Positions 1 through 64,000 of a stretch of 64,000 nucleotides of DNA are shown here, in pieces. A program made the translations under genes and the position numbers. Where the stretch lies: positions 30,898,435 through 30,962,434 of the forward strand of contig NC_089724.1 in NCBI RefSeq assembly GCF_035083965.1. Reading direction: 5' to 3'. This DNA comes from Branchiostoma lanceolatum (Eukaryota > Chordata > Leptocardii > Amphioxiformes > Branchiostomatidae). The notes beneath the pieces are model-generated. The model worked only from the letters and a program-made list of their open reading frames with translations, made no database searches and was not told the DNA's origin. Position 1 is the first letter of the stretch. Every line of letters begins with the position of its first letter.

Positions 1-173
1 TTCATGGAGACATGAAGTCTCCGGACTCTTGTTGCGATACTAACGATGTAACGGTACTACAGCGTAACGTCTAGTTTTGAAATCACGTGCTCTTGACATG
101 CCATGGTCGTGATTTTTGTGTGCTATATAGCTCATAGCAGACGTTGAAAGAAAATAATGTTTTAGTTCATAGT

Positions 174-586
174 GGCGTCCGTGTGGTGCAGTGGTAGATC
201 ACTCGGCTGTCAAACAATGGGTCCCCGGTTCGTATCCCGGTGTGCCCAGAGACATGTCCAGACTTGCGCCCCGACGTTGTGCCCTTGGGAAAGGCACTTA
301 ACACGACTTTCCTCACTTCACTCAGGTGTAAATGAGTACCTAGCTCATCTAGGGATAGAAACGTCCCTCGGATAGGACGTTAAATGGAGGTCCCGTGTTT
401 GGGGAGAGTCACACCCCGCGCACGTTAAAGAACCTACCACACCTTTCGAAAAAGAGTAGGGGTATGCCCCGGTGTGCGATGGTCCAAACCTTACAGTCCG
501 GTCTGGGATGACATCTTGAAAAGGTGATAGTTCACCTGTTATGTCAATCCTTCCACAGATGTGGTAAATCGAAATAAATAAATAAA
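174..586 (+). mobile_element. tRNA-derived SINE, copy 1 (V-SINE-like core)
   Basis: A tRNA-like head carries an A box near 183-197 (TGGTGCAGTGGTAGA) and a B box at 227-238 (GGTTCGTATCCC). It is followed by a body with GTGCCCTTGGGAAAGGCACT at about 279-298 and an (AAAT)n tail at about 570-586. A second copy lies at 3520-3909 with the same layout, so the ends are defined by comparison. The GTGCCCTTG..AAGGCACTT stretch resembles the conserved central domain of vertebrate V-SINEs; that link is made from memory of the family. It is not a functional tRNA gene because the anticodon and acceptor arms do not fold properly. Confidence 0.85.
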
Positions 587-1945
587 TGAATTATGTTGTG
601 ATTATACATTTCAGAATCTAATTTGCATGATTACTGAGAAACTTTACAAACCAGCTGCGTTCAATGATTTATCCAAACATGTGATATGTACTCATTTATC
701 CAAACATGTGATATGTTACTGAGAAAAATAGGGACATGTATAGATGCAGAATTGTCACAGTGGAGACTTAATTTGCATAATTAAGTTGAAAATACTATTG
801 TTCCATATTTCTAATTAACGGAAACTTTATATTTGTGGCACTTGAATGTTTCGTGAAGGTTAACATAGTAAGATATAAATCATGCAAATGAGGACCTACT
901 TTGCATAATCCTCACGTCGCCGGTGTGTTTTTTAAACACCACTCTTGTTCCTTCTATTTCACCCGACAAAAAAATTATTCTTGAACAGCGACGGTGTTAG
1001 CTGTATGACACAAAAGATGCGTCTATCACACAAGTTTTTACTTCTATCATTGGAAAAAAATGCACATTTTTGCTTAGCTCGTTGCGAATAGACTGATATA
1101 TTTTTGTTTTTAATCTACGGTGGAAAGACACAGATTTGTGTTCAGGGCATTGGTTCAGGGATGTGTTGCTGGAAAGACGTATCCTTCACAAATTCATACT
1201 TCAGTTATATGATTAGAAAGTCTAATATTCAGTACTAGTGTTCTGTATCGGCAGCAGTGTTCTATGAAAAGAGATACTGTTTTAATAAAGAGTGACTTTC
1301 TGCAGTTGCATAATTGAAAAGTTATACAACATCTACATGCCCATTACCTTCAGCCATATCATACCATATCATACCATGTATTCTGTACCTATATGGCTGT
1401 ACTTAGCCCGTGATAGGGCATGAATGTACAATAAAGGTTATCATCATTATTACTATCATTGCAAAGATGTACCCTTCACACGACCAGCTAGAATGATTAG
1501 ATATAAAACGGTTAGGTGGTGCGATCTGTGGCCGGAGGGATGCTAGAAAATGTGCGAATAGCCCGTAAAATATGCTTTAAAGTTAAAACAAGATCGATCG
1601 CAGCACACCGCTGTGAAAGTTTTAAATCCTGCGTCAGGAAAAATGTAAAATTCCAATATCTAAAAGGCAACATTACCCACGAACTGACCCATAATTAGCA
1701 AAAAAGTAAGACAGGCAAACAGCCGAGACTTGCAGCGCGGCGAGTCTACTTGGCACGGTAACCCGGTTTCTCGAAAAACCCCATGCGGTACCCAACACGG
1801 CTTGAAAACAATGGCGGAGTTGTTACGCTGAAAACCTGAAAATTGGTCAACTTCGCCGTGATATATCTTACTTCATACTGCGTCCCAGTTAAAAAAGATA
1901 GTTTGTCGAGGTGTTGCAACTCTTTCGGAGCACAGAGACGCAATT
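587..1945. other. Non-coding DNA, degenerate repeats
   Basis: No convincing gene. A 29-base phrase (TTATCCAAACATGTGATATG core) occurs twice at about 667-718. Paired phrases such as ATGCAAAT/ATTTGCAT at 620-910 match the repeat at 31056-32166, so this is probably an old relative of that family. A segment at about 1365-1450 ends with GAATGTACAATAAAGG plus a short ATT-rich run and matches 13870-13940, which looks like a shared LINE 3' end. Short open frames at 1516-1698 (+) and 1746-1943 (-) have no recognisable domain. Confidence 0.5.
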
Positions 1946-1949
1946 TACA

Positions 1950-2417
1950 GTCTGATGCGACCTATCTGGGCTGTACAGTGGCTGTACATATTACATTTGG
2001 CTAACTGCTCATTTCGGCGTGTAACAGCGGTCCGACAACTCGACTCAAACTAACCGCCATGTTTGCCCTGACCTTGTGACCTTTGGGCGATTCCACTCTA
2101 CGCCTAAATATACAAGAAGACTTTTATTTAATTAGAGAGAAATCCAGCGAGAACCAGTATCGTTCAATCATATAAATATTAACGTTAAAGTTACAGATAT
2201 ACTAGATATTTTGCGTTTTCTTTTCACTAGAGGAAGGAAAAAAATAATTTGAAGGAAATTTCGTCTGACTTGAATCTACGTTGACAAATAACACTTTATT
2301 TTTACTGTTTGCTGGAAGGGTAAAGGTCATTGACCTGAGAAAGTGTCCCAGTTGCTACATTTCTTCTTCATTTCAGCTTAGCCTCGTAAAAACGAGATTA
2401 CCGGCAATATTTTCTCC
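1950..2417 (+). promoter_or_regulatory. Likely promoter/5' UTR region of DIABLO
   Basis: This stretch lies directly upstream of the DIABLO start codon. It contains CCGCCATGTTT near 2055, resembling a YY1 site, a class of motif common in housekeeping promoters. No TATA box stands out. A pyrimidine-rich run ending in CATTTCAG at about 2370-2378 could be an acceptor for a non-coding 5' exon. Assignment rests on position and motif only. Confidence 0.35.
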
Positions 2418-5400
2418 ATGATGTTATCACGTTGTCTTCATTGCTTCAGGTGGGTACTTGTATAAACTTAACGTTAGAATTTGAGAAAAGGAGGAGACGG
2501 TGTGATGTTACCTTTCTCTGTCCTGAATTGGCTGAAACTTCATTTTCCCTGCCCCAGTGATACTTCAGCCCCTCTCTCTGTTCCCTCCCCCTCTGTACTA
2601 TGTCCTGCTGCACTGACACTACAACCCCCCATCTGTCTTGTCTTGTCTTGTCTTGTCTTGTCTTGTCGTGATACTAGACAAAACCCCGCGTGGGGCATAG
2701 TGTCTAGGACTTATGGTCAGAGGCCTTACCCAAGTGTGGCCGGTGGTGGTGGTGCACGCCGTCAACAAGAAAAAAAAAAGTGGTGCAAAAATAAACGAAC
2801 AAAGTAGTGCTGTACATTGCCACACTAGGTATAGGCTCCTCCCCTTACAGCTGGGTGAAGCCGGGGTAACCATAATACTTGGCCACCCCAGCTTTAAAGC
2901 TATCTGTAGTCTTGGTTTCGATAAGATGTTGCGGAAGTGCATTCCATTCTATGACTGTTTTTGGGAAAAAGCTACCTCGGTATGTTTCTGTCTTACAGGC
3001 GACTGTGGTAAAACGTTGCTGGTGTCCTCTGGTTATGTTAGTATTTCTTGTGTCCTCCTACTTTAGCCCCCTCTGTCAGGACTGCTGTCCTGCTAGTCTT
3101 TAGCCCCCTGTCCTGCTGTCCAGTAACAGTCCTGCTACTTCAACCCCATCTGTCCTGCTACTTCAGCCCCCTCTGTCAGGACTGCTGTCCTGCCCCCTGT
3201 CCTGCTGTCCAGTAACAGTCCTGCTACTTCAGCCCCCTCTGTCAGGACTGCTGTCCTGCTACTTCAGCCCCCTCTGTCAGGACTGCTGTCCTGCTACATG
3301 TACTTCAGCCCCCTCTGTCAGGACTGCTGTCCTGCTACTTCAGCCCCCTCTGTCAGGACTGCTGTCCTGCTACTTTAGCCCCCTTTCCTGCTGTTCAAAT
3401 AATCTTTAAGCTTTACCCCCTCTTTATTTCCTGCCATGCCAATATCAATGCCTCAAGCCCCCTCTGTCCTGTCCTGATTAACCTCCTCTGCCCAAGTGCC
3501 CAGTCTGACCGTCATGATTGTGGCGCCCGTGTGGCGCAGTGGTAGATCACTCGGCTGTCAAACAATGGGTCCCCGGTTCGTATCCCGGTGTGCCCAGAGA
3601 CATGTCCGGACTTGCGCCCCGATATTGTGCCCTTCGGAAAGGCACTTTTCTCACTTCACTCAGGTGTAAATGAGTACCTAGCTCGTCTAGGGTTAGGGAC
3701 CTCCCTCGTGTTTGGGGAGAGCCACACCCCGCGCACGTTAAAGAACCCACCACACCTTTCCAAAAAGAGTAGGGGCATGCCCGGGTGTGCAATGGTCCAA
3801 ACCTTACAGTCTGGTCTGGGATGACATCTTGAAAAGGTGATAGTTCACCTGTTATGTCAATCCTTCCACAAATGTGGTAAATCGAAATAAATAAATAGAT
3901 AAATAAATGATCCTCCATGTCCAAGCGTCTAGTCTGATGTCATCATCCCCTTCCTCAATTTTAATTTTGAACAGCAAATCATGGACTGATCGATCTAGAG
4001 CATTGATTCACATCGTATTACTTCTTGATTTTCAGAAGACAGCAGAGCTGCACACAACTGAAGAATGTAGTTTCCACTTCCATGAAGAGTGTGTTCAGAG
4101 GTTCAGGTATCTGTGCTTCTGTAGGAGTTTGGACAGGCTGCTCGCTGTCAATCTTACAACTTGCAAGACTCAAAGCTGCTGAACCAGTGTATCCAACAGC
4201 AAAGCTGCAAGTAAGAATGTGTAGAAAATAAGACCTGTATTTCTTTGTTGTTAGCTGTGGCTATTATTATCAACACCCTCTCAATACATAGTGCACAAGA
4301 TTGATAAAGGTATGCGTTGATTGGTTGCATTCCTTGCACCTTGATTGGTTCCTAACAATTCCTGTCAACAATATATTAGCAGGAACATCCTAAAAACACA
4401 AAGAAAGTCTTATTTACAAGATCAACTGCCAGAAAAATTTCATCTCAAAAATGAAAGCAATCTTATTGGCAGGCCTATAGGAACACCCTGTCAAGAACAC
4501 TAGGTTACGTTGGTAGCAATAAGATGACCATGCCTGACTTCTGATGATTGAATTTGCCGCCTCCTTACTTGACCTGCAGCCCCCTGACCCCAGCACCCTG
4601 ACACACGAGTACCTGATGAGGTCAGCGGCTGCGCTGACGGTCGACTCCGCCATCACCCTGCTGTCCCAGACAACCTTGGCCACCATCCACCTGGAGCAGG
4701 AGTATGCCAAGGTAGTGCTGCGTACCTAAACGTAACATTAGGTACAGGTACCGGTACAGCGGTTTAGGTACCTGTACCTGAACAATTTGAAAAAGCAACA
4801 TGTGTTCTTCTGAACTTCTTCACTAATGACAAAAACACAAATAAACTCTTTTCAATTTGTCAGTATCTTTATCTAAAGACCATAACTAGGTTCCTACTGC
4901 CAAACTCCCTTGGCCTTGCTATCAAAACTCCCGGCCTGCCTGAATGATCTGTTGCATATTAGTTACATTGTACGCTGTTCAAAGGTATCACTTTGGTCAC
5001 GTTTGGTGTTGCATATGAGATCAGGAGATCAGTAACAAAATAAGCACACGGTACAGTACTGGTACTTCATGATCCGGTATTTTGGACCTGTACCTAATCA
5101 ATTTTTACGGTACAGTACCGGTCCGCAGTACCGGTCCGCAGCACTAATTTGCCAAGGTCAACCTCAAAACTTGTACGAGGGCCTGCATGCCATTTTTCTG
5201 TGAGGCGAGCTATTTTAATTTGATTCACCTTTAATTGCAGCCGCCCATTCTACTTCAAGTTCAATATGAACTAGAGTTCCTCGAACACATTATCTTCGCC
5301 AAATAATCAAGCCTTATTATGGATAGTGATTCATATTTGCATGCTTTGATATCACCCCCTGAAAATTTGATCATACACCATGTGCTGTTTGTAAGTTTTG

Positions 5401-8400
5401 AGGGGGGGGGAGATAGGGTTAAAAATCATTTGGTGGTACAGGACTAGTGTACAATGTAAGTGTCTTGTGTGCTGATATATGTTAAAACTGGTCATGAAAA
5501 AAATGAGTATGTTGAAATTATGGGCCCTCAAAGGTTTGAAATTGCAGTGTTGTAAGTTGAATGTGACGATGAAATGGTGCAGTCAATATATATGAATAAG
5601 AATAGAATAAACCTTTATTCCATGTCATACACATTTTGAAAGACATAGTAAATGTGGCTTTACCGTACCTAGCAGTGGTGCAGTTTTGGAGCTCTCTATT
5701 AAAAGCAGAGCCGTGTTTTTGACGTGTTTTTAGGTGTTTTGTAGGGCTTTCTATTTTGTCCCCTTTTCGTTATGTCGCCAACGTGCTTTGGACAAACATG
5801 CCTAAACTAAACATGTGAAAAAACAGCGGGACCCACACCTCTGCTTGGAGAGCAGTGCTGTGCTCTATTTGTTTATTTGACCTACTTTCCCAGGCCATCT
5901 GTTTGTAAGACCTGTTTTCGGGGAAACCGTCACATGTTTCAGGGTCCCAATATGAAATACATCAAACTTTCCTTACTAATTATGCCAATTATATCCTGAT
6001 TCGCATAATTTGTCGTTTATTATGTAAAGCACCATCTGAGCTATCTGAATACCAAACGTCAAGACGATCTGTCGACCCCTTCTCAAGTTATTCATGTCCG
6101 AAGGTCAAAACAAAAACACCCACTGCAGTTCCAAACAAGACGCTAGGGGGCCAAAACTTTCACAACTTACTTCCTATAGCATAAACTATCTACCACACAA
6201 AAATCATGACCGTAGCACTTTCAGAAGATATGCCCCAAAATTTTGAAGCTCCGCTGCAGTACCTTAAGTACCCGCTAGAAGGCCCATTATCGAACTTGAC
6301 CTTCCTTTGTGTAAACCCTACCCATCCAGTAAATATCATACAGATCCATCAACAACTTCTCCAGTTATGCTGGCGACATACAGATACAGATCCACACAAA
6401 GCCGGCTGCAGTACCAATGGAAAATGCAAGGAGAACCATTTTTGAACTTGACCTCCGTATTTACAACATCTACACACTTGCAAAAAATGATGAAGATCTA
6501 TCAACGTTTCCGTCACTTTTTTTGCCTACATACAAACACAAAAAAATTCAAAGTCCGCTGCAGAACTGTTGAAAAATGCAAGGTGAACCATTTTCGAACT
6601 TGACCTTCCTTTGTACAACCACTACACACCTACCAAAAATCATAAAGATTCATCGAAGCTTTCTTGAGTTATGCTCCTGACATACATACAGACCCACCTA
6701 ACAGATTTTTCAACCGAAAACATAATCTTCCCCGAGTACAAGTACTCGGCGAAGATAATTAGCCTTGTCTTCGTGAAGCATATTATTGATCACATTGATT
6801 CTACTTAGCACAAAATTGTTAAGGGATGTCCCCTCAACTGGTCGTAGCAGCCTCACAGTTGAGCTCCTGGTTCCAATTAGTTGGTAACTGGGAGACCTGG
6901 TACAATACTGGGTCAGGACATTTCAGCTGGAACTGCACCCATTTTTGGGAACAGATGTAAAATTGGGGTCCCATAATTGAGGAGGTGCATCCAACATGTT
7001 GAAGGGGATGGGCTAGCAACCCCCTAGCTTAATTGAAAAATTGTTCGTTTTGCAAAGTTGAACACCAGATTGCCCAAGTCACAATATTAGGAACATCCAG
7101 TCGCGTTGCTTTTGGTCGCCTAGTTACTTATTGACCTATCCAAATCTAGTGACTATAGTAAGTGCTCAATGGTTTCTACCCTGCCTTAATCCGTATTTTG
7201 ACTTTCCGTTGTTTTCTCACGAATGAAATAAGAAAGAACTGCAGTTATACTGAATATTGATAGCTGGGCATGAAAAATTCTAAATATGGTAATGTCATCA
7301 ACTTTTATTGCGCCGAATATTTTTAAAGAGAAAATACAGCACTTTTGGTACATACCACTGCAATGAAACTATGTTTTCCATGTGCATAATGACAAAAGCT
7401 ACAAATGTATGTTCACACATCTTGATATCTACTAATTGTTTTAATATCAAGAAATGAAATATTTTGCCAAATCAAAAAAGTAGTTCATTTACTAATAACT
7501 ACGGACAATTAGTAGATATCAAACATACAATGTATGTCTGAGGCATTAATATTAGGACAGCAGGAAAGAGGGGGTTAAAGAATTATTTGGATATCAGGAC
7601 AGGTCAGGACGGTCAGAGCTTGAATCTGAAATTCTATAGCTAACTTCAAAATTCGAAACAAAGATTATTTTTTCTCACACTTTGTAGTATTGACTTGACT
7701 TGTCAAGACGTGGACCAAACCCCTGAAATCTTCGTCAGCGAAGAAAAGCCAGAGAGAGAGAGTTGTCAAGAATATATTGTATACTAGTGTCCAATAGTAC
7801 ACCTCCATACATGTAACGTTACTTATCCCTTCACAACTATCTAGGTGCACAGGTGCACTCACAGTAAAAAAATAGGTGCACAGCTCCAGTTTTGGGTGCA
7901 CAAAACGTGCATATGCACCCATTATTCATGCATGTCCAGTATCAGGGTGAAGTGGCAGAAGTTGAAATCGGGTTACGTCATATATAACTTCATGATTTTC
8001 AGTCAGCCATCGGAAGAAATCCGATGTTGTCCGAAGTTAGGAGTGACGTCATCCTAACTTATGCCAGTGGCCGGGGGTGGCAGAAGTTGGCAGAAATTGG
8101 CAGAAGTTAGAAATACCATGTTGTCTGAACTTAGGAGTGACGTCATCCTAACTTCTGCCAGTTGCTGGGGGTGGCAGAAGTTGGCAGAAGTTGGCAGAAG
8201 TTAGAAATATGATGTTGTCTGAATGTAGGAGTGACGTCATCCTAACTTCTGTCAGTTGCGGGGGCAGAAGTTGGCAGAAGTTAGGATGAAGTCATCCTAA
8301 CTTTTGCCAGGGGATATTTTAGATAATCTTTAAAAAATATATGTCTTGAATATCTTTAACTACATATATATAACTTGAATATTGTTAATCACTAAAGAGA

Positions 8401-11400
8401 GAAGGTGGGTCATGAAAAGAGTTTCCGTCTTTTGGAAAAGCATGGAAAAGGAAACTATCCTGTCATTTTTTAAATGAAGTTAGCTAAGTTTACAACATAA
8501 CTGTTCTACAGTTTTGAACAGTGGGTGACGTTTCCTAACTTCTGCCAACTTCTGCCACCTGCCACCCTACCCTTGCTAGTGGCAGAAGTTAGGATGACGT
8601 CACCTAACTTCTGCCAACTTCTGCCAACTTCTGCCAACTTCTGCCACCCTACCCAGGCTAGTGGCAGAAGTTAGGATGACGTCACATCTGACTCACGGAA
8701 GCCTCAAAACTACTCGGTAATCATAGTAACTTCTGCCAACTTCTGCCAACTTCTGCCACCCTAACTTCTGCCACTTCACCCTGATACTGGACAATACTCC
8801 CATTATAATAATACAAGTCCTGTCTAATGTTTGGCATGTTAAGCCATTTGATGATAATAATATTTACTATTCCTTAAGTTAGTTTGACAGAACTAAGGTT
8901 AAAATTTACAACCAAATCAGTGCACATCTTTGTACATCCTGACCCATTGTCGTTTGTTTGCTACTATTTTCCTAAGATATTTTAACACATGAGTCACCAT
9001 TTGTCGTTGTGCAGATAGTTTCCACTCTGACCTCACTGCTGGAGTACGAGACGTTGGTCCTGGGGAACGCTCCGGAGGAGGAGAGAGTCGCGCAGCTCAT
9101 CATACAGCAGAGAGTAGAGCTGGAGGACAAGAGGAGACAACTACAGGTTTGTTTGTTTGTTTGTTTGTTTGTTTGTTTGTTTGTTTGTTTGTTTGTTTGT
9201 TTGTTTGTTTGTTTGAACCTTTGTTTATCCATGATAAGCTCAAATCGGCACGCAGACCGCTTTTCATTGAGGTCATGAGGGAAGAGGTAAGGGTCAGATA
9301 CAATATAACAGAGATACAGTCAGGTCTTCTCATAGCTGAGCTACATGTACTTTTTTTTTTCACTCGAATCAGTTCAGCTCAAATGAAATTAATGAACAGA
9401 TGAGCTAATCTTCCACTGATCGTGACAGGAAGACAGATGCTATGTACAGTATTTACAGGTTCATTGTACCGGGGAAATAGACAAGCACAATGAACAGTAG
9501 ACCACGGCTTAACGTCCCGTCCTAAGGACTGCGACCCTTTCCGGTAGCGCGCATGTCAGGTGACCGAAACAGCCTGGATCGAAACCGGGGCTTCTAGTTC
9601 CAGAGGCAAGATTGCTAACCACTGGACTACGCATGCTACCATAAATGTACTGCTGAGCAAGCAAAGATCTAACAAACCGCTCAACAAATGTCATAGAGAA
9701 TAAACTTGATAATGTTTGTGAGTTTTGTTGTCTTTTAAATCATACTTTTACATTTGAACCAATTATGATTATGACAACTAGAGTTACACATGTACACAAA
9801 TTCAATGTTTCAAAGATGAACATCAGACATCCAGGTAATAAGATACACAAGGTAACAGTTACATATACTCAAGCAACTGGATAGATTTTGAAAATGTAAG
9901 TTGTAACTGTTACCTTGCAACCCCAATGTTTGGTCGCTTTTTGGTCGCTCAGTGATCCCCGCCTGGTATATTAAAGGGGGCCTTATATCACAGGTATAAA
10001 GTTAGTGCCATATGCCACCCGTAAACTTAATAAGGTGGTCATGGATTGTTGGACTCCAAAACTATAGAATGATAGTTTTTTAAACATTATAGTGAAAGCT
10101 GTTCATCTATGAAGTTCATGCTGAGGAATTTATCAAAAGTTTTTGGCATGTCCTTTTTTGTACTGAATTCTGACACTGACTTATAAGAAGCCACTTTGAC
10201 CCCAGTTCCCACTACTTCATCACTGTTATAAATGCAATCCATTGTTATATGATAAACAATTACACAGGCATGGCACACAAAGTCTCTGGCTATTTAAACA
10301 GGTCTTAGCTAGTCTTAATAGACATAGACAATTTCCAGTTCCTGTAGATGTACATGTAGGCTGTTCATGAAAGGTTTTCCTGTACTTCTTCCACATAATC
10401 TGATCAAGAGAAGCAGAACTTGGCACAGTTATTAAAAATGTCAAAAACCTTGTCAAGTTTTTTTTCTTCTTATTAATAAATATAGAATAGAAACTGTCTG
10501 GAGTTCAGAGATGTATGTATATAGAGATTATCACACTTGTGCAGTTTCAGATATATACAATTAACTGAAAGTGAGAAAGAAGAAATCCCTTGTGAACTGC
10601 TCTCCTAAGACTAGAAGTTGATTTTCATATAACTCAATACATTGTGTCTTCTGGACTTTACAGAACATTGAGGTGGCCCTTCTGGCTGTACAGCACCTGA
10701 TAGAGTCCGCAGCTGAAGCAGCTTACCAAACAGGTAATGTTATGCTTTATGATTTGTAAATCACAAGCGGTTGAAACAAAATCAAGCAAAAGTTGAAAAG
10801 TCTACAATACTATGCTAGATGTACCCCAAAGTCAAGTTTTCACCCATATTTTACCAGTTCTTCTTAATTAACATCTTCTGTAGCTGTTTAAAAGTCGTGG
10901 CGTAATCCGCGTCTGACCCCACCCATGTCATTAGGGATAGCCCACCCATGGTAGAACGCGAAGGTAGGAAGCATTTAGCTCTCCGTGCCATATACCCTGG
11001 CTGGTGTGTTGTAATGTTGGCCCTTTTCGATTTGTAGAGGGTGCGCACTAATCCTTAGTTTCGTTATGCTATTTCTAAAAGACTTGTATTGAATGGATGA
11101 AAGAATTGAAAACAGAATTGTTCTTTGATTTTGCAGTAAGTGCTTAGATTGTTAAGCTCTTTTATTTCTTGTCTCCAGCCAGAGAGAAACATGTCTTTCA
11201 TGCAGACAGTTCTAAAATACATTTCCAAAACAATTGGTATGTGCAGTGTGGAAAGCTAATGCTTGGCATTTTGTAGTGGGAGGGAAATGAATGTTTTCGC
11301 AGTGTTTGAAGTCCATGGTTGAAATTGCAATACAGTCGAATTACCCAAAAAATATTTGTGGTGTTATAATTCTGGGTGCACAACATAAAAGTACAGTACC

Positions 11401-11941
11401 AGCAAAACTAGAGATATCAAATCTTATTGCCCCTTTTCAGAGCTTGAATCTGAAATTCTATAGCTAACTTCAAAATTTGAAACAAGTGGAGTACAACAAA
11501 GATTATTTTTATTCACACTTTGTAGTATAACTTTGTAGTAGGACAGAAATTTATGTTTTTGCTGTGTTTTAAGTTCATGTTTGAAATTGCAATACATTGG
11601 AATTACAAACATATTTGCAGTGTTATACAAAATTTTGCAGTAAGAGGTCACCACGAAAACAGAGAAAGCACAAACATTGCGAACATTTCCAGATTTATAA
11701 TATTTATGTGATATAACGTTAAAGTATGTGATTTTATGCCTACTGTTTGTCAACAGGTGCAGAAGCAGCTACAGTAGCTGCCCAGGAGAGACTACAGCTG
11801 GCACAGAACCAGTTAGAACTGGTCAGGACCGAATCCAGACAAGCAGACAGTAGACTGAACCAACTACAGACTCAAACTATCCACAAAGTGGGGGAGATGA
11901 TCAAAGAAGCAGAAGAAAGTAGTAACGAAACACAATCCTGA
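2418..11941 (+). CDS. DIABLO: SMAC/DIABLO orthologue (IAP-binding mitochondrial protein), 6 exons
   Basis: Exons: 2418-2449, 4036-4210, 4580-4711, 9015-9146, 10664-10733, 11757-11941. All junctions are GT-AG and in phase, giving 241 residues (human precursor 239). Family role: imported into the mitochondrial intermembrane space, released in apoptosis, and able to displace caspases from IAPs through its processed N-terminus. Residues 1-58 form a basic, hydroxylated presequence. The likely mature start is A59 (AEPV), near the position of human A56 (AVPI), but position 2 is Glu. The helical core follows, including EYLMRSAAALTVDS, ITLLSQTT and SAAEAAYQTGAE, which align with the human three-helix bundle. 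Exons 4-6 are strongly helical. The first of two adjacent ATGs was taken. The exon 3 donor overlaps a MITE junction (4713). Recognition is firm; exon 1 is the least certain exon, but its phase and presequence fit. Confidence 0.92.
2636..2670 (+). repeat. (TCTTG)n microsatellite
   Basis: About seven copies of a TGTCT/TCTTG pentamer in DIABLO intron 1. It has no coding sense; the open frames across it in both directions are repeat artefacts. Confidence 0.9.
2690..3000. mobile_element. Possible LINE 3' fragment in DIABLO intron 1
   Basis: The segment reads like a degraded retroelement, with phrases such as GCGGAAGTGCATTCCATTCT and GGGAAAAAGCTACC. Open frames on both strands cross it, but no reverse transcriptase motif is preserved. 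This is a weak call. Confidence 0.25.
3058..3470 (+). repeat. Minisatellite, about 34-35 bp unit
   Basis: Repeated copies of a unit built on CTACTTCAGCCCCCTCTGTC and AGGACTGCTGTCCTG lie in DIABLO intron 1. Unit length varies through internal deletions. It lies just before the second SINE copy. Confidence 0.85.
3520..3909 (+). mobile_element. tRNA-derived SINE, copy 2 (V-SINE-like core)
   Basis: Same family and orientation as 174-586: A box GTGGCGCAGTGGTAGA, B box GGTTCGTATCCC, a GTGCCCTTCGGAAAGGCACT core, and a tail of AAATAAAT repeats at about 3884-3909. Compared with copy 1 it has short deletions in the body. It sits in DIABLO intron 1. Confidence 0.85.
4713..5146. mobile_element. hAT-like MITE at the DIABLO exon 3 donor
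   Basis: Left end TAGTGCTGCG (4713-4722) is the exact inverse of the right end CGCAGCACTA (5137-5146). Further in, both ends carry GGTACC/GTACCGGTAC-rich sequence. TGCCAAGG abuts the left end (4705-4712) and recurs at 5150-5157, three bases beyond the right end, fitting an 8-bp target duplication with a small later change. TIR style and duplication length suggest hAT. The first base of the element supplies the T of the GT donor after exon 3. Confidence 0.75.
5270..6759. mobile_element. Interspersed repeat with TTCGCC..GGCGAA ends, copy 1
   Basis: It begins ACTAGAGTTCC..ATTATCTTCGCC and ends GGCGAAGATAAT, so the ends are inverted with respect to each other. A second copy at 29426-30856 matches along most of its length, and a shorter relative lies at 31056-32166. 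The interior lacks any open frame above about 100 codons and has no transposase or reverse transcriptase motif. It sits in DIABLO intron 3. The class is uncertain; it is probably non-autonomous. Confidence 0.75.
6760..7932. other. Intronic DNA, no gene seen
   Basis: AT-rich DIABLO intron 3 sequence. A phrase of about 70 bases starting AGAGCTTGAATCTGAAATTC at 7614 recurs at 11445 in intron 5, so both are copies of one repeat. Nothing else is recognisable. Confidence 0.5.
7933..8793. mobile_element. Foldback element with subterminal GGCAGAAGTT repeats
   Basis: The left end TGTCCAGTATCAGGGTGAAG..AGAAGTT (7933-7963) is an exact 31-base inverse of 8763-8793. The left half carries many direct copies of TGGCAGAAGTT and the right half carries the inverse, AACTTCTGCCA, so the whole element can fold on itself around an AT-rich centre at about 8320-8500. 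GTGACGTCATCC occurs several times. It has no coding capacity and lies in DIABLO intron 3. Confidence 0.9.
9147..9215 (+). repeat. (GTTT)n microsatellite at the exon 4 donor
   Basis: About 17 tetramers start at the splice donor of DIABLO exon 4, so the GT of the donor is the first GT of the repeat. Open frames reading FVCL or KQTN across it are artefacts. Confidence 0.95.
9425..9650 (-). mobile_element. Second tRNA-derived SINE family, copy 1 (antisense)
   Basis: Read on the minus strand it starts with a tRNA-like head: GTAGTCCAGTGGTTAGCA (A box region) and GGTTTCGATCC (B box), followed by a body ending in CTGTAAATACTGTACAT. Related copies are at 24190-24435 and 39745-39960, also on the minus strand. 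It lies in DIABLO intron 4. Confidence 0.75.
9849..9916. repeat. Short inverted repeat
   Basis: AAGGTAACAGTTACA and its exact inverse TGTAACTGTTACCTT bracket about 38 bases containing CAAGCAACTGGAT. The inner phrase also recurs near 13700 and, inverted, near 37095, suggesting a common repeat. Confidence 0.7.
11270..11650. repeat. Direct duplication in DIABLO intron 5
   Basis: A block of about 110 bases (TGAAATTGCAATACA core) occurs twice, at roughly 11270-11365 and 11520-11625, with moderate divergence. The copy of the 7614 repeat lies between them. No coding evidence. Confidence 0.6.
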
Positions 11942-14184
11942 TGAACTATCTTGTTCAAGATCACACAAGCTATCCTATCTATATGTAGAAAAGTCTGACA
12001 ATTTCTGATCACGCTTTTTGTCCTCACTAACAAAAATGTACAATCACTGAAAATATATAGTATATGTACATTCTTAGTACCTAAGAACTTAGTAGATAAC
12101 ATCTGCTCCAACTAGCATGTAAATGTTGTTTTTGTCATTCAAATATCACTAGAGTGATTTGAGTCTTTTGCATTTTGTATAACCTTAAAGGCCGTGCTGG
12201 CGGTCCCATGGATCGCAAATAATGAGAATTTAATTGATACAGGGTGGCAGGCCTCTGGTCAGCCCAGACTCTGCCAGAGGGTGGGCCTCCCGGTGCGCGG
12301 GGAGCGACTGCAGGCCTAATTTGTTAATCGTGCGTGAAATCACCATGCTAGTGTAAACAGTTCTACCGAGAGGGTGCTGGTAAAGCTATGACTGCACACT
12401 AGAAGAAAATGTCTGGCTCTCTGTATACAACAGTGAAATGACTACACTGTGATAATTGGGTAAGACCGCATGTGTCACAAATCGCATATCCATATCGTAT
12501 AACAGTCATTTATTACCGACAACCCCTGTATCGTGTACCAGCTAGCGAGCAAGTGCACAAACTTATAGTTGTTATCCTCATTCAGAATTTATTTCGATGA
12601 ATATAGAAAGGACCAAAAACAGCCTAGTACCACACGCACGGATACGTAATGTCAATCGTAGATTGCTGTGAGGACGTCCCTCGCAAGACATACCGCGTAC
12701 CGACCTGCTCGCAAATTTCGCTCCGCCCGCCCGCCATCTTGGTTGTGCAAGATTGGTACCACAGGCAAACGCAACGGTATCACGCTGAAGAACATCTTCT
12801 GGTAGTTGGCTAAATTATATGAACAACGGTGGGTTTGTTTACTAGAATTATTTGTATCAAATATTTAGCGACGGTTTTTGCCCGTTGTGCCGTATATAAA
12901 GAAGAATTAAAAAAAGATATATGGTCCCTCTTGTTTTTTGTTGGTGGGGTCACTTAGGGGTCAAGTTGTTGTTTTTCCTTGACAAGCTCAGTTGGGCTCT
13001 GTCGGGTTGAGAGACTTTTAGAAAACAACAATATCCTGTTCCCCAAATTTTCCCCGATGATGACATTTTCGATGGATTGAGGATGATTATTTGATTTGAC
13101 CATATCTCCAAACTATGAAAAGGCTGTTGTAAATGTGGAGAATTCGATTCTTCTAAACTGTTCCTGGCGTGGACGGTTCAGTTCGAAGGCAGCCATTTTT
13201 TTTTCTTTTGTCTTTGTTTCCATCGGGCGCGGTGGCCATGCCTTGCCTTTTTCAGTTTAACGTTATTTGTTATATTCAAATCGGTTTCCGGTTTTGTTTT
13301 ACATTGTGTTGGGGGCATTCCAAACGTTTACTTGATATGTATCCTATAACTGAGTGGATATGGATAACCCACGCGAGTCAAGATCGAAATTCCCTCAAGG
13401 GTAACACTTGTTCATCGTTGCAAAATAGTCTTTCTTTCGTGGGCAAGACTGATGATAATTAAGTTAATTTTTGACAATAATATGATGGTGAGGTAAGTTT
13501 ACAATCATTACCCATTCAAAAGATGGGCGTTGTTATTTTCAAATGTCCACATTATTATTCTATTGAATGTCTATTAATGCTTTAATCTTCACCTACATTC
13601 GTGTCCCGAGGGTCTTGATTTCACTCAAAACTAGTTATGCAATACGTTTATGAAGGTTAGACATCCAGGTTAAAGATACTGATATACAATTCAAACTTTA
13701 CAACTGGATAAACTACTGAGACCTCCGAGTTCCGGACGTTTCCTTCACTCCTCTCATTTGAGACGTTTACCTAGCTAATCTCAACGCAGTTGCAATGACA
13801 GTACCCACCTGGCAAAAGGCGTTTCATTGCAACCGGTTGCAATAAAAATTCATTTTGCCTGTTGGATAGTCTGCATGGAGATTATACCTAGTCCCTCGGG
13901 GCACGATTTGCACGAATGTACAATAAAGGTAATTCGTTCATTCTTTTTAATTGTAAAAAGCGCGTTATGCTTTGTTGATAAAACGTTACGTTTATTTCTG
14001 CCTAGAACTTACAAGGTTGCCGTTCCTGGGTTCAAATTCCAATGTACATTTTATGCCACACGGTAAAACAGAGAAAACATTTACAAATGTACAAACATAA
14101 AAACAAAGACTGCAAATACAAAATCATGCACATGTAGATGTTTTACAGGAAACGGCCCAGGTTTGGCGGTTCATGACAGACATT
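11942..14184. other. Intergenic region with a CpG-rich patch
   Basis: This separates the convergent ends of DIABLO (+) and the Mutator-like gene (-). At 12600-12800 a CG-rich patch contains CCCGCCCGCCATCTTGG near 12727, a YY1-like motif of promoter type, but no gene can be built from it. 12230-12330 holds a GC-rich inverted phrase (CTCTGGTCAG..CTGCCAGAG). At 13870-13940 GAATGTACAATAAAGG repeats the 3' end motif seen at about 1415. GGGTTCAAATTCC near 14026 resembles a tRNA B box but lacks an A box. A 97-codon open frame at 13169 shows no domain. Confidence 0.4.
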
Positions 14185-17100
14185 TCACGAGAAAACATCA
14201 ATCATTCGTGCCCGGCGACCGCGTCCTCGACGACTTCGACCTCGACGGCCACGACCTCGACCTCGACGGCCACGTGGGCTCTCAACATGCGTGTTCTGCA
14301 TCTCCCCTGCCCCGTCGGGCACGATCTGCATCTCCCCTGCCCCGTCAGGCGCGTTCTGCATCGGCCCTGCGACTCCTGCCCCGTCGGGCGCGTTCTGCAT
14401 CGGCCCTGCGACTCCTGCCCCGTCGGGCGCGTTCTGCATCGGCCCTGCCCCGTCGGGCACGATCTGCATCTCCCCTGCCCCGTCGGGCACGATCTGCATC
14501 GGCCCTGCGACTCCTGCCCCGTCGGGCGCGTTCTGCATCGGCCCTGCGACTCCTGCCCCGTCGGGCGCGTTCTGCATCGGCCCTGCGACTCCTGCCCCGT
14601 CGGGCGCGTTCTGCATCGGCCCTGCGACTCCTGCCCCGTCGGGCGCGTTCTGCATCGGCCCTGCGACTCCTGCCCCGTCGGGCGCGTTCTGCATCTCCCC
14701 TGCCCTGCCGGGTGCGTCCTGGATAGGCTCTGCATCTTCCACGGGACCCTCCATATCCCACCACGCTTTGTGCATGAAGTCCCGCCACACCTGTTCCCTG
14801 AACTTGTAGGCCTTAGCCACTAGTTGTTTTTTGGGTCGCTGTTTCCTTGGCTTGCTTGCATCTTCTACAAACCACACAGAGGTGTGGTCTCTGTCCACGT
14901 GATCATTCTGTGGGAAAGGACAATGACTCACATTATAATAGTAGTTTGGCAGTAACACTTCATGATAATTTTACTCCGGACACAGAACACATACACAGGT
15001 GCAAAACACTTTTCCTTCCACGTTCACAGGCTCGCATCATAGCTATTGCAGTAAGTCACACTCACCCAGTCAAGGATGGCGAGGTTCACCCGCAGTAGGT
15101 AGTTCCTCCTCCCAAAGCTAATCCTTTTGTCATGGTAGACCAACATTGAGTTGTTGAAAGATTCAACATAGTGTGTGTCTTTTGCCTGTTGGGGAGGATG
15201 AAAAACATTCATTCGCAATCGATCAAGGAATCCTCAATATTGTAAAAGGGCACTATGGCAGTTGAGGGACAAGGGTTGTCCTACGCCCTTTATAAAAAAA
15301 ACGTACCTGTACACTATAAGTCTTATCCAACTGTTAAAAAGTGACATTTGGGTCAAGTGATGGGTCCTTATACAAGACATGCATCGGTCCGAGGTATATT
15401 ACCTTTAGTCAATTTGTAGTGTTGGAAGAATATCAGGTAGCAATCTAGAACTTATATAAGCTTACATAAATGTAGTTCTCAGCCTTTTTGTAAACCACAG
15501 TCTTGTGGAGGAACTCCATGAGTTTCTTCTCAGCGTTGGGGTTGGTGATGGGGTGGTGGAAGGACTCGTAGTCCTCGCCTTCCAAACGACACCGGGACGT
15601 GTGGTGGCACTTGGAGTGGTCACCCTGAAAGTACAAAGATGACTTTTACAGTGGTACATGCTGCATGGGAGTGGTTTGTATGATTGGATTGCACACAAGC
15701 ACACACATGCGCGCACACACACGCGCTCACTCGCGCGCTCACATATTGCTATACAGAATATATGTACTCTACATACATAAATGCAGTCCTAACATATCTA
15801 CATGTATAAAGTCCTACAACGTGAGTACGTATGTGTGAACCTTGTAATGGTTCACGATGTTGTCCAGGGCACCTCGTATCTTAGCTGCCTCTCCCCCACA
15901 ATTCTTCATGGCCCAGTAGATGTGGGTCTTGACGGGAGCGGCTGCAAGGGATCGACAGAAAGAGCAAGGTCTCATTCAACTCAACAAAATACTACACATA
16001 AACGTGGATGCATCGATGGTACAAACCTAGCACCAAGAAAGGTAAGGTGGTCAGAATGCAAAGATTGTCTACCTTTGTCGGCCAGGTCCAGGAACCAGGT
16101 CTCTCCCTCACGCTTCTGCGGCCCGCTGGTGATGGATTTGATCGTCTTTGCAATGTTCTTTGTAGCTGAAAGGAGATGTGGATGTAAATTTCTCTTGACC
16201 AAAGCTACGACTGAATAACTTTACAGACTTCACTTTTGTATAATTTTTCTCTGTAAATATTGCAACATGTTTGTGAACAAAGAATCTATAGACGAAAAGA
16301 AGGCTTCTAATTGCACAATCAACTACCGTAGACGCATTTATGACTTTGACATTTAGTTTGTTTTAGTATATCCCATTTATTAATGAGGGATGGTTAATGT
16401 TTGCAAGTCATGTAAGCACGGACATGTCTTACCGTGCCAAGTGTCGTTCCCGTTTACACAGGGATGACCGGCGGCAGCCCTGTCCTCGACAATCTTATTC
16501 ACACTGGCATTGTTGTCATGTGCGTGAACAACAATGCTCAGCCCTAGGGAAGATCATAACAGGACAGAATTATATATCAATCAACAAAATATGTTAACAA
16601 TTGGCGGACATTATAGAATCAATGTTGATATGTACATTAATTTAGAAAAAAAAATACCTTTGTTGTCTGCCCACCGGTAGAACCGCTCCACCCCTTCCTT
16701 CTCGTGGCTCTGTGCGTACCGTACCTCCTCTTTGGAGACAGTCTCAACACGGATGGCTTTGTGTGTTCTGGAAACATTCAAGAAATTAAAAAAAAATCTT
16801 TATTCCAAAACGAATGTCTGTAGGGAGTGTAGCAAACGAAGTCGACCAATCTAGCCGTTCGTCCGGGCGGCTTAGATTCGGCAACACTGGTCACTGGGAT
16901 TATTGTCTTAGAATTTACAACACAACAAATATAAGTACAAAAGTTAATTTCATGCAGCACCGTGTTAGACGTTTGGGGGTTAGGGCAATGGTTTTACTCC
17001 ACCAAAATTTTACAGACCTGTCTCCCAGGAACACTACATCAGAGAACCGGGCGTTCTTACGCCAGCAATGCCGTGCGTCGCTGATGATGGATATGCCCTT

Positions 17101-19173
17101 ATAATCATCCCCGTCACACTCTTCTTGCACTTCAATCTCCTGTTGAAATGATTTTCATGTATCAGAAAACTTGAAACTTTGCGGACGGTCATTGGCTAAT
17201 ACTGTTGTACAATATTGATAAAGTGGCATAGACATAAATGCAGGTTGAACACAGAGGAAATCTATGCAACATATTATTTACGTGCTAGTACTCAAATTTC
17301 AACTACCTGTCGCAATGCCAATGCGCAGGACTCCTGTGCCAGCTTGGCCGCCACCTCACTGTACATAGTCTCATCTTGAAAAATAAACAAGAAAACAAGT
17401 CATACAACAGATTAAATTATTTATAGAATCTATTATCAGAACAGTTTTATAACTTTTGCTATCTTTGTCCTGTATTTTCACCAACCGATCACAGGTATAC
17501 ATGTGAAATTTATCAATGTGTTCAACCTTGTAAACTCTGGGACGGGGTGGTAAGTGCCAGTGTCGAGGTCAACCCAGTTTCACTGGCGGAAAAGACACGC
17601 AAGGGGTTTTGCACTCTTCAAGTACACAAAACAGCAGGTAGGTCCTTCGCCATGCAATGTCTATGTTCATTTGTGTTGAAAAAAAAAACACATATATGGT
17701 ATCAGCTTACAGTGATGTCGCAGGTTGCTATCTTCGATGGCCCCGATCCCTGCTGCACTGCAGATCTTTGCGTATTGCGTTGGACGAATACCAGAAGAAA
17801 AGTACCCGTGCGCCATCCTGAAAGTATTTGTCAGCAAATAATCAAAACCACTGGTCATGTGAGTGATTGGACTTACTTTTAGAACACTTATTTTGTTCTG
17901 GATAGAGATTTGTTACTGTCGAAAACTGTCGAAAGGCTGTCAATCGGATGAAGACTTGGCAAAGAAGTATCATTACTGCTCGTAAAACTATTACCAATTG
18001 GATGAGTGCAAAAGAGCAATGAACGGGACCGAACATATAAGAACAAGTCACTAATAAACTGATAAGTAGTACTGCTAGTGTCAAGGAGGTTTAATCTTGA
18101 TTAAACCTCCTTGCTAGTGTGCAGCCAAGAAAACAGCCGTTTTGTCCGGTCACAGAATGCATGGGATATGTGTGACTACCCGTCATGGGTCGTTAGGTGG
18201 ATTATGATTTCTATTGTAGAGGTGATTTCCGTGCTGATAAACGATTGGTAGCAAATAGATGATAATAGGTTTACAGACTACAGTTGTTTCTTGCCGTAAA
18301 CTAAACAGTTTTATTATGATACCACAAAACATTTCTTTGCATACGTCTAAAATCGAATGCAGAATCATGCACGACTTTATGTAGTTGACAAAAGTTACTT
18401 CGTGCTAAAGACATGTTAGTCACAAATTCAGGTCAGTCACAGTACGTCAAACTCCAGAGAAAATCAACATACAATACTGTATTGTAAGCTCGCTTTACGC
18501 TCTGTGTTTGCATATTTTTAAGCATGCGATTTATGAAGCCTATCACAAATTTGAAACCATACCTGTAGTTCACAAGTAACCTCCTGTGAAAGTGGGGTGA
18601 CGAGTCCCACACGACTAGGTGGTTCCGATTGCACTTGAGCTCGACTTTGGCCGCGTGCCCAAGCATCTGCGGGGAATCCACCATGGCCAATTCCTCGGGA
18701 CACTTGATGGCGTGGCTGTGCACCCTTCCCACCAGGCAGTTGATGGCAGTGGGAGTGCTTAGAAAGATGGGTTCGTCCATGGTAGCTGGGCTGGCTGCGG
18801 AGTAGCCGTTTTTCTGCTTGAACGGAGAGCCGGCTGGTCCCTGTTCCCCACAGTCGGCCAGCAGTCGTGCAGCATCTGTGTTCTCCCTTGCCTCCAACCA
18901 GTCGGAAAGTGCAGTGAAGATGACCTCCCTCTGCGTCACGGTCTTCTTTCCACCCCCTAGGCCTTCACCCATCTTGCTACAAGCGGAAGCCACCTTCTCG
19001 CGAAAAGCCTTGATCTCGTCTTCAGTGCCACTGATGGTCATGTTGTAGGGCTTGTTTGACCTGCCCTCCTTGACGGCATCTCTTCTCTTCTTGTTCCGGG
19101 CGCACACAGCCTCCGGCGTGTCCGACGGCCGGTTCTTGCGTTTCTGGGCTAGCGTACTACCTACTCGAAGCAT
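14185..19173 (-). CDS. Mutator-like (DDE) transposase-derived protein, 12 exons, 803 residues
   Basis: Exons in transcript order: 19173-18563, 17817-17711, 17613-17527, 17374-17307, 17139-17018, 16767-16658, 16543-16433, 16165-16073, 15941-15841, 15624-15466, 15185-15066, 14907-14185. All introns are GT-AG and all phases join, giving 2412 nt. Residues 1-203 are a basic N-terminus (RKNR, NKKRR) and a His/Cys region (HAIKCPEE..CNRNHLVVWDSS). Then come RMAHGYFSSG, ISDARH (D312), VVHAHD (D378), NDTWH (402-405), GDHSKCHHTSRC (471-482) and HYVESFNN (E531), the order seen in Mutator-like RNase H-fold transposases. D312, D378 and E531 are the likely catalytic set (inferred). The last exon encodes a 13-residue repeat and an Arg/Gly-rich tail. 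Exon 3 is the least certain: it lacks a family motif and its acceptor was chosen by phase. No terminal inverted repeats were found around the gene, so a host-retained transposase gene is plausible. A divergent neighbour starts 1.08 kb upstream. Confidence 0.75.
14288..14705 (-). repeat. Coding VNTR, 39/30-bp units
   Basis: About ten units based on CCTGCCCCGTCGGGCGCGTT alternate between 39 and 30 bases inside the last exon of the Mutator-like gene. On the coding strand they read MQNAPDGAGVAGP (39 bp) or MQIVPDGAGE-type (30 bp). Both unit lengths are multiples of three, so copy-number change keeps frame. The array is GC-rich and almost free of stops, leaving five frames open. Confidence 0.9.
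15690..15755. repeat. (CA/CG)n-rich tract
   Basis: Alternating CACACA and CGCGC runs in an intron of the Mutator-like gene. A simple sequence with no coding role. Confidence 0.8.
18074..18120. mobile_element. 31-32-bp perfect palindrome flanked by GCTAGTGT duplication
   Basis: CAAGGAGGTTTAATC (18082-18096) is followed after two bases by its exact inverse GATTAAACCTCCTTG. GCTAGTGT directly precedes it (18074-18081) and recurs at 18113-18120; the first G of the right copy is also the last base of the palindrome, so the duplication is 7 or 8 bp. This looks like two transposon ends joined with almost nothing between them. It lies in intron 1 of the Mutator-like gene. Confidence 0.8.
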
Positions 19174-20253
19174 GCTTTGTTGTAAGAGCACAACGTAAAA
19201 TACCGAAATAAAGACGAGCGAAAAGATGTGCTGCACACGGCGTAAATGGCGGGATAAAAGAGGACAATAAATCAAGGGGGTCAGGTCACGTCGTTGACAA
19301 GTCTTATCTATTTTTTTACTTTTTATTCTATACTTCATAAGGTTCACGTCAGAAAAACTTTTTTGACGTTTATCGAGAGACAATGAGATGAAGGAAAATT
19401 AAATGTACTTCCCTACTCTCATTTTGCATTTGACATGACCTTTATGCAAAGGTTACATGTGGGTCGATGACATCATAACAAAAAAAAATTGAACGAAGAT
19501 TTAAATAAACAGAGTCCCCTTTTGATTCATCTTGTATCAGGCAACAACGAGATTAAATAACGCAACTGTTTCCGTTGAGTCTGTACTCTGTGTTGTGAGA
19601 AAAAATGTTGTGTATGTGTGATTTCTGTTTGCGTTTGGACGCGGGACACAGTATTCCCGCCATCTAGACGTCCAAAACGTTCCCGCGTTTTCCGTGATTT
19701 GCTCCAGATGTCTGTTCTGAGAGAATCTTCTGACTGTGCATCTCTGTTTGTTTTTCTTGTATTTGTAAAGCTGTTATTGATGCACCACACTAGTCATGAT
19801 GTATAGTATATTCATAGTATGCATATAATGGATGAACCATTTTATTAAAAAATTCCAAATGAACCCTTAGATGGTAGATAAAGTTTAGTATTATTTTGTT
19901 CCGCAACAAATAGTATTCCCGCTGTCTCACCAGTGCTAATCCTTCTCGTCATGGGTCACGAAAACCTACAACAAACAAGACCAGGGATCGCATCCAAATC
20001 AAAGCAATTTTTCGTGAAAGCCGATCAATGTTTATCAGATATTGATAACTAGCATCAGTTAATAAATAAATGAAACAATAATTAACAAAACCGAAACATC
20101 GGCATGAACTGTTTGTACACGTCGGGAAATTTACACAAAAAGTGTGTCATGCGTTCCTGTGTCATCACGACTACTTCCCGCTCATTCTACGGCCGTTCTT
20201 ATCCAACTTCGTTCTTCAATCTCTTCGTCGATTTGCGTCAAAATCCGCTCACA
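19174..20253. promoter_or_regulatory. Divergent intergenic/promoter region
   Basis: The Mutator-like gene runs left from 19173 and the P2X7-tail-like gene runs right from 20254. TTCCCGCC near 19653 and GTTCCCGCG near 19679 resemble E2F sites, and TTCCCGC recurs near 19916. A 50-codon in-frame extension upstream of 20254 exists but lacks the composition of the body of that protein. A shared bidirectional promoter is inferred from layout only. Confidence 0.35.
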
Positions 20254-21117
20254 ATGGAGGGTGGCAACATTCCAACAAGAGACATTTGCCTTCGACTGAC
20301 AGAGGACCAGATTCAGACAATGCAAGGATTTTTCGGCTTCTGGGGATGGGACTGGATTCAGATACCACTTTCTCAAGACGACTCCGGCGAGCTCCAGAGG
20401 GGCGAGCCCTATCAACAAGTGGAGGATTCGGATGTGTACATTAGCAGTGAGGACGAATCAGGCAGTGACGAGTCTATTCCACCACCCAACAACACGGCCT
20501 CTCAGCCTACTGCGTCCAACAACACAGCCTCTCAGCCTACTGCGTCCAACAACACAGCCTCTCAGCCTACTTCGTCCAACAACACAGCCTCTCAGCCTAC
20601 TGCGTCTACTTCGTCCAACAACACAGCCTCTCAGCCTACTGCGTCTACTTCGTCCAACAACACAGCCTCTCAGCCTACTGCGTCTACTTCGTCCAACAAC
20701 ACAGCCTCTCAGCCTACTTCGTCGAACAGCACGGCCTCTCAGCCTACTGCGTCTACCTCTTCAACATCCAACCCAAGTTCAAACCCCGAGGACTGCCCAG
20801 GGTGTTTTTTGGCTCCATGCGTCATGGAGAAGCAAATCAGAAAGGCGGGAATGAAGCAAGCCTTATTACACCAGAGGCCACCCCACCCAAATAATACTGG
20901 TGTACGGAGGAGGAAGTATCGGGCTGTCTGGACGCTGATCAACAAGAGGGGTGGATGGAAGGACGAGAGATACCTGGCGAGAAAAACACAGCGAATGTTG
21001 GAAGATGGATTCCAGATAGTAAAGCGTGACGTCATGCCAAAGTGTGTGCTAGACGCGGTGAGGAGTTTTTATCCTAACCCCGCGGGCCAGCCTTATCTGG
21101 GGCATAAGTGGGATTGA
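20254..21117 (+). CDS. Single-exon protein with P2X7 C-tail-like cysteine domain
   Basis: 287 residues from the ATG at 20254; an in-frame ATG at 20104 would add 50. Parts in order: a short N-terminus (MEGGNIPTRD), an acidic stretch (SSEDESGSDES), a low-complexity linker of NNTASQPTAS repeats (about residues 79-170), and a C-terminal domain with CPGCFLAPC, then YRAVWTL and RDVMPKCVLDAVRSFYPNP..GQPYLGHK. The Cys spacing and the R.V.P.C...(I/V)R..YP.P.G.Y.G.K ending resemble the cytoplasmic domain of P2X7 (human ending ILPSCCRWRIRKEFP..), which also occurs in many invertebrate proteins without a channel. No membrane segment is present, so it is not a P2X channel. Function is unknown, perhaps a nucleic-acid or GTP-binding accessory factor by analogy. 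It is divergent to the Mutator-like gene and could be its partner. Confidence 0.7.
   Translation: MEGGNIPTRDICLRLTEDQIQTMQGFFGFWGWDWIQIPLSQDDSGELQRGEPYQQVEDSDVYISSEDESGSDESIPPPNNTASQPTASNNTASQPTASNNTASQPTSSNNTASQPTASTSSNNTASQPTASTSSNNTASQPTASTSSNNTASQPTSSNSTASQPTASTSSTSNPSSNPEDCPGCFLAPCVMEKQIRKAGMKQALLHQRPPHPNNTGVRRRKYRAVWTLINKRGGWKDERYLARKTQRMLEDGFQIVKRDVMPKCVLDAVRSFYPNPAGQPYLGHKWD
20488..20762 (+). repeat. Coding 30/45-bp repeat (NNTASQPTAS)
   Basis: About eight copies of AACAACACAGCCTCTCAGCC plus TACTGCGTC, some extended by TACTTCGTCC, form the Ser/Thr/Asn linker of the single-exon gene. All units are multiples of 15 bases, so the frame is kept. Confidence 0.9.
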
Positions 21118-22300
21118 ACTTGGGATTGAAAGTGGGACACGGACTGTGAGTTTGAAACATGTACTTTTTCTTTGGAACACTAACATTTCTAGATTGTGAT
21201 TTGTAAGTAGAAATAGACAAAATTATTTTCTTTATATCCACATCGACATGCTGTGCTGCATATATAAACTACCCGCCGATCTTGGAAATGGACAATGACA
21301 ACCGGATGTAAGGTTCGTAAAAACAAAACGTTGCTCGATACTTAGCCCTTGATAGTGTAATTACTAGTATGTGTAAATAAGTGTAAATATGGCGGTTTCA
21401 GTTGTAACACAAAGTAGTATATACATGTACATGTAAGGTGCGATTTTGTCGCATCATTTGACAAAGAAAATATTAAACTTATGATCCGATGTCGTGGCAT
21501 GTTTTCTTCACCGTTTGTTGTAACTCATGTAGGCAAGACAATACTAGCCTGAGTGCAAGCCTATTTAGCTTCCGTCCGCTACCCTAGCTCCGCTGGGCGA
21601 CCCAAGCTCCGCTGCCGGGAGCAGAACTTGGGTAGCGTACGGAAGCTAAAAAGGCAAGCCTGGCTGATTTCTGTAGCTACTTGCCTGAGAAACCTGATAC
21701 AGGGCATTACAGGCCGAGTAGGCCAGCTCGGGCTCGCTGGCCGGGCAGAATGTTTACACTCACAGCAGGGTACTTTAGCCAGTGTTGCGATCGCTAGCAG
21801 TGCCTGGTACCAATTAGATTTTGAAATTTTGCCGGTAACAGGGTTGTAATGTACAGAAAACAGATATTATACGACACTGTGTGTATTACAAATTATGACA
21901 TTGCTCAAAACGTGATGAGGGATACTTCAGACGTCGTTATGCCGAAAACTGGCCCAAAGCAACCCGTCAGTAATAAGATATTGCCGATAACACGGGAGCT
22001 ACACGGAAGGCTATACCTTCCAGTTTGAATCAACCGCACTGTTTCCCTCTCAACCAATGAGCATCGCCTGTATTTATAATCTCGGACGCTCTTTAAGAGT
22101 ACATGTCTGTAAGGATCAAACAATGGTGGCAAAAGTAAAAAAAATCGATTGAGCTTATATTTTGCACAGTGATAGTATTTGGCCCACACCCCCTCAAAAC
22201 AGCCTTCTTTCTGCTCAAAACCATGTATTGCCATAGTAACAGGCCAAACAAGCTATTCAAGGACACACAAAAAGTTGCCCTGCAGGGCTACAATTTAGAC
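21118..22300. other. Intergenic region
   Basis: Downstream of the single-exon gene. ATTAAA near 21471 could be its polyadenylation signal, but this is uncertain. A foldback repeat is noted separately at 21566-21648. Open frames at 21553 (+) and 21905-22234 (-) show no domain. Confidence 0.4.
21566..21648. mobile_element. Foldback MITE, family shared with 48274-48361
   Basis: TAGCTTCCGTCCGCTACCC (21566-21584) pairs with GGGTAGCGTACGGAAGCTA (21630-21648) with one mismatch. The arms resemble those at 48274-48361 (TTAGCTTTAGTCC, CTACCCAAGCT), so both belong to one hairpin family. Confidence 0.7.
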
Positions 22301-22329
22301 ACACTGTGTGAGTCCTGGGAAACTACAGC

Positions 22330-22545
22330 CCTTGACCGTTCTTCCTGACGAAACCACATCAACAGAGGTGCTACCTCTCACGAGCAGAACCGCTGAAGCT
22401 GATCTATGAGAGAAAACGTGCGTCCAGAGCTGCTGCCACACCCCTACAGCAACCCACCTGTGCCCGACCTGTGGCAGAGCCTTCAGAACCCGCATCGGGC
22501 TGATTAGCCACAGCCGGACACACCGTTCATGATATGATGACGTGA
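22330..22545 (+). pseudogene. LINE reverse transcriptase C-terminal zinc-knuckle remnant
   Basis: One frame at about 22467-22535 reads CPTCGRAFRTRIGLISHSRTH, a Cys2-His2 finger typical of the C-terminus of many invertebrate non-LTR reverse transcriptases. An in-frame stop lies a short distance upstream and no polymerase motifs are seen, so this is a 5'-truncated, broken copy. Confidence 0.7.
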
Positions 22546-22639
22546 TATCTTGGTCGACGAACACTTTATGTTTCCTGCCTTATAGAATTATAGACCTCAA
22601 GAACGTGACTGGACAGGGCTGTCCTCAGGAATGTTAGCT

Positions 22640-22790
22640 GAGGAATTCCTATGGAATGCCCGGAATTCAAGTCCCACTGGAATGTCAGGAATTCGAGTCC
22701 CAAAGGAATACCAGCAATTCGAGTCCCAATGGAATGCCAGGAATACCTGGAGTCCTAATGAAATGTCAGAATGTCCCTGGGAATCTTAAT
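22640..22790 (+). repeat. Degenerate minisatellite, about 30 bp
   Basis: Four to five imperfect copies of GGAATTCGAGTCCCAATGGA plus ATGCCA. No coding evidence. Confidence 0.75.
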
Positions 22791-22865
22791 CTACAGAAAT
22801 GTTACGTTGTAAAAATGTGTCCCCGACAATTCTCGGATTTGCACAGGATTATATCAGCAGGATAA

Positions 22866-23764
22866 TCATCTAGTACTGGTAGTAAATACTATTTAGTCTT
22901 GTGTGAATCTTTCTGCTTTGCTGAATTTCCTTGCGGCAGTGAACTTTTTCATTGATCGATCTGAATATTACATCCGCTTTTACCTCGTTCCAGATTCTGT
23001 CTTTCGTCAAGTAGTTTCTGTCTGCATGTGGTATATGGCTTGGGCATGTTTGTGATGTCATGAATGGGAATAATGCCCTTTAATTAATGGGGATCATATA
23101 TAAGCAATTGAAGTAGTCTTTATCAGTTCAAACTTTAAGTTATGACCTGTTCCCAGAAGAGGGCCATTAAATGTTATAGTTGTAAGAACCAGCATTGAAA
23201 CATCTAAAAACATCGAACAGCCACACACTGTTTTAAATCATTCTGGGGACCAATATTCAAACTAATTTACATATACACGTTATGTATTTTCTGATCATGG
23301 CTTCCCCCTTTTCATCCTCACACTGTATAAGGCAATGATTCGGGTACAAATTACCAGGACGGTAACTAAAATATTTTCTTTGCTATCTATTCACAACATG
23401 TGCGTTTTAAAGTCCAACTCTCATTACGGAAACCAAATTACATGTATGACATTGCCCTCTTAAAAGTTCTTGTTACAGTAATTGCTCTGTAATAAACTAG
23501 TAGATAAATCAAGACACATGTATCAGCTAAAGTCTTTCAAAGACAAGATTCCTGCCTTTTTTGTCATTTTCGTTGGTATGTTACCATAGGCGGTGAAGAA
23601 GTAACAGTGCGTACATTTGATATAACGTTAAGTCTTCTTTAGAGACTACCTAACCTATCGCCAAATCTAAATTTGACTCTGATACATTAACTTAGAAGCG
23701 GCTTGATTGGAATGGTTTACTGACTTTTTTACCCTTAGCGTCGTCTGATTTTCTGCCAAGCACG
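22866..23764. other. Non-coding DNA, no gene seen
   Basis: AT-rich sequence without a convincing open frame or repeat structure. It precedes the secreted peptide gene and would contain its promoter; no TATA box is evident. Confidence 0.4.
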
Positions 23765-25001
23765 ATGAAAACGACCCTGGTGTTGCTTCTTGCTGTCCTG
23801 GTCATCTCTTCTGTGATGATGACAACGGAGAGCTGCGCGCGGTGGTGGTCGTGGTGGTAGAGGAGACGGACAAAATCAAGGGGTAAAGGTGCTGCGTATG
23901 TGAATGTGTCTGACATGTATTTTTGTGTGTTTGTTTTTGTGTTTGTATGTGTGTCCTCGGGCATGAGTGATCGATTTGTGCGGAGAAATTAATCTTGAAG
24001 TTATTGTTGGAAGGTCGTTTGCAACAAAACGAGGAGATAGAAAAACGTTACGAAAGTATCGTTTAACACGTGCTGGTAGATTTTGGAGTGACTTTAATCC
24101 GAGAACTAGCGAACGAAATTGAATGATATTTGTTTAGGTATTAGTAGCAAATGAAACTAATCTCGAGACTGTTTAGCTCACTGAAGAGTTAGTTACTCTT
24201 TCACTAGTCATGGCAGGGAAGACAAGCACTGTGTACAGTAGTAGTATTTACAGGTTCATTGTACCGAGGAATTTCGCATAGTTTTTTTCGCCAGAACAAT
24301 GAACCGTGGACCACGGCTTAACGTACCGTCCTAGGGACTGCGACATTTTCCAGCCCGATGAGCGACACAGCCGGGATCCAAACTCAGGCTTCTTGGTCTA
24401 GAGGCAGGGTCACTATTATAACCAATGGATTACGCTAAGACAAGAAGTTTGGAAATTGCCTCCATAGTTTGCCATGAAAAGCGTCTGCTTGTGTATGAAA
24501 GTAGAATAGGAATGAGCAGCTGAAAAAAAGTGTTTTTTTTCATTGGTGACATTTGCATTTAGCCCAGGCATAGGCATAGGAGCGTGATGGAGTGGTTGGC
24601 CAACCACCAGGTCGAGGATGGGGGCCGCCAAGAGGAGGTGGACAATCCGGGGCCAGCAGAGAAATGATAAATGGAAAGGTAAAAAAGTATAAATGTTTCT
24701 ATGACATTGACTTGTGTTTGAGTATGTGTGTCTTAAGCTTCTTTCTTATCTAAAAAAATCCTCGAATCAATCCAAGAACCAAGGAGACATACATGCATAC
24801 GATTTAATTAAAATGACTCCCCGGCTCATGAAACCGAAGATGTATTTTTTTTCTAATAGTCAAGTGTCTGGAATACAAAAATGTACTAAATGTATGCATT
24901 GTATATTTTACCATTGTGTTTATCTAAGTCTTTTGCTTTTTTTTTTTTTTTTGCTTTTTGGACAGATAAGGACAAAGTGGCAATGCACTCATTTTTTGTA
25001 G
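23765..25001 (+). pseudogene. Small secreted Gly-rich peptide gene, 3 exons, one-base frame break
   Basis: An ATG at 23765 opens a clear signal peptide (MKTTLVLLLAVLVISSVM) followed by TESC, then a stop at 23858. In the +1 frame the same exon continues as a Gly/Arg-rich stretch (GGGRGGRGDGQNQG) to a GTAAAG donor after 23882. Exon 2 (24580-24678) begins in phase and is also Gly/Pro/Arg-rich (PPGRGWGPPRGGGQSG). Exon 3 (24966-25001) follows a long pyrimidine tract and ends in TAG at 24999-25001. Matching phase and composition suggest one secreted peptide of about 80 residues, interrupted near the GCGCGC run at 23835-23840 by an extra base. The family is unknown; short Gly-rich basic secreted peptides are often antimicrobial, but that is only a possibility. 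The break could be an assembly error, an allele or true decay. A SINE lies in intron 1. Confidence 0.45.
24190..24435 (-). mobile_element. Second tRNA-derived SINE family, copy 2 (antisense)
   Basis: Related to 9425-9650: on the minus strand TAGCGTAATCCATTGGTTAT is followed by GTTTGGATCC (B box-like) and a body that includes GTTAAGCCGTGGTCCACGG. Located in intron 1 of the secreted peptide gene. Confidence 0.7.
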
Positions 25002-25044
25002 CTTATTTCTAACAGTGCAACATGCATAGCTTGATAAGGTAAAG

Positions 25045-25245
25045 GTAGTCCCATGGCCTTTTTAAGCTGTATGGGTAGTGGGTTTTTAACCTTCCACCGA
25101 CTTTAAAGTCATATATCCATTTTTACCTGGGCGGGGTGAGGAAAGTGCAAGGGTACAACATCGGTTGCGTCAGTGGATTCCAACCCGGGATCACCGGGTT
25201 CTAGGCCAAAATAACCTGCCGTTACATTTCGTTTACGTTACATGC
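25045..25245 (-). mobile_element. Degenerate SINE fragment
   Basis: On the minus strand GGGTTGGAATCC resembles a B box. It is followed by a body with GTACCCTTGCACTTTCCTCA, which resembles the GTGCCCTTG..TTTCCTCACT part of the V-SINE-like family at 174-586. The A box is not clear. Confidence 0.4.
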
Positions 25246-26982
25246 GCTGAAAGGTAAGACTATCAGGGTGTCTAAAAGATCTAAAATTTCGGTGTACACT
25301 GCTCATGGTATATGGTTGTATTTGTGTTTCTGTGCAGGGCAGTCGGGGTGACTATCACGCGTCCTCCGCGTGATAACTGACGGCCGTCAAGAACTTCTCT
25401 GGCATAGTCCTTTATTAACATTAGTGTTGCCAGCTTTGCAGGACTGCAATGCAACGCGTAATAAGTGTTTAAAATTTGTTTGAGGTGCATAATTATCAAG
25501 AACAGGGAAGCAAGAGTGATTGCAGTTTTTTCGAAAATGTCTGGCATGATTTAGATGTGACATTATCTTATTTTTTTTATTTTTTTCCATAGGCGTGTTA
25601 ATTTTTTTAATTTTTTGTGCACATATCTAAAACTATAGATAGTATGATAAGTACATATAAGTGGATATAGGTAACAGAAAGGAAAGGCCCCTTTTTAAGA
25701 CCCCTGTCAGGATCAAGGATACTAACCACACAAAAAATAAACTATAGGCTAATAATAAAACAAATACATAAATACTACGAAATAGTAAAATTGTAGAAAA
25801 ATGAAGGCAAAACTACTAAAAGTAAAATGAATTAGATAATAGCTTCCATAGTTGGCGTGGACTCAACATAACAACTATGGTGCTACCGATAGGACCTTTA
25901 ACAAGTCAGGCACAATATTCTCTTATATATATGGCAAAAGATCTCTAGCATTAAAAAAACATTAAGAAAGTGAAGGTGAATATGCAAAGCATTTATCTAT
26001 AAGTATATGATAACAAAATATATCAAATGATATACTTCTTCCCATGTACTGTTCACTTATTCACTGTTCACTTTCCTCGCCCTCCTCTATCAGCGCTGAA
26101 ACCCGAAATGTTCGGCAAACCCTCCCGGTCTCAGCCCTGATCTTTTGAACGGAGATTTTGGCTTCTGGGGGCGGCACTGACAGTTGCTCATAATTAATTA
26201 ATGAGCTAGCCTTATTTGGCACAAACAGCCGTTAGTTGCTCATGAATAATTATGTAGCGATGTAAGACGTAAGTTGATTGGCTGATAACTTCCCATCGTC
26301 CTTTGCGGCTTTGCTCGAGATGAGCTTAATTAAGCAAACCCTCTGATTGGCTGAAAGCTGTTTGGTGGTGACGTTGCGTGTTCAGGGGCTCGGAAGAGTA
26401 GGGCCGCTATGGGAGGTAACGAACATATCGGGTCTGCTGGGAGGATGGCTTTCCTAAACGTTGGACCCATGTCAGTACTAGTTCTTTTCCACTTTCCTCA
26501 AGTACATGTGAAAACAGCATTGGCACTTGGTTTATTGGCACTTCACCTTGACTTGTACAGTAGTGACCCATACTACACTTAGCAGTATTTTAGCAGTATT
26601 TTTTCTATACCTATCTTCTCATGCCTCTGTATCTGAACCTTGACCTATAAGGTATAGGCGATGGTCAGTACAGAACAATGGAGGCCATAATGCAAAGACA
26701 ATCTCATGGCAAAGTGTAGTCTCCATCACAGACTCCATGAGTCAAGTATATTGAGGGCTAACTGAGATGTTATTTATCAATGATGGCATTTCAGTTCTCT
26801 TTGTGCTAGTTTTGTGAGTGGTTGGCCTTCTTTGAGACCCTGAGATTCACGAGACTCTATGGAAGCCTGCCACAAGAAATTGAGAAGAAATAGAACTGAT
26901 ATGCCATTAAAAACTCATTATAAGCACCAGAAAGCATTTCTTATGGAGTCTGCTATGGAGGCTAGGCAAACTGTGGCATACC
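25246..26982. other. Non-coding DNA between the peptide gene and the zinc-finger gene
   Basis: AT-rich. 25560-25620 is an A/T homopolymer-rich stretch. Two GATTGGCTG phrases (CCAAT-type) lie near 26275 and 26344. No convincing gene or defined mobile element was found. Confidence 0.4.
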
Positions 26983-28518
26983 TCAATAGTGAGTAGCCAT
27001 GTGGCTAACCAAACCTCCTTTCCGACGCGTACAGTACTCACACAGGTCACACTTGTATGGTTTGTCTCCTGTATGTGTTTTCATATGTCTGGATAGGTTG
27101 GACCTAGTGGTGCGAAATCCACACACACCGCACAGGTAAGGTTTCTCGCCAGTGTGCTCTTCTTTGTGCCGACTCAAGCTCTCTCTCCAGGCCGTGCTGA
27201 AGTCACACTGGTCACACTTGTACGGCTTCTCTCCTGTATGTACTCTCATGTGTTTGGAGAGGTAGGACTTGTTAACTGTAGTGTAACCACACTCCTTACA
27301 CATGTAGGGTTTGTTGCCAGTGTGTTTCGCCATGTGTATGACCAAGTCCGTTTTTCTAGCTGAGTAATAGTCACACTTGTACAGATTGTCTTCTGTATGT
27401 ATCTTCATATGCTGGCGAAGACAGGATCTATCAGGTGTCCTGTACCAGCACTCGCCACACATGTACGGCTTCTCACCAGTGTGTTTTGCCATCATGTGTG
27501 TTTTCAAACTGTCTTTCCAAACAGTGGAATAATCACACTGATCACACTTGTACGGTTTATGTTCTTCATGTTTGGCCATGTGTACCCGTAGACGCTCTTT
27601 CGCAACAGTAGAAAAGTCACACTGGTCACACTTGTGAGGTTTCTCCTCTGCTGACATATGCGTACCCATGTGTCGTTTCAGACGGTCTTTGCGACTTGCA
27701 GAATAGTCACATTGATCACACTTGTAAGGTCTTTCTCCAGTATGCACTGCCATATGACAGTTAAGATGGCCGGGGTTAGTCGTTCTGTACTCGCACTGCG
27801 AACACATGAAGGGTTTCTCACCAGTGTGATTAGCCATGTGTTTGACCAAGTATGATTTCCTGATTGCTGCGTAGTCACACTGGTCACACTTGTACGGCTT
27901 CTCTTTAGTGTGTGTTTTCTTGTGGAGGTATAGCTTGTACTTATCAGCAAACCTGAACCCGCACTCCTTACACTCAAAGCGTTTCTCACCGGTGTGTACG
28001 AACCTGTGTCTATCTAGACTTATCTTCCAGACTGTTGAGAAATCACACTGATCACATTTGTACGGTTTCTCTTCTTCATGTTTGGCCATGTGTTCCTGTA
28101 GACGCACTTTCCGAACAGTAGAAAACTCACACTGGTCACACTTGTGTGGTTTCTCCCAAGCTGACATATGTGTACCCATGTGTTGATTCAGATTGCTTTT
28201 ACGACTTGTGGAATAGTCACACTGCTCACACTTGTGCACCTTTCCCTTTGCTCGACCCATTGGTTGCGTTGCTGTGTCAGGCTTCGAACTGGTCGCAAAG
28301 TTAGGCTCCACAGAAATGTTCTGTTTCTCATCAGCGCTTCCCTGGTCGAAATAAAGTTGTGGCACTTGGAAAAAGCCAGCATGGCTGCTGCTTATGTCCA
28401 ATGGTTCTGCTTCAGGCACGTCTACCATCACACTTTGTGATCTGCCAACCAGAACTTCGGTGGGAGTCCAACAACTTCCCAGAACATCAGAGGGAGACCT
28501 GGAAATCCACGATGTCAT
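26983..28518 (-). CDS. C2H2 zinc-finger protein, 15 fingers
   Basis: A minus-strand coding exon ending at 26983. The frame is open back to 28650; the ATG at 28518 was taken (511 residues), but an ATG at 28428 in good context is equally possible, and an upstream 5' exon may exist. A Ser/acidic N-terminus of about 90 residues without KRAB, BTB or SCAN is followed by 15 tandem fingers of the YKCDQCDYSTxxKxxLxxHM type, joined by TGEKP, EEEKP or AEEKP linkers. Finger 11 reads YKCDYYSARK and lacks its second cysteine, and finger 14 has a short loop. Such proteins are sequence-specific DNA binders in the nucleus; the target here is unknown. Repeated finger pairs (HMGTHMSA..EKPHKCDQC twice) show internal duplication, common in expanding zinc-finger families. 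Confidence 0.9.
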   Translation of the reverse strand: MTSWISRSPSDVLGSCWTPTEVLVGRSQSVMVDVPEAEPLDISSSHAGFFQVPQLYFDQGSADEKQNISVEPNFATSSKPDTATQPMGRAKGKVHKCEQCDYSTSRKSNLNQHMGTHMSAWEKPHKCDQCEFSTVRKVRLQEHMAKHEEEKPYKCDQCDFSTVWKISLDRHRFVHTGEKRFECKECGFRFADKYKLYLHKKTHTKEKPYKCDQCDYAAIRKSYLVKHMANHTGEKPFMCSQCEYRTTNPGHLNCHMAVHTGERPYKCDQCDYSASRKDRLKRHMGTHMSAEEKPHKCDQCDFSTVAKERLRVHMAKHEEHKPYKCDQCDYSTVWKDSLKTHMMAKHTGEKPYMCGECWYRTPDRSCLRQHMKIHTEDNLYKCDYYSARKTDLVIHMAKHTGNKPYMCKECGYTTVNKSYLSKHMRVHTGEKPYKCDQCDFSTAWRESLSRHKEEHTGEKPYLCGVCGFRTTRSNLSRHMKTHTGDKPYKCDLCEYCTRRKGGLVSHMATHY

Positions 28519-29083
28519 CCTGCTCTGTATGGGGTGCAACGTTATGTTACTAAGTAGCTTCCTCCATTTAAACCACGTTGCGAAGAAAAGGTATTCTCTC
28601 TTCAGAATCACACAAATCATAGTGCCTCCCTCCCCACATGCCATGTGCATGCATGTACATGAAACTCATTTGCCGTCCGCCCTCAAAATATCTTAAAAGG
28701 CTCCGGACAATTCAGGGTTACAAATAAAGTAGACAATATTCCGTAGCATACCTCTATTCGTGCTCCAAATGTCGTGTTCTTAGTAATCGCAAAATTTCCT
28801 AGAAATTTCCAAGAAGTTTATCTGCACCATGGATCATGGAGGACACGGAGAGGACACGTCGACAGAAAGGGTCAAAAGAGGTCAAAGGTCGTATGATAAC
28901 CTGATGATAACAATTTGGTCAATGTAGCATGTTTGAGGCTCCTCTGCCACTGCTCAGCTTCAAGCGTGTACTATAAAATCATCCAATATCGAAACGAACA
29001 AGTTATTAACAAATAAAATCCACTTGATGCCAGCACTAATGAATTAAAAAGCTCAATGATAACACAGTGCGTTTGTAAAAGGT
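28519..29083. other. 5' flank of the zinc-finger gene
   Basis: Upstream on the minus strand. It probably holds the promoter and any 5' exon of the zinc-finger gene, but no core promoter motif is clear. No other gene was seen. Confidence 0.35.
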
Positions 29084-29425
29084 AGAGTCCGTTCCAAGTG
29101 ACCGCAAGGGTTGTTATTGTCATAATTTCGAAATATTTTTCAATTCATTGTAATTATTTGTGTAAGAGATTTGATCCTTTTGAAACATTTTGAATGTCAT
29201 TTCAACTGAAATATTTCTAAATTTTCTCAAACTTTAGATTGGAATATTCATGATGTAGAATATGATATTTACAATAGTTTCTACATAATGGTAACAACAT
29301 TCTACCATTATTCACCATTTTCTATCATTTCTTACCATTTTTAACCATTATTTGTAACATCTTTATAAATAGGTCAGAGGGCTTGGAGAAGAAAGCAATT
29401 CACACATCCTTGCAAAGTATAGGGA

Positions 29426-30856
29426 ACTAGAGTTCCACGAACACATTATCTTCGCCAAATAATCAAGGCTTATTGTGGAGAGTGATTAATATTTACATGC
29501 TTATCACCCCCTGCAAACTTGATCATACACCACACCGTTTGAAAGTTATGATGGGGGGGGGGGGAGAATGAGTCCACTCTAGATAGGGATAAAACTCATT
29601 TGGTGGTACAGGACTAGTATTTGTGTATAGTGTGCTGATATATGTTATAACTGGTCATCATTAAAAATGAAAGTTCTGATTAGATGGTACAGTCAATATA
29701 TATGAATAGAATACATCTTTACTCCACATCATACACATTTTGCAAGACATAGTACATGTTACTTTTCCATACGGTGCTAGGTAATACCTAGCAGTGTACT
29801 CTCTGAGCAGAGGAGTTGGTCCGGCTGGTTATTCACATGTTTTTAGGTGTTTTGTAAGGCTTTCTATTTTGTTTCCTTTCCGTTATGTCTCCAACCGTGT
29901 GTTTGACAAAAATGCAGAAACTGAACACTTTTAAAAAAACCGGACCCACACATCTGTTTGAATTGTAGTGAGACTGCCCCATTTGTTTATTTATGTACAC
30001 CATCTGTTTATTTACACTTCTAGGCAAGGCCTTCTGCTGGCCTGTTTCGGGAACACTGTCACACGGCCCATTATGGAATGTAATAGATTTACAATTATCC
30101 TTACTAATTATGCAGATTAGCTCCTGTTATCTATAATTAGACATCGATTGTGTAAAGCACCATCTGAGCTCTCTACATACAAAACTTCACGACAATCTCT
30201 TCACCCCTTCTCAAGTAATACGTGTCCGAATGTCAAAACAAAAACACCCACTGCAGTTCTAAACAAGCCGCTAGGGAGCCCAAACTTACAGAACTTACTT
30301 CTTGTGGCATGAACTATCTACCACACAAATATCATGACCATAGCACTTTCAGAAAATATGCCACTAAATTTTGAAGCTCCGCTGCAGTACCTTAGGTACT
30401 TGCTAGAAGGCCCATTATCGAACTTGACCTTCCTTTCCGTAAACCCTACCCATCCACTAAATATCATACAGATCCATCAACAGCTTCTTGAGTTATGTTG
30501 TCCACAAGAATTACACATCCACACAAAGCCCGCTGCAGTACCGACGGAAAATGCCAGGAGAACCATTTTTTGAACTTGATCTCTGTTTCCACAACATCTA
30601 CACACCTGCAAAAAATGATGAAGATCCATCAACGTTTCCATCACTTTTTTCGCCTACATGCAGTACTGTTGAAAAACGCAAGGTAAACCATTTTTGAACT
30701 TGACCTTCCTTTGCACAACCACTACACACCTACCAAAAATCATAAAGATTCATCAAAGGTTTCTTGAGTTATGCTCTTGACATACATACAGACCCACCAA
30801 ACAGCTGGCTCAACCGAAAACATAATCTACCCCGAGTACTATAGTACTCGGCGAAG
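29426..30856. mobile_element. Interspersed repeat with TTCGCC..GGCGAA ends, copy 2
   Basis: Same family as 5270-6759, matching along the length (for example ATTATCTTCGCCAAATAATC near the start and TAGTACTCGGCGAAG at the end) with small indels. It contains a long G run near 29553. No coding capacity. Confidence 0.8.
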
Positions 30857-31055
30857 AAAACAATGCTTTCCACAAAGGACCAAGCAGTGACCTACAGTGA
30901 TATCTAAAGATGTACAAAAGCAGACAGAAGGGCCAGATTAGCACCTACTTTTATGGGGGCAATCACCATTCTACCATTGTTAACCATGTTCTACTATTTT
31001 TTGTAAATATTTCTAAATGTTAAAGAATCCTATAGATGTTTAGAAATCATTCTAA

Positions 31056-32166
31056 ACTAGAGTTCCAAGACCTCATACCTTCGCCAAATGATTTTAACCT
31101 TTATGACTGACGTATTAGGAGTGTTTCTCATCAATCATAAATCATACCAGTTGATTGTCTTAAACTATAACATGTCCAAAGTATGAGCTGAACAAATTTA
31201 TCATCAATCATGCAAATGAGGCCCTTATTAGCATAATTTGATTCAACGATGTTCACATTCACATAACGTCCCGATGCCAGAAAAAAGGATTAAATGTATG
31301 AAATTGCCGTCTTTTGCCAGTGTGGAATAATAGAAGTTACTCATTAAGTATGCAAATAAGGCCCACATTTGCATATTTTCTATCTATTAACAGTCCTCTC
31401 GTCCTCAGTTACAATTTGAATTGTCATATCATGGAACAAAGCGGATTTTTAAAGTTGCCTCATTAATTATGCAAATTAGAATCTGATTTGCATAATTATC
31501 GTCCAATCATACTAAGCATCACAAAAGCTATCCACATACCAAAAATCATGACCATCCATCAAGGCCATCATGTTATAGTATTTTCTCATTAATTATGCAA
31601 ATGAGGTCTTCATTTGCATAGTTCATATCAATTAATATTTCTCTCTTCCTCAGTTACATATGTCACATGTTTCGGAGTCCTATCATGGAATTTGGCGGAT
31701 GTATAAACTTTCCTCATTAATTATGCAAATTAGATACTGATTTGCATAAGAAGTGTCTAATCATGTACATCATCACTCAAGCTATCTACCTACCAAAAAT
31801 CATTACCATCCATCAAGCCCTTCTTGAGTTATTCCCTTTCAAAGTCAGACGCAAAACCTGCTCCTGCCGCTAGGGGGCCCAAACCCACACCACTTACTCT
31901 CTGTCCAAAGATCTATCTACCACTTAAAAATAAGTTCCATAGCATGTCCAGAACACGAGACATCAAAACAGGACGTTCCGCTGCAGTACCGTAAGAAGCC
32001 GCTAGGGGGCCCAAAATCTCATCGTTTTTAGGTCTCATCAAAACCTACCAACATACCAAATATCAAGACAATCCATCAAGGCATTCTCGAGTTATTCTGT
32101 GCCACTACAGACAGACAAACAGACAAACGCTACCCTCTGCATAACCTTCTCGGCGAAGGTAATAAA
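31056..32166. mobile_element. Related TTCGCC..GGCGAA repeat, second subfamily
   Basis: It starts ACTAGAGTTCCAAGACCTCA..TACCTTCGCC and ends CTCGGCGAAGGTAATAAAG, so the ends mirror each other. The body alternates TTATGCAAATGAGG and TTTGCATA phrases with CTTGAGTTAT-type phrases, a pattern also glimpsed at 600-1000. No open frame. Confidence 0.7.
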
Positions 32167-32362
32167 GAGATTTTTGTGCAGTTACTTTCAAATATTTCTA
32201 AATTTAATATCTATTGAATTCAAATAAATTCATGTTTTTTATATTCAATCTTTTAGAAAATTTTAGAACTGTTGTCAGTCATATGTTCTTTTATTAGAAA
32301 TTTTTTCAAAATTATTCCAATATTATTGTAAACCCTTGCGGTGACTTGGAATGGACCCTAGA

Positions 32363-33290
32363 CTAGGTGTTTTTTCTTTAATGTGCTGTGGTTCTCTGTA
32401 GATGATCGTTGCGTTTTCAGGGTTTCTGAATTCTTTGACAGTCATACATACTAATTTTGTCGCTGCTTTAGTCGGTTAATCTGACATATTGGATATGTAA
32501 GATAATCAGTGGGCTGTCGACCTTTGACCTTATAATTTGTAGAGGAAATTTCCACTATCATGTAAGCCATATTGCTTCGTTTCGCCAGCTTCACATTTTG
32601 TTTAATAATAATACTTATTCATTTGTGTTATTTTTCCACCACTTTATTCACCTCCACCAATTTTTACAACCAAGAACAAAATTAAGTTAAAAACATAACA
32701 TCATACTAAAGTTGGAGCAATACTTGAAAGTAAACATTACAGAAGTGATAATTGGTTACAAAAACTAACTATGACAAATAGGTGCATAAATTAAAAATAA
32801 GAATCATAGCATCATTATATACAAAACAGAACTTAAACTAGTCATTAAGAATGATATTACATGACATGTTCATTCTCAACAGGTGCTTGGGCATTTCTAC
32901 TGGTAAGTTAAAGTAAGTCTAACTACCTGTGGCAGATAGGTGCATAGAATAAAGCTTATAACATCATTACATACAAGACGAAGCTTAAACTTGATAGTAA
33001 GTAAAGATTCTATTACATGACATGTTTGTTCTCAAGAGGTGCTTGTGTATTTATACTGATAAGTCTGTTTTTTATTTCCCATGTGAAAATACTGACCAGA
33101 TCTTTTTGACTTGAAGTGGCCTGTGGGTTCTTCCTTAGAACAACCCATGTTTTAGAAATAACCCACTATTGTTTGAAGTCTTCTTTTTCAGATCATGTAT
33201 GTTTAGTGGCTGACTTACTTTCCCTAGTATCACCTCTTGAAAATAAATGTTAGGGTTACTGGGACTGAAGGGAATATAAGTATGAACTTT
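32363..33290. other. Non-coding DNA
   Basis: AT-rich. A block of about 130 bases is duplicated (ATGACATGTTCATTCTCAAC near 32860 and ATGACATGTTTGTTCTCAAG near 33015). No gene was seen. Confidence 0.45.
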
Positions 33291-33540
33291 TCTTTTAGCC
33301 TTTTACAATCCAGAAACATATGTTTATAATTTTCAATATTTCCACTGTCACATACCTACATATAGGACTAAATACTTGCCCATCTTCATCTTGTATTTTC
33401 CCTTTGTTTAGCTTTTCACCAGTAAGTAGAATTTGATAAAGTAATTTGTAATTAAGTACAGCAATTCGTGTTTCTTTACCTGAAGTTGTGCTTATCATTT
33501 TCCAGATCTTCTTCAAATCAAAAGAGTCGAACGAATCGAA
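33291..33540 (-). pseudogene. L1-like LINE reverse transcriptase C-terminal fragment
   Basis: The minus frame reads ETRIAVLNYKLLYQILLTGE and EKLNKGKIQDEDG, matching the NYKLLH.IL.T...LYKW.I pattern near the C-terminus of L1/Tx1-type reverse transcriptases. No palm motifs are near and the fragment is short, so it is a relic. Confidence 0.55.
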
Positions 33541-34440
33541 GGTTCATTCAAACATCAGGGATACGGAAAGTTCTCCTCGAACTACTTTTATTCAACAGAT
33601 AAGACAGCCACCCTGCTCGGGCCCATCTCTCAGTTCACTTCCTGTGTAACTGATACCCGATCTCTCCCAGCTCAAGGCCCTATACTCCTGGGACATACCA
33701 TTCTCTGGTGTCGGGGGGTGACACCTATCATAACACTGTGCCGAAAAGCGTCTGCCATTTCTGTTGGCAGCTTGGTACCACAATGCAGGATTTTGTCTGG
33801 ATTTTCAATTTTGTTTTAGGTTCAAGCAGATGTGGGGGCTGGATAACAATATGCGCATGCGTTGTTATAGCTAACAAGATGTGACGTTGGAACTAACATT
33901 GTAAACGCAGTAATCAGATCCATTTATTCAAGGCTGTAGTCTTTCTCGTATATTGTTTTATCAGTTATATTCGCATATGAGCTTAAAATCACGGAAATAT
34001 ATGTCAGGCCACCCCGTGCTGAAAGACGGCAAATAAAGACTTGAAACGAACAAACTACATGAAGTGTTTGTTGTTTATGTTGTGCATAAAAGTTGTATGT
34101 ATCTTTTCGTATAGCTCAGTCTGTGTGGATTTCAGTTTGACCATTGTGATTAGCAGCATATTGGGGCAGTTAGGTTTCAAGTGTATAAAGGGGCATTGGT
34201 GAAAGCGCTAGAAAGGGGAGGGAGGAGGGGCGAAATCGCAGGGGCACCGGTTGTCGTTGGGAGGGAGCCGGCCTGGAAGGCATGTCTCCCACGGCACTGC
34301 AAATGTCACTAATGATAGTTGACAGACAACTGACAACAAGATAACTAACACCACATACCGGACACAAAGCGCTCTGGGTGTGAAGTATCTTGAAAACTGT
34401 TGTATAAACTTTCGTATTTTGGTACTTTGTCTAGGCCCAC
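33541..34440. other. Intergenic, no clear gene
   Basis: AATAAA at about 34031 follows a G/A-rich phrase and could be an old retroelement 3' end. 34185-34290 is a GC-rich stretch. Open frames (33592-33783 and 34170-34367, both minus) lack recognisable domains. Confidence 0.35.
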
Positions 34441-35470
34441 TGCACTGGCAGGGTAAAGTTCAGGTAAATGTCACTGTCCTTCGCATCAATGAAGACAGCA
34501 GTATCAATAAAGTAAGAGCAATGTTTAACATAAGAAGTACTCTTGGAGAAACGAGATCTTCTGTATCACTGCACTGTAAACTGTTTGTCACATGTATTGT
34601 ACCGATATTATTGTCTGGATCTGAAGTCTGGTGCAATAGTAAGATGAATGACAAGTCTCCAATAGAAACTGTACATTTGAAATTTTGTAAATTGGTCCTT
34701 ACGGAGGAACGCCAGTAACTTCGCCAGTAGAGCGGAACTGGGACGTTTTCCGTTGATTATAGAGGCTCAAAGCAGAATGTACATTTACTATGTTAGATTA
34801 GTTAACGAATTTACATACATGTAGTCTTCAATACGAAGCGTACATGGTACAACAAGAACTAGATCGCCAAAAAACACCCTGCTGGCTATCTAATGTAAGA
34901 AAAATGTTAGAGGAGTCCGGTTTTGCCTACCTGTACATAAACGGTCCCTCAAACACTACTTCTCATGAAAATGAACTAGAACAAAGATGAAAGGATATTT
35001 ACATCCAAAAATTTAATTCAGAATTACATGTTAAAGGACGAACAGAAAATCAAGGCAACAAATTAAGGACTTACAAAACATTCATGGAGATTTATGAAAG
35101 AGAAGCATATTTAAACATTGCAAACTACGAACATCGCAGAGCGATGCGTAAACTTCGCATCAGTGACCACTCCCTACACATAGAATCTGGCAGGCATAAC
35201 CGTACCCCTCTGAATAATAGAACATGCGAATTCTGTGACCATTTATATATTGAAAATGAAACCCACTTTTTACTCGATTGTTCTTTGTATGAAGATGAGC
35301 GCTAATCGCTGTTTAAGACAATAGGATTAGACAAGAAATGTACAAAAACGTCAAAGCAGGACACTTTTATATACCTGATGTCATGTAAGAACGAACATAT
35401 AATAGACAAAATACGTAGTCATGCTTCCAAATGTTTCAAAAAGAGAGAAGAAACTACTAGGTGATCAACA
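34441..35470 (+). pseudogene. LINE reverse transcriptase C-terminal remnant (+)
   Basis: Broken frames spell the C-terminal part of a non-LTR reverse transcriptase: CIVPILLSGSEVW (thumb region), then ASRAELGRFPLIIEAQSRM, and near 35143-35290 MRKLRISDHSLHIESGRH, TCEFCDHLYIENETHFLLDC, a Cys-rich tail motif common in CR1/L2/RTE-like elements. Several frameshifts and stops separate them and the palm domain is absent. Confidence 0.7.
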
Positions 35471-35662
35471 TTAGTTTAGCAATAGTTCTCAGTTTGTCTA
35501 ATATAGTATCTTTTAGTTTTTCAATGTTAGAATGTAGCTGCTTATCAATTCATGTTTTGCATTATGCTTCCTATAGACCATGTGTGGTCATATATGTGCA
35601 CCCGGGCACGTAATGTTCTATCCTGTTCTCGGCTAGTCAACGTTTTCAAGACGACTGTTGTC

Positions 35663-37337
35663 ATGGCAGCGTTGATAACATCGCTAACACTCATCCTGGT
35701 GCATATAAACACTCCACATTAGGATCTTCACGTGGAGAGCTCTTTTTTCACATATCTTTGTGTATCCTGTACATATACCATATTATATGTTAAATTGGGT
35801 TCCGTAGTTTATTTGAGAAAACGACAACACGTCTATGCTGTCTTGGTTTTGTATGACATTAGCCAAATTATAGAACATTCTTCTCGTCTGGCTTAATAAC
35901 AGCTTGAGAAAAGACGAGCGTTGACCAGCCGTCTGGAGATCCGGCTGTCGGTTCTTAAGGAACGTCTGGAGAACCGCTCAGCACTCATCTACCGTCTGGA
36001 GGAACAGCTATCAAGCCGCGTGCTGCGAGCGGCGATGTTCAGTCGTCTGGAGGGCCAAGTGTCGACGCTTGAGAAAGACCTTAAGTTGCGCTTAGCCCTG
36101 GTCAGCTGGTTGGAGGACCAACGGGGGATATTTGGAGGGAGATGGTTGTGTATCCTTTCTTCAAAAACATTTTTTTTAAATGGTGGTATGTGTCAGAGTT
36201 ACAGTGCAGGTCACGAAATACGGATCAGAAATTTGCGGTACGTTTAGCAGAAATTTGTTAAACATTTACAAAACCTAAGTTGGTTCGAGGAACTGTTCGC
36301 TGCGTAATGAAAAATTGTCTGGACTCTCGGATTGCGGAAATTCTTCCGAAGAAGAAATCTACATCTTCATCAAGATTCTAGTTGTATACATTCTGAAATT
36401 TGCATGAAACGTGTTGGCCCACACACAACTGAAAGAGTCCATTATTGTATGAGGGGGACATTTTAAAAAATTCAATTTTGGGCTTGGTTGATGCTCAAAA
36501 AGGTCCAGTTTTTTTGGTGAAGGTGGTTTTTAATGGTCCAGTATGAATATGGGTGCCTTGATGAGCCCATCCATGCATAGGGTTTCAAATTGGAAGAGAT
36601 CCATTTCTGACTGATCTTCAATTCAATTATTCATTCAAATACCAACATTGCAGACATACAACAAACGTTAGCCTCGATGCCACAGTCGCCTTTTACATGG
36701 GGAGGGAAATGGGCGATACATGTTGCATTTGCTCCTGCAAATGTTGCCTTTCTAGTTGATATCTATATTTTCAAGCTTATGTCAGATTATCCAGCAAGTG
36801 TTTCAGCTTATTCTGGAGCATATGGCATTTGACCTATGAATGCTTGTGCTGTTGAAAATGCATAAGAAAGTCCTCCCAGACATGTTATTACGCTATGACC
36901 TACATTGAAAAAAGGCAATATCTTAATCACACAACCAATCTCCCTGAACTTTGTATTCTTAATACTATGTATTGTCTGTTATCGTAGGATGCGATAATTC
37001 CATGTATTATTGAAAGGAAGAGGCTAAAAGAAGTCACTGACGAAAGACAGCGGATCCTGACTGAAACATCTGACTGTTTCAAAATTTCATCCAGTTGCTT
37101 GAGTAACTATTTTTGGCGTGCCTAAAAGAAGTCAGTTTATGAATATATGTCTTTGCAGGAAACATGGAGGTCACGTCTTACACTGATGCCTGTTCTCACT
37201 TGGGACTACCCCCTCTCCAGATACGTCTTCTTCACCTAGTCACGAACTTTGCGAACACTATCAGACAATCGGAACAGTTCCAGTACTTATCAGAAGTGAT
37301 ATTAGTGGACGTCAAGCAATGTCGTCTTACAAACTGA
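35663..37337 (+). CDS. Candidate 3-exon coiled-coil protein
   Basis: A possible gene of 165 residues: exon 1 35663-35698 (MAALITSLTLIL), exon 2 35903-36185, exon 3 37159-37337. The three phases join (0 and 1) at GT-AG sites. Exon 2 is rich in Leu, Arg and Glu in heptad-like spacing (LTSRLEIRLSVLKERLENRS, YRLEEQLSS, FSRLEGQVSTLEKDLKLRL), predicting a coiled coil of about 75 residues. Exon 3 encodes a compact stretch (NMEVTSYTDACSHLGLPPLQ) ending in TGA. AATAAA near 37604 may end the transcript. The tail of exon 2 (SSKTFFLN) looks intron-like, so its donor may be misplaced. The family is not recognised. Exon 2 is credible; the full chain is tentative. Confidence 0.35.
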
Positions 37338-39744
37338 ACGTTTCCCAAAATATTATCGACCGTTAGCGTAACAGTGATGTACCGTTCATAGTTTGCCTGC
37401 AAAACATTTACATGTAATGGTCATCTTTGAGTTCTATCAATAATTTCCCTCAGAGACAATGTTTTTAAGGTTGACTTTCATATTGTACTGTATATATCAA
37501 ATTCCAAGCGTTTAATTTTGCGTACGGGTTTAACATTTTGTAGATGTTACAACAACAATTCAGGCTGTCGGCTGCAACTGTTGTGCATTTTGTGCTTTTG
37601 AAATAAACCATTCATCATCATTTGCGCAAGCAAAGAAGAGATGTATTACATTTCAATCCTCTTATTCATAACGAGTTACATTTCACAATATCTGTTGTTT
37701 AATGACGTTGTGACAAGGCAAAACTTTACATAACCAGCACTGAAAAAAATTGTAACCTACCCAATTGAACTTGAGTCTGAGTCAGCCGAAACTTCTTTTT
37801 TTTTCATTTATTTTTGGTTGGGAAAATACGGAGTGCGAAATATTGGTGCGTTTCTCGAAGCTAGGTCTGCCTAGGTAACAAAACAAAGGTCGCTGCATCA
37901 TGCCGTCACGTATTGTCATCAGAACTCAATCTGGAAACTCTTACACACCGAATCAAATTGGTCTGGAGAAGGACTTTGGATGAGGTATCAGCTCAAACAG
38001 TACCTTCTCACACATGTGTTCTTTTTTTTTAATACCTATTTTCTTCTATATAGCTAGCTGTTCATCTCGTAGCCTGGTATGTTCCCTAGGCCTAGTAGCT
38101 AGCTCTGGTTTGAATTTCTGATCGCTTTCATACCAAATATTCCACAGACTGGGGCTAGAATAGGATTCATGGCGGTTGATTTTGTTATACAGCTTAGAAA
38201 GCAAAATGGCACAAAAAGTCATGCCAAATGCTCTCCTAGATATCGTCTCAATTAGCAACACCTTAGTGTCATTCTCACTTGCAGTTAGAACCTATAAAAC
38301 TAGCAAGATTGTTTCATCATCATTTTGTGCAGATATGTTATGTTATGACGTGCGCATGTTAACATAGTTGGAGGTACCTGTTTCGTACGAGAGACACATT
38401 TTCAGCAAAAGACATCAGAACAAGCAGGCTAGTCAATAATAATTGTGAAATGTACAAAGCTTTTTTTCATCTTTTTCTATTACATATACTGGAAATTCTC
38501 ATTTCAGGATGATACCAATCGTCTGTGTAGGTGTAATATAGCGTACATGTATTTCAACTGGCAATGTGGCAGATATTTGTCCCATATGTTTTCATAAGAG
38601 ATAGACTATCTGCATTTCTAAGAAACACTGTGACAAACCCCCCTGGGAGACAAGATAAGACAGAAACATGTGAAGTGCTGACAATATAAGACAGAAACAT
38701 GTGAAATGATGACCCTTCTTGAAGAACTGTCACATAATTAATTGACCTGTCAAACACATCTGGTAAAGATCCTGGATTAGATAAGGAGTCCCACACAGAT
38801 AAAAAGGGACAGACAATACACAAGACAGCACAGTTGGACGACAGAAACAGAAGAGAGAGGATGTGAGTGCGAAATAAAGATCGTATGTAAAGACACCACA
38901 GAGCCATGCCCAAAATGAAATGAATAAATTATAAGCCCACGTACTTTAATCCCATCACTGAAAACTTCTAATCCACGCCTTTGGATTTTGTTATAGACTG
39001 GTCTGAGTTTGGGGTGTCATCAGGGACATTACGTCTTGAAGGAGAGCAAGGCCGAGAAGTTACATGTACTGTCTGTCTCTTCTGCATCGATATTGTGACT
39101 TATAACGTGTTATTGCATTTGTTGTTTGATGTGACAATAAAATTCAATTCCCCTTTTTCATCATTTTTGGAAACACACATATCCAATCCTGTGATAAGTA
39201 ACCACAGAACCATCTAAAATCAATGACAGTTCGACAGCCATACCAGCGAATGCTACCAAGACCACCATATGTAGCTTCATGGGCAGAGGTTGTCACAATA
39301 GTTCAGTTTACTGCATTCCCATTGTTATAGTCAAAAGCGCATAACTTCGTCGTTCGTGGTCTGTCCTGTACGGCTTCAATGATCTTCAATGTACAAACTA
39401 TCCCTCAATCGTCGCAATGAAGCCAACATGGTCATTTCATTCCCTCACACCAGATCACGCCGCCACTGCGTAACTCTACTATTCCCCCTCTGCGTAAATC
39501 AAATATTGTTAAGATATCGTAATTGGAAAAGAGAATTGCCAATTGCGAATTCTTTTAAAATCTAAAAAGAAATCGCAATTTTAGATGACATATTCACGAC
39601 AATTTTCGCCAGTTTGCGCCACTCTAAATAATCGTGGAGATGGACATATGTGCCGCAGGCGTCACTAGCGGTAACCTCACCTGATGCCGGTGAACAATTG
39701 AATGGGAAAGTGATTTCATTAGCTAATGAACAGTTGAGCTAGCT
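37338..39744. other. Non-coding DNA
   Basis: 37545-37625 ends in GTGCTTTTGAAATAAACC, a retroelement-like 3' end. A phrase of about 28 bases (ATAAGACAGAAACATGTGAA) is duplicated at 38655-38710. A 119-codon minus frame at 38554-38913 has no domain or codon pattern supporting it. Nothing else is recognisable. Confidence 0.4.
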
Positions 39745-39960
39745 ACTCTTCCACTGGTCGTAACAGAGACGACTGACGCTATGTACAGTATTTACAGGTT
39801 GCATTTTACCGAGAAAATTCAACGTTAACCACGGCTTAACGTTCCGCCCTAAGGACTGCAACCCTTTCCAAGTAGCATGCATGTCAGGTGAGCGACAACA
39901 GCCAGCATATTGAAACCCACGAGTCCTTGGCCTAGATGTAGGGTCATTAACGTGTGCATA
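39745..39960 (-). mobile_element. Second tRNA-derived SINE family, copy 3 (antisense)
   Basis: Shares CTATGTACAGTATTTACAGG and CCACGGCTTAACGTTCCG with the copies at 9425-9650 and 24190-24435. The tRNA-like head at its right end is more decayed than in the other two. Confidence 0.65.
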
Positions 39961-40110
39961 CACGTGTGCACAAAGGCATGTTAATCGTCTATGTGTACAC
40001 GGATATGTAGACTGAGGTACTAGCACTACGTAACCATATCCAGAGATGACATGTATAAATGCCTCGAGTCATTGAAGACAGAGGGTGGTCGATTCCATAC
40101 ACCACACACA

Positions 40111-40116
40111 TATAAA
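40111..40116 (+). promoter_or_regulatory. TATA box of the LRR gene
   Basis: TATAAA stands 94 bases upstream of the ATG at 40210, leaving room for a short 5' UTR. The sequence supports a simple TATA promoter; the start site is not proven. Confidence 0.5.
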
Positions 40117-40209
40117 GGTAACCGAGCACCATTGACGTCATTTTCAACCGTCGGCAGCAAGAACTTAAAAACAGCGTAGCAACCTAAGGTTCTTGTTCTG
40201 ACTAGAAAC

Positions 40210-41154
40210 ATGAAAGCAGGTAGATTGTTTTTGCTCGTTGCTTTGGGATCTCTTTGGTCAGGATGTACTCATTGCCTCCCGACTGGGTGTAAAATCAGGA
40301 GGCTGGAGCTGCCTGTCTCTGGCACAACTGTTGAATGTAAGTTCCTGGGTCTCACCCAGATCCCTCACGATATACCGCCGAACGCTGACCGGGTCGTCCT
40401 CACCTACAACGCCTTCAGAACCGTGACGTCCCCGCCGCCATTGCCTCAGCTATACGCCCTGGACCTGAGCTACAACTTTATCCAGTATGTGGCCTGGGAA
40501 TCCCTGTGCAATCTGCCTGCTCTGGAGGTTCTTTATCTGAATAATGACCGACTGCAGTATGTGAAACTGGACACCGTCATTGAATACCTACCAAGACTGA
40601 GAAATGTTTATTTTGCCCGTAACAAGCTAGTGTCCTGTACACTGTACGAGGTAGGTTGGCCACAAGTGACAGCGGTATCTTTGAGGGGAAACACCGCTCC
40701 ATGTGACTGCTCGGGCTCATTCTACGGGCTTACCGAGAGAACGTGCCTGGAGAGGGGAGTCGACGCCCGCTGCTCCTCATGCTCAGCCTGCTTCTTTCTC
40801 TCAGGTCGAAAACGTACAGGCCTTCACTGCAAGCGTCCAGAAGAGGCAAACCAGCTCCCTGCCTCAAACGTCTCTACCCATCTGGAGGAATGTGAGCGTC
40901 AACAGTCAACAGCAAGAGCTGCCGCAACAGAATTAGCCATGATGACTACCGAAGAAGCTCAACGTCAAATGCACAGTTCAGAGATGGACACTTCTAGTAC
41001 CAAAGATGAAGTAAAATCTTTACAGCCTACCGCAAGACCTAAGACTACTTCTACAGCGTCAATCATGATGGGTACCGAAAAGTGCCCCCCTCAGACATCT
41101 GAGGGGGCACTCTACCCACCGATGGTTCATACCACAGCACCGCGGCAACCTTAA
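40210..41154 (+). CDS. Leucine-rich-repeat receptor-like ectodomain (first frame of a split gene)
   Basis: 314 residues. Residues 1-23 are a signal peptide (MKAGRLFLLVALGSLWSGC). A Cys-flanked LRR N-cap follows (TTVECKFLGLTQIPHDIPPN), then four to five leucine-rich repeats (LYALDLSYNFIQYV, LEVLYLNNDRLQYV, LRNVYFARNKLVSC, VTAVSLRGN) and an LRR C-cap (APCDCSGSFYGLTERTC..LHCKRPEE). A Ser/Thr-rich stalk rich in Met-Thr-Thr-Glu follows. The frame ends at 41152-41154 just after a G run. The next frame, open from 41103, supplies a membrane helix and cytoplasmic part, so this is most likely the outside half of one single-pass receptor-like protein, intronless over this stretch. Ligand unknown; similar LRR surface proteins serve adhesion or innate recognition. 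Confidence 0.8.
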   Translation: MKAGRLFLLVALGSLWSGCTHCLPTGCKIRRLELPVSGTTVECKFLGLTQIPHDIPPNADRVVLTYNAFRTVTSPPPLPQLYALDLSYNFIQYVAWESLCNLPALEVLYLNNDRLQYVKLDTVIEYLPRLRNVYFARNKLVSCTLYEVGWPQVTAVSLRGNTAPCDCSGSFYGLTERTCLERGVDARCSSCSACFFLSGRKRTGLHCKRPEEANQLPASNVSTHLEECERQQSTARAAATELAMMTTEEAQRQMHSSEMDTSSTKDEVKSLQPTARPKTTSTASIMMGTEKCPPQTSEGALYPPMVHTTAPRQP

Positions 41155-41252
41155 GCACCATAAAGACATCCGACAAGACGTACAGCCTGGCAACCATACA
41201 AGCAAACCCTACACAGACCGACATTTCGAAGTCCTCTCCTACTTTTAAGGAG

Positions 41253-43697
41253 ATGAAGACACCAGAGGACAAAGAACTTCCAATTGCTTACATCGCCATC
41301 GTCGTGTTTGAAAGCGTGCTGACGTTGATGTCCATCACCTGCTTCGCTCGACTGCTTCTGACGAGGTACAGAATGCGGGGCGATCGTCCTGAAGAAGCGA
41401 ATAGGGACCATTCCATCCCTTTGCATCAGATCTCCTCAGCAATAGCCAACTCTATACACAACATTACTTCTGCAGGAGGAAGCGATCATGAACATCTAGC
41501 CAACTCTACACACAGCAGTACTGCTGCAGGAGGAGGCGATCAGGAGCATCTAGCCAACTCTACACACAGCAGTACTACTGCAGGAGGAGGCTATCACGAA
41601 CATCTAGCCAACTCTACACACAGCAGTACTACGGCAGGAGGAGGCGTTCGGGAGCATCTAGCCAACTCTACACACAGCAGTACTACTGCAGCAGGAAGCG
41701 ATTACGAACATCTAGCCAACTCTACACACAGCAGTACTGCTGCAGGAGGAGGCGATCAGGAGCATCTAGCCAACTCTACACACAGCAGTACTACGGCAGG
41801 AGGAGGCTATCACGAACATCTAGCCAACTCTACACACAGCAGTACTACTGCAGCAGGAAGCGATCACGAACATCTAGCCAACTCTACACACAGCAGTACT
41901 ACGGCAGCAGGAAGCGATCACGAACATCTAGCCAACTCTACACACAGCAGTACTACTGCAGGAGGAGGCTATCACGAACATCTAGCCAACTCTACACACA
42001 GCAGTACTACGGCAGGAGGAGGCGATCGGGAGCATCTAGCCAACTCTACACACAGCAGTACTACCGCAGGAGGAGGCGATCACGAACATCTAGCCAACTC
42101 TACACACAGCAGTACTACGGCAGGAGGAGGCGATCAGGAGCATCTAGCCAACTCTACACACAGCAGTACTACTGCAGGAGGAGGCTATCACGAACATCTA
42201 GCCAACTCTACACACAGCAGTACTACGGCAGGAGGAGGCGATCAGGAGCATCTAGCCAACTCTACACACAGCAGTACTACTGCAGGAGGAGGCTATCACG
42301 AACATCTAGCCAACTCTACACACAGCAGTACTACTGCAGCAGGAAGCGATCACGAACATCTAGCCAACTCTACACACAGCAGTACTACGGCAGGAGGAGG
42401 CGATCGGGAGCATCTAGCCAACTCTACACAAGGCAATACTACTGCAGCAGGAAGCGATCACGAACATCTAGCCAACTCTACACACAGCAGTACTACGGCA
42501 GGAGGATGCGATCGGGAGCATCTAGCCAACTCTACACACAGCAGTACTACGGCAGGAGGAGGCGATCGGGAGCATCTAGCCAACTCTACACAAGGCAATA
42601 CTACTGCAGCAGGAAGCGATCACGAACATCTAGCCAACTCTACACACAGCAGTACTACGGCAGGAGGAGGCGATCGGGAGCATCTAGCCAACTCTACGCA
42701 CAGCAGTACTACTGCAGGAGGAGGCGATCGGGAGCATCTAGCCAACTCTACACAAGGCAATACTACTGCAGCAGGAAGCGATCACGAACATCTAGCCAAC
42801 TCTACGCACAGCAGTACTACGGCAGGAGGAGGCGATCGGGAGCATCTAGCCAACTCTACACAAGGCAATACTACTGCAGCAGGAAGCGATCACGAACATC
42901 TAGCCAACTCTACACACAGCAGTACTACGGCAGGAGGAGGCGATCGGGAGCATCTAGCCAACTCTACGCACAGCAGTACTACGGCAGGAGGAGGCGATCG
43001 GGAGCATCTAGCCAACTCTACACACAGCAGTACTACTGCAGGAGGAGGCTATCACGAACATCTAGCCAACTCTACACACAGCAGTACTACTGCAGGAGGA
43101 GGCGATCAGGAGCATCTAGCCAACTCTACACAAGGCAATACTACTGCAGTAGGAGGCGATCACGAACATCTAGCCAACTCTACACACGGCAGCACATTTG
43201 CAGGAGCGGACGATCACAGGCAGCTAGCCAACTCTACATACGGCACAACTTCTGCAGGACGGGGCGAAGATCTATTCTCCAAGCAGAGGTTTCGGTCGGG
43301 GGGGGGGGTAGTAGTGGCCGTTACGGGAGGCAATGTTAAAAAAACACGGCCACTACTACCCCCCCCCCCGACCAAAATAATTGAATTACGCTTGCCTCGT
43401 GCCCTCTTGGTGAATGATGAGATGCAGTGTTACCACCAACTTCTGTATAATCTAGTCCTTACTTCGATACTCAGTTCCGTTTGCTTGTTTTCCCTGCTAT
43501 TTGCAGCAGTTCATTTGCAGATCGTTGGTATACACACAAAGGAAGAGCGGTTGATCTCTTTGCACGCGGCGCTCCCATTTTCAGGGAAGAATCTAGCCAC
43601 AAAAACGCGGCAAAAATGTTGTATTTACTATTATCAAACAGATTCAAGAAATAAAACGTTATATTATGTATTTGCTTCCTGTTCCCGTCTACTGTGA
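41253..43697 (+). CDS. Transmembrane helix plus 18-residue tandem repeats (second frame of the split LRR gene)
   Basis: The frame is open from 41103; the first ATG is at 41253 (814 residues). It starts with a membrane helix (LPIAYIAIVVFESVLTLMSI) followed by RYRMRG, so by the positive-inside rule the rest faces the cytosol. About 34 copies of DHEHLANSTHSSTTAGGG-type units follow. After the last unit, at about 43275, the reading frame enters a hairpin insertion and a tail with a second hydrophobic stretch (LTSILSSVCLFSLLFAAV) that is probably not original. AATAAA is near 43652. The join to the upstream LRR frame needs one additional base in the G run at 41103-41107. Neither the repeat nor its role is recognised. 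Confidence 0.65.
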   Translation: MKTPEDKELPIAYIAIVVFESVLTLMSITCFARLLLTRYRMRGDRPEEANRDHSIPLHQISSAIANSIHNITSAGGSDHEHLANSTHSSTAAGGGDQEHLANSTHSSTTAGGGYHEHLANSTHSSTTAGGGVREHLANSTHSSTTAAGSDYEHLANSTHSSTAAGGGDQEHLANSTHSSTTAGGGYHEHLANSTHSSTTAAGSDHEHLANSTHSSTTAAGSDHEHLANSTHSSTTAGGGYHEHLANSTHSSTTAGGGDREHLANSTHSSTTAGGGDHEHLANSTHSSTTAGGGDQEHLANSTHSSTTAGGGYHEHLANSTHSSTTAGGGDQEHLANSTHSSTTAGGGYHEHLANSTHSSTTAAGSDHEHLANSTHSSTTAGGGDREHLANSTQGNTTAAGSDHEHLANSTHSSTTAGGCDREHLANSTHSSTTAGGGDREHLANSTQGNTTAAGSDHEHLANSTHSSTTAGGGDREHLANSTHSSTTAGGGDREHLANSTQGNTTAAGSDHEHLANSTHSSTTAGGGDREHLANSTQGNTTAAGSDHEHLANSTHSSTTAGGGDREHLANSTHSSTTAGGGDREHLANSTHSSTTAGGGYHEHLANSTHSSTTAGGGDQEHLANSTQGNTTAVGGDHEHLANSTHGSTFAGADDHRQLANSTYGTTSAGRGEDLFSKQRFRSGGGVVVAVTGGNVKKTRPLLPPPPTKIIELRLPRALLVNDEMQCYHQLLYNLVLTSILSSVCLFSLLFAAVHLQIVGIHTKEERLISLHAALPFSGKNLATKTRQKCCIYYYQTDSRNKTLYYVFASCSRLL
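41438..43262 (+). repeat. 54-bp coding tandem repeat, about 34 copies
   Basis: Unit core CATCTAGCCAACTCTACACA and CAGCAGTACTACTGCAGGAG. Units differ mainly at the junction (GGCGATCGGGAG, GGCTATCACGAA, AGCGATCACGAA) and in an occasional CAAGGCAATACT variant. A six-variable pattern recurs in blocks (for example the alternation at 42360-42900), indicating recent multi-unit duplication. The second forward frame is also open for 277 codons, as a by-product. Confidence 0.95.
43294..43373. mobile_element. Hairpin insertion with 28-bp perfect arms
   Basis: 43294-43321 (GGTCGGGGGGGGGGGTAGTA start) is mirrored exactly by 43346-43373, each arm including an 11-base G or C run. It is preceded by CTCCAAGCAGAGGT, a phrase also found at about 46974 inside the large transposon, pointing to a dispersed element. 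Confidence 0.8.
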
Positions 43698-43759
43698 ATG
43701 TTACAACGTTCCTTATATTTCGCTATCTACTGGTATTTCATTTCATAATGTTACATATG

Positions 43760-43900
43760 TTTCATTTCGTTCCATTTCGTTCCATTTCGTTCCATTTCGT
43801 TCCATTTCGTTCCATTTCGTTCCATTTCGTTCCATTTCGTTCCATTTCGTTCCATTTCGTTGCATTTCGTTCCATTTCGTTCCATTTCGTTCCATTTCGC
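43760..43900 (+). repeat. (TTCCATTTCG)n decamer repeat
   Basis: About 14 copies of a 10-base unit, one with a single change (TTGCATTTCG). ACTTTCGGGGGACC then occurs twice at 43902-43942. Open frames here are artefacts. Confidence 0.95.
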
Positions 43901-43979
43901 ACTTTCGGGGGACCCTACATTGGGTCGCACTTTCGGGGGACCGAATGTAAAACGTCGTATGCTTCACGAAGTAGAGTGT

Positions 43980-44662
43980 CTTCGGGTAAGTTAACTTACC
44001 GGTGCCAGTATTTTATAAGTTTTATTTCAGCATCAATCATGATTGGGAAGGTTACCAATTCACCACGAATTCCGTCATTTGATGATTTGGAATTTGCTCC
44101 AAGTAAAAATGTCTGGAAGCTCATATCAATGGTATCGAAGTCTTGGATTTGTAGGGAAAGATGTATATTTTCAATTGCTAAAGTGCATTTTCTAATTTAA
44201 GGCCAGACGCGAGTCTTAATAATTTATGATTTTTGTCTGATTTTTTTCTTTAAATGAATCGCGTAAGAGTGGGTGACGTCAGAACTCACACTCTTTCTTA
44301 TAGTTGCAGGAATGCTATTATCCAAATCGAGTTTCTTTAAAAGCGTAGAAAATACGTTTCTTGGTGTAGATTCTGGAATTTGTTTGGACGCAATAAATTT
44401 CACTGTTTTAGAAGTTTGGTCAAAACATGTTTGTACGGCCGGCCTATTGTTCTGTATGCGGCAGAATTAAAAGTCTGCCCCATACAGAACAATGGGCCGT
44501 ACAAATTTGTTGAATAAGCTTAAGCCTAAATGAATTGGGATGTTTCTTTCAGAAAATAGAAGTGATTTAAGTTTGAATAGAGTCCTCATGGCTTTAGTCT
44601 TTAAAAAACTTTCTGGCTGTTTTCAATTTACCCGAAGACGTCAGTGGGACACCAAGGTAAGT
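43980..44662 (-). pseudogene. LINE-B reverse transcriptase, C-terminal part
   Basis: Minus-strand frames read SYTYLGVPLTSSGKLKTARK, then FNKFVRPIVLYGADF and further left LGANSKSSNDGIRGELVTFP, the order of motifs after the palm in CR1/L2/RTE-like reverse transcriptases. It joins the piece at 59224-59470: the interrupted palm-side frame EIDIAISY resumes here at YTYLGV. Stops and shifts show it is dead. Confidence 0.7.
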
Positions 44663-44725
44663 ATAACTAGAAAGGCCGTCATTTGCCCCTGAGCAAATAC
44701 AGCATGTTTAGCCATACTCCTCCCC

Positions 44726-45735
44726 ATGCAAGAAGTGGGCTGTCCCAAAATAACCCCTGGGCAAATCGAAATATTAACTGCATGTAGGAAGGCAACATTT
44801 GCAAGAGCATCATTACGAACACCTACAACCATCGTTATCATTACGAACACCTACAACCACTACCACGAACCAGAAATAGTGGCTCCATTGGCCAACAGTG
44901 ACCACAATTGCATCATTTGGAAGCCAAAGGTTAGCAAACCTGCCAACAACAAGATACTAAAGAAGCGGGTACGGCCGCTGCGACAGTCTGACTTAAGGGC
45001 ATTCGGATCTTGGATTACGAACCACCAATGGGAAGAAGTCTTCAGTGCTGCGAGGGTGAATGATAAGTGCTCGGCTTTCTATGCTACTTTACTTGGTGCA
45101 GTGAACAGGTACTTCCCGATAAAAACAGTGCGACTCCACATCCAAGACAAGCCCTGGGTCACCCCGCAACTAAAGACCATGATTAAAGAACGACAAAAAG
45201 CCTTCACTGAAGACGATCTGACAAAGTGGAAGTGCCTCCGAAACAAAATCAACCACACGATCAGATCTCTGAAGAAGAGCCACTACAAAACCAAGGTCAA
45301 ACACCTTAAATCTGCGGAACCAAAAAAGTGGTACAAGGCTATTAAGGATATGACAGGCAAGAAAGGAGAACTGAGTATTGAAGTGCCTGGTGTCCCGTCA
45401 TCATCCCCTAAAGCTGTTGCTGATGCTATCAACTCCCATCTGGCAGCAGCATCACAACAGCACGCGCCGCTGCAACTGGAAGAGCTCCCAGCCTACCTTC
45501 CTGCTCCAGCACCAGCACCCTCTGTCTCGTTTTGGGATATGCTTCATAGGTTGGAGAATGTTAAAATTGGAAAAGCCACCGGCAGTGATGACATCTCACC
45601 CAGAATCATCCGTGAGTTTGCCTTCGAACTGTGTCAACCGCTGTGTAACATAATGAACACGTCGCTCAGTCAAGGTGTGGTTCCTGACGCTTGGAAGGAC
45701 GCAGACGTGGTCCCAGTTCCCAAGGAGACGCCGCC
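44726..45735 (+). pseudogene. LINE-A ORF2, 5' part (endonuclease end to RT motif 1), interrupted
   Basis: An open frame with PLANSDHNCIIWKP (the SDH motif closing an APE-type endonuclease), DKPWVTPQLKTMIKERQ, KPKKWYK-like KKWYKAIKDMTG, then KIGKATGSDDISPRIIREF and DAWKDADVVPVPKETPP, the start of a CR1/Jockey-type reverse transcriptase. The endonuclease N-terminus is missing, so the copy is 5'-truncated. The frame is cut at 45736 by the large transposon and resumes at 57107 (SLTKLRPISLTSIF). Apart from that insertion this part of the frame is intact, so the LINE copy is young. Confidence 0.85.
45729..45735. repeat. Target-site duplication, left (CGCCGCC)
   Basis: CGCCGCC here and at 57100-57106 flank the 11.4-kb transposon. 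Removing one copy and the element restores the LINE-A frame (..KETPP / SLTKLRP..). Confidence 0.9.
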
Positions 45736-45958
45736 CACCCGGTACATATCCAATTCTCGATAGTAATGGTGTTATAGGCAAAGCAATAAGTGCATAGCTA
45801 TGGTACCAGAGTACGTCCTCCCGTCCTCTGAAGGACATTGATTCACGATAACTATGGGGCATAAAGATATTGGCTCCGGCGCGCAGGCTGTGGCCCCGGC
45901 CTGCGCACAGGCTGATGGGATAGCCGTGACCTGCACCGAACCTTTCAAAATGGCGGCT
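45736..45958 (+). repeat. Left terminal inverted repeat (223 bp)
   Basis: Identical to the inverse of 56877-57099. It contains GC-rich sequence (CCGGCGCGCAGGC) and ends at the inner side with TTTCAAAATGGCGGCT, a YY1-like, promoter-type motif that also provides an ATG in good context. Reading inward, the ATG gives MAAAISLQP.. for 33 codons on the left, but only MAA then a stop on the right. Confidence 0.95.
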
Positions 45959-45961
45959 GCG

Positions 45962-46112
45962 ATTAGTCTCCAACCAGACCCAATGGATTGCAAAGAAGAC
46001 CGTATCCAACTGGAAGAAGGAGCTTATAGTGCAATCTTGGGTTGGCTATGAAAACTCCTTCTGCCTGTTGGATACGGTCTTTGCCAACCCGTAGGTCTGC
46101 TCGGAGACTAGG
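45962..46112. repeat. Foldback repeat just inside the left TIR
   Basis: TAGTCTCCAACCAGACC..GACCGTATCCAACTGG on the left mirrors CTGTTGGATACGGTCTTTGC..GGTCTGCTCGGAGACTA on the right, with mismatches. A hairpin MITE or an internal symmetrical piece of the transposon. Confidence 0.6.
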
Positions 46113-46117
46113 CTGCG

Positions 46118-49100
46118 ATGCCGAGGACGACCAGGGCACATGGACCACTACAGTACATACGGAGGAAATGGGAAATTAACAACCCAAAAGGTAAGACAAA
46201 AAAAACTGCTTGTTGCAAGTAACATTTGCTCTGTATCTCCTTGCATCGATGCAGGTAAGGACAAATATATCCCGAATCCCTTTGATCGCATAACAGTTAT
46301 ACTGTAATGGTACGCTATATGTGTTGACAGCCATATAATTTTACATTGGCGGACCATAACCAAGACTATAACGTTCTTTATCGGGTCAAGAAGGTCCCTT
46401 GGTTGGTTGTTGTACCCAGTCACCTGCAAATATTATACTAACCATAATGCATGTGTCAAGGTGAACAATGCGAGGATGTGTGCCATCACAACGATATTTA
46501 CGATGCACAGTACTACCTAAACACAAACTGAAACTGGATGTGTTTTTTTCCTGACTGGTACAAATCATATAGTTCAAGACTCCTTGTAGCGACTATGCTT
46601 TAACCTTTTGAATACAACGACAGAGATAGAAATACCTAACCAGTATCACTGTATCAGCCCTCTCCTGATTGTAATATTAATATACATATGCTCGTGACAT
46701 TTGTTAACTGTGGGTTCCCGAAAAAGGTGAGCTGGGCTAGTGGGGGTGTTTTACCTCAACACGATACCCTTTCTGGGCCCCAAGGCTATTCTATCTATAT
46801 ACAATACTGGGCAAAGCCCGATTGGGGCATCGCACCCAGGGGTTTTTCATGGGGGTTTGGCCTTTAATAGAATATCGTGAGGAAAAGATGGGTCAATAAT
46901 CTCAATGTGAGGTTGGGCTGTCGGGAAGACAGCTAGTACTGAATATTTTGCTGGGGGATTGGGGTTACTCTCCAAGCAGAGGTCCTGGTCGAGCAGGGTT
47001 AGCCTGGTCACCCGTCTGTACGGGTCGGCTTAGGTGTGTTCTACCGGGCCCAGTCTGCTATATTGACCCGCTTCTGTCAGATTGTCTTCTTAGCTGCCAT
47101 ATACTGATATAGAGTTTCGCAGCCACTGTAGTTTCGCTGCCACCGTAGTTTAATCCAATGGGGTGAACCAACACCCCGAGCAGGCTAAGCTCTCTGGGTA
47201 GGTGGGGTTCACTCACAGTGCCCTGGAGATATCGAGTCTCTCTCCCCTCACCTCTGTGACAGAACAGAATGCTTCAAGCCTTTTAGATATAATGACTCTG
47301 ACACATTATGGCCGATTTGTAACAGGCACGGAGTCTGACACAGTTTAGATTTACTGTTCATAGTTTCTGATTGCCCGCTGTGGGTGTCTCTGGTCTTGCC
47401 ACAGTCCAACGTGTGTGTAAACTTTGTAAATGCATGTCTGTTTTCTGCTCTTTCATTCTCCCCATAGCTGACCGCGTGATTTTGATACATCATTGTACTT
47501 GATTTGCTATTGATTTGTTTGTGTATCAGTCGGTACAAGATGGTACTGGTTAAGTTCCTGGAGAAAAAAAACTCATAGTGCTCTGACATTCGGCTACTTT
47601 TGCAACAATATTTAATTACAGTTCAAAACATAAACACGTTTATTTCACATACGTTGCTTTCATTCTTTTGTCATATTTGGGGAAAATTGAAGTGTTTGTA
47701 AACGAAAAACAACAAAAAACACTAGCTATGAAGACAGCAGCATGGGGGCAGCATGGGGCCAGCACGGCTGGCTGGACAATTACCCCAAGTGTCAATGAAT
47801 GAATTACAATGAATTAATGGTATGCAGGGCGGGACAGCGACACTGATTCTGAAAGGAATGCCCCACCCTTATGCATTTGGTGGCAAATATGAACGGAGAG
47901 AGACATTAAAAATCCCGGACACTCCTACCCTACTCGACTGAAACCTGCTTGGAGAATACTATAGAATGTGGTAACGTTACCTGTCTTTCCCCTTACCTGG
48001 GGGATGGGAATGGATGTGTGTGTGGGAGGGGGGATGGGAATGGATGTGTGTGTGGGAGGGGGGATGGGCAATGAGCATGCACCACAGTGAACACAGACAG
48101 GACCAGTCTTTTAAACATGGAATACACGGTTATCTTCCCTGTACCTATACAATACTAGTATACTGCTAGTCAGGCCTACAGGATACAGCATAGTGGCATG
48201 TGTATCCTGCACAAAAAAAGGAACAACACAAATGACACTAAACATTGTACAAACACACACACATTTATACCTGGGAGTCCAGCCTTCTTAGCTTTAGTCC
48301 ACTACCCAAGCTGTGCTCCTCGTCAAGGAGTAGCGGACTAAAGCTAAGAAGACTGGACTCCAAGCTAATGCATTCAGGCACACTCAGTTAGTGTGAGACT
48401 CTGAGTAGTTTTGAATTTGTGTCATACAATGGCTCTCTCATTGCTTGGCCCATCCAACTTCCAGTTTTATTTATTAATTTTCTACTTGTACCCCTCCCCT
48501 TACACTCTAAATTGTATATTATAGAATTTTGTTTATAATGGATGGCTTTTCTACCAGTCTTGGTCGAGATCTTCATTGCTGCCACCAACCACCACCCCCT
48601 ACCCTCATCTCCCAGCAATATGATGAGCAGGTGCCTTCCCTCCAACCCACCCACATCTAGCTGTATTCTGTTTTACGCAAATCCCTGCTGTCCGGACCTT
48701 TTTTAGGGGCTGACCAGTGTTGGGCGACCGCTATAACCGTGATTCAATCAGGATAACCCACAGCTTGACCCATTTTTTCCTCAAGGAGATACTGATCATG
48801 AGTATAAGAGTCCAAACTCCCATACTAGTACATAGCTATAGGGTTGAAGCCAAGAAATGGTAGCCTGCTGAGGTACCCCAACCCACTAGCCTAGCCCTTG
48901 TACCAGTGTACCAGGTAGCTCCCTTTTTCCCGAAGGCCATATTCAGTGTATGGAAAGTTGCCAACTGTGAAATGTTAGAAAAAGATTTCTAAATGATGAC
49001 CTATATGATTGTTATGCTACATTCTAAAATGTACATGGTGCTAGTTTTGTTGGGTTTGACTTCTTTTGAGGCAGTGGAAGACAAACTACATGTGATTCTA

Positions 49101-49501
49101 ATCTTATAGGTAGCAGAGCGCTGCTCAAAGTCACAAAGTTCAAGATATTTCTCAATACAATATACGGTTTTACATTGTCTGTAAAATCTCAGCTTACCAG
49201 GATCAATTGACAAATCATGGAAGAAAGTTTGAATGTACATATGTGAAAGCGTTAAATGTCCTTAATGATTTACACATATGTTCAGGGTCACAGTTTAAAC
49301 TATCAATTTATAATCATGGGTAGGAGTATCCACAGTGGTCGACAATCTCCTTACATTGTAACTCCCTGTAACAGGTAAAATACTGCATACTGTATGGTTG
49401 AATCTACATGTAGGACATGATTTAAATTAAATTCTTCCTTTTTTCCTGTCACAGGTCCCAGAAGTCACACCGTGGAAGTCAACACATGGCTGAACCATTG
49501 A
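46118..49501 (+). CDS. Candidate two-exon mini-gene (39 residues) inside the transposon
   Basis: Exon 1 46118-46190 opens with ATG right after an in-frame stop (MPRTTRAHGPLQYIRRKWEI) and ends at AAAAG/GTAAGA. Exon 2 starts after TTTTCCTGTCACAG at 49455 in matching phase and ends SHTVEVNTWLNH, TGA at 49499-49501. AATAAA at 49788 closes a plausible 3' UTR. The strong donor, acceptor and polyadenylation signal suggest a real transcript beginning in or near the left TIR. The product is short, basic and unlike any family recognised. It could instead be the end of a captured host gene or a non-coding RNA with chance coding sense. Confidence 0.4.
46191..49454. other. Intron-like interior of the transposon
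   Basis: 46728-47260 is a GC-richer, repeat-like block (GGGCAAAGCCCGATTGGGGC, CTCCAAGCAGAGGTCCTGG). A 31-base phrase (GGGGATGGGAATGGATGTGT) is repeated in tandem at 48000-48065. No open frame of note; the 113-codon minus frame at 47248-47589 has no domain. Confidence 0.45.
48274..48361. mobile_element. Foldback MITE with 32-bp arms
   Basis: GGAGTCCAGCCTTCTTAGCT.. (48274-48305) pairs with 48330-48361 with about two mismatches around a 24-base loop. Same family as 21566-21648. Nested inside the large transposon. Confidence 0.85.
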
Positions 49502-49787
49502 TGTGCATGAAGACAGCAGGCCCAACTGAACCACCCCTTCCCTGTCTGCTAACATTATGATGGTCCTGGCAAGCTACATCTACATTAAAACCAGCTTTGA
49601 GAAAACAGTTCATACATTTGGTGAAAAAGTGTAAAAGTCATGTGGAGTATTTTTAGTCCGTCCTATGGCCTGTTTGTTATATATTATCACATTATATATA
49701 TATTTTCCAAAGAACTACTGCTATTTGTTTGTAGCCTTGTAAGTGATGTTTTCAACATCAGTTCTTTAATAGATAAAGAAATGTTTC

Positions 49788-49793
49788 AATAAA
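49788..49793 (+). terminator. Polyadenylation signal AATAAA of the mini-gene
   Basis: AATAAA about 290 bases after the stop codon of the plus-strand mini-gene, in an AT-rich 3' region. Position fits a cleavage signal. Confidence 0.45.
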
Positions 49794-50627
49794 GTTACTG
49801 ACGTTTCTGACATTTCAGTCCTAGTGGTGATTGTGTCTTTTCCTGACTGGTAATTATGTGCATAGAAGGGTACATGTCATTTCACATTTGACTCAAAGAC
49901 AGGTCCACTATGGATAAGAATGCAAAGATCATATTCTGGATAATAGATAGTGTTTATTGACAATGGATATTGTGGTAATATAGCCTTGTGTTGGGCATGG
50001 TTGGTTCCTGTAACCAACGCCTAAACCACAGAGTGAGCGAAGCCCTACGTAAAATACATGTATACATCTTGTAATCTTACAGAACTTGATCCATTTGTCA
50101 AGTCATACATACTCATAGGTCAAGTTAAAATTTACAGGTCCACTTTCAGTATATTCAGATTTGTTTCTTTCAAAATATGGTAAAAAGCAGATTCAATCAA
50201 AATCAGCGAAGGTAAATTCTATAAACAAGGACATCATTTATCAATCTTACTTTTTAACTTCACCCCTCCCCCCACCATATTGTACATGTACAGCCAGCAG
50301 ACAAAAAGGAATCATAATGGAGTAATACTGATGGCAAATCGTTATGGCAAAATGCAGCCTTCCCAATTGGTCAACATCATTTGGCTACATAATGATAATA
50401 AGTCAGTCTAATTACTTATAACTTTTTTACTTATAACCACTACTAGCCCTAAAAATTGGGCGAAGCAGGAAAAATGTAGGTGCTCCACTATAAAACGTTG
50501 GGAGCACATTAAAGCAAAATTCTTGGAATAGAAGGTAATACCTCTATCAAAGAGTGTTAACAACCTGGAATGAAATATTTCAACAGCTTATGAAAGAAAA
50601 GGCATCATCCTGTTGAGCTCTGTCTAG

Positions 50628-53600
50628 CTACATGTATTTGCTCGGCCCACAGTCATTCTCCTCAGAATGTATGGGGCTGACGACGCCGGGCATGGCTTCA
50701 CCTCTCGTGGTTGTATCAACTGGCCCAGGAGTGTCGATACCTGACTTGGGTTTCACCTGTTGTGATCCTCCTTGCATTCTTCCAGTAACATCATGATTTT
50801 AGTCAAGCCCCCATTACGATGGAAATCATATTGTAAGCCTGGCTGATTGATTCCAGTATGCTACAATTCATGGCCAAATTTTTCCCAACTCAAAACAATT
50901 AAAAAAGGCCATGGTTACACAACAGCAATAAGCCATCACGACACGAAGTGCCTTGTCCACCGTACAGTTAAATAGTGCCCGCCGCCGAGCTCGAGAACGG
51001 CTGGGAAAAAAACATGTTCGCGATCGATTGCAAAAGAATCGTTTTATCTACAGGAAAACTGAGGTTATTTTCAGGTACCCAGTATTATTGACTATCCCGG
51101 TTTGAAATATTTTGACCCTGAGTTGATTTATATACGATCTATGACTATAAACGCTTCAGCATACTGCCGTACGAAGTATCGAAAAGTGTGTATAGTGCGT
51201 GCGACCCCGCGGTAACTGTTATGTGCGACTGAAAAAAAAAAAACAAGTTCGCGATCGATTACAAAAGAATCGTTTTATCTACAGGAAAACTGAAGTTATT
51301 TTCAGGTACGTAGTATTGTTGACTATCCCGGATTGAAATATTTTGACCCTGCGTTGATTTATATACGATCTATGACTCTAAACGCTTCAGCATACTGCAT
51401 TGCGGAGTACCGAAAAGTGTGTAGTGCGTGCGACCCCGCGGTAACTGTTATGTGCGACTGAGAAAAAAACATGTTCGCGATCGATTGCAAAAGAATCGTT
51501 TCATCTACAGGAAAACTGAAGTTATTTTCAGGTACGTAGTATTGTTGACTATCCCGGATTGAAATATTTTGACCCTGCGTTGATTTATATACGATCTATG
51601 ACTCTAAACGCTTCAGCATACTGCATTGCGGAGTACCGAAAAGTGTGTAGTGCGTGCGACCCCGCGGTAACTGTTATGTGCGACTGAGAAAAAAACATGT
51701 TCGCGATCGATTACAAAAGAATCGTTTCATCTACAGGAAAACTGAAGTTATTTTCAGGTACGTAGTATTGTTGACTATCCCGGATTGAAATATTTTGACC
51801 CTGCGTTGATTTATATACGATCTATGACTCTAAACGCTTCAGCATACTGCAGTGCGGAGTACCGTGTATAGTGCGTTTTATCTACAGGAAAACTAAAGTC
51901 AGTTTCTTGTACCCACTATATCGTAGGCAATCCCGGTTGGAAGTATGTCTAACCTGCGTTTATTTGTCAAATATGAGTTGTACGGAGTTCCTGATCGATA
52001 ACGACAGATCTAGAATCGTTTTATGACCCTTTTCTTTGCAGGGAAATTGAAGTTGTTTACAGCTACCCAGCATTGTATGTTATCCCAGTTTTAAATATAT
52101 ATTTACTTGAATGTGTTGATTTGAATATGGAATACGGATGTAAAGAAACACATACACCGTATTAAAGAAATGTCAAGAAAGTCATGTTTTCGGTGCTGCT
52201 TAATTATTTTTGATTGCCAAGTCACTCCAGAAGGTACTAGTATCTGGAAAACGAAGGTTTGATAATAGGCGTCCTAGTGGGTTTCCGGGGTACTGCAACG
52301 ACACTTTCATATCTTGTTTGATATCTCGTGCCGTGGACATGCTATGGCCGTGATTTTAGAGGCAGATAGCTCTTGAGACAGGGTGTAAATTTTGTAGCGT
52401 ATTATCAGCGTATTATTTAAGGGATAACATTACTTGGTGAGGGTATTAGATCATGGGACTTTAGTTAACGATTGTTTGATAAAATACAACCACTCCTTTG
52501 ATCAGTGGCTTGTCTCTTCATCATCACAACAACTATCCGCACACACATGTACACGTAAAGGTACAACTTTTATACGAAGTGGTGCACATTAAATGGCGTC
52601 TCAGGTTTTAAAATGATCCATTAGCTTGTGCATGTATCACTGAAAATACAGATCCCAATTGTGAGGCTAGGTATATACATTTTATTTTGTACAGCATGTA
52701 GGTGAAGACAGTTCATTTCAAGTTCATTCCGGGCTAATTTCAACATTAACAGGTTTTGTACTATATCCTTAAAGCTTTAAGTACAATGTACACGAAAGAC
52801 AACTTACAATAGATTGAAAAGGAATTGTTCAGCTTTGATATTCATGTATTGAAAATAACATTTTTACAAGCCACCATTCATATTGTGTTCATATTCGCAT
52901 GTTCACATCGGTTTTGGGTATCCCAGAGGATGTAATCTGTATAATCAAAGCAACATGGCCTAATGTAATACTACAAGAAAAGGTGCCGAGCAGTATAATG
53001 ATTTGATGGAACGGTCACACAAAATTGGGCCTGAAAAAAAGAACTGCGAGTACTTGCCACCATAATGTTCCAATCGCAAAGTGGACCCTGCTAGCTGATA
53101 TATAAAACAAAACATATAGCAGCTAAATAGCATGTTTGGACTTGCAGTACTGTTCAGCTTAACCGAATAGCTGGTGTACAAGGATATGAAACTCAACCAT
53201 GGAAGAATGCTGTTGTTCCTAGTCAAAATATGATAAAATACAGGGTAAGAAAATGTGTCCTTAATTGAAGAGTACATGTACACAGTTTGTCCTCCAATGT
53301 CTATTCATCTAACAATATCCATTCCATCCATGTTTAACATTGCTGGTGTATTACTAACAGGAACACATGCCTAAATGATGCTGTACTTGGCGCAGACTGA
53401 TGGACAGTCCTTCCTCTATGATGACAATCTCTTACTTCTCATTTCAATGTAACTGCAACAAAGAAATGGGTACTAGGGTGTTATTAGCAAAACACAGTAG
53501 TGGACTTACATGTACAAACTATACGATGAAATGTCTTCATTGTGGGACTGGCATTATACACATACATGTATATCCAATACAGCTATATACTGTCATCACC

Positions 53601-53924
53601 ATCAGACGATAGTTCCTCCTGAATGTCTACAAACTGGTTGGGCCATTGGCATACCTAAAGATGACAGATACATTCTTGGAATGTCAGGTATTCCATCTAT
53701 GTACTGGCCAAACTGCCATGCTTCCAGTTGGAGGAGATGACTGACCAGCAGCCCACTTCTCCTCTCTTCTCACTGTAGCTGTATGCAGGAGTGTTGTTGA
53801 AGCAGGTGGTTGATCACTTCCCTCATCCCCCCTGTCCAACATCTGCTTGTCTTCCCCTGCACCTAGCTTCATGTTCCAGGCTTCTATAGCCTTTCTTGGA
53901 AGGCTCCACGGGACCGGCTTTCAT
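50628..53924 (-). CDS. Candidate two-exon mini-gene (70 residues), minus strand, inside the transposon
   Basis: Exon 1: ATG at 53924 (MKAGPVEPSKKGYRSLEHEA), four bases after a TTTTCTCCAG acceptor, ending at CTAG/GTGCAG (53863). Exon 2: 50778-50628, joined in phase, reading MQGGSQQVKPKSGIDTPGPV and ending EENDCGPSKYM, TAG. The exon 2 acceptor (CTGGAAG) is weak, though TGACTAAAAT upstream resembles a branch point. The composition (polar, Pro/Gly, Lys) is protein-like but no family is recognised. The gene would run from the right TIR side toward the plus-strand mini-gene, so the two would converge. Overlapping alternative frames at 53684-53872 could be used instead. Confidence 0.28.
51002..52060. 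repeat. Tandem repeat, about 227-bp unit, four copies plus a decayed one
   Basis: GTTCGCGATCGATT starts units at 51017, 51247, 51473 and 51699 (spacing 230, 226, 226). Copies 2-4 are nearly identical, copy 1 is diverged, and 51870-52060 is a decayed fifth. Each unit contains GACCCCGCGGTAACTGTTAT and TTTATCTACAGGAAAACTGA. No reading frame crosses a whole unit. It lies near the middle of the transposon. Confidence 0.95.
52061..53860. other. Transposon interior, no clear gene
   Basis: AT-rich. The 107-codon minus frame at 52960-53283 is Tyr/Phe/Ser-rich, with no domain. Two small plus frames at 53400-53740 are also unsupported. Confidence 0.4.
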
Positions 53925-53929
53925 GACCC

Positions 53930-56876
53930 TGGAGAAAATTTTTTAAATAGTTTGGATATTGTAAGATCACATGACAAAAACACAACTGCATGTACATGAA
54001 CCATGTTGTCAGTCCTAAGATCAAGTAGAACATGATGTAGGCGTGTTGAGGGCTAAGCTGAATCTTACCATTATAGCAAAAATACATTTAGTTTCTAGTA
54101 TCTTACCGTACCTAGTCCCATCCTCATGCCTGAGGGCCGGGGACCATTGTAGCATCAAGTACATGCACTTTCTAGTCAACTGATAAAATCAATTGATCAA
54201 AGCAATTGATAAAATCAATTGAACAAGACATACCGGTAAGTGCTAAGGCTAAGCCTGTGTACACTTCTCAATGCAGCTGACATGCCTCTGCATAGTCTAT
54301 GGAAGCGGGGAACCTGGTACCTGGTATTTTGAGTTGAGATCCTGGCAGACCAACAGCCAACCACATCCAACCTCACTCCTAAGTGGGGAATTAGGTCCGC
54401 TATGGTTGGCTGCTGGTCTGAAAGGTTGGCTACTGGTTGCCTGCAACATATTTCAAACATTCCTTTGTTAAAGACGTTTCCCCCCAGGTCGATTTCCCCC
54501 TCCCCCAGTTGTTGCCCCCTTCTGAAATCTGACTTGCTACAATTGCTAAAATACATTGTCTAAGTACACTGAATATACCTATTTTTATGTCAGATAAAAT
54601 CCGCATCATTGTATCCTATACATACTTTCCGAGCAGGCTAATGTACTGAGCTGCGCACCACCGAACCCAACTGTGCGAGCCGGCGGCGGCAATCCTTAAG
54701 TCCGCCCGCCTGACCAAGCCCACTTTGCCCACTGTAGTCCCAAGAATGTCACAATTATTGCTGGCTCATTTAATATTTACGTGTACAGGTTTATAGACGA
54801 CAGCAGCTTCATGTCATTTCCTAGCCTATACTAGGCTATAGTAATCTTTTTGTAAGCATTTTCCGATTTCTGACTGTGACAATATAAAAATGAGACAGCA
54901 TACACTTCCGGTCCGATTTGTGGCCTAACATTCCAATAAACCAAGTTCACCACTCCATTAAAGTGTATATTTGACAAGCACGCCTTCCTTCTGAGTGCTT
55001 TATCTATCAAACCTCTTTGATGTTAGGAAACGCCCAGAAATCACCAATTAAGATGTGCTATTACATTTGATAAACAATGATTTAAATCTATATATTTCTA
55101 AGCAATCATTGACTGATTGAGACCGCAACATTTCTGAGTGGACTACGGCGCAGTTGGCTTGGTCAGGCAAACGGACTTGGTAATCACTGCCCACTAGCAC
55201 AAGTGAGTTTGACAGCGCGTAGCTCTACTCGGAAACTAAGTTTAGAACGACACAGATTTTTCTACGTGAAAGTATCTTGTGAATGTGCATCTAGTATATT
55301 TTCAATCTGATGTGCTAGCTAAATGTAACCCGGTTTACAAACAGCGGGAGGGCTGGGACTGAGGGTAATGCAGACCAGAATACACCATATGTTGTATTTC
55401 ATAAATTTCATACTAACCCAAGAAAACACACATTTCAGTATAGAATGCGCCAGAAGTTGAGGGACTTTTGTGTCCTTGAACAAAAAACTGTAACACCATT
55501 GACTCGAACCTTCGAATCCGGTATTCAAATTTTGGGTGGCGGTGCAACCGGCGTGCTCAAAATGCATTCTAAACATTCAGAAGCCTGTGTGATACAACTT
55601 AGACCCCTGTGTGATACAGAAAATTATCACATGGTCCGGAACACCTATATCAAATGTTTTTGCGGCCCAGGTATGACATAAAAATGCATATAAAAGGGTC
55701 TATATTTCCATGAGATGCAGTTAGTCTCTACCAGACTAACTACGCCGGATATAGGGAGAACATTTGCCGGGGGACTTTGGCCATGGAGGGTTTCAATCGC
55801 AGGCGTAGGGTTGCCTATTGGACCCTCTCTCCGTAGCCAACTCCCTTCATACAATTTACTCTATTTGGCCAATGTCTACTGTTTCCCAGCGACCCGTGGA
55901 GACTGGTACTGGTAGAGGCTAAGATGCAGTGAGCTTTAACAACAATCATAGCTAATCTAATTGAAATGCTAAAATGTTTGTGAAGCGTAAATGGTTGCAT
56001 TTATTCTAGGGAGTGGGAATGAATGAAATGCGACCCATATCCCTACATGAAAACAAGGAGGTTAAAAAGAAATGGTAAGTAAGTGACAATGTCTAGCGGA
56101 AAAATAGACATAAACCAAGGACAACAACAACAAGTAAGTTACTTAGTAGGGGCTTTTACATATACCTTCTTCAAATTCTGATTAGCCCGTATACCATAAT
56201 ACTTCATCTTCTTCTTTCTTTTTGAGGATACCAACTGAAACTTGCTGAAGATTCTGTAACCTATATACTGACTTGCCCCAATAAATTTTACGCTCTACCG
56301 AGGATAGCCCGAGTGTCATCCTAGTTAGTTCCAGGGTTCTCATATCAGCCCTGGAAATATTAACCTTGAATATTCACCTTGAAGTTCAGCCAGTAGGCAC
56401 CCTTTCGAGTAATGAGGCTGTGCATAGTTTGGTGCTACGAGTGGGCATGGTAGTTTCTTTTCCGCTTCTCTCCTTGTCTGTATCTGAAATAATTGATAAA
56501 ATAATAAGATGACACTCAGGCTAGCGCTATTTTCTCGATTTCAAATTATCTTACGGGAAATATTGTGGTTAAACAAGTACGTCCTAGGTCCAAATATACT
56601 TCGTACTGACGATACTTTTCTGATTGTAGATGAGATTATATCTCAGTAACTGAGTTTAATAGGTGTCACTGTTACAGCCCCCCTCCCCGAAGACCATCGA
56701 CGTACAAGTTATGACGTTTTGGCATCCTTACCTGCTACAAAACTGTTGATACCTTGTCCAAATTAGTCGGCACCCACCGCTCTGGTAGATTAGTAGGTCG
56801 TCAGCACTCCAAAAAGTACAGCATCTTTAAAAGTTTGACACGAAATTCGTGTGCACAGAACTGTGTGTATTCTTCA
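53930..56876. other. Right part of the transposon interior: several inverted repeats
   Basis: CAGACCAACAGCCAACCA (54344) pairs with TGGTTGGCTGCTGGTCTG (54403). GCCTGACCAAGCCCAC near 54708 has a looser inverse near 55157 (GGCTTGGTCAGGC), suggesting an old TIR element of about 0.5 kb. AGCCCGAGTGTCATC (56305) mirrors GATGACACTCAGGCT (56509), a MITE of about 220 bp. Near 56726, GCAG/GTAAGG on the minus strand could be a 5' UTR donor for a gene starting from the right TIR. Confidence 0.5.
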
Positions 56877-57099
56877 AGCCGCCATTTTGAAAGGTTCGGT
56901 GCAGGTCACGGCTATCCCATCAGCCTGTGCGCAGGCCGGGGCCACAGCCTGCGCGCCGGAGCCAATATCTTTATGCCCCATAGTTATCGTGAATCAATGT
57001 CCTTCAGAGGACGGGAGGACGTACTCTGGTACCATAGCTATGCACTTATTGCTTTGCCTATAACACCATTACTATCGAGAATTGGATATGTACCGGGTG
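56877..57099 (-). repeat. Right terminal inverted repeat (223 bp)
   Basis: Exact inverse of 45736-45958. The plus-strand frame through it runs on into LINE-A and makes a 518-codon chimeric frame (56754-58310), whose first 118 or so codons are therefore not LINE sequence. Confidence 0.95.
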
Positions 57100-57106
57100 C
57101 GCCGCC
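57100..57106. repeat. Target-site duplication, right (CGCCGCC)
   Basis: Matches 45729-45735 exactly. Confidence 0.9.
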
Positions 57107-58310
57107 AAGCCTGACGAAGCTCAGACCTATCTCCTTGACATCGATCTTTGCGAAAGTGTGCGAGGGATTTGTCACGGACTGGTGTCTTCGCGACATTCTC
57201 CCAAGTATTGATCCACAACAATACGGATCACTTCGCGGTCGCTCTACCACACATTACATGACTCTTCTCACGCATAAGTTGCTAGAAGCAGCGGACAAAC
57301 CTGGCCACGTGACCACACTTGTACTTACCGACTTCTCGCGTGCGTTCGACTCCGTACACCACGAGACCGCCATCAATAAACTGATCGATCTCGGCGTCCG
57401 GCCATCACTTGTGCCATGGGTCAGTAGTTTCATCTCGGGCAGACGACAGAGAGTTAGGTACCGTGGAGCATTGTCGGACTGGCAAACGCTAACATGTGGT
57501 GTCCCACAAGGCACTAAATTGGGCCCGCTGGTTTTCTTAGCCCTGGTAAATGACGCTGTCCCTGTCAACGAGACAACAGCAGACGCATACAAATATGTCG
57601 ACGACATGTCCTTATCAGAATCGCGACATGTGACGAAACCGACGTATATCCAAGACGACATGGATGCCCTTGCCCAGTGGACTGAAGAAAATCACATGAC
57701 TTTAAACCCCTCAAAATGCAAAGTCCTTCTTTTCTGCTTTATGCGCAATAAACCACCACCCCCGGAGATTACAGTCGGTCCTACACAACTGGAAGTGGTT
57801 GACTTTGCACGCATCCTGGGCGTGATCATGCAGACCGATTTGAAGTGGACGAAACATGTTGTCATGATTGTTGGTAGAAGTAGTAGCAGACTGTACATGC
57901 TAAGAACCCTCCGTAAACAGGGCCTGGACTCTCATGACCTGGTGTTAGTGTACATCGGATTCGTACGCCCGGTGTTGGAGTACGCCTGCCAAGTATGGCA
58001 CCCGGGACTGACTGTCGCAGAGTCGGAGTCGATCGAAAGGGTCCAGAAAAGGGCATGTAAGATTATCCTTGGTCGGTCTTACACCAGTTACAACTCAGCC
58101 CTACAAACACTCTCCTTGACACCGCTATCTCAACGACGACGTGAACTCTGCCGAAACTTTGCACTGCTTATGCTAAAGTCCCCTGCTCGCGGTGACATCA
58201 GCACCAGAGACACTAGGCAGAAACACTTATTGGCAACCACCAGAACTAGAACAAATAGATTCAAGAACAGTCCAATCCTTTATATGACCCGTCTTTTGAA
58301 TGGACAGTGA
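57107..58310 (+). pseudogene. LINE-A ORF2, 3' part (reverse transcriptase palm to C-terminus)
   Basis: Continues the frame cut at 45735: LTKLRPISLTSIFAKVCEGF, then TLVLTDFSRAFDSVHH (motif A), LTCGVPQGTKLGPLVFLALV (motif B), YKYVDDMSLSES (motif C, YVDD), NPSKCKVLLF (D), and the thumb region LVLVYIGFVRPVLEYACQVW, IERVQKRACKIILG. All polymerase motifs including the two Asp of YVDD are intact. It belongs to the CR1/Jockey-like group by motif style. A 3' UTR runs to about 58545, where CAATAAACC precedes the end. Without the transposon the ORF2 portion would encode about 740 residues. Confidence 0.9.
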
Positions 58311-58559
58311 CATCTAAACTTACGCATATGTTCATTGCTGCGAAGTAGTCTTACATTTACACATTAATGAAGACCGTTGCTGATCTGATCAGATGTTTTA
58401 ACTGTGCTTTATTGCTTTTTAGAATCATAATGTATCTGCTTGTACCAATTGAAAGTATTATTTGTATATGCGGTATTTGTACGCAATTCAGCCAGTTGGC
58501 TGCTATGTACTAACTGCTATGTTGTTTTAGCAATAAACCTTTCTACTTTCATCATACTT

Positions 58560-59216
58560 TGCCAATCTCCCTCCCGATGCATAAATTGACTGTTCCAAAA
58601 TCACCCGTGCAAAAAAATTCTCTCTACAAGTTCTGCGAGACGCCAAGAGCTTCTTACTGCAAAGGCTTGCGTGTTTACCCGCAACATGACCTCAGGTAAC
58701 CTGAAAAGAACACATGTTCTTTGGCCAGCAGCAAATGGAACGCCCGGAACCTTAGATAGAACATGGATTATAAGATAGAACATGGAACGGGGACAGCACT
58801 TTTGACCCATTTTTGGTCTGAAAATGGGTCCAAAAGTCCCCGAAATTAAGCATTTTGAAGTGATGTACACCAGAATTGTGATTGAAATCCTGTAGGGACA
58901 TGTTCAAGGCACGCTTGTACCGAATGTTAGGCCATTTGCTTGTAAAACCAGGCCACAGGAGACCATGTAATTTTTGTCTAAAAATGCCCCAAAAAACCTC
59001 CATAAAAATGATCTTCAGGCCTGTTTCAAAAAATGAAAAAAGCACATGAGGGTATTTGCCTTCTTTACCTCCATGCCCAATTTAAGGTCGGTTGATTAAA
59101 AAATGGCAGAGTTGAATCAATTTGAAGATTTGGCAGGAGAAGAAGAAGAAGAAGAAGAAGAAGAAGAAGAACGTGAACAAAAACAATATGTTGAGCCATA
59201 CTAGGTATGGCTAAAC
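58560..59216. other. Unassigned sequence between LINE-A and the LINE-B junction
   Basis: Two overlapping minus frames (58601-58870 and 58752-59045) have no recognisable domain. (GAA)n lies at 59139-59171. The end GTTGAGCCATACTAGGTATG can fold back. See the 14.5-kb block. Confidence 0.4.
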
Positions 59217-59223
59217 ATAACTA

Positions 59224-59470
59224 ATGGCGATATCTATTTCTTTACCGTATATATAAAATTTGTTTGATAAATTGCTAAGAGGACCTTTTACACAAACTGG
59301 AACTTTCGTTTTAGATACATTCACAGTTAGTTTCCATTTGTTATCATACGCTTTCAGATTATTTATACAGTTCTGGAACCTCTTTAGACAATGAAATTAA
59401 AGCAAGGTCATCTGCCCAAGACAAGCAGGGTCTTTTCGACTCTGCGGAAGGTAGGGCACAAAGAGGACCA
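59224..59470 (-). pseudogene. LINE-B reverse transcriptase, palm fragment
   Basis: The minus frame reads CLSWADDLALISLSKE (motif C with WADD), then after a frameshift NLKAYDNKWKLTVNVSKTKV, then KFYIYGKEIDIAISY, as in L1/RTE/CR1-like enzymes. Upstream on the minus strand the coding sense continues as GLGPLCALPSAESKRP into the first satellite unit. It resumes on the left at 44662. Confidence 0.75.
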
Positions 59471-62400
59471 AGTCCTGGCGCTTAGGTGACGGGGCCCGCC
59501 CAGCCCTTTCGATCGAGAGCCTAATCTCCGCCCGCTCGCCTCGCATACGTTGGTGAGCGGGCGAGGAAAGGTTTCACCTGTCGAACAATGACGTCACAGA
59601 ACGTGTGCACGGCTCCAGAACGGATGAAAAGCAGTCCTGGCCATCGGTAAGTCCTCCATCGCCAAAACTTTCGCGCTCAGCGTAGGCGTACGGGCGGGCG
59701 GGTCCTGTCCAGCGCACTTAAACGTTCACTTTCACTTTCACGCGAGAGAAACGGAGAAAAAACCCTCCCGCCATTGGTATTCTATAGAGCCAGGGTCTTT
59801 TCGACTCTGCGGAAGGTAGGGCACAAAGAGGACCAAGTCCTGGCGCTTAGGTGACGGGGCCCGCCCAGCCCCTTCGATCGAGAGTCTAATCTCCGCCCGC
59901 CCGCCTCGCATACGTTGGTGAGCGGGCGAGGAAAGGTTTCACCTGTGGAACAATGACGTCACAGAACGTGTGCACGGCTCCAGAACGGATGAAAAGCAGT
60001 CCTGGCCATCGGTAAGTCCTCCATCGCCAAAACTTTCGCGCTCAGCGTAGGCGTACGGGCGGGCGGGTCCTGTCCAGCGCACTTAAACGTTCACTTTCAC
60101 TTTCACGCGAGAGAAACGGAGAAAAAACCCTCCCGCCATTGGTATTCTATAGAGCCAGGGTCTTTTCGACTCTGCGGAAGGTAGGGCACAAAGAGGACCA
60201 AGTCCTGGCGCTTAGGTGACGGGGCCCGCCCAGCCCCTTCGATCGAGAGCCTAATCTCCGCCCGCCCGCCTCGCATACGTTGGTGAGCGGGCGAGGAAAG
60301 GTTTCACCTGTCGAACAATGACGTCACAGAACGTGTGCACGGCTCCAGAACGGATGAAAAGCAGTCCTGGCCATCGGTAAGTCCTCCATCGCCAAAACTT
60401 TCGCGCTCAGCGTAGGCGTACGGGCGGGCGGGTCCTGTCCAGCGCACTTAAACGTTCACTTTCACTTTCACGCGAGAGAAACGGAGAAAAAACCCTCCCG
60501 CCATTGGTATTCTATAGAGCCAGGGTCTTTTCGACTCTGCGGAAGGTAGGGCACAAAGAGGACCAAGTCCTGGCGCTTAGGTGACGGGGCCCGCCCAGCC
60601 CCTTCGATCGAGAGCCTAATCTCCGCCCGCTCGCCTCGCATACGTTGGTGAGCGGGCGAGGAAAGGTTTCACCTGTCGAACAATGACGTCACAGAACGTG
60701 TGCACGGCTCCAGAACGGATGAAAAGCAGTCCTGGCCATCGGTAAGTCCTCCATCGCCAAAACTTTCGCGCTCAGCGTAGGCGTACGGGCGGGCGGGTCC
60801 TGTCCAGCGCACTTAAACGTTCACTTTCACTTTCACGCGAGAGAAACGGAGAAAAAACCCTCCCGCCATTGGTATTCTATAGAGCCAGGGTCTTTTCGAC
60901 TCTGCGGAAGGTAGGGCACAAAGAGGACCAAGTCCTGGCGCTTAGGTGACGGGGCCCGCCCAGCCCCTTCGATCGAGAGCCTAATCTCCGCCCGCTCGCC
61001 TCGCATACGTTGGTGAGCGGGCGAGGAAAGGTTTCACCTGTCGAACAATGACGTCACAGAACGTGTGCACGGCTCCAGAACGGATGAAAAGCAGTCCTGG
61101 CCATCGGTAAGTCCTCCATCGCCAAAACTTTCGCGCTCAGCGTAGGCGTACGGGCGGGCGGGTCCTGTCCAGCGCACTTAAACGTTCACTTTCACTTTCA
61201 CGCGAGAGAAACGGAGAAAAAACCCTCCCGCCATTGGTATTCTATAGAGCCAGGGTCTTTTCGACTCTGCGGAAGGTAGGGCACAAAGAGGACCAAGTCC
61301 TGGCGCTTAGGTGACGGGGCCCGCCCAGCCCCTTCGATCGAGAGCCTAATCTCCGCCCGCCCGCCTCGCATACGTTGGTGAGCGGGCGAGGAAAGGTTTC
61401 ACCTGTGGAACAATGACGTCACAGATAGTGTGCACGGCTCCAGAACGGATGAAAAGCAGTCCTGGCCATCGGTAAGTCCTCCATCGCCAAAACTTTCGCG
61501 CTCAGCGTAGGCGTACGGGCGGGCGGGTCCTGTCCAGCGCACTTAAACGTTCACTTTCACTTTCACGCGAGAGAAACGGAGAAAAAACCCTCCCGCCATT
61601 GGTATTCTATAGAGCCAGGGTCTTTTCGACTCTGCGGAAGGTAGGGCACAAAGAGGACCAAGTCCTGGCGCTTAGGTGACGGGGCCCGCCCAGCCCCTTC
61701 GATCGAGAGTCTAATCTCCGCCCGCCCGCCTCGCATACGTTGGTGAGCGGGCGAGGAAAGGTTTCACCTGTCGAACAATGACGTCACAGAACGTGTGCAC
61801 GGCTCCAGAACGGATGAAAAGCAGTCCTGGCCATCGGTAAGTCCTCCATCGCCAAAACTTTCGCGCTCAGCGTAGGCGTACGGGCGGGCGGGTCCTGTCC
61901 AGCGCACTTAAACGTTCACTTTCACTTTCACGCGAGAGAAACGGAGAAAAAACCCTCCCGCCATTGGTATTCTATAGAGCCAGGGTCTTTTCGACTCTGC
62001 GGAAGGTAGGGCACAAAGAGGACCAAGTCCTGGCGCTTAGGTGACGGGGCCCGCCCAGCCCCTTCGATCGAGAGCCTAATCTCCGCCCGCCCGCCTCGCA
62101 TACGTTGGTGAGCGGGCGAGGAAAGGTTTCACCTGTCGAACAATGACGTCACAGATAGTGTGCACGGCTCCAGAACGGATGAAAAGCAGTCCTGGCCATC
62201 GGTAAGTCCTCCATCGCCAAAACTTTCGCGCTCAGCGTAGGCGTACGGGCGGGCGGGTCCTGTCCAGCGCACTTAAACGTTCACTTTCACTTTCACGCGA
62301 GAGAAACGGAGAAAAAACCCTCCCGCCATTGGTATTCTATAGAGCCAGGGTCTTTTCGACTCTGCGGAAGGTAGGGCACAAAGAGGACCAAGTCCTGGCG

Positions 62401-64000
62401 CTTAGGTGACGGGGCCCGCCCAGCCCCTTCGATCGAGAGCCTAATCTCCGCCCGCTCGCCTCGCATACGTTGGTGAGCGGGCGAGGAAAGGTTTCACCTG
62501 TCGAACAATGACGTCACAGAACGTGTGCACGGCTCCAGAACGGATGAAAAGCAGTCCTGGCCATCGGTAAGTCCTCCATCGCCAAAACTTTCGCGCTCAG
62601 CGTAGGCGTACGGGCGGGCGGGTCCTGTCCAGCGCACTTAAACGTTCACTTTCACTTTCACGCGAGAGAAACGGAGAAAAAACCCTCCCGCCATTGGTAT
62701 TCTATAGAGCCAGGGTCTTTTCGACTCTGCGGAAGGTAGGGCACAAAGAGGACCAAGTCCTGGCGCTTAGGTGACGGGGCCCGCCCAGCCCCTTCGATCG
62801 AGAGCCTAATCTCCGCCCGCTCGCCTCGCATACGTTGGTGAGCGGGCGAGGAAAGGTTTCACCTGTCGAACAATGACGTCACAGAACGTGTGCACGGCTC
62901 CAGAACGGATGAAAAGCAGTCCTGGCCATCGGTAAGTCCTCCATCGCCAAAACTTTCGCGCTCAGCGTAGGCGTACGGGCGGGCGGGTCCTGTCCAGCGC
63001 ACTTAAACGTTCACTTTCACTTTCACGCGAGAGAAACGGAGAAAAAACCCTCCCGCCATTGGTATTCTATAGAGCCAGGGTCTTTTCGACTCTGCGGAAG
63101 GTAGGGCACAAAGAGGACCAAGTCCTGGCGCTTAGGTGACGGGGCCCGCCCAGCCCCTTCGATCGAGAGCCTAATCTCCGCCCGCTCGCCTCGCATACGT
63201 TGGTGAGCGGGCGAGGAAAGGTTTCACCTGTCGAACAATGACGTCACAGAACGTGTGCACGGCTCCAGAACGGATGAAAAGCAGTCCTGGCCATCGGTAA
63301 GTCCTCCATCGCCAAAACTTTCGCGCTCAGCGTAGGCGTACGGGCGGGCGGGTCCTGTCCAGCGCACTTAAACGTTCACTTTCACTTTCACGCGAGAGAA
63401 ACGGAGAAAAAACCCTCCCGCCATTGGTATTCTATAGAGCCAGGGTCTTTTCGACTCTGCGGAAGGTAGGGCACAAAGAGGACCAAGTCCTGGCGCTTAG
63501 GTGACGGGGCCCGCCCAGCCCCTTCGATCGAGAGCCTAATCTCCGCCCGCCCGCCTCGCATACGTTGGTGAGCGGGCGAGGAAAGGTTTCACCTGTCGAA
63601 CAATGACGTCACAGAACGTGTGCACGGCTCCAGAACGGATGAAAAGCAGTCCTGGCCATCGGTAAGTCCTCCATCGCCAAAACTTTCGCGCTCAGCGTAG
63701 GCGTACGGGCGGGCGGGTCCTGTCCAGCGCACTTAAACGTTCACTTTCACTTTCACGCGAGAGAAACGGAGAAAAAACCCTCCCGCCATTGGTATTCTAT
63801 AGAGCCAGGGTCTTTTCGACTCTGCGGAAGGTAGGGCACAAAGAGGACCAAGTCCTGGCGCTTAGGTGACGGGGCCCGCCCAGCCCCTTCGATCGAGAGC
63901 CTAATCTCCGCCCGCCCGCCTCGCATACGTTGGTGAGCGGGCGAGGAAAGGTTTCACCTGTGGAACAATGACGTCACAGAACGTGTGCACGGCTCCAGAA
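59428..64000. repeat. 365-bp satellite array, at least 12.5 units, continuing past the window
   Basis: GGGTCTTTTCGACTCTGCGG begins units at 59428, 59793, 60158 and every 365 bases to 63808. Units are nearly invariant: only four sites differ repeatedly (CTCGCC/CCCGCC, GAGCCT/GAGTCT, TGTCGAAC/TGTGGAAC, AGAACGTG/AGATAGTG). Each unit is GC-rich and holds TGACGTCA (CRE), GTTCACTTTCACTTTCAC (IRF-like on the minus strand), CCATTGGT (inverted CCAAT), a CGCCCGCTCGCC../GGTGAGCGGGCG hairpin and GGTAAGT. 365 is not a multiple of three and no frame runs through. Confidence 0.98.

Follow-up and report, generated by a model that had tools for sequence, protein, structure and literature searches.

A large composite transposon with 223-bp terminal inverted repeats, probably non-autonomous, inserted in a LINE of the lancelet Branchiostoma lanceolatum

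The locus, the ends of the element and its target

The DNA analysed is a 64-kb stretch of the Branchiostoma lanceolatum genome (the window), in which a transposon of 11,364 bp, spanning 45736-57099 and bounded by terminal inverted repeats (TIRs), interrupts the reverse-transcriptase frame of a LINE. The features of the locus are listed below, with the strand where one applies and the basis of each call in brackets.

44768..45735, plus strand: LINE open frame, part before the insertion (tblastn of P0001 and P0010)
45729..45735: target duplication CGCCGCC, left copy (7 bp preferred over 4 bp by LINE relatives)
45736..45958, plus strand: left TIR, 223 bp, starting CACCCGGTACATATCC (223/223 match to right TIR)
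45947..45955, minus strand: YY1-like motif CGCCATTTT, inner end of left TIR (pattern scan)
45955..46119: hairpin element with a 9-bp duplication, GGCTGCGAT, on each side (sequence reading)
45964-46110: the nested hairpin element itself, TAGTCTCC..GGAGACTA, 147 bp, TAGTCTC type (sequence reading, self-inverse match)
51006..51914, plus strand: four tandem copies of a 226-bp unit (81-100% like the reference copy)
53717..53928, minus strand: stretch resembling the extra cassette of the B. lanceolatum ACSF2 gene model (match 53914-53717)
55713..55930: second TAGTCTC element with a 9-bp duplication, AGATGCAGT, on each side (automatic scan)
55722-55921: the second nested TAGTCTC element itself (automatic scan)
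56877..57099, minus strand: right TIR, 223 bp (223/223 match to left TIR)
56880..56888, plus strand: YY1-like motif CGCCATTTT, inner end of right TIR (pattern scan)
57100..57106: target duplication CGCCGCC, right copy (directly outside the right TIR)
57107..58310, plus strand: LINE open frame, reverse-transcriptase part past the insertion (RVT_1, E 1.1e-24; tblastn of P0001)

When reverse-complemented, the last 223 bases of the element reproduce its first 223 without a mismatch (223 of 223 positions); the termini of the element read CACCC..GGGTG, the start being CACCCGG. Inward of the TIRs identity is at once at chance level (19 of the next 100 positions, 77 of the next 300), and the stretches just inside the two TIRs, with the nested element skipped, displayed no similarity to each other (local score 21.5, equalled or exceeded in 134 of 200 shuffles). 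An inverted repeat, GCGCAGGC/GCCTGCGC, lies within the left TIR at TIR positions 146 and 164. The identity of the TIRs, claimed in an earlier note on this DNA, was thus borne out over their whole length; the same note had placed the element at 45729-57106, and while the insertion is indeed sharply delimited, that span includes both target duplications.

In a scan of the window, pairs of exact 12-bp inverted ends were sought that are separated by 80-20,000 bp and immediately flanked by a 5-11 bp direct repeat. Sixteen rows were returned, one of which was the element itself and seven of which lay within its TIRs, the remaining eight all representing one palindromic repeat at about 8.1-8.7 kb. 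The same scan of order-1 random controls (n=20) returned nothing in 18 of them, two rows in one, and one row, with a repeat of at least 7 bp, in another. No further TIR match was found elsewhere in the 64-kb window, and the 12-base TIR end, allowing up to two mismatches, gave four matches in the window against 3.55 expected, with nothing beyond the two ends. When the initial 16 bases of the TIR were used to scan viral contigs, 19 stretches emerged, in which the match to the full TIR never exceeded 23 bases; the longest such matches, 22 of 23 bases in two stretches, were taken as chance.

Joining of the flanks without the element gave an open LINE reverse-transcriptase frame, and the LINE relative P0001 spans the gap, its residues 188-480 matching 44861-45736 and its residues 479-886 matching 57102-58301. 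Residues 479 and 480 are met twice, once per copy of the duplication, and both halves of the LINE are in register, so that the restorable frame reported earlier stands. The length of the duplication required separate evidence, since the target is GCC-periodic and an open frame alone is therefore not proof of 7 bp; the frame stays open with a duplication of 7, 4 or 1 bp. The competing reading is that the duplication is truly 4 bp (CGCC) in a LINE copy with one more GCC codon, and that the element is of Chapaev (CMC) type. This reading, too, leaves the frame open, and the excerpts drawn on here give Chapaev elements duplications of 3-4 bp and invariable CAC..GTG ends (PMC4079192), the latter shared by the present element, which starts with CAC and ends with GTG, the former differing from the 7 bp seen here.

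LINE relatives were used to decide between the two lengths by counting the residues between PK/AK and LRPISLT/IRPVSLT, for which 7 bp predicts eight and 4 bp predicts nine. A 1000-codon read-through supplied the query, namely its residues 601-1000, which lie to the right of the insertion. Of 7987 candidates scored, 2836 proteins matched at E values of 1e-10 or lower, and the best 120 of the 2836 were compared; the closest relatives listed were P0001 of B. lanceolatum (67% over 99% of the query) and P0004 of B. belcheri (85% over 34%). Among these best 120, the spacing was eight residues in 52, nine in 28, ten in 5, eleven in 8 and twelve in 2, with the pattern unmatched in 25. All 13 Branchiostoma-named relatives in this set have a spacing of eight, 12 as counted by script and the thirteenth (P0081), in which the script had matched from an earlier Pro-Leu, on reading by eye. 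In contrast, none of the 28 nine-residue relatives among the best 120 is Branchiostoma-named. To judge from these sequences, a 7-bp duplication is strongly favoured over 4 bp with an extra GCC in the LINE copy, in keeping with the earlier call of a perfect 7-bp duplication, and a 4-bp duplication by a Chapaev-type enzyme is improbable.

A composite interior without a recognisable enzyme gene

The 147-bp hairpin element straddles the inner edge of the left TIR and folds as DNA with a z-score of -8.42, none of 200 shuffles being as good. It was missed by the automatic scan, which listed only the second TAGTCTC element, because the ends of the hairpin element fall short of 11 matching positions out of 12. 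Both TAGTCTC elements are nested insertions, and the 11.4-kb element is therefore composite. A weaker partial copy of the 226-bp unit follows the four-copy array. The earlier description of an 11.4-kb DNA transposon is retained as regards the precise insertion of a TIR element, and is amended to allow for the tandem array and for two nested insertions at the least.

Six-frame read-throughs of the region between the TIRs, in which stops were written as X, were matched against Pfam. No known transposase or other Pfam domain matched at its cut-off in these six frames, the one sub-threshold match being Protamine_3 (E 0.036, 14.7 bits against a cut-off of 25), while an equally long control stretch that included part of the LINE led to recovery of the reverse transcriptase (E 2.3e-23). 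The longest stop-to-stop frame wholly within the element encodes 124 aa. These results agree with the earlier claim that no frame of transposase size is present. A transposase unknown to Pfam, or one split into many short exons, could escape a six-frame search of this kind. Within the window there was no tRNA, nor any Rfam family at its gathering score.

It could be envisaged that the element has its own intron-rich genes, started from the TIRs, at present or until recently, which encode an enzyme unknown to Pfam and would make it autonomous or nearly so. In favour of such genes, there is an ATG in good context at the inner edge of the TIR; the plus strand further shows two donor-like sites (46191 and 46255), an acceptor-like site (49455) and an AATAAA (49788), and the minus strand a donor-like site (56731). 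Against such genes stands, besides the 124-aa limit on frames wholly inside the element, the outcome of searching proteins with the putative first exon close to the left TIR: one candidate, and none with E up to 10. A splice scan, with matrices written from general knowledge, passed zero sites on the plus strand at the first, stricter thresholds, and at lower thresholds gave too few sites for building a gene: eight donors against 3.3 expected (three of the eight lying in the tandem array) and three acceptors against 3.5 on the plus strand, and three donors against 1.5 and four acceptors against 2.5 on the minus strand.

A further point in favour of own genes is that part of the interior recurs in a lancelet gene model. 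The minus strand at 53914-53717 matched residues 287-356 of P0121 (ACSF2, B. lanceolatum) at 57 of 70 positions (E 3.8e-25), as the sole hit among 13 candidates. The frame of this cassette is broken in the window, and the acceptor-like TTTTCTCCAG ahead of it scores below the 7 used in the splice scan. When P0121 was compared with solved acyl-CoA ligases, the best stretches ended at residues 280-282 or began at 354-367, save those ending further on; in the one acyl-CoA ligase alignment inspected, residues 283-353 were without counterpart, and no Pfam domain was marked in this extra stretch of P0121. Since the matched stretch is extra in P0121, a relative of it lies at the ACSF2 gene and is called coding there; the ACSF2 cassette could represent another copy of the element, some smaller repeat, or a piece that was captured. 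In view of the splice counts, the short frames and the first-exon search, own genes of this kind are unlikely.

Candidate enzyme families

The earlier note held that a 7-bp duplication with CACCCGG ends falls outside the common superfamilies, which has to be withdrawn in view of three groups described as making 7-bp duplications, namely Galileo, fungal hAT7 and Kyakuja. Where a paper is cited in this section, the comparison rests on excerpts of it. CA..TG ends are a feature of the P superfamily, and Galileo starts with CA. The present element has both a duplication within the 7 or 8 bp of this superfamily (7 bp) and CA..TG ends. For Galileo, a P-superfamily transposon of Drosophila, two sources describe 7-bp duplications together with long TIRs (PMC2775673, PMC4168063), one of them with TIR lengths of up to 1.2 kb (PMC2775673); further points of likeness are the many Galileo copies described as being without transposase and the tandem repeats of about 210 bp in some of them. 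Galileo differs in that its tandem repeats lie in the TIRs, whereas the array here is mid-element, in its insect host and in its consensus target, given as GTAGTAC or GTATTAC against CGCCGCC here. The P elements of Drosophila, Anopheles and zebrafish are described with 8-bp duplications and TIRs of 13-31 bp (PMC1562414, PMC7776569). No remnant of a P transposase or THAP domain was detected in the element (Pfam, six frames), as would be expected of a non-autonomous copy.

Kyakuja (KDZ) and fungal hAT7 likewise make 7-bp duplications, and Kyakuja has CA..TG ends, the families described being without TIRs (PMC12730594). Both the duplication and the ends of Kyakuja are found here, in contrast to the lack of TIRs in its described families; Kyakuja and hAT7 are, moreover, both reported from fungi in that source. 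No KDZ transposase was found in the element (Pfam, six frames).

RAG-like elements have CAC ends, and their duplications are almost always 5 bp (PMC7204232). A RAG/Transib-type element, for instance a non-autonomous relative of the lancelet ProtoRAG with an unusual 7-bp duplication, would account for the CAC ends, the GC-rich target and the lancelet host. It would also fit the YY1-like CGCCATTTT in each TIR, which conforms to the YY1 motif CGCCATNTT given for the TIRs of lancelet ProtoRAG (PMC7481187). With both strands of the window counted, this 9-mer pattern has five occurrences, of which two are those in the TIRs, and the motif counts as one observation because the two TIRs are copies; it may be there by chance. 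Set against this, ProtoRAG is described as making 5-bp duplications, as starting with CACTATG rather than CACCCGG and as carrying RAG1L and RAG2L genes. Here the five bases adjoining the left end read CCGCC and those adjoining the right end CGCCG, which is not a 5-bp duplication, and no RAG1 or RAG2 domain, and no RAG1-like transposase, was found by Pfam in six frames, though a non-autonomous copy would be without one too. A RAG/Transib origin is thus very improbable. Against the reading preferred below, the element is a single copy within the window, and its CAC..GTG ends also fit Chapaev and RAG-like elements.

Three further groups were considered and set aside. Polinton/Maverick elements have a 6-bp duplication, AG..CT ends and genes for polymerase and integrase; here the duplication is 7 bp, the ends are CA..TG, and polymerase and integrase domains were not found (Pfam, six frames). 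IS3EU / GingerRoot elements are described with mostly TA..TA ends and usually a 6-bp duplication (PMC10045372), neither of which is seen in the present element, with its CA..TG ends and 7 bp. The Dada families described make 6-7 bp duplications and are without TIRs (PMC3706591), so that the 7 bp fits while the 223-bp TIRs do not, and the target here is a LINE frame and not a multicopy RNA gene.

By analogy with these systems rather than from any transposase, the P superfamily is our best single guess for the enzyme, and a tentative one. A smaller but appreciable chance goes to an undescribed or other family; KDZ/Kyakuja is rather unlikely, and hAT is doubtful, as are CMC and RAG/Transib taken together. 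It is also rather unlikely that an undescribed animal group, marked by 7-bp duplications and CACCCGG ends, moves enzyme-less 11-kb elements in lancelets; were it so, the occurrence of a YY1-like motif in ProtoRAG TIRs and in those of the present element would point to one host factor serving unrelated lancelet transposons. Repbase assigns family membership when the terminal 11 bases are common with a known member (PMC4455052, as excerpted), and the family of the present element may already be named there.

Movement, age and significance

Taken together, the locus very probably holds a large, non-autonomous cut-and-paste transposon of lancelets, moved in trans and with a composite interior. A transposase encoded elsewhere in the genome, presumably of DDE type, would bind both 223-bp TIRs, excise the element at its CACCC ends and join it across a 7-bp staggered cut in the LINE reverse-transcriptase gene, gap repair then giving the 7-bp duplication. 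Because the perfect TIRs give way abruptly to an unrelated interior, we infer that the interior was replaced or filled by other DNA and later insertions, leaving no recognisable enzyme gene. Gap repair from another template, proposed for P-MITEs in the excerpted source (PMC1562414), would by analogy be one example of a route to such replacement.

The insertion had been called very young. The difference between the TIRs is indeed below 1.3% at 95%, a figure that sets an upper bound only on age because TIRs are not renewed with every transposition; a further possibility is that gene conversion has kept the two TIRs alike, in which case the insertion would look younger than its true age. Since this bound is below the lancelet heterozygosity of 3.2-4.2% given in the source excerpted (PMC12500494), the insertion is probably still segregating, and individuals are likely to differ in whether they carry it.

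Most probably the element belongs, as a new member, to a kind of transposon already known. With one exact insertion, a restorable target and the full TIR sequence, lancelet assemblies can be searched for the whole family and for the enzyme that moves it. Should that enzyme prove to be of P type, a Galileo-like lineage with long TIRs would be present in a basal chordate; if it does not, the element would represent a further animal lineage with 7-bp cuts.

Nested elements with TAGTCTC ends

Two nested elements, each with TAGTCTC ends and a 9-bp duplication that is included in the range given, lie inside the transposon:

45955-46119, first nested element
55713-55930, second nested element

Duplications of 9 bp point to a MuDR-type MITE. 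A weak match (74%) to the first nested element was also seen at 13797-13868.

Other open frames and repeats in the window

Three further open frames were recorded:

26983-28650 (-), 555-aa open frame with C2H2 zinc fingers throughout
40210-41154 (+), 314-aa frame with leucine-rich repeats
41253-43697 (+), open frame of 814 aa that precedes the LINE

Comparison of the 814-aa frame with Pfam returned zero matches at E <=0.01, and this frame is perhaps another LINE frame. A palindromic repeat occupies 8145-8677, with inverted ends TCCTAACTTCTG and with TGACGTCA outside them, and can be paired in several ways. Copies of a short dispersed repeat, 77-79% alike, were found within the transposon at 52317-52388 and elsewhere in the window at 31894-31967 and 76-133.

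An interior stretch shared with ACSF2

The B. lanceolatum gene model for ACSF2 (protein P0121) carries an extra stretch of ~70 residues that resembles the transposon interior at 53717-53928 (-), and this shared stretch is possibly an exonised repeat.
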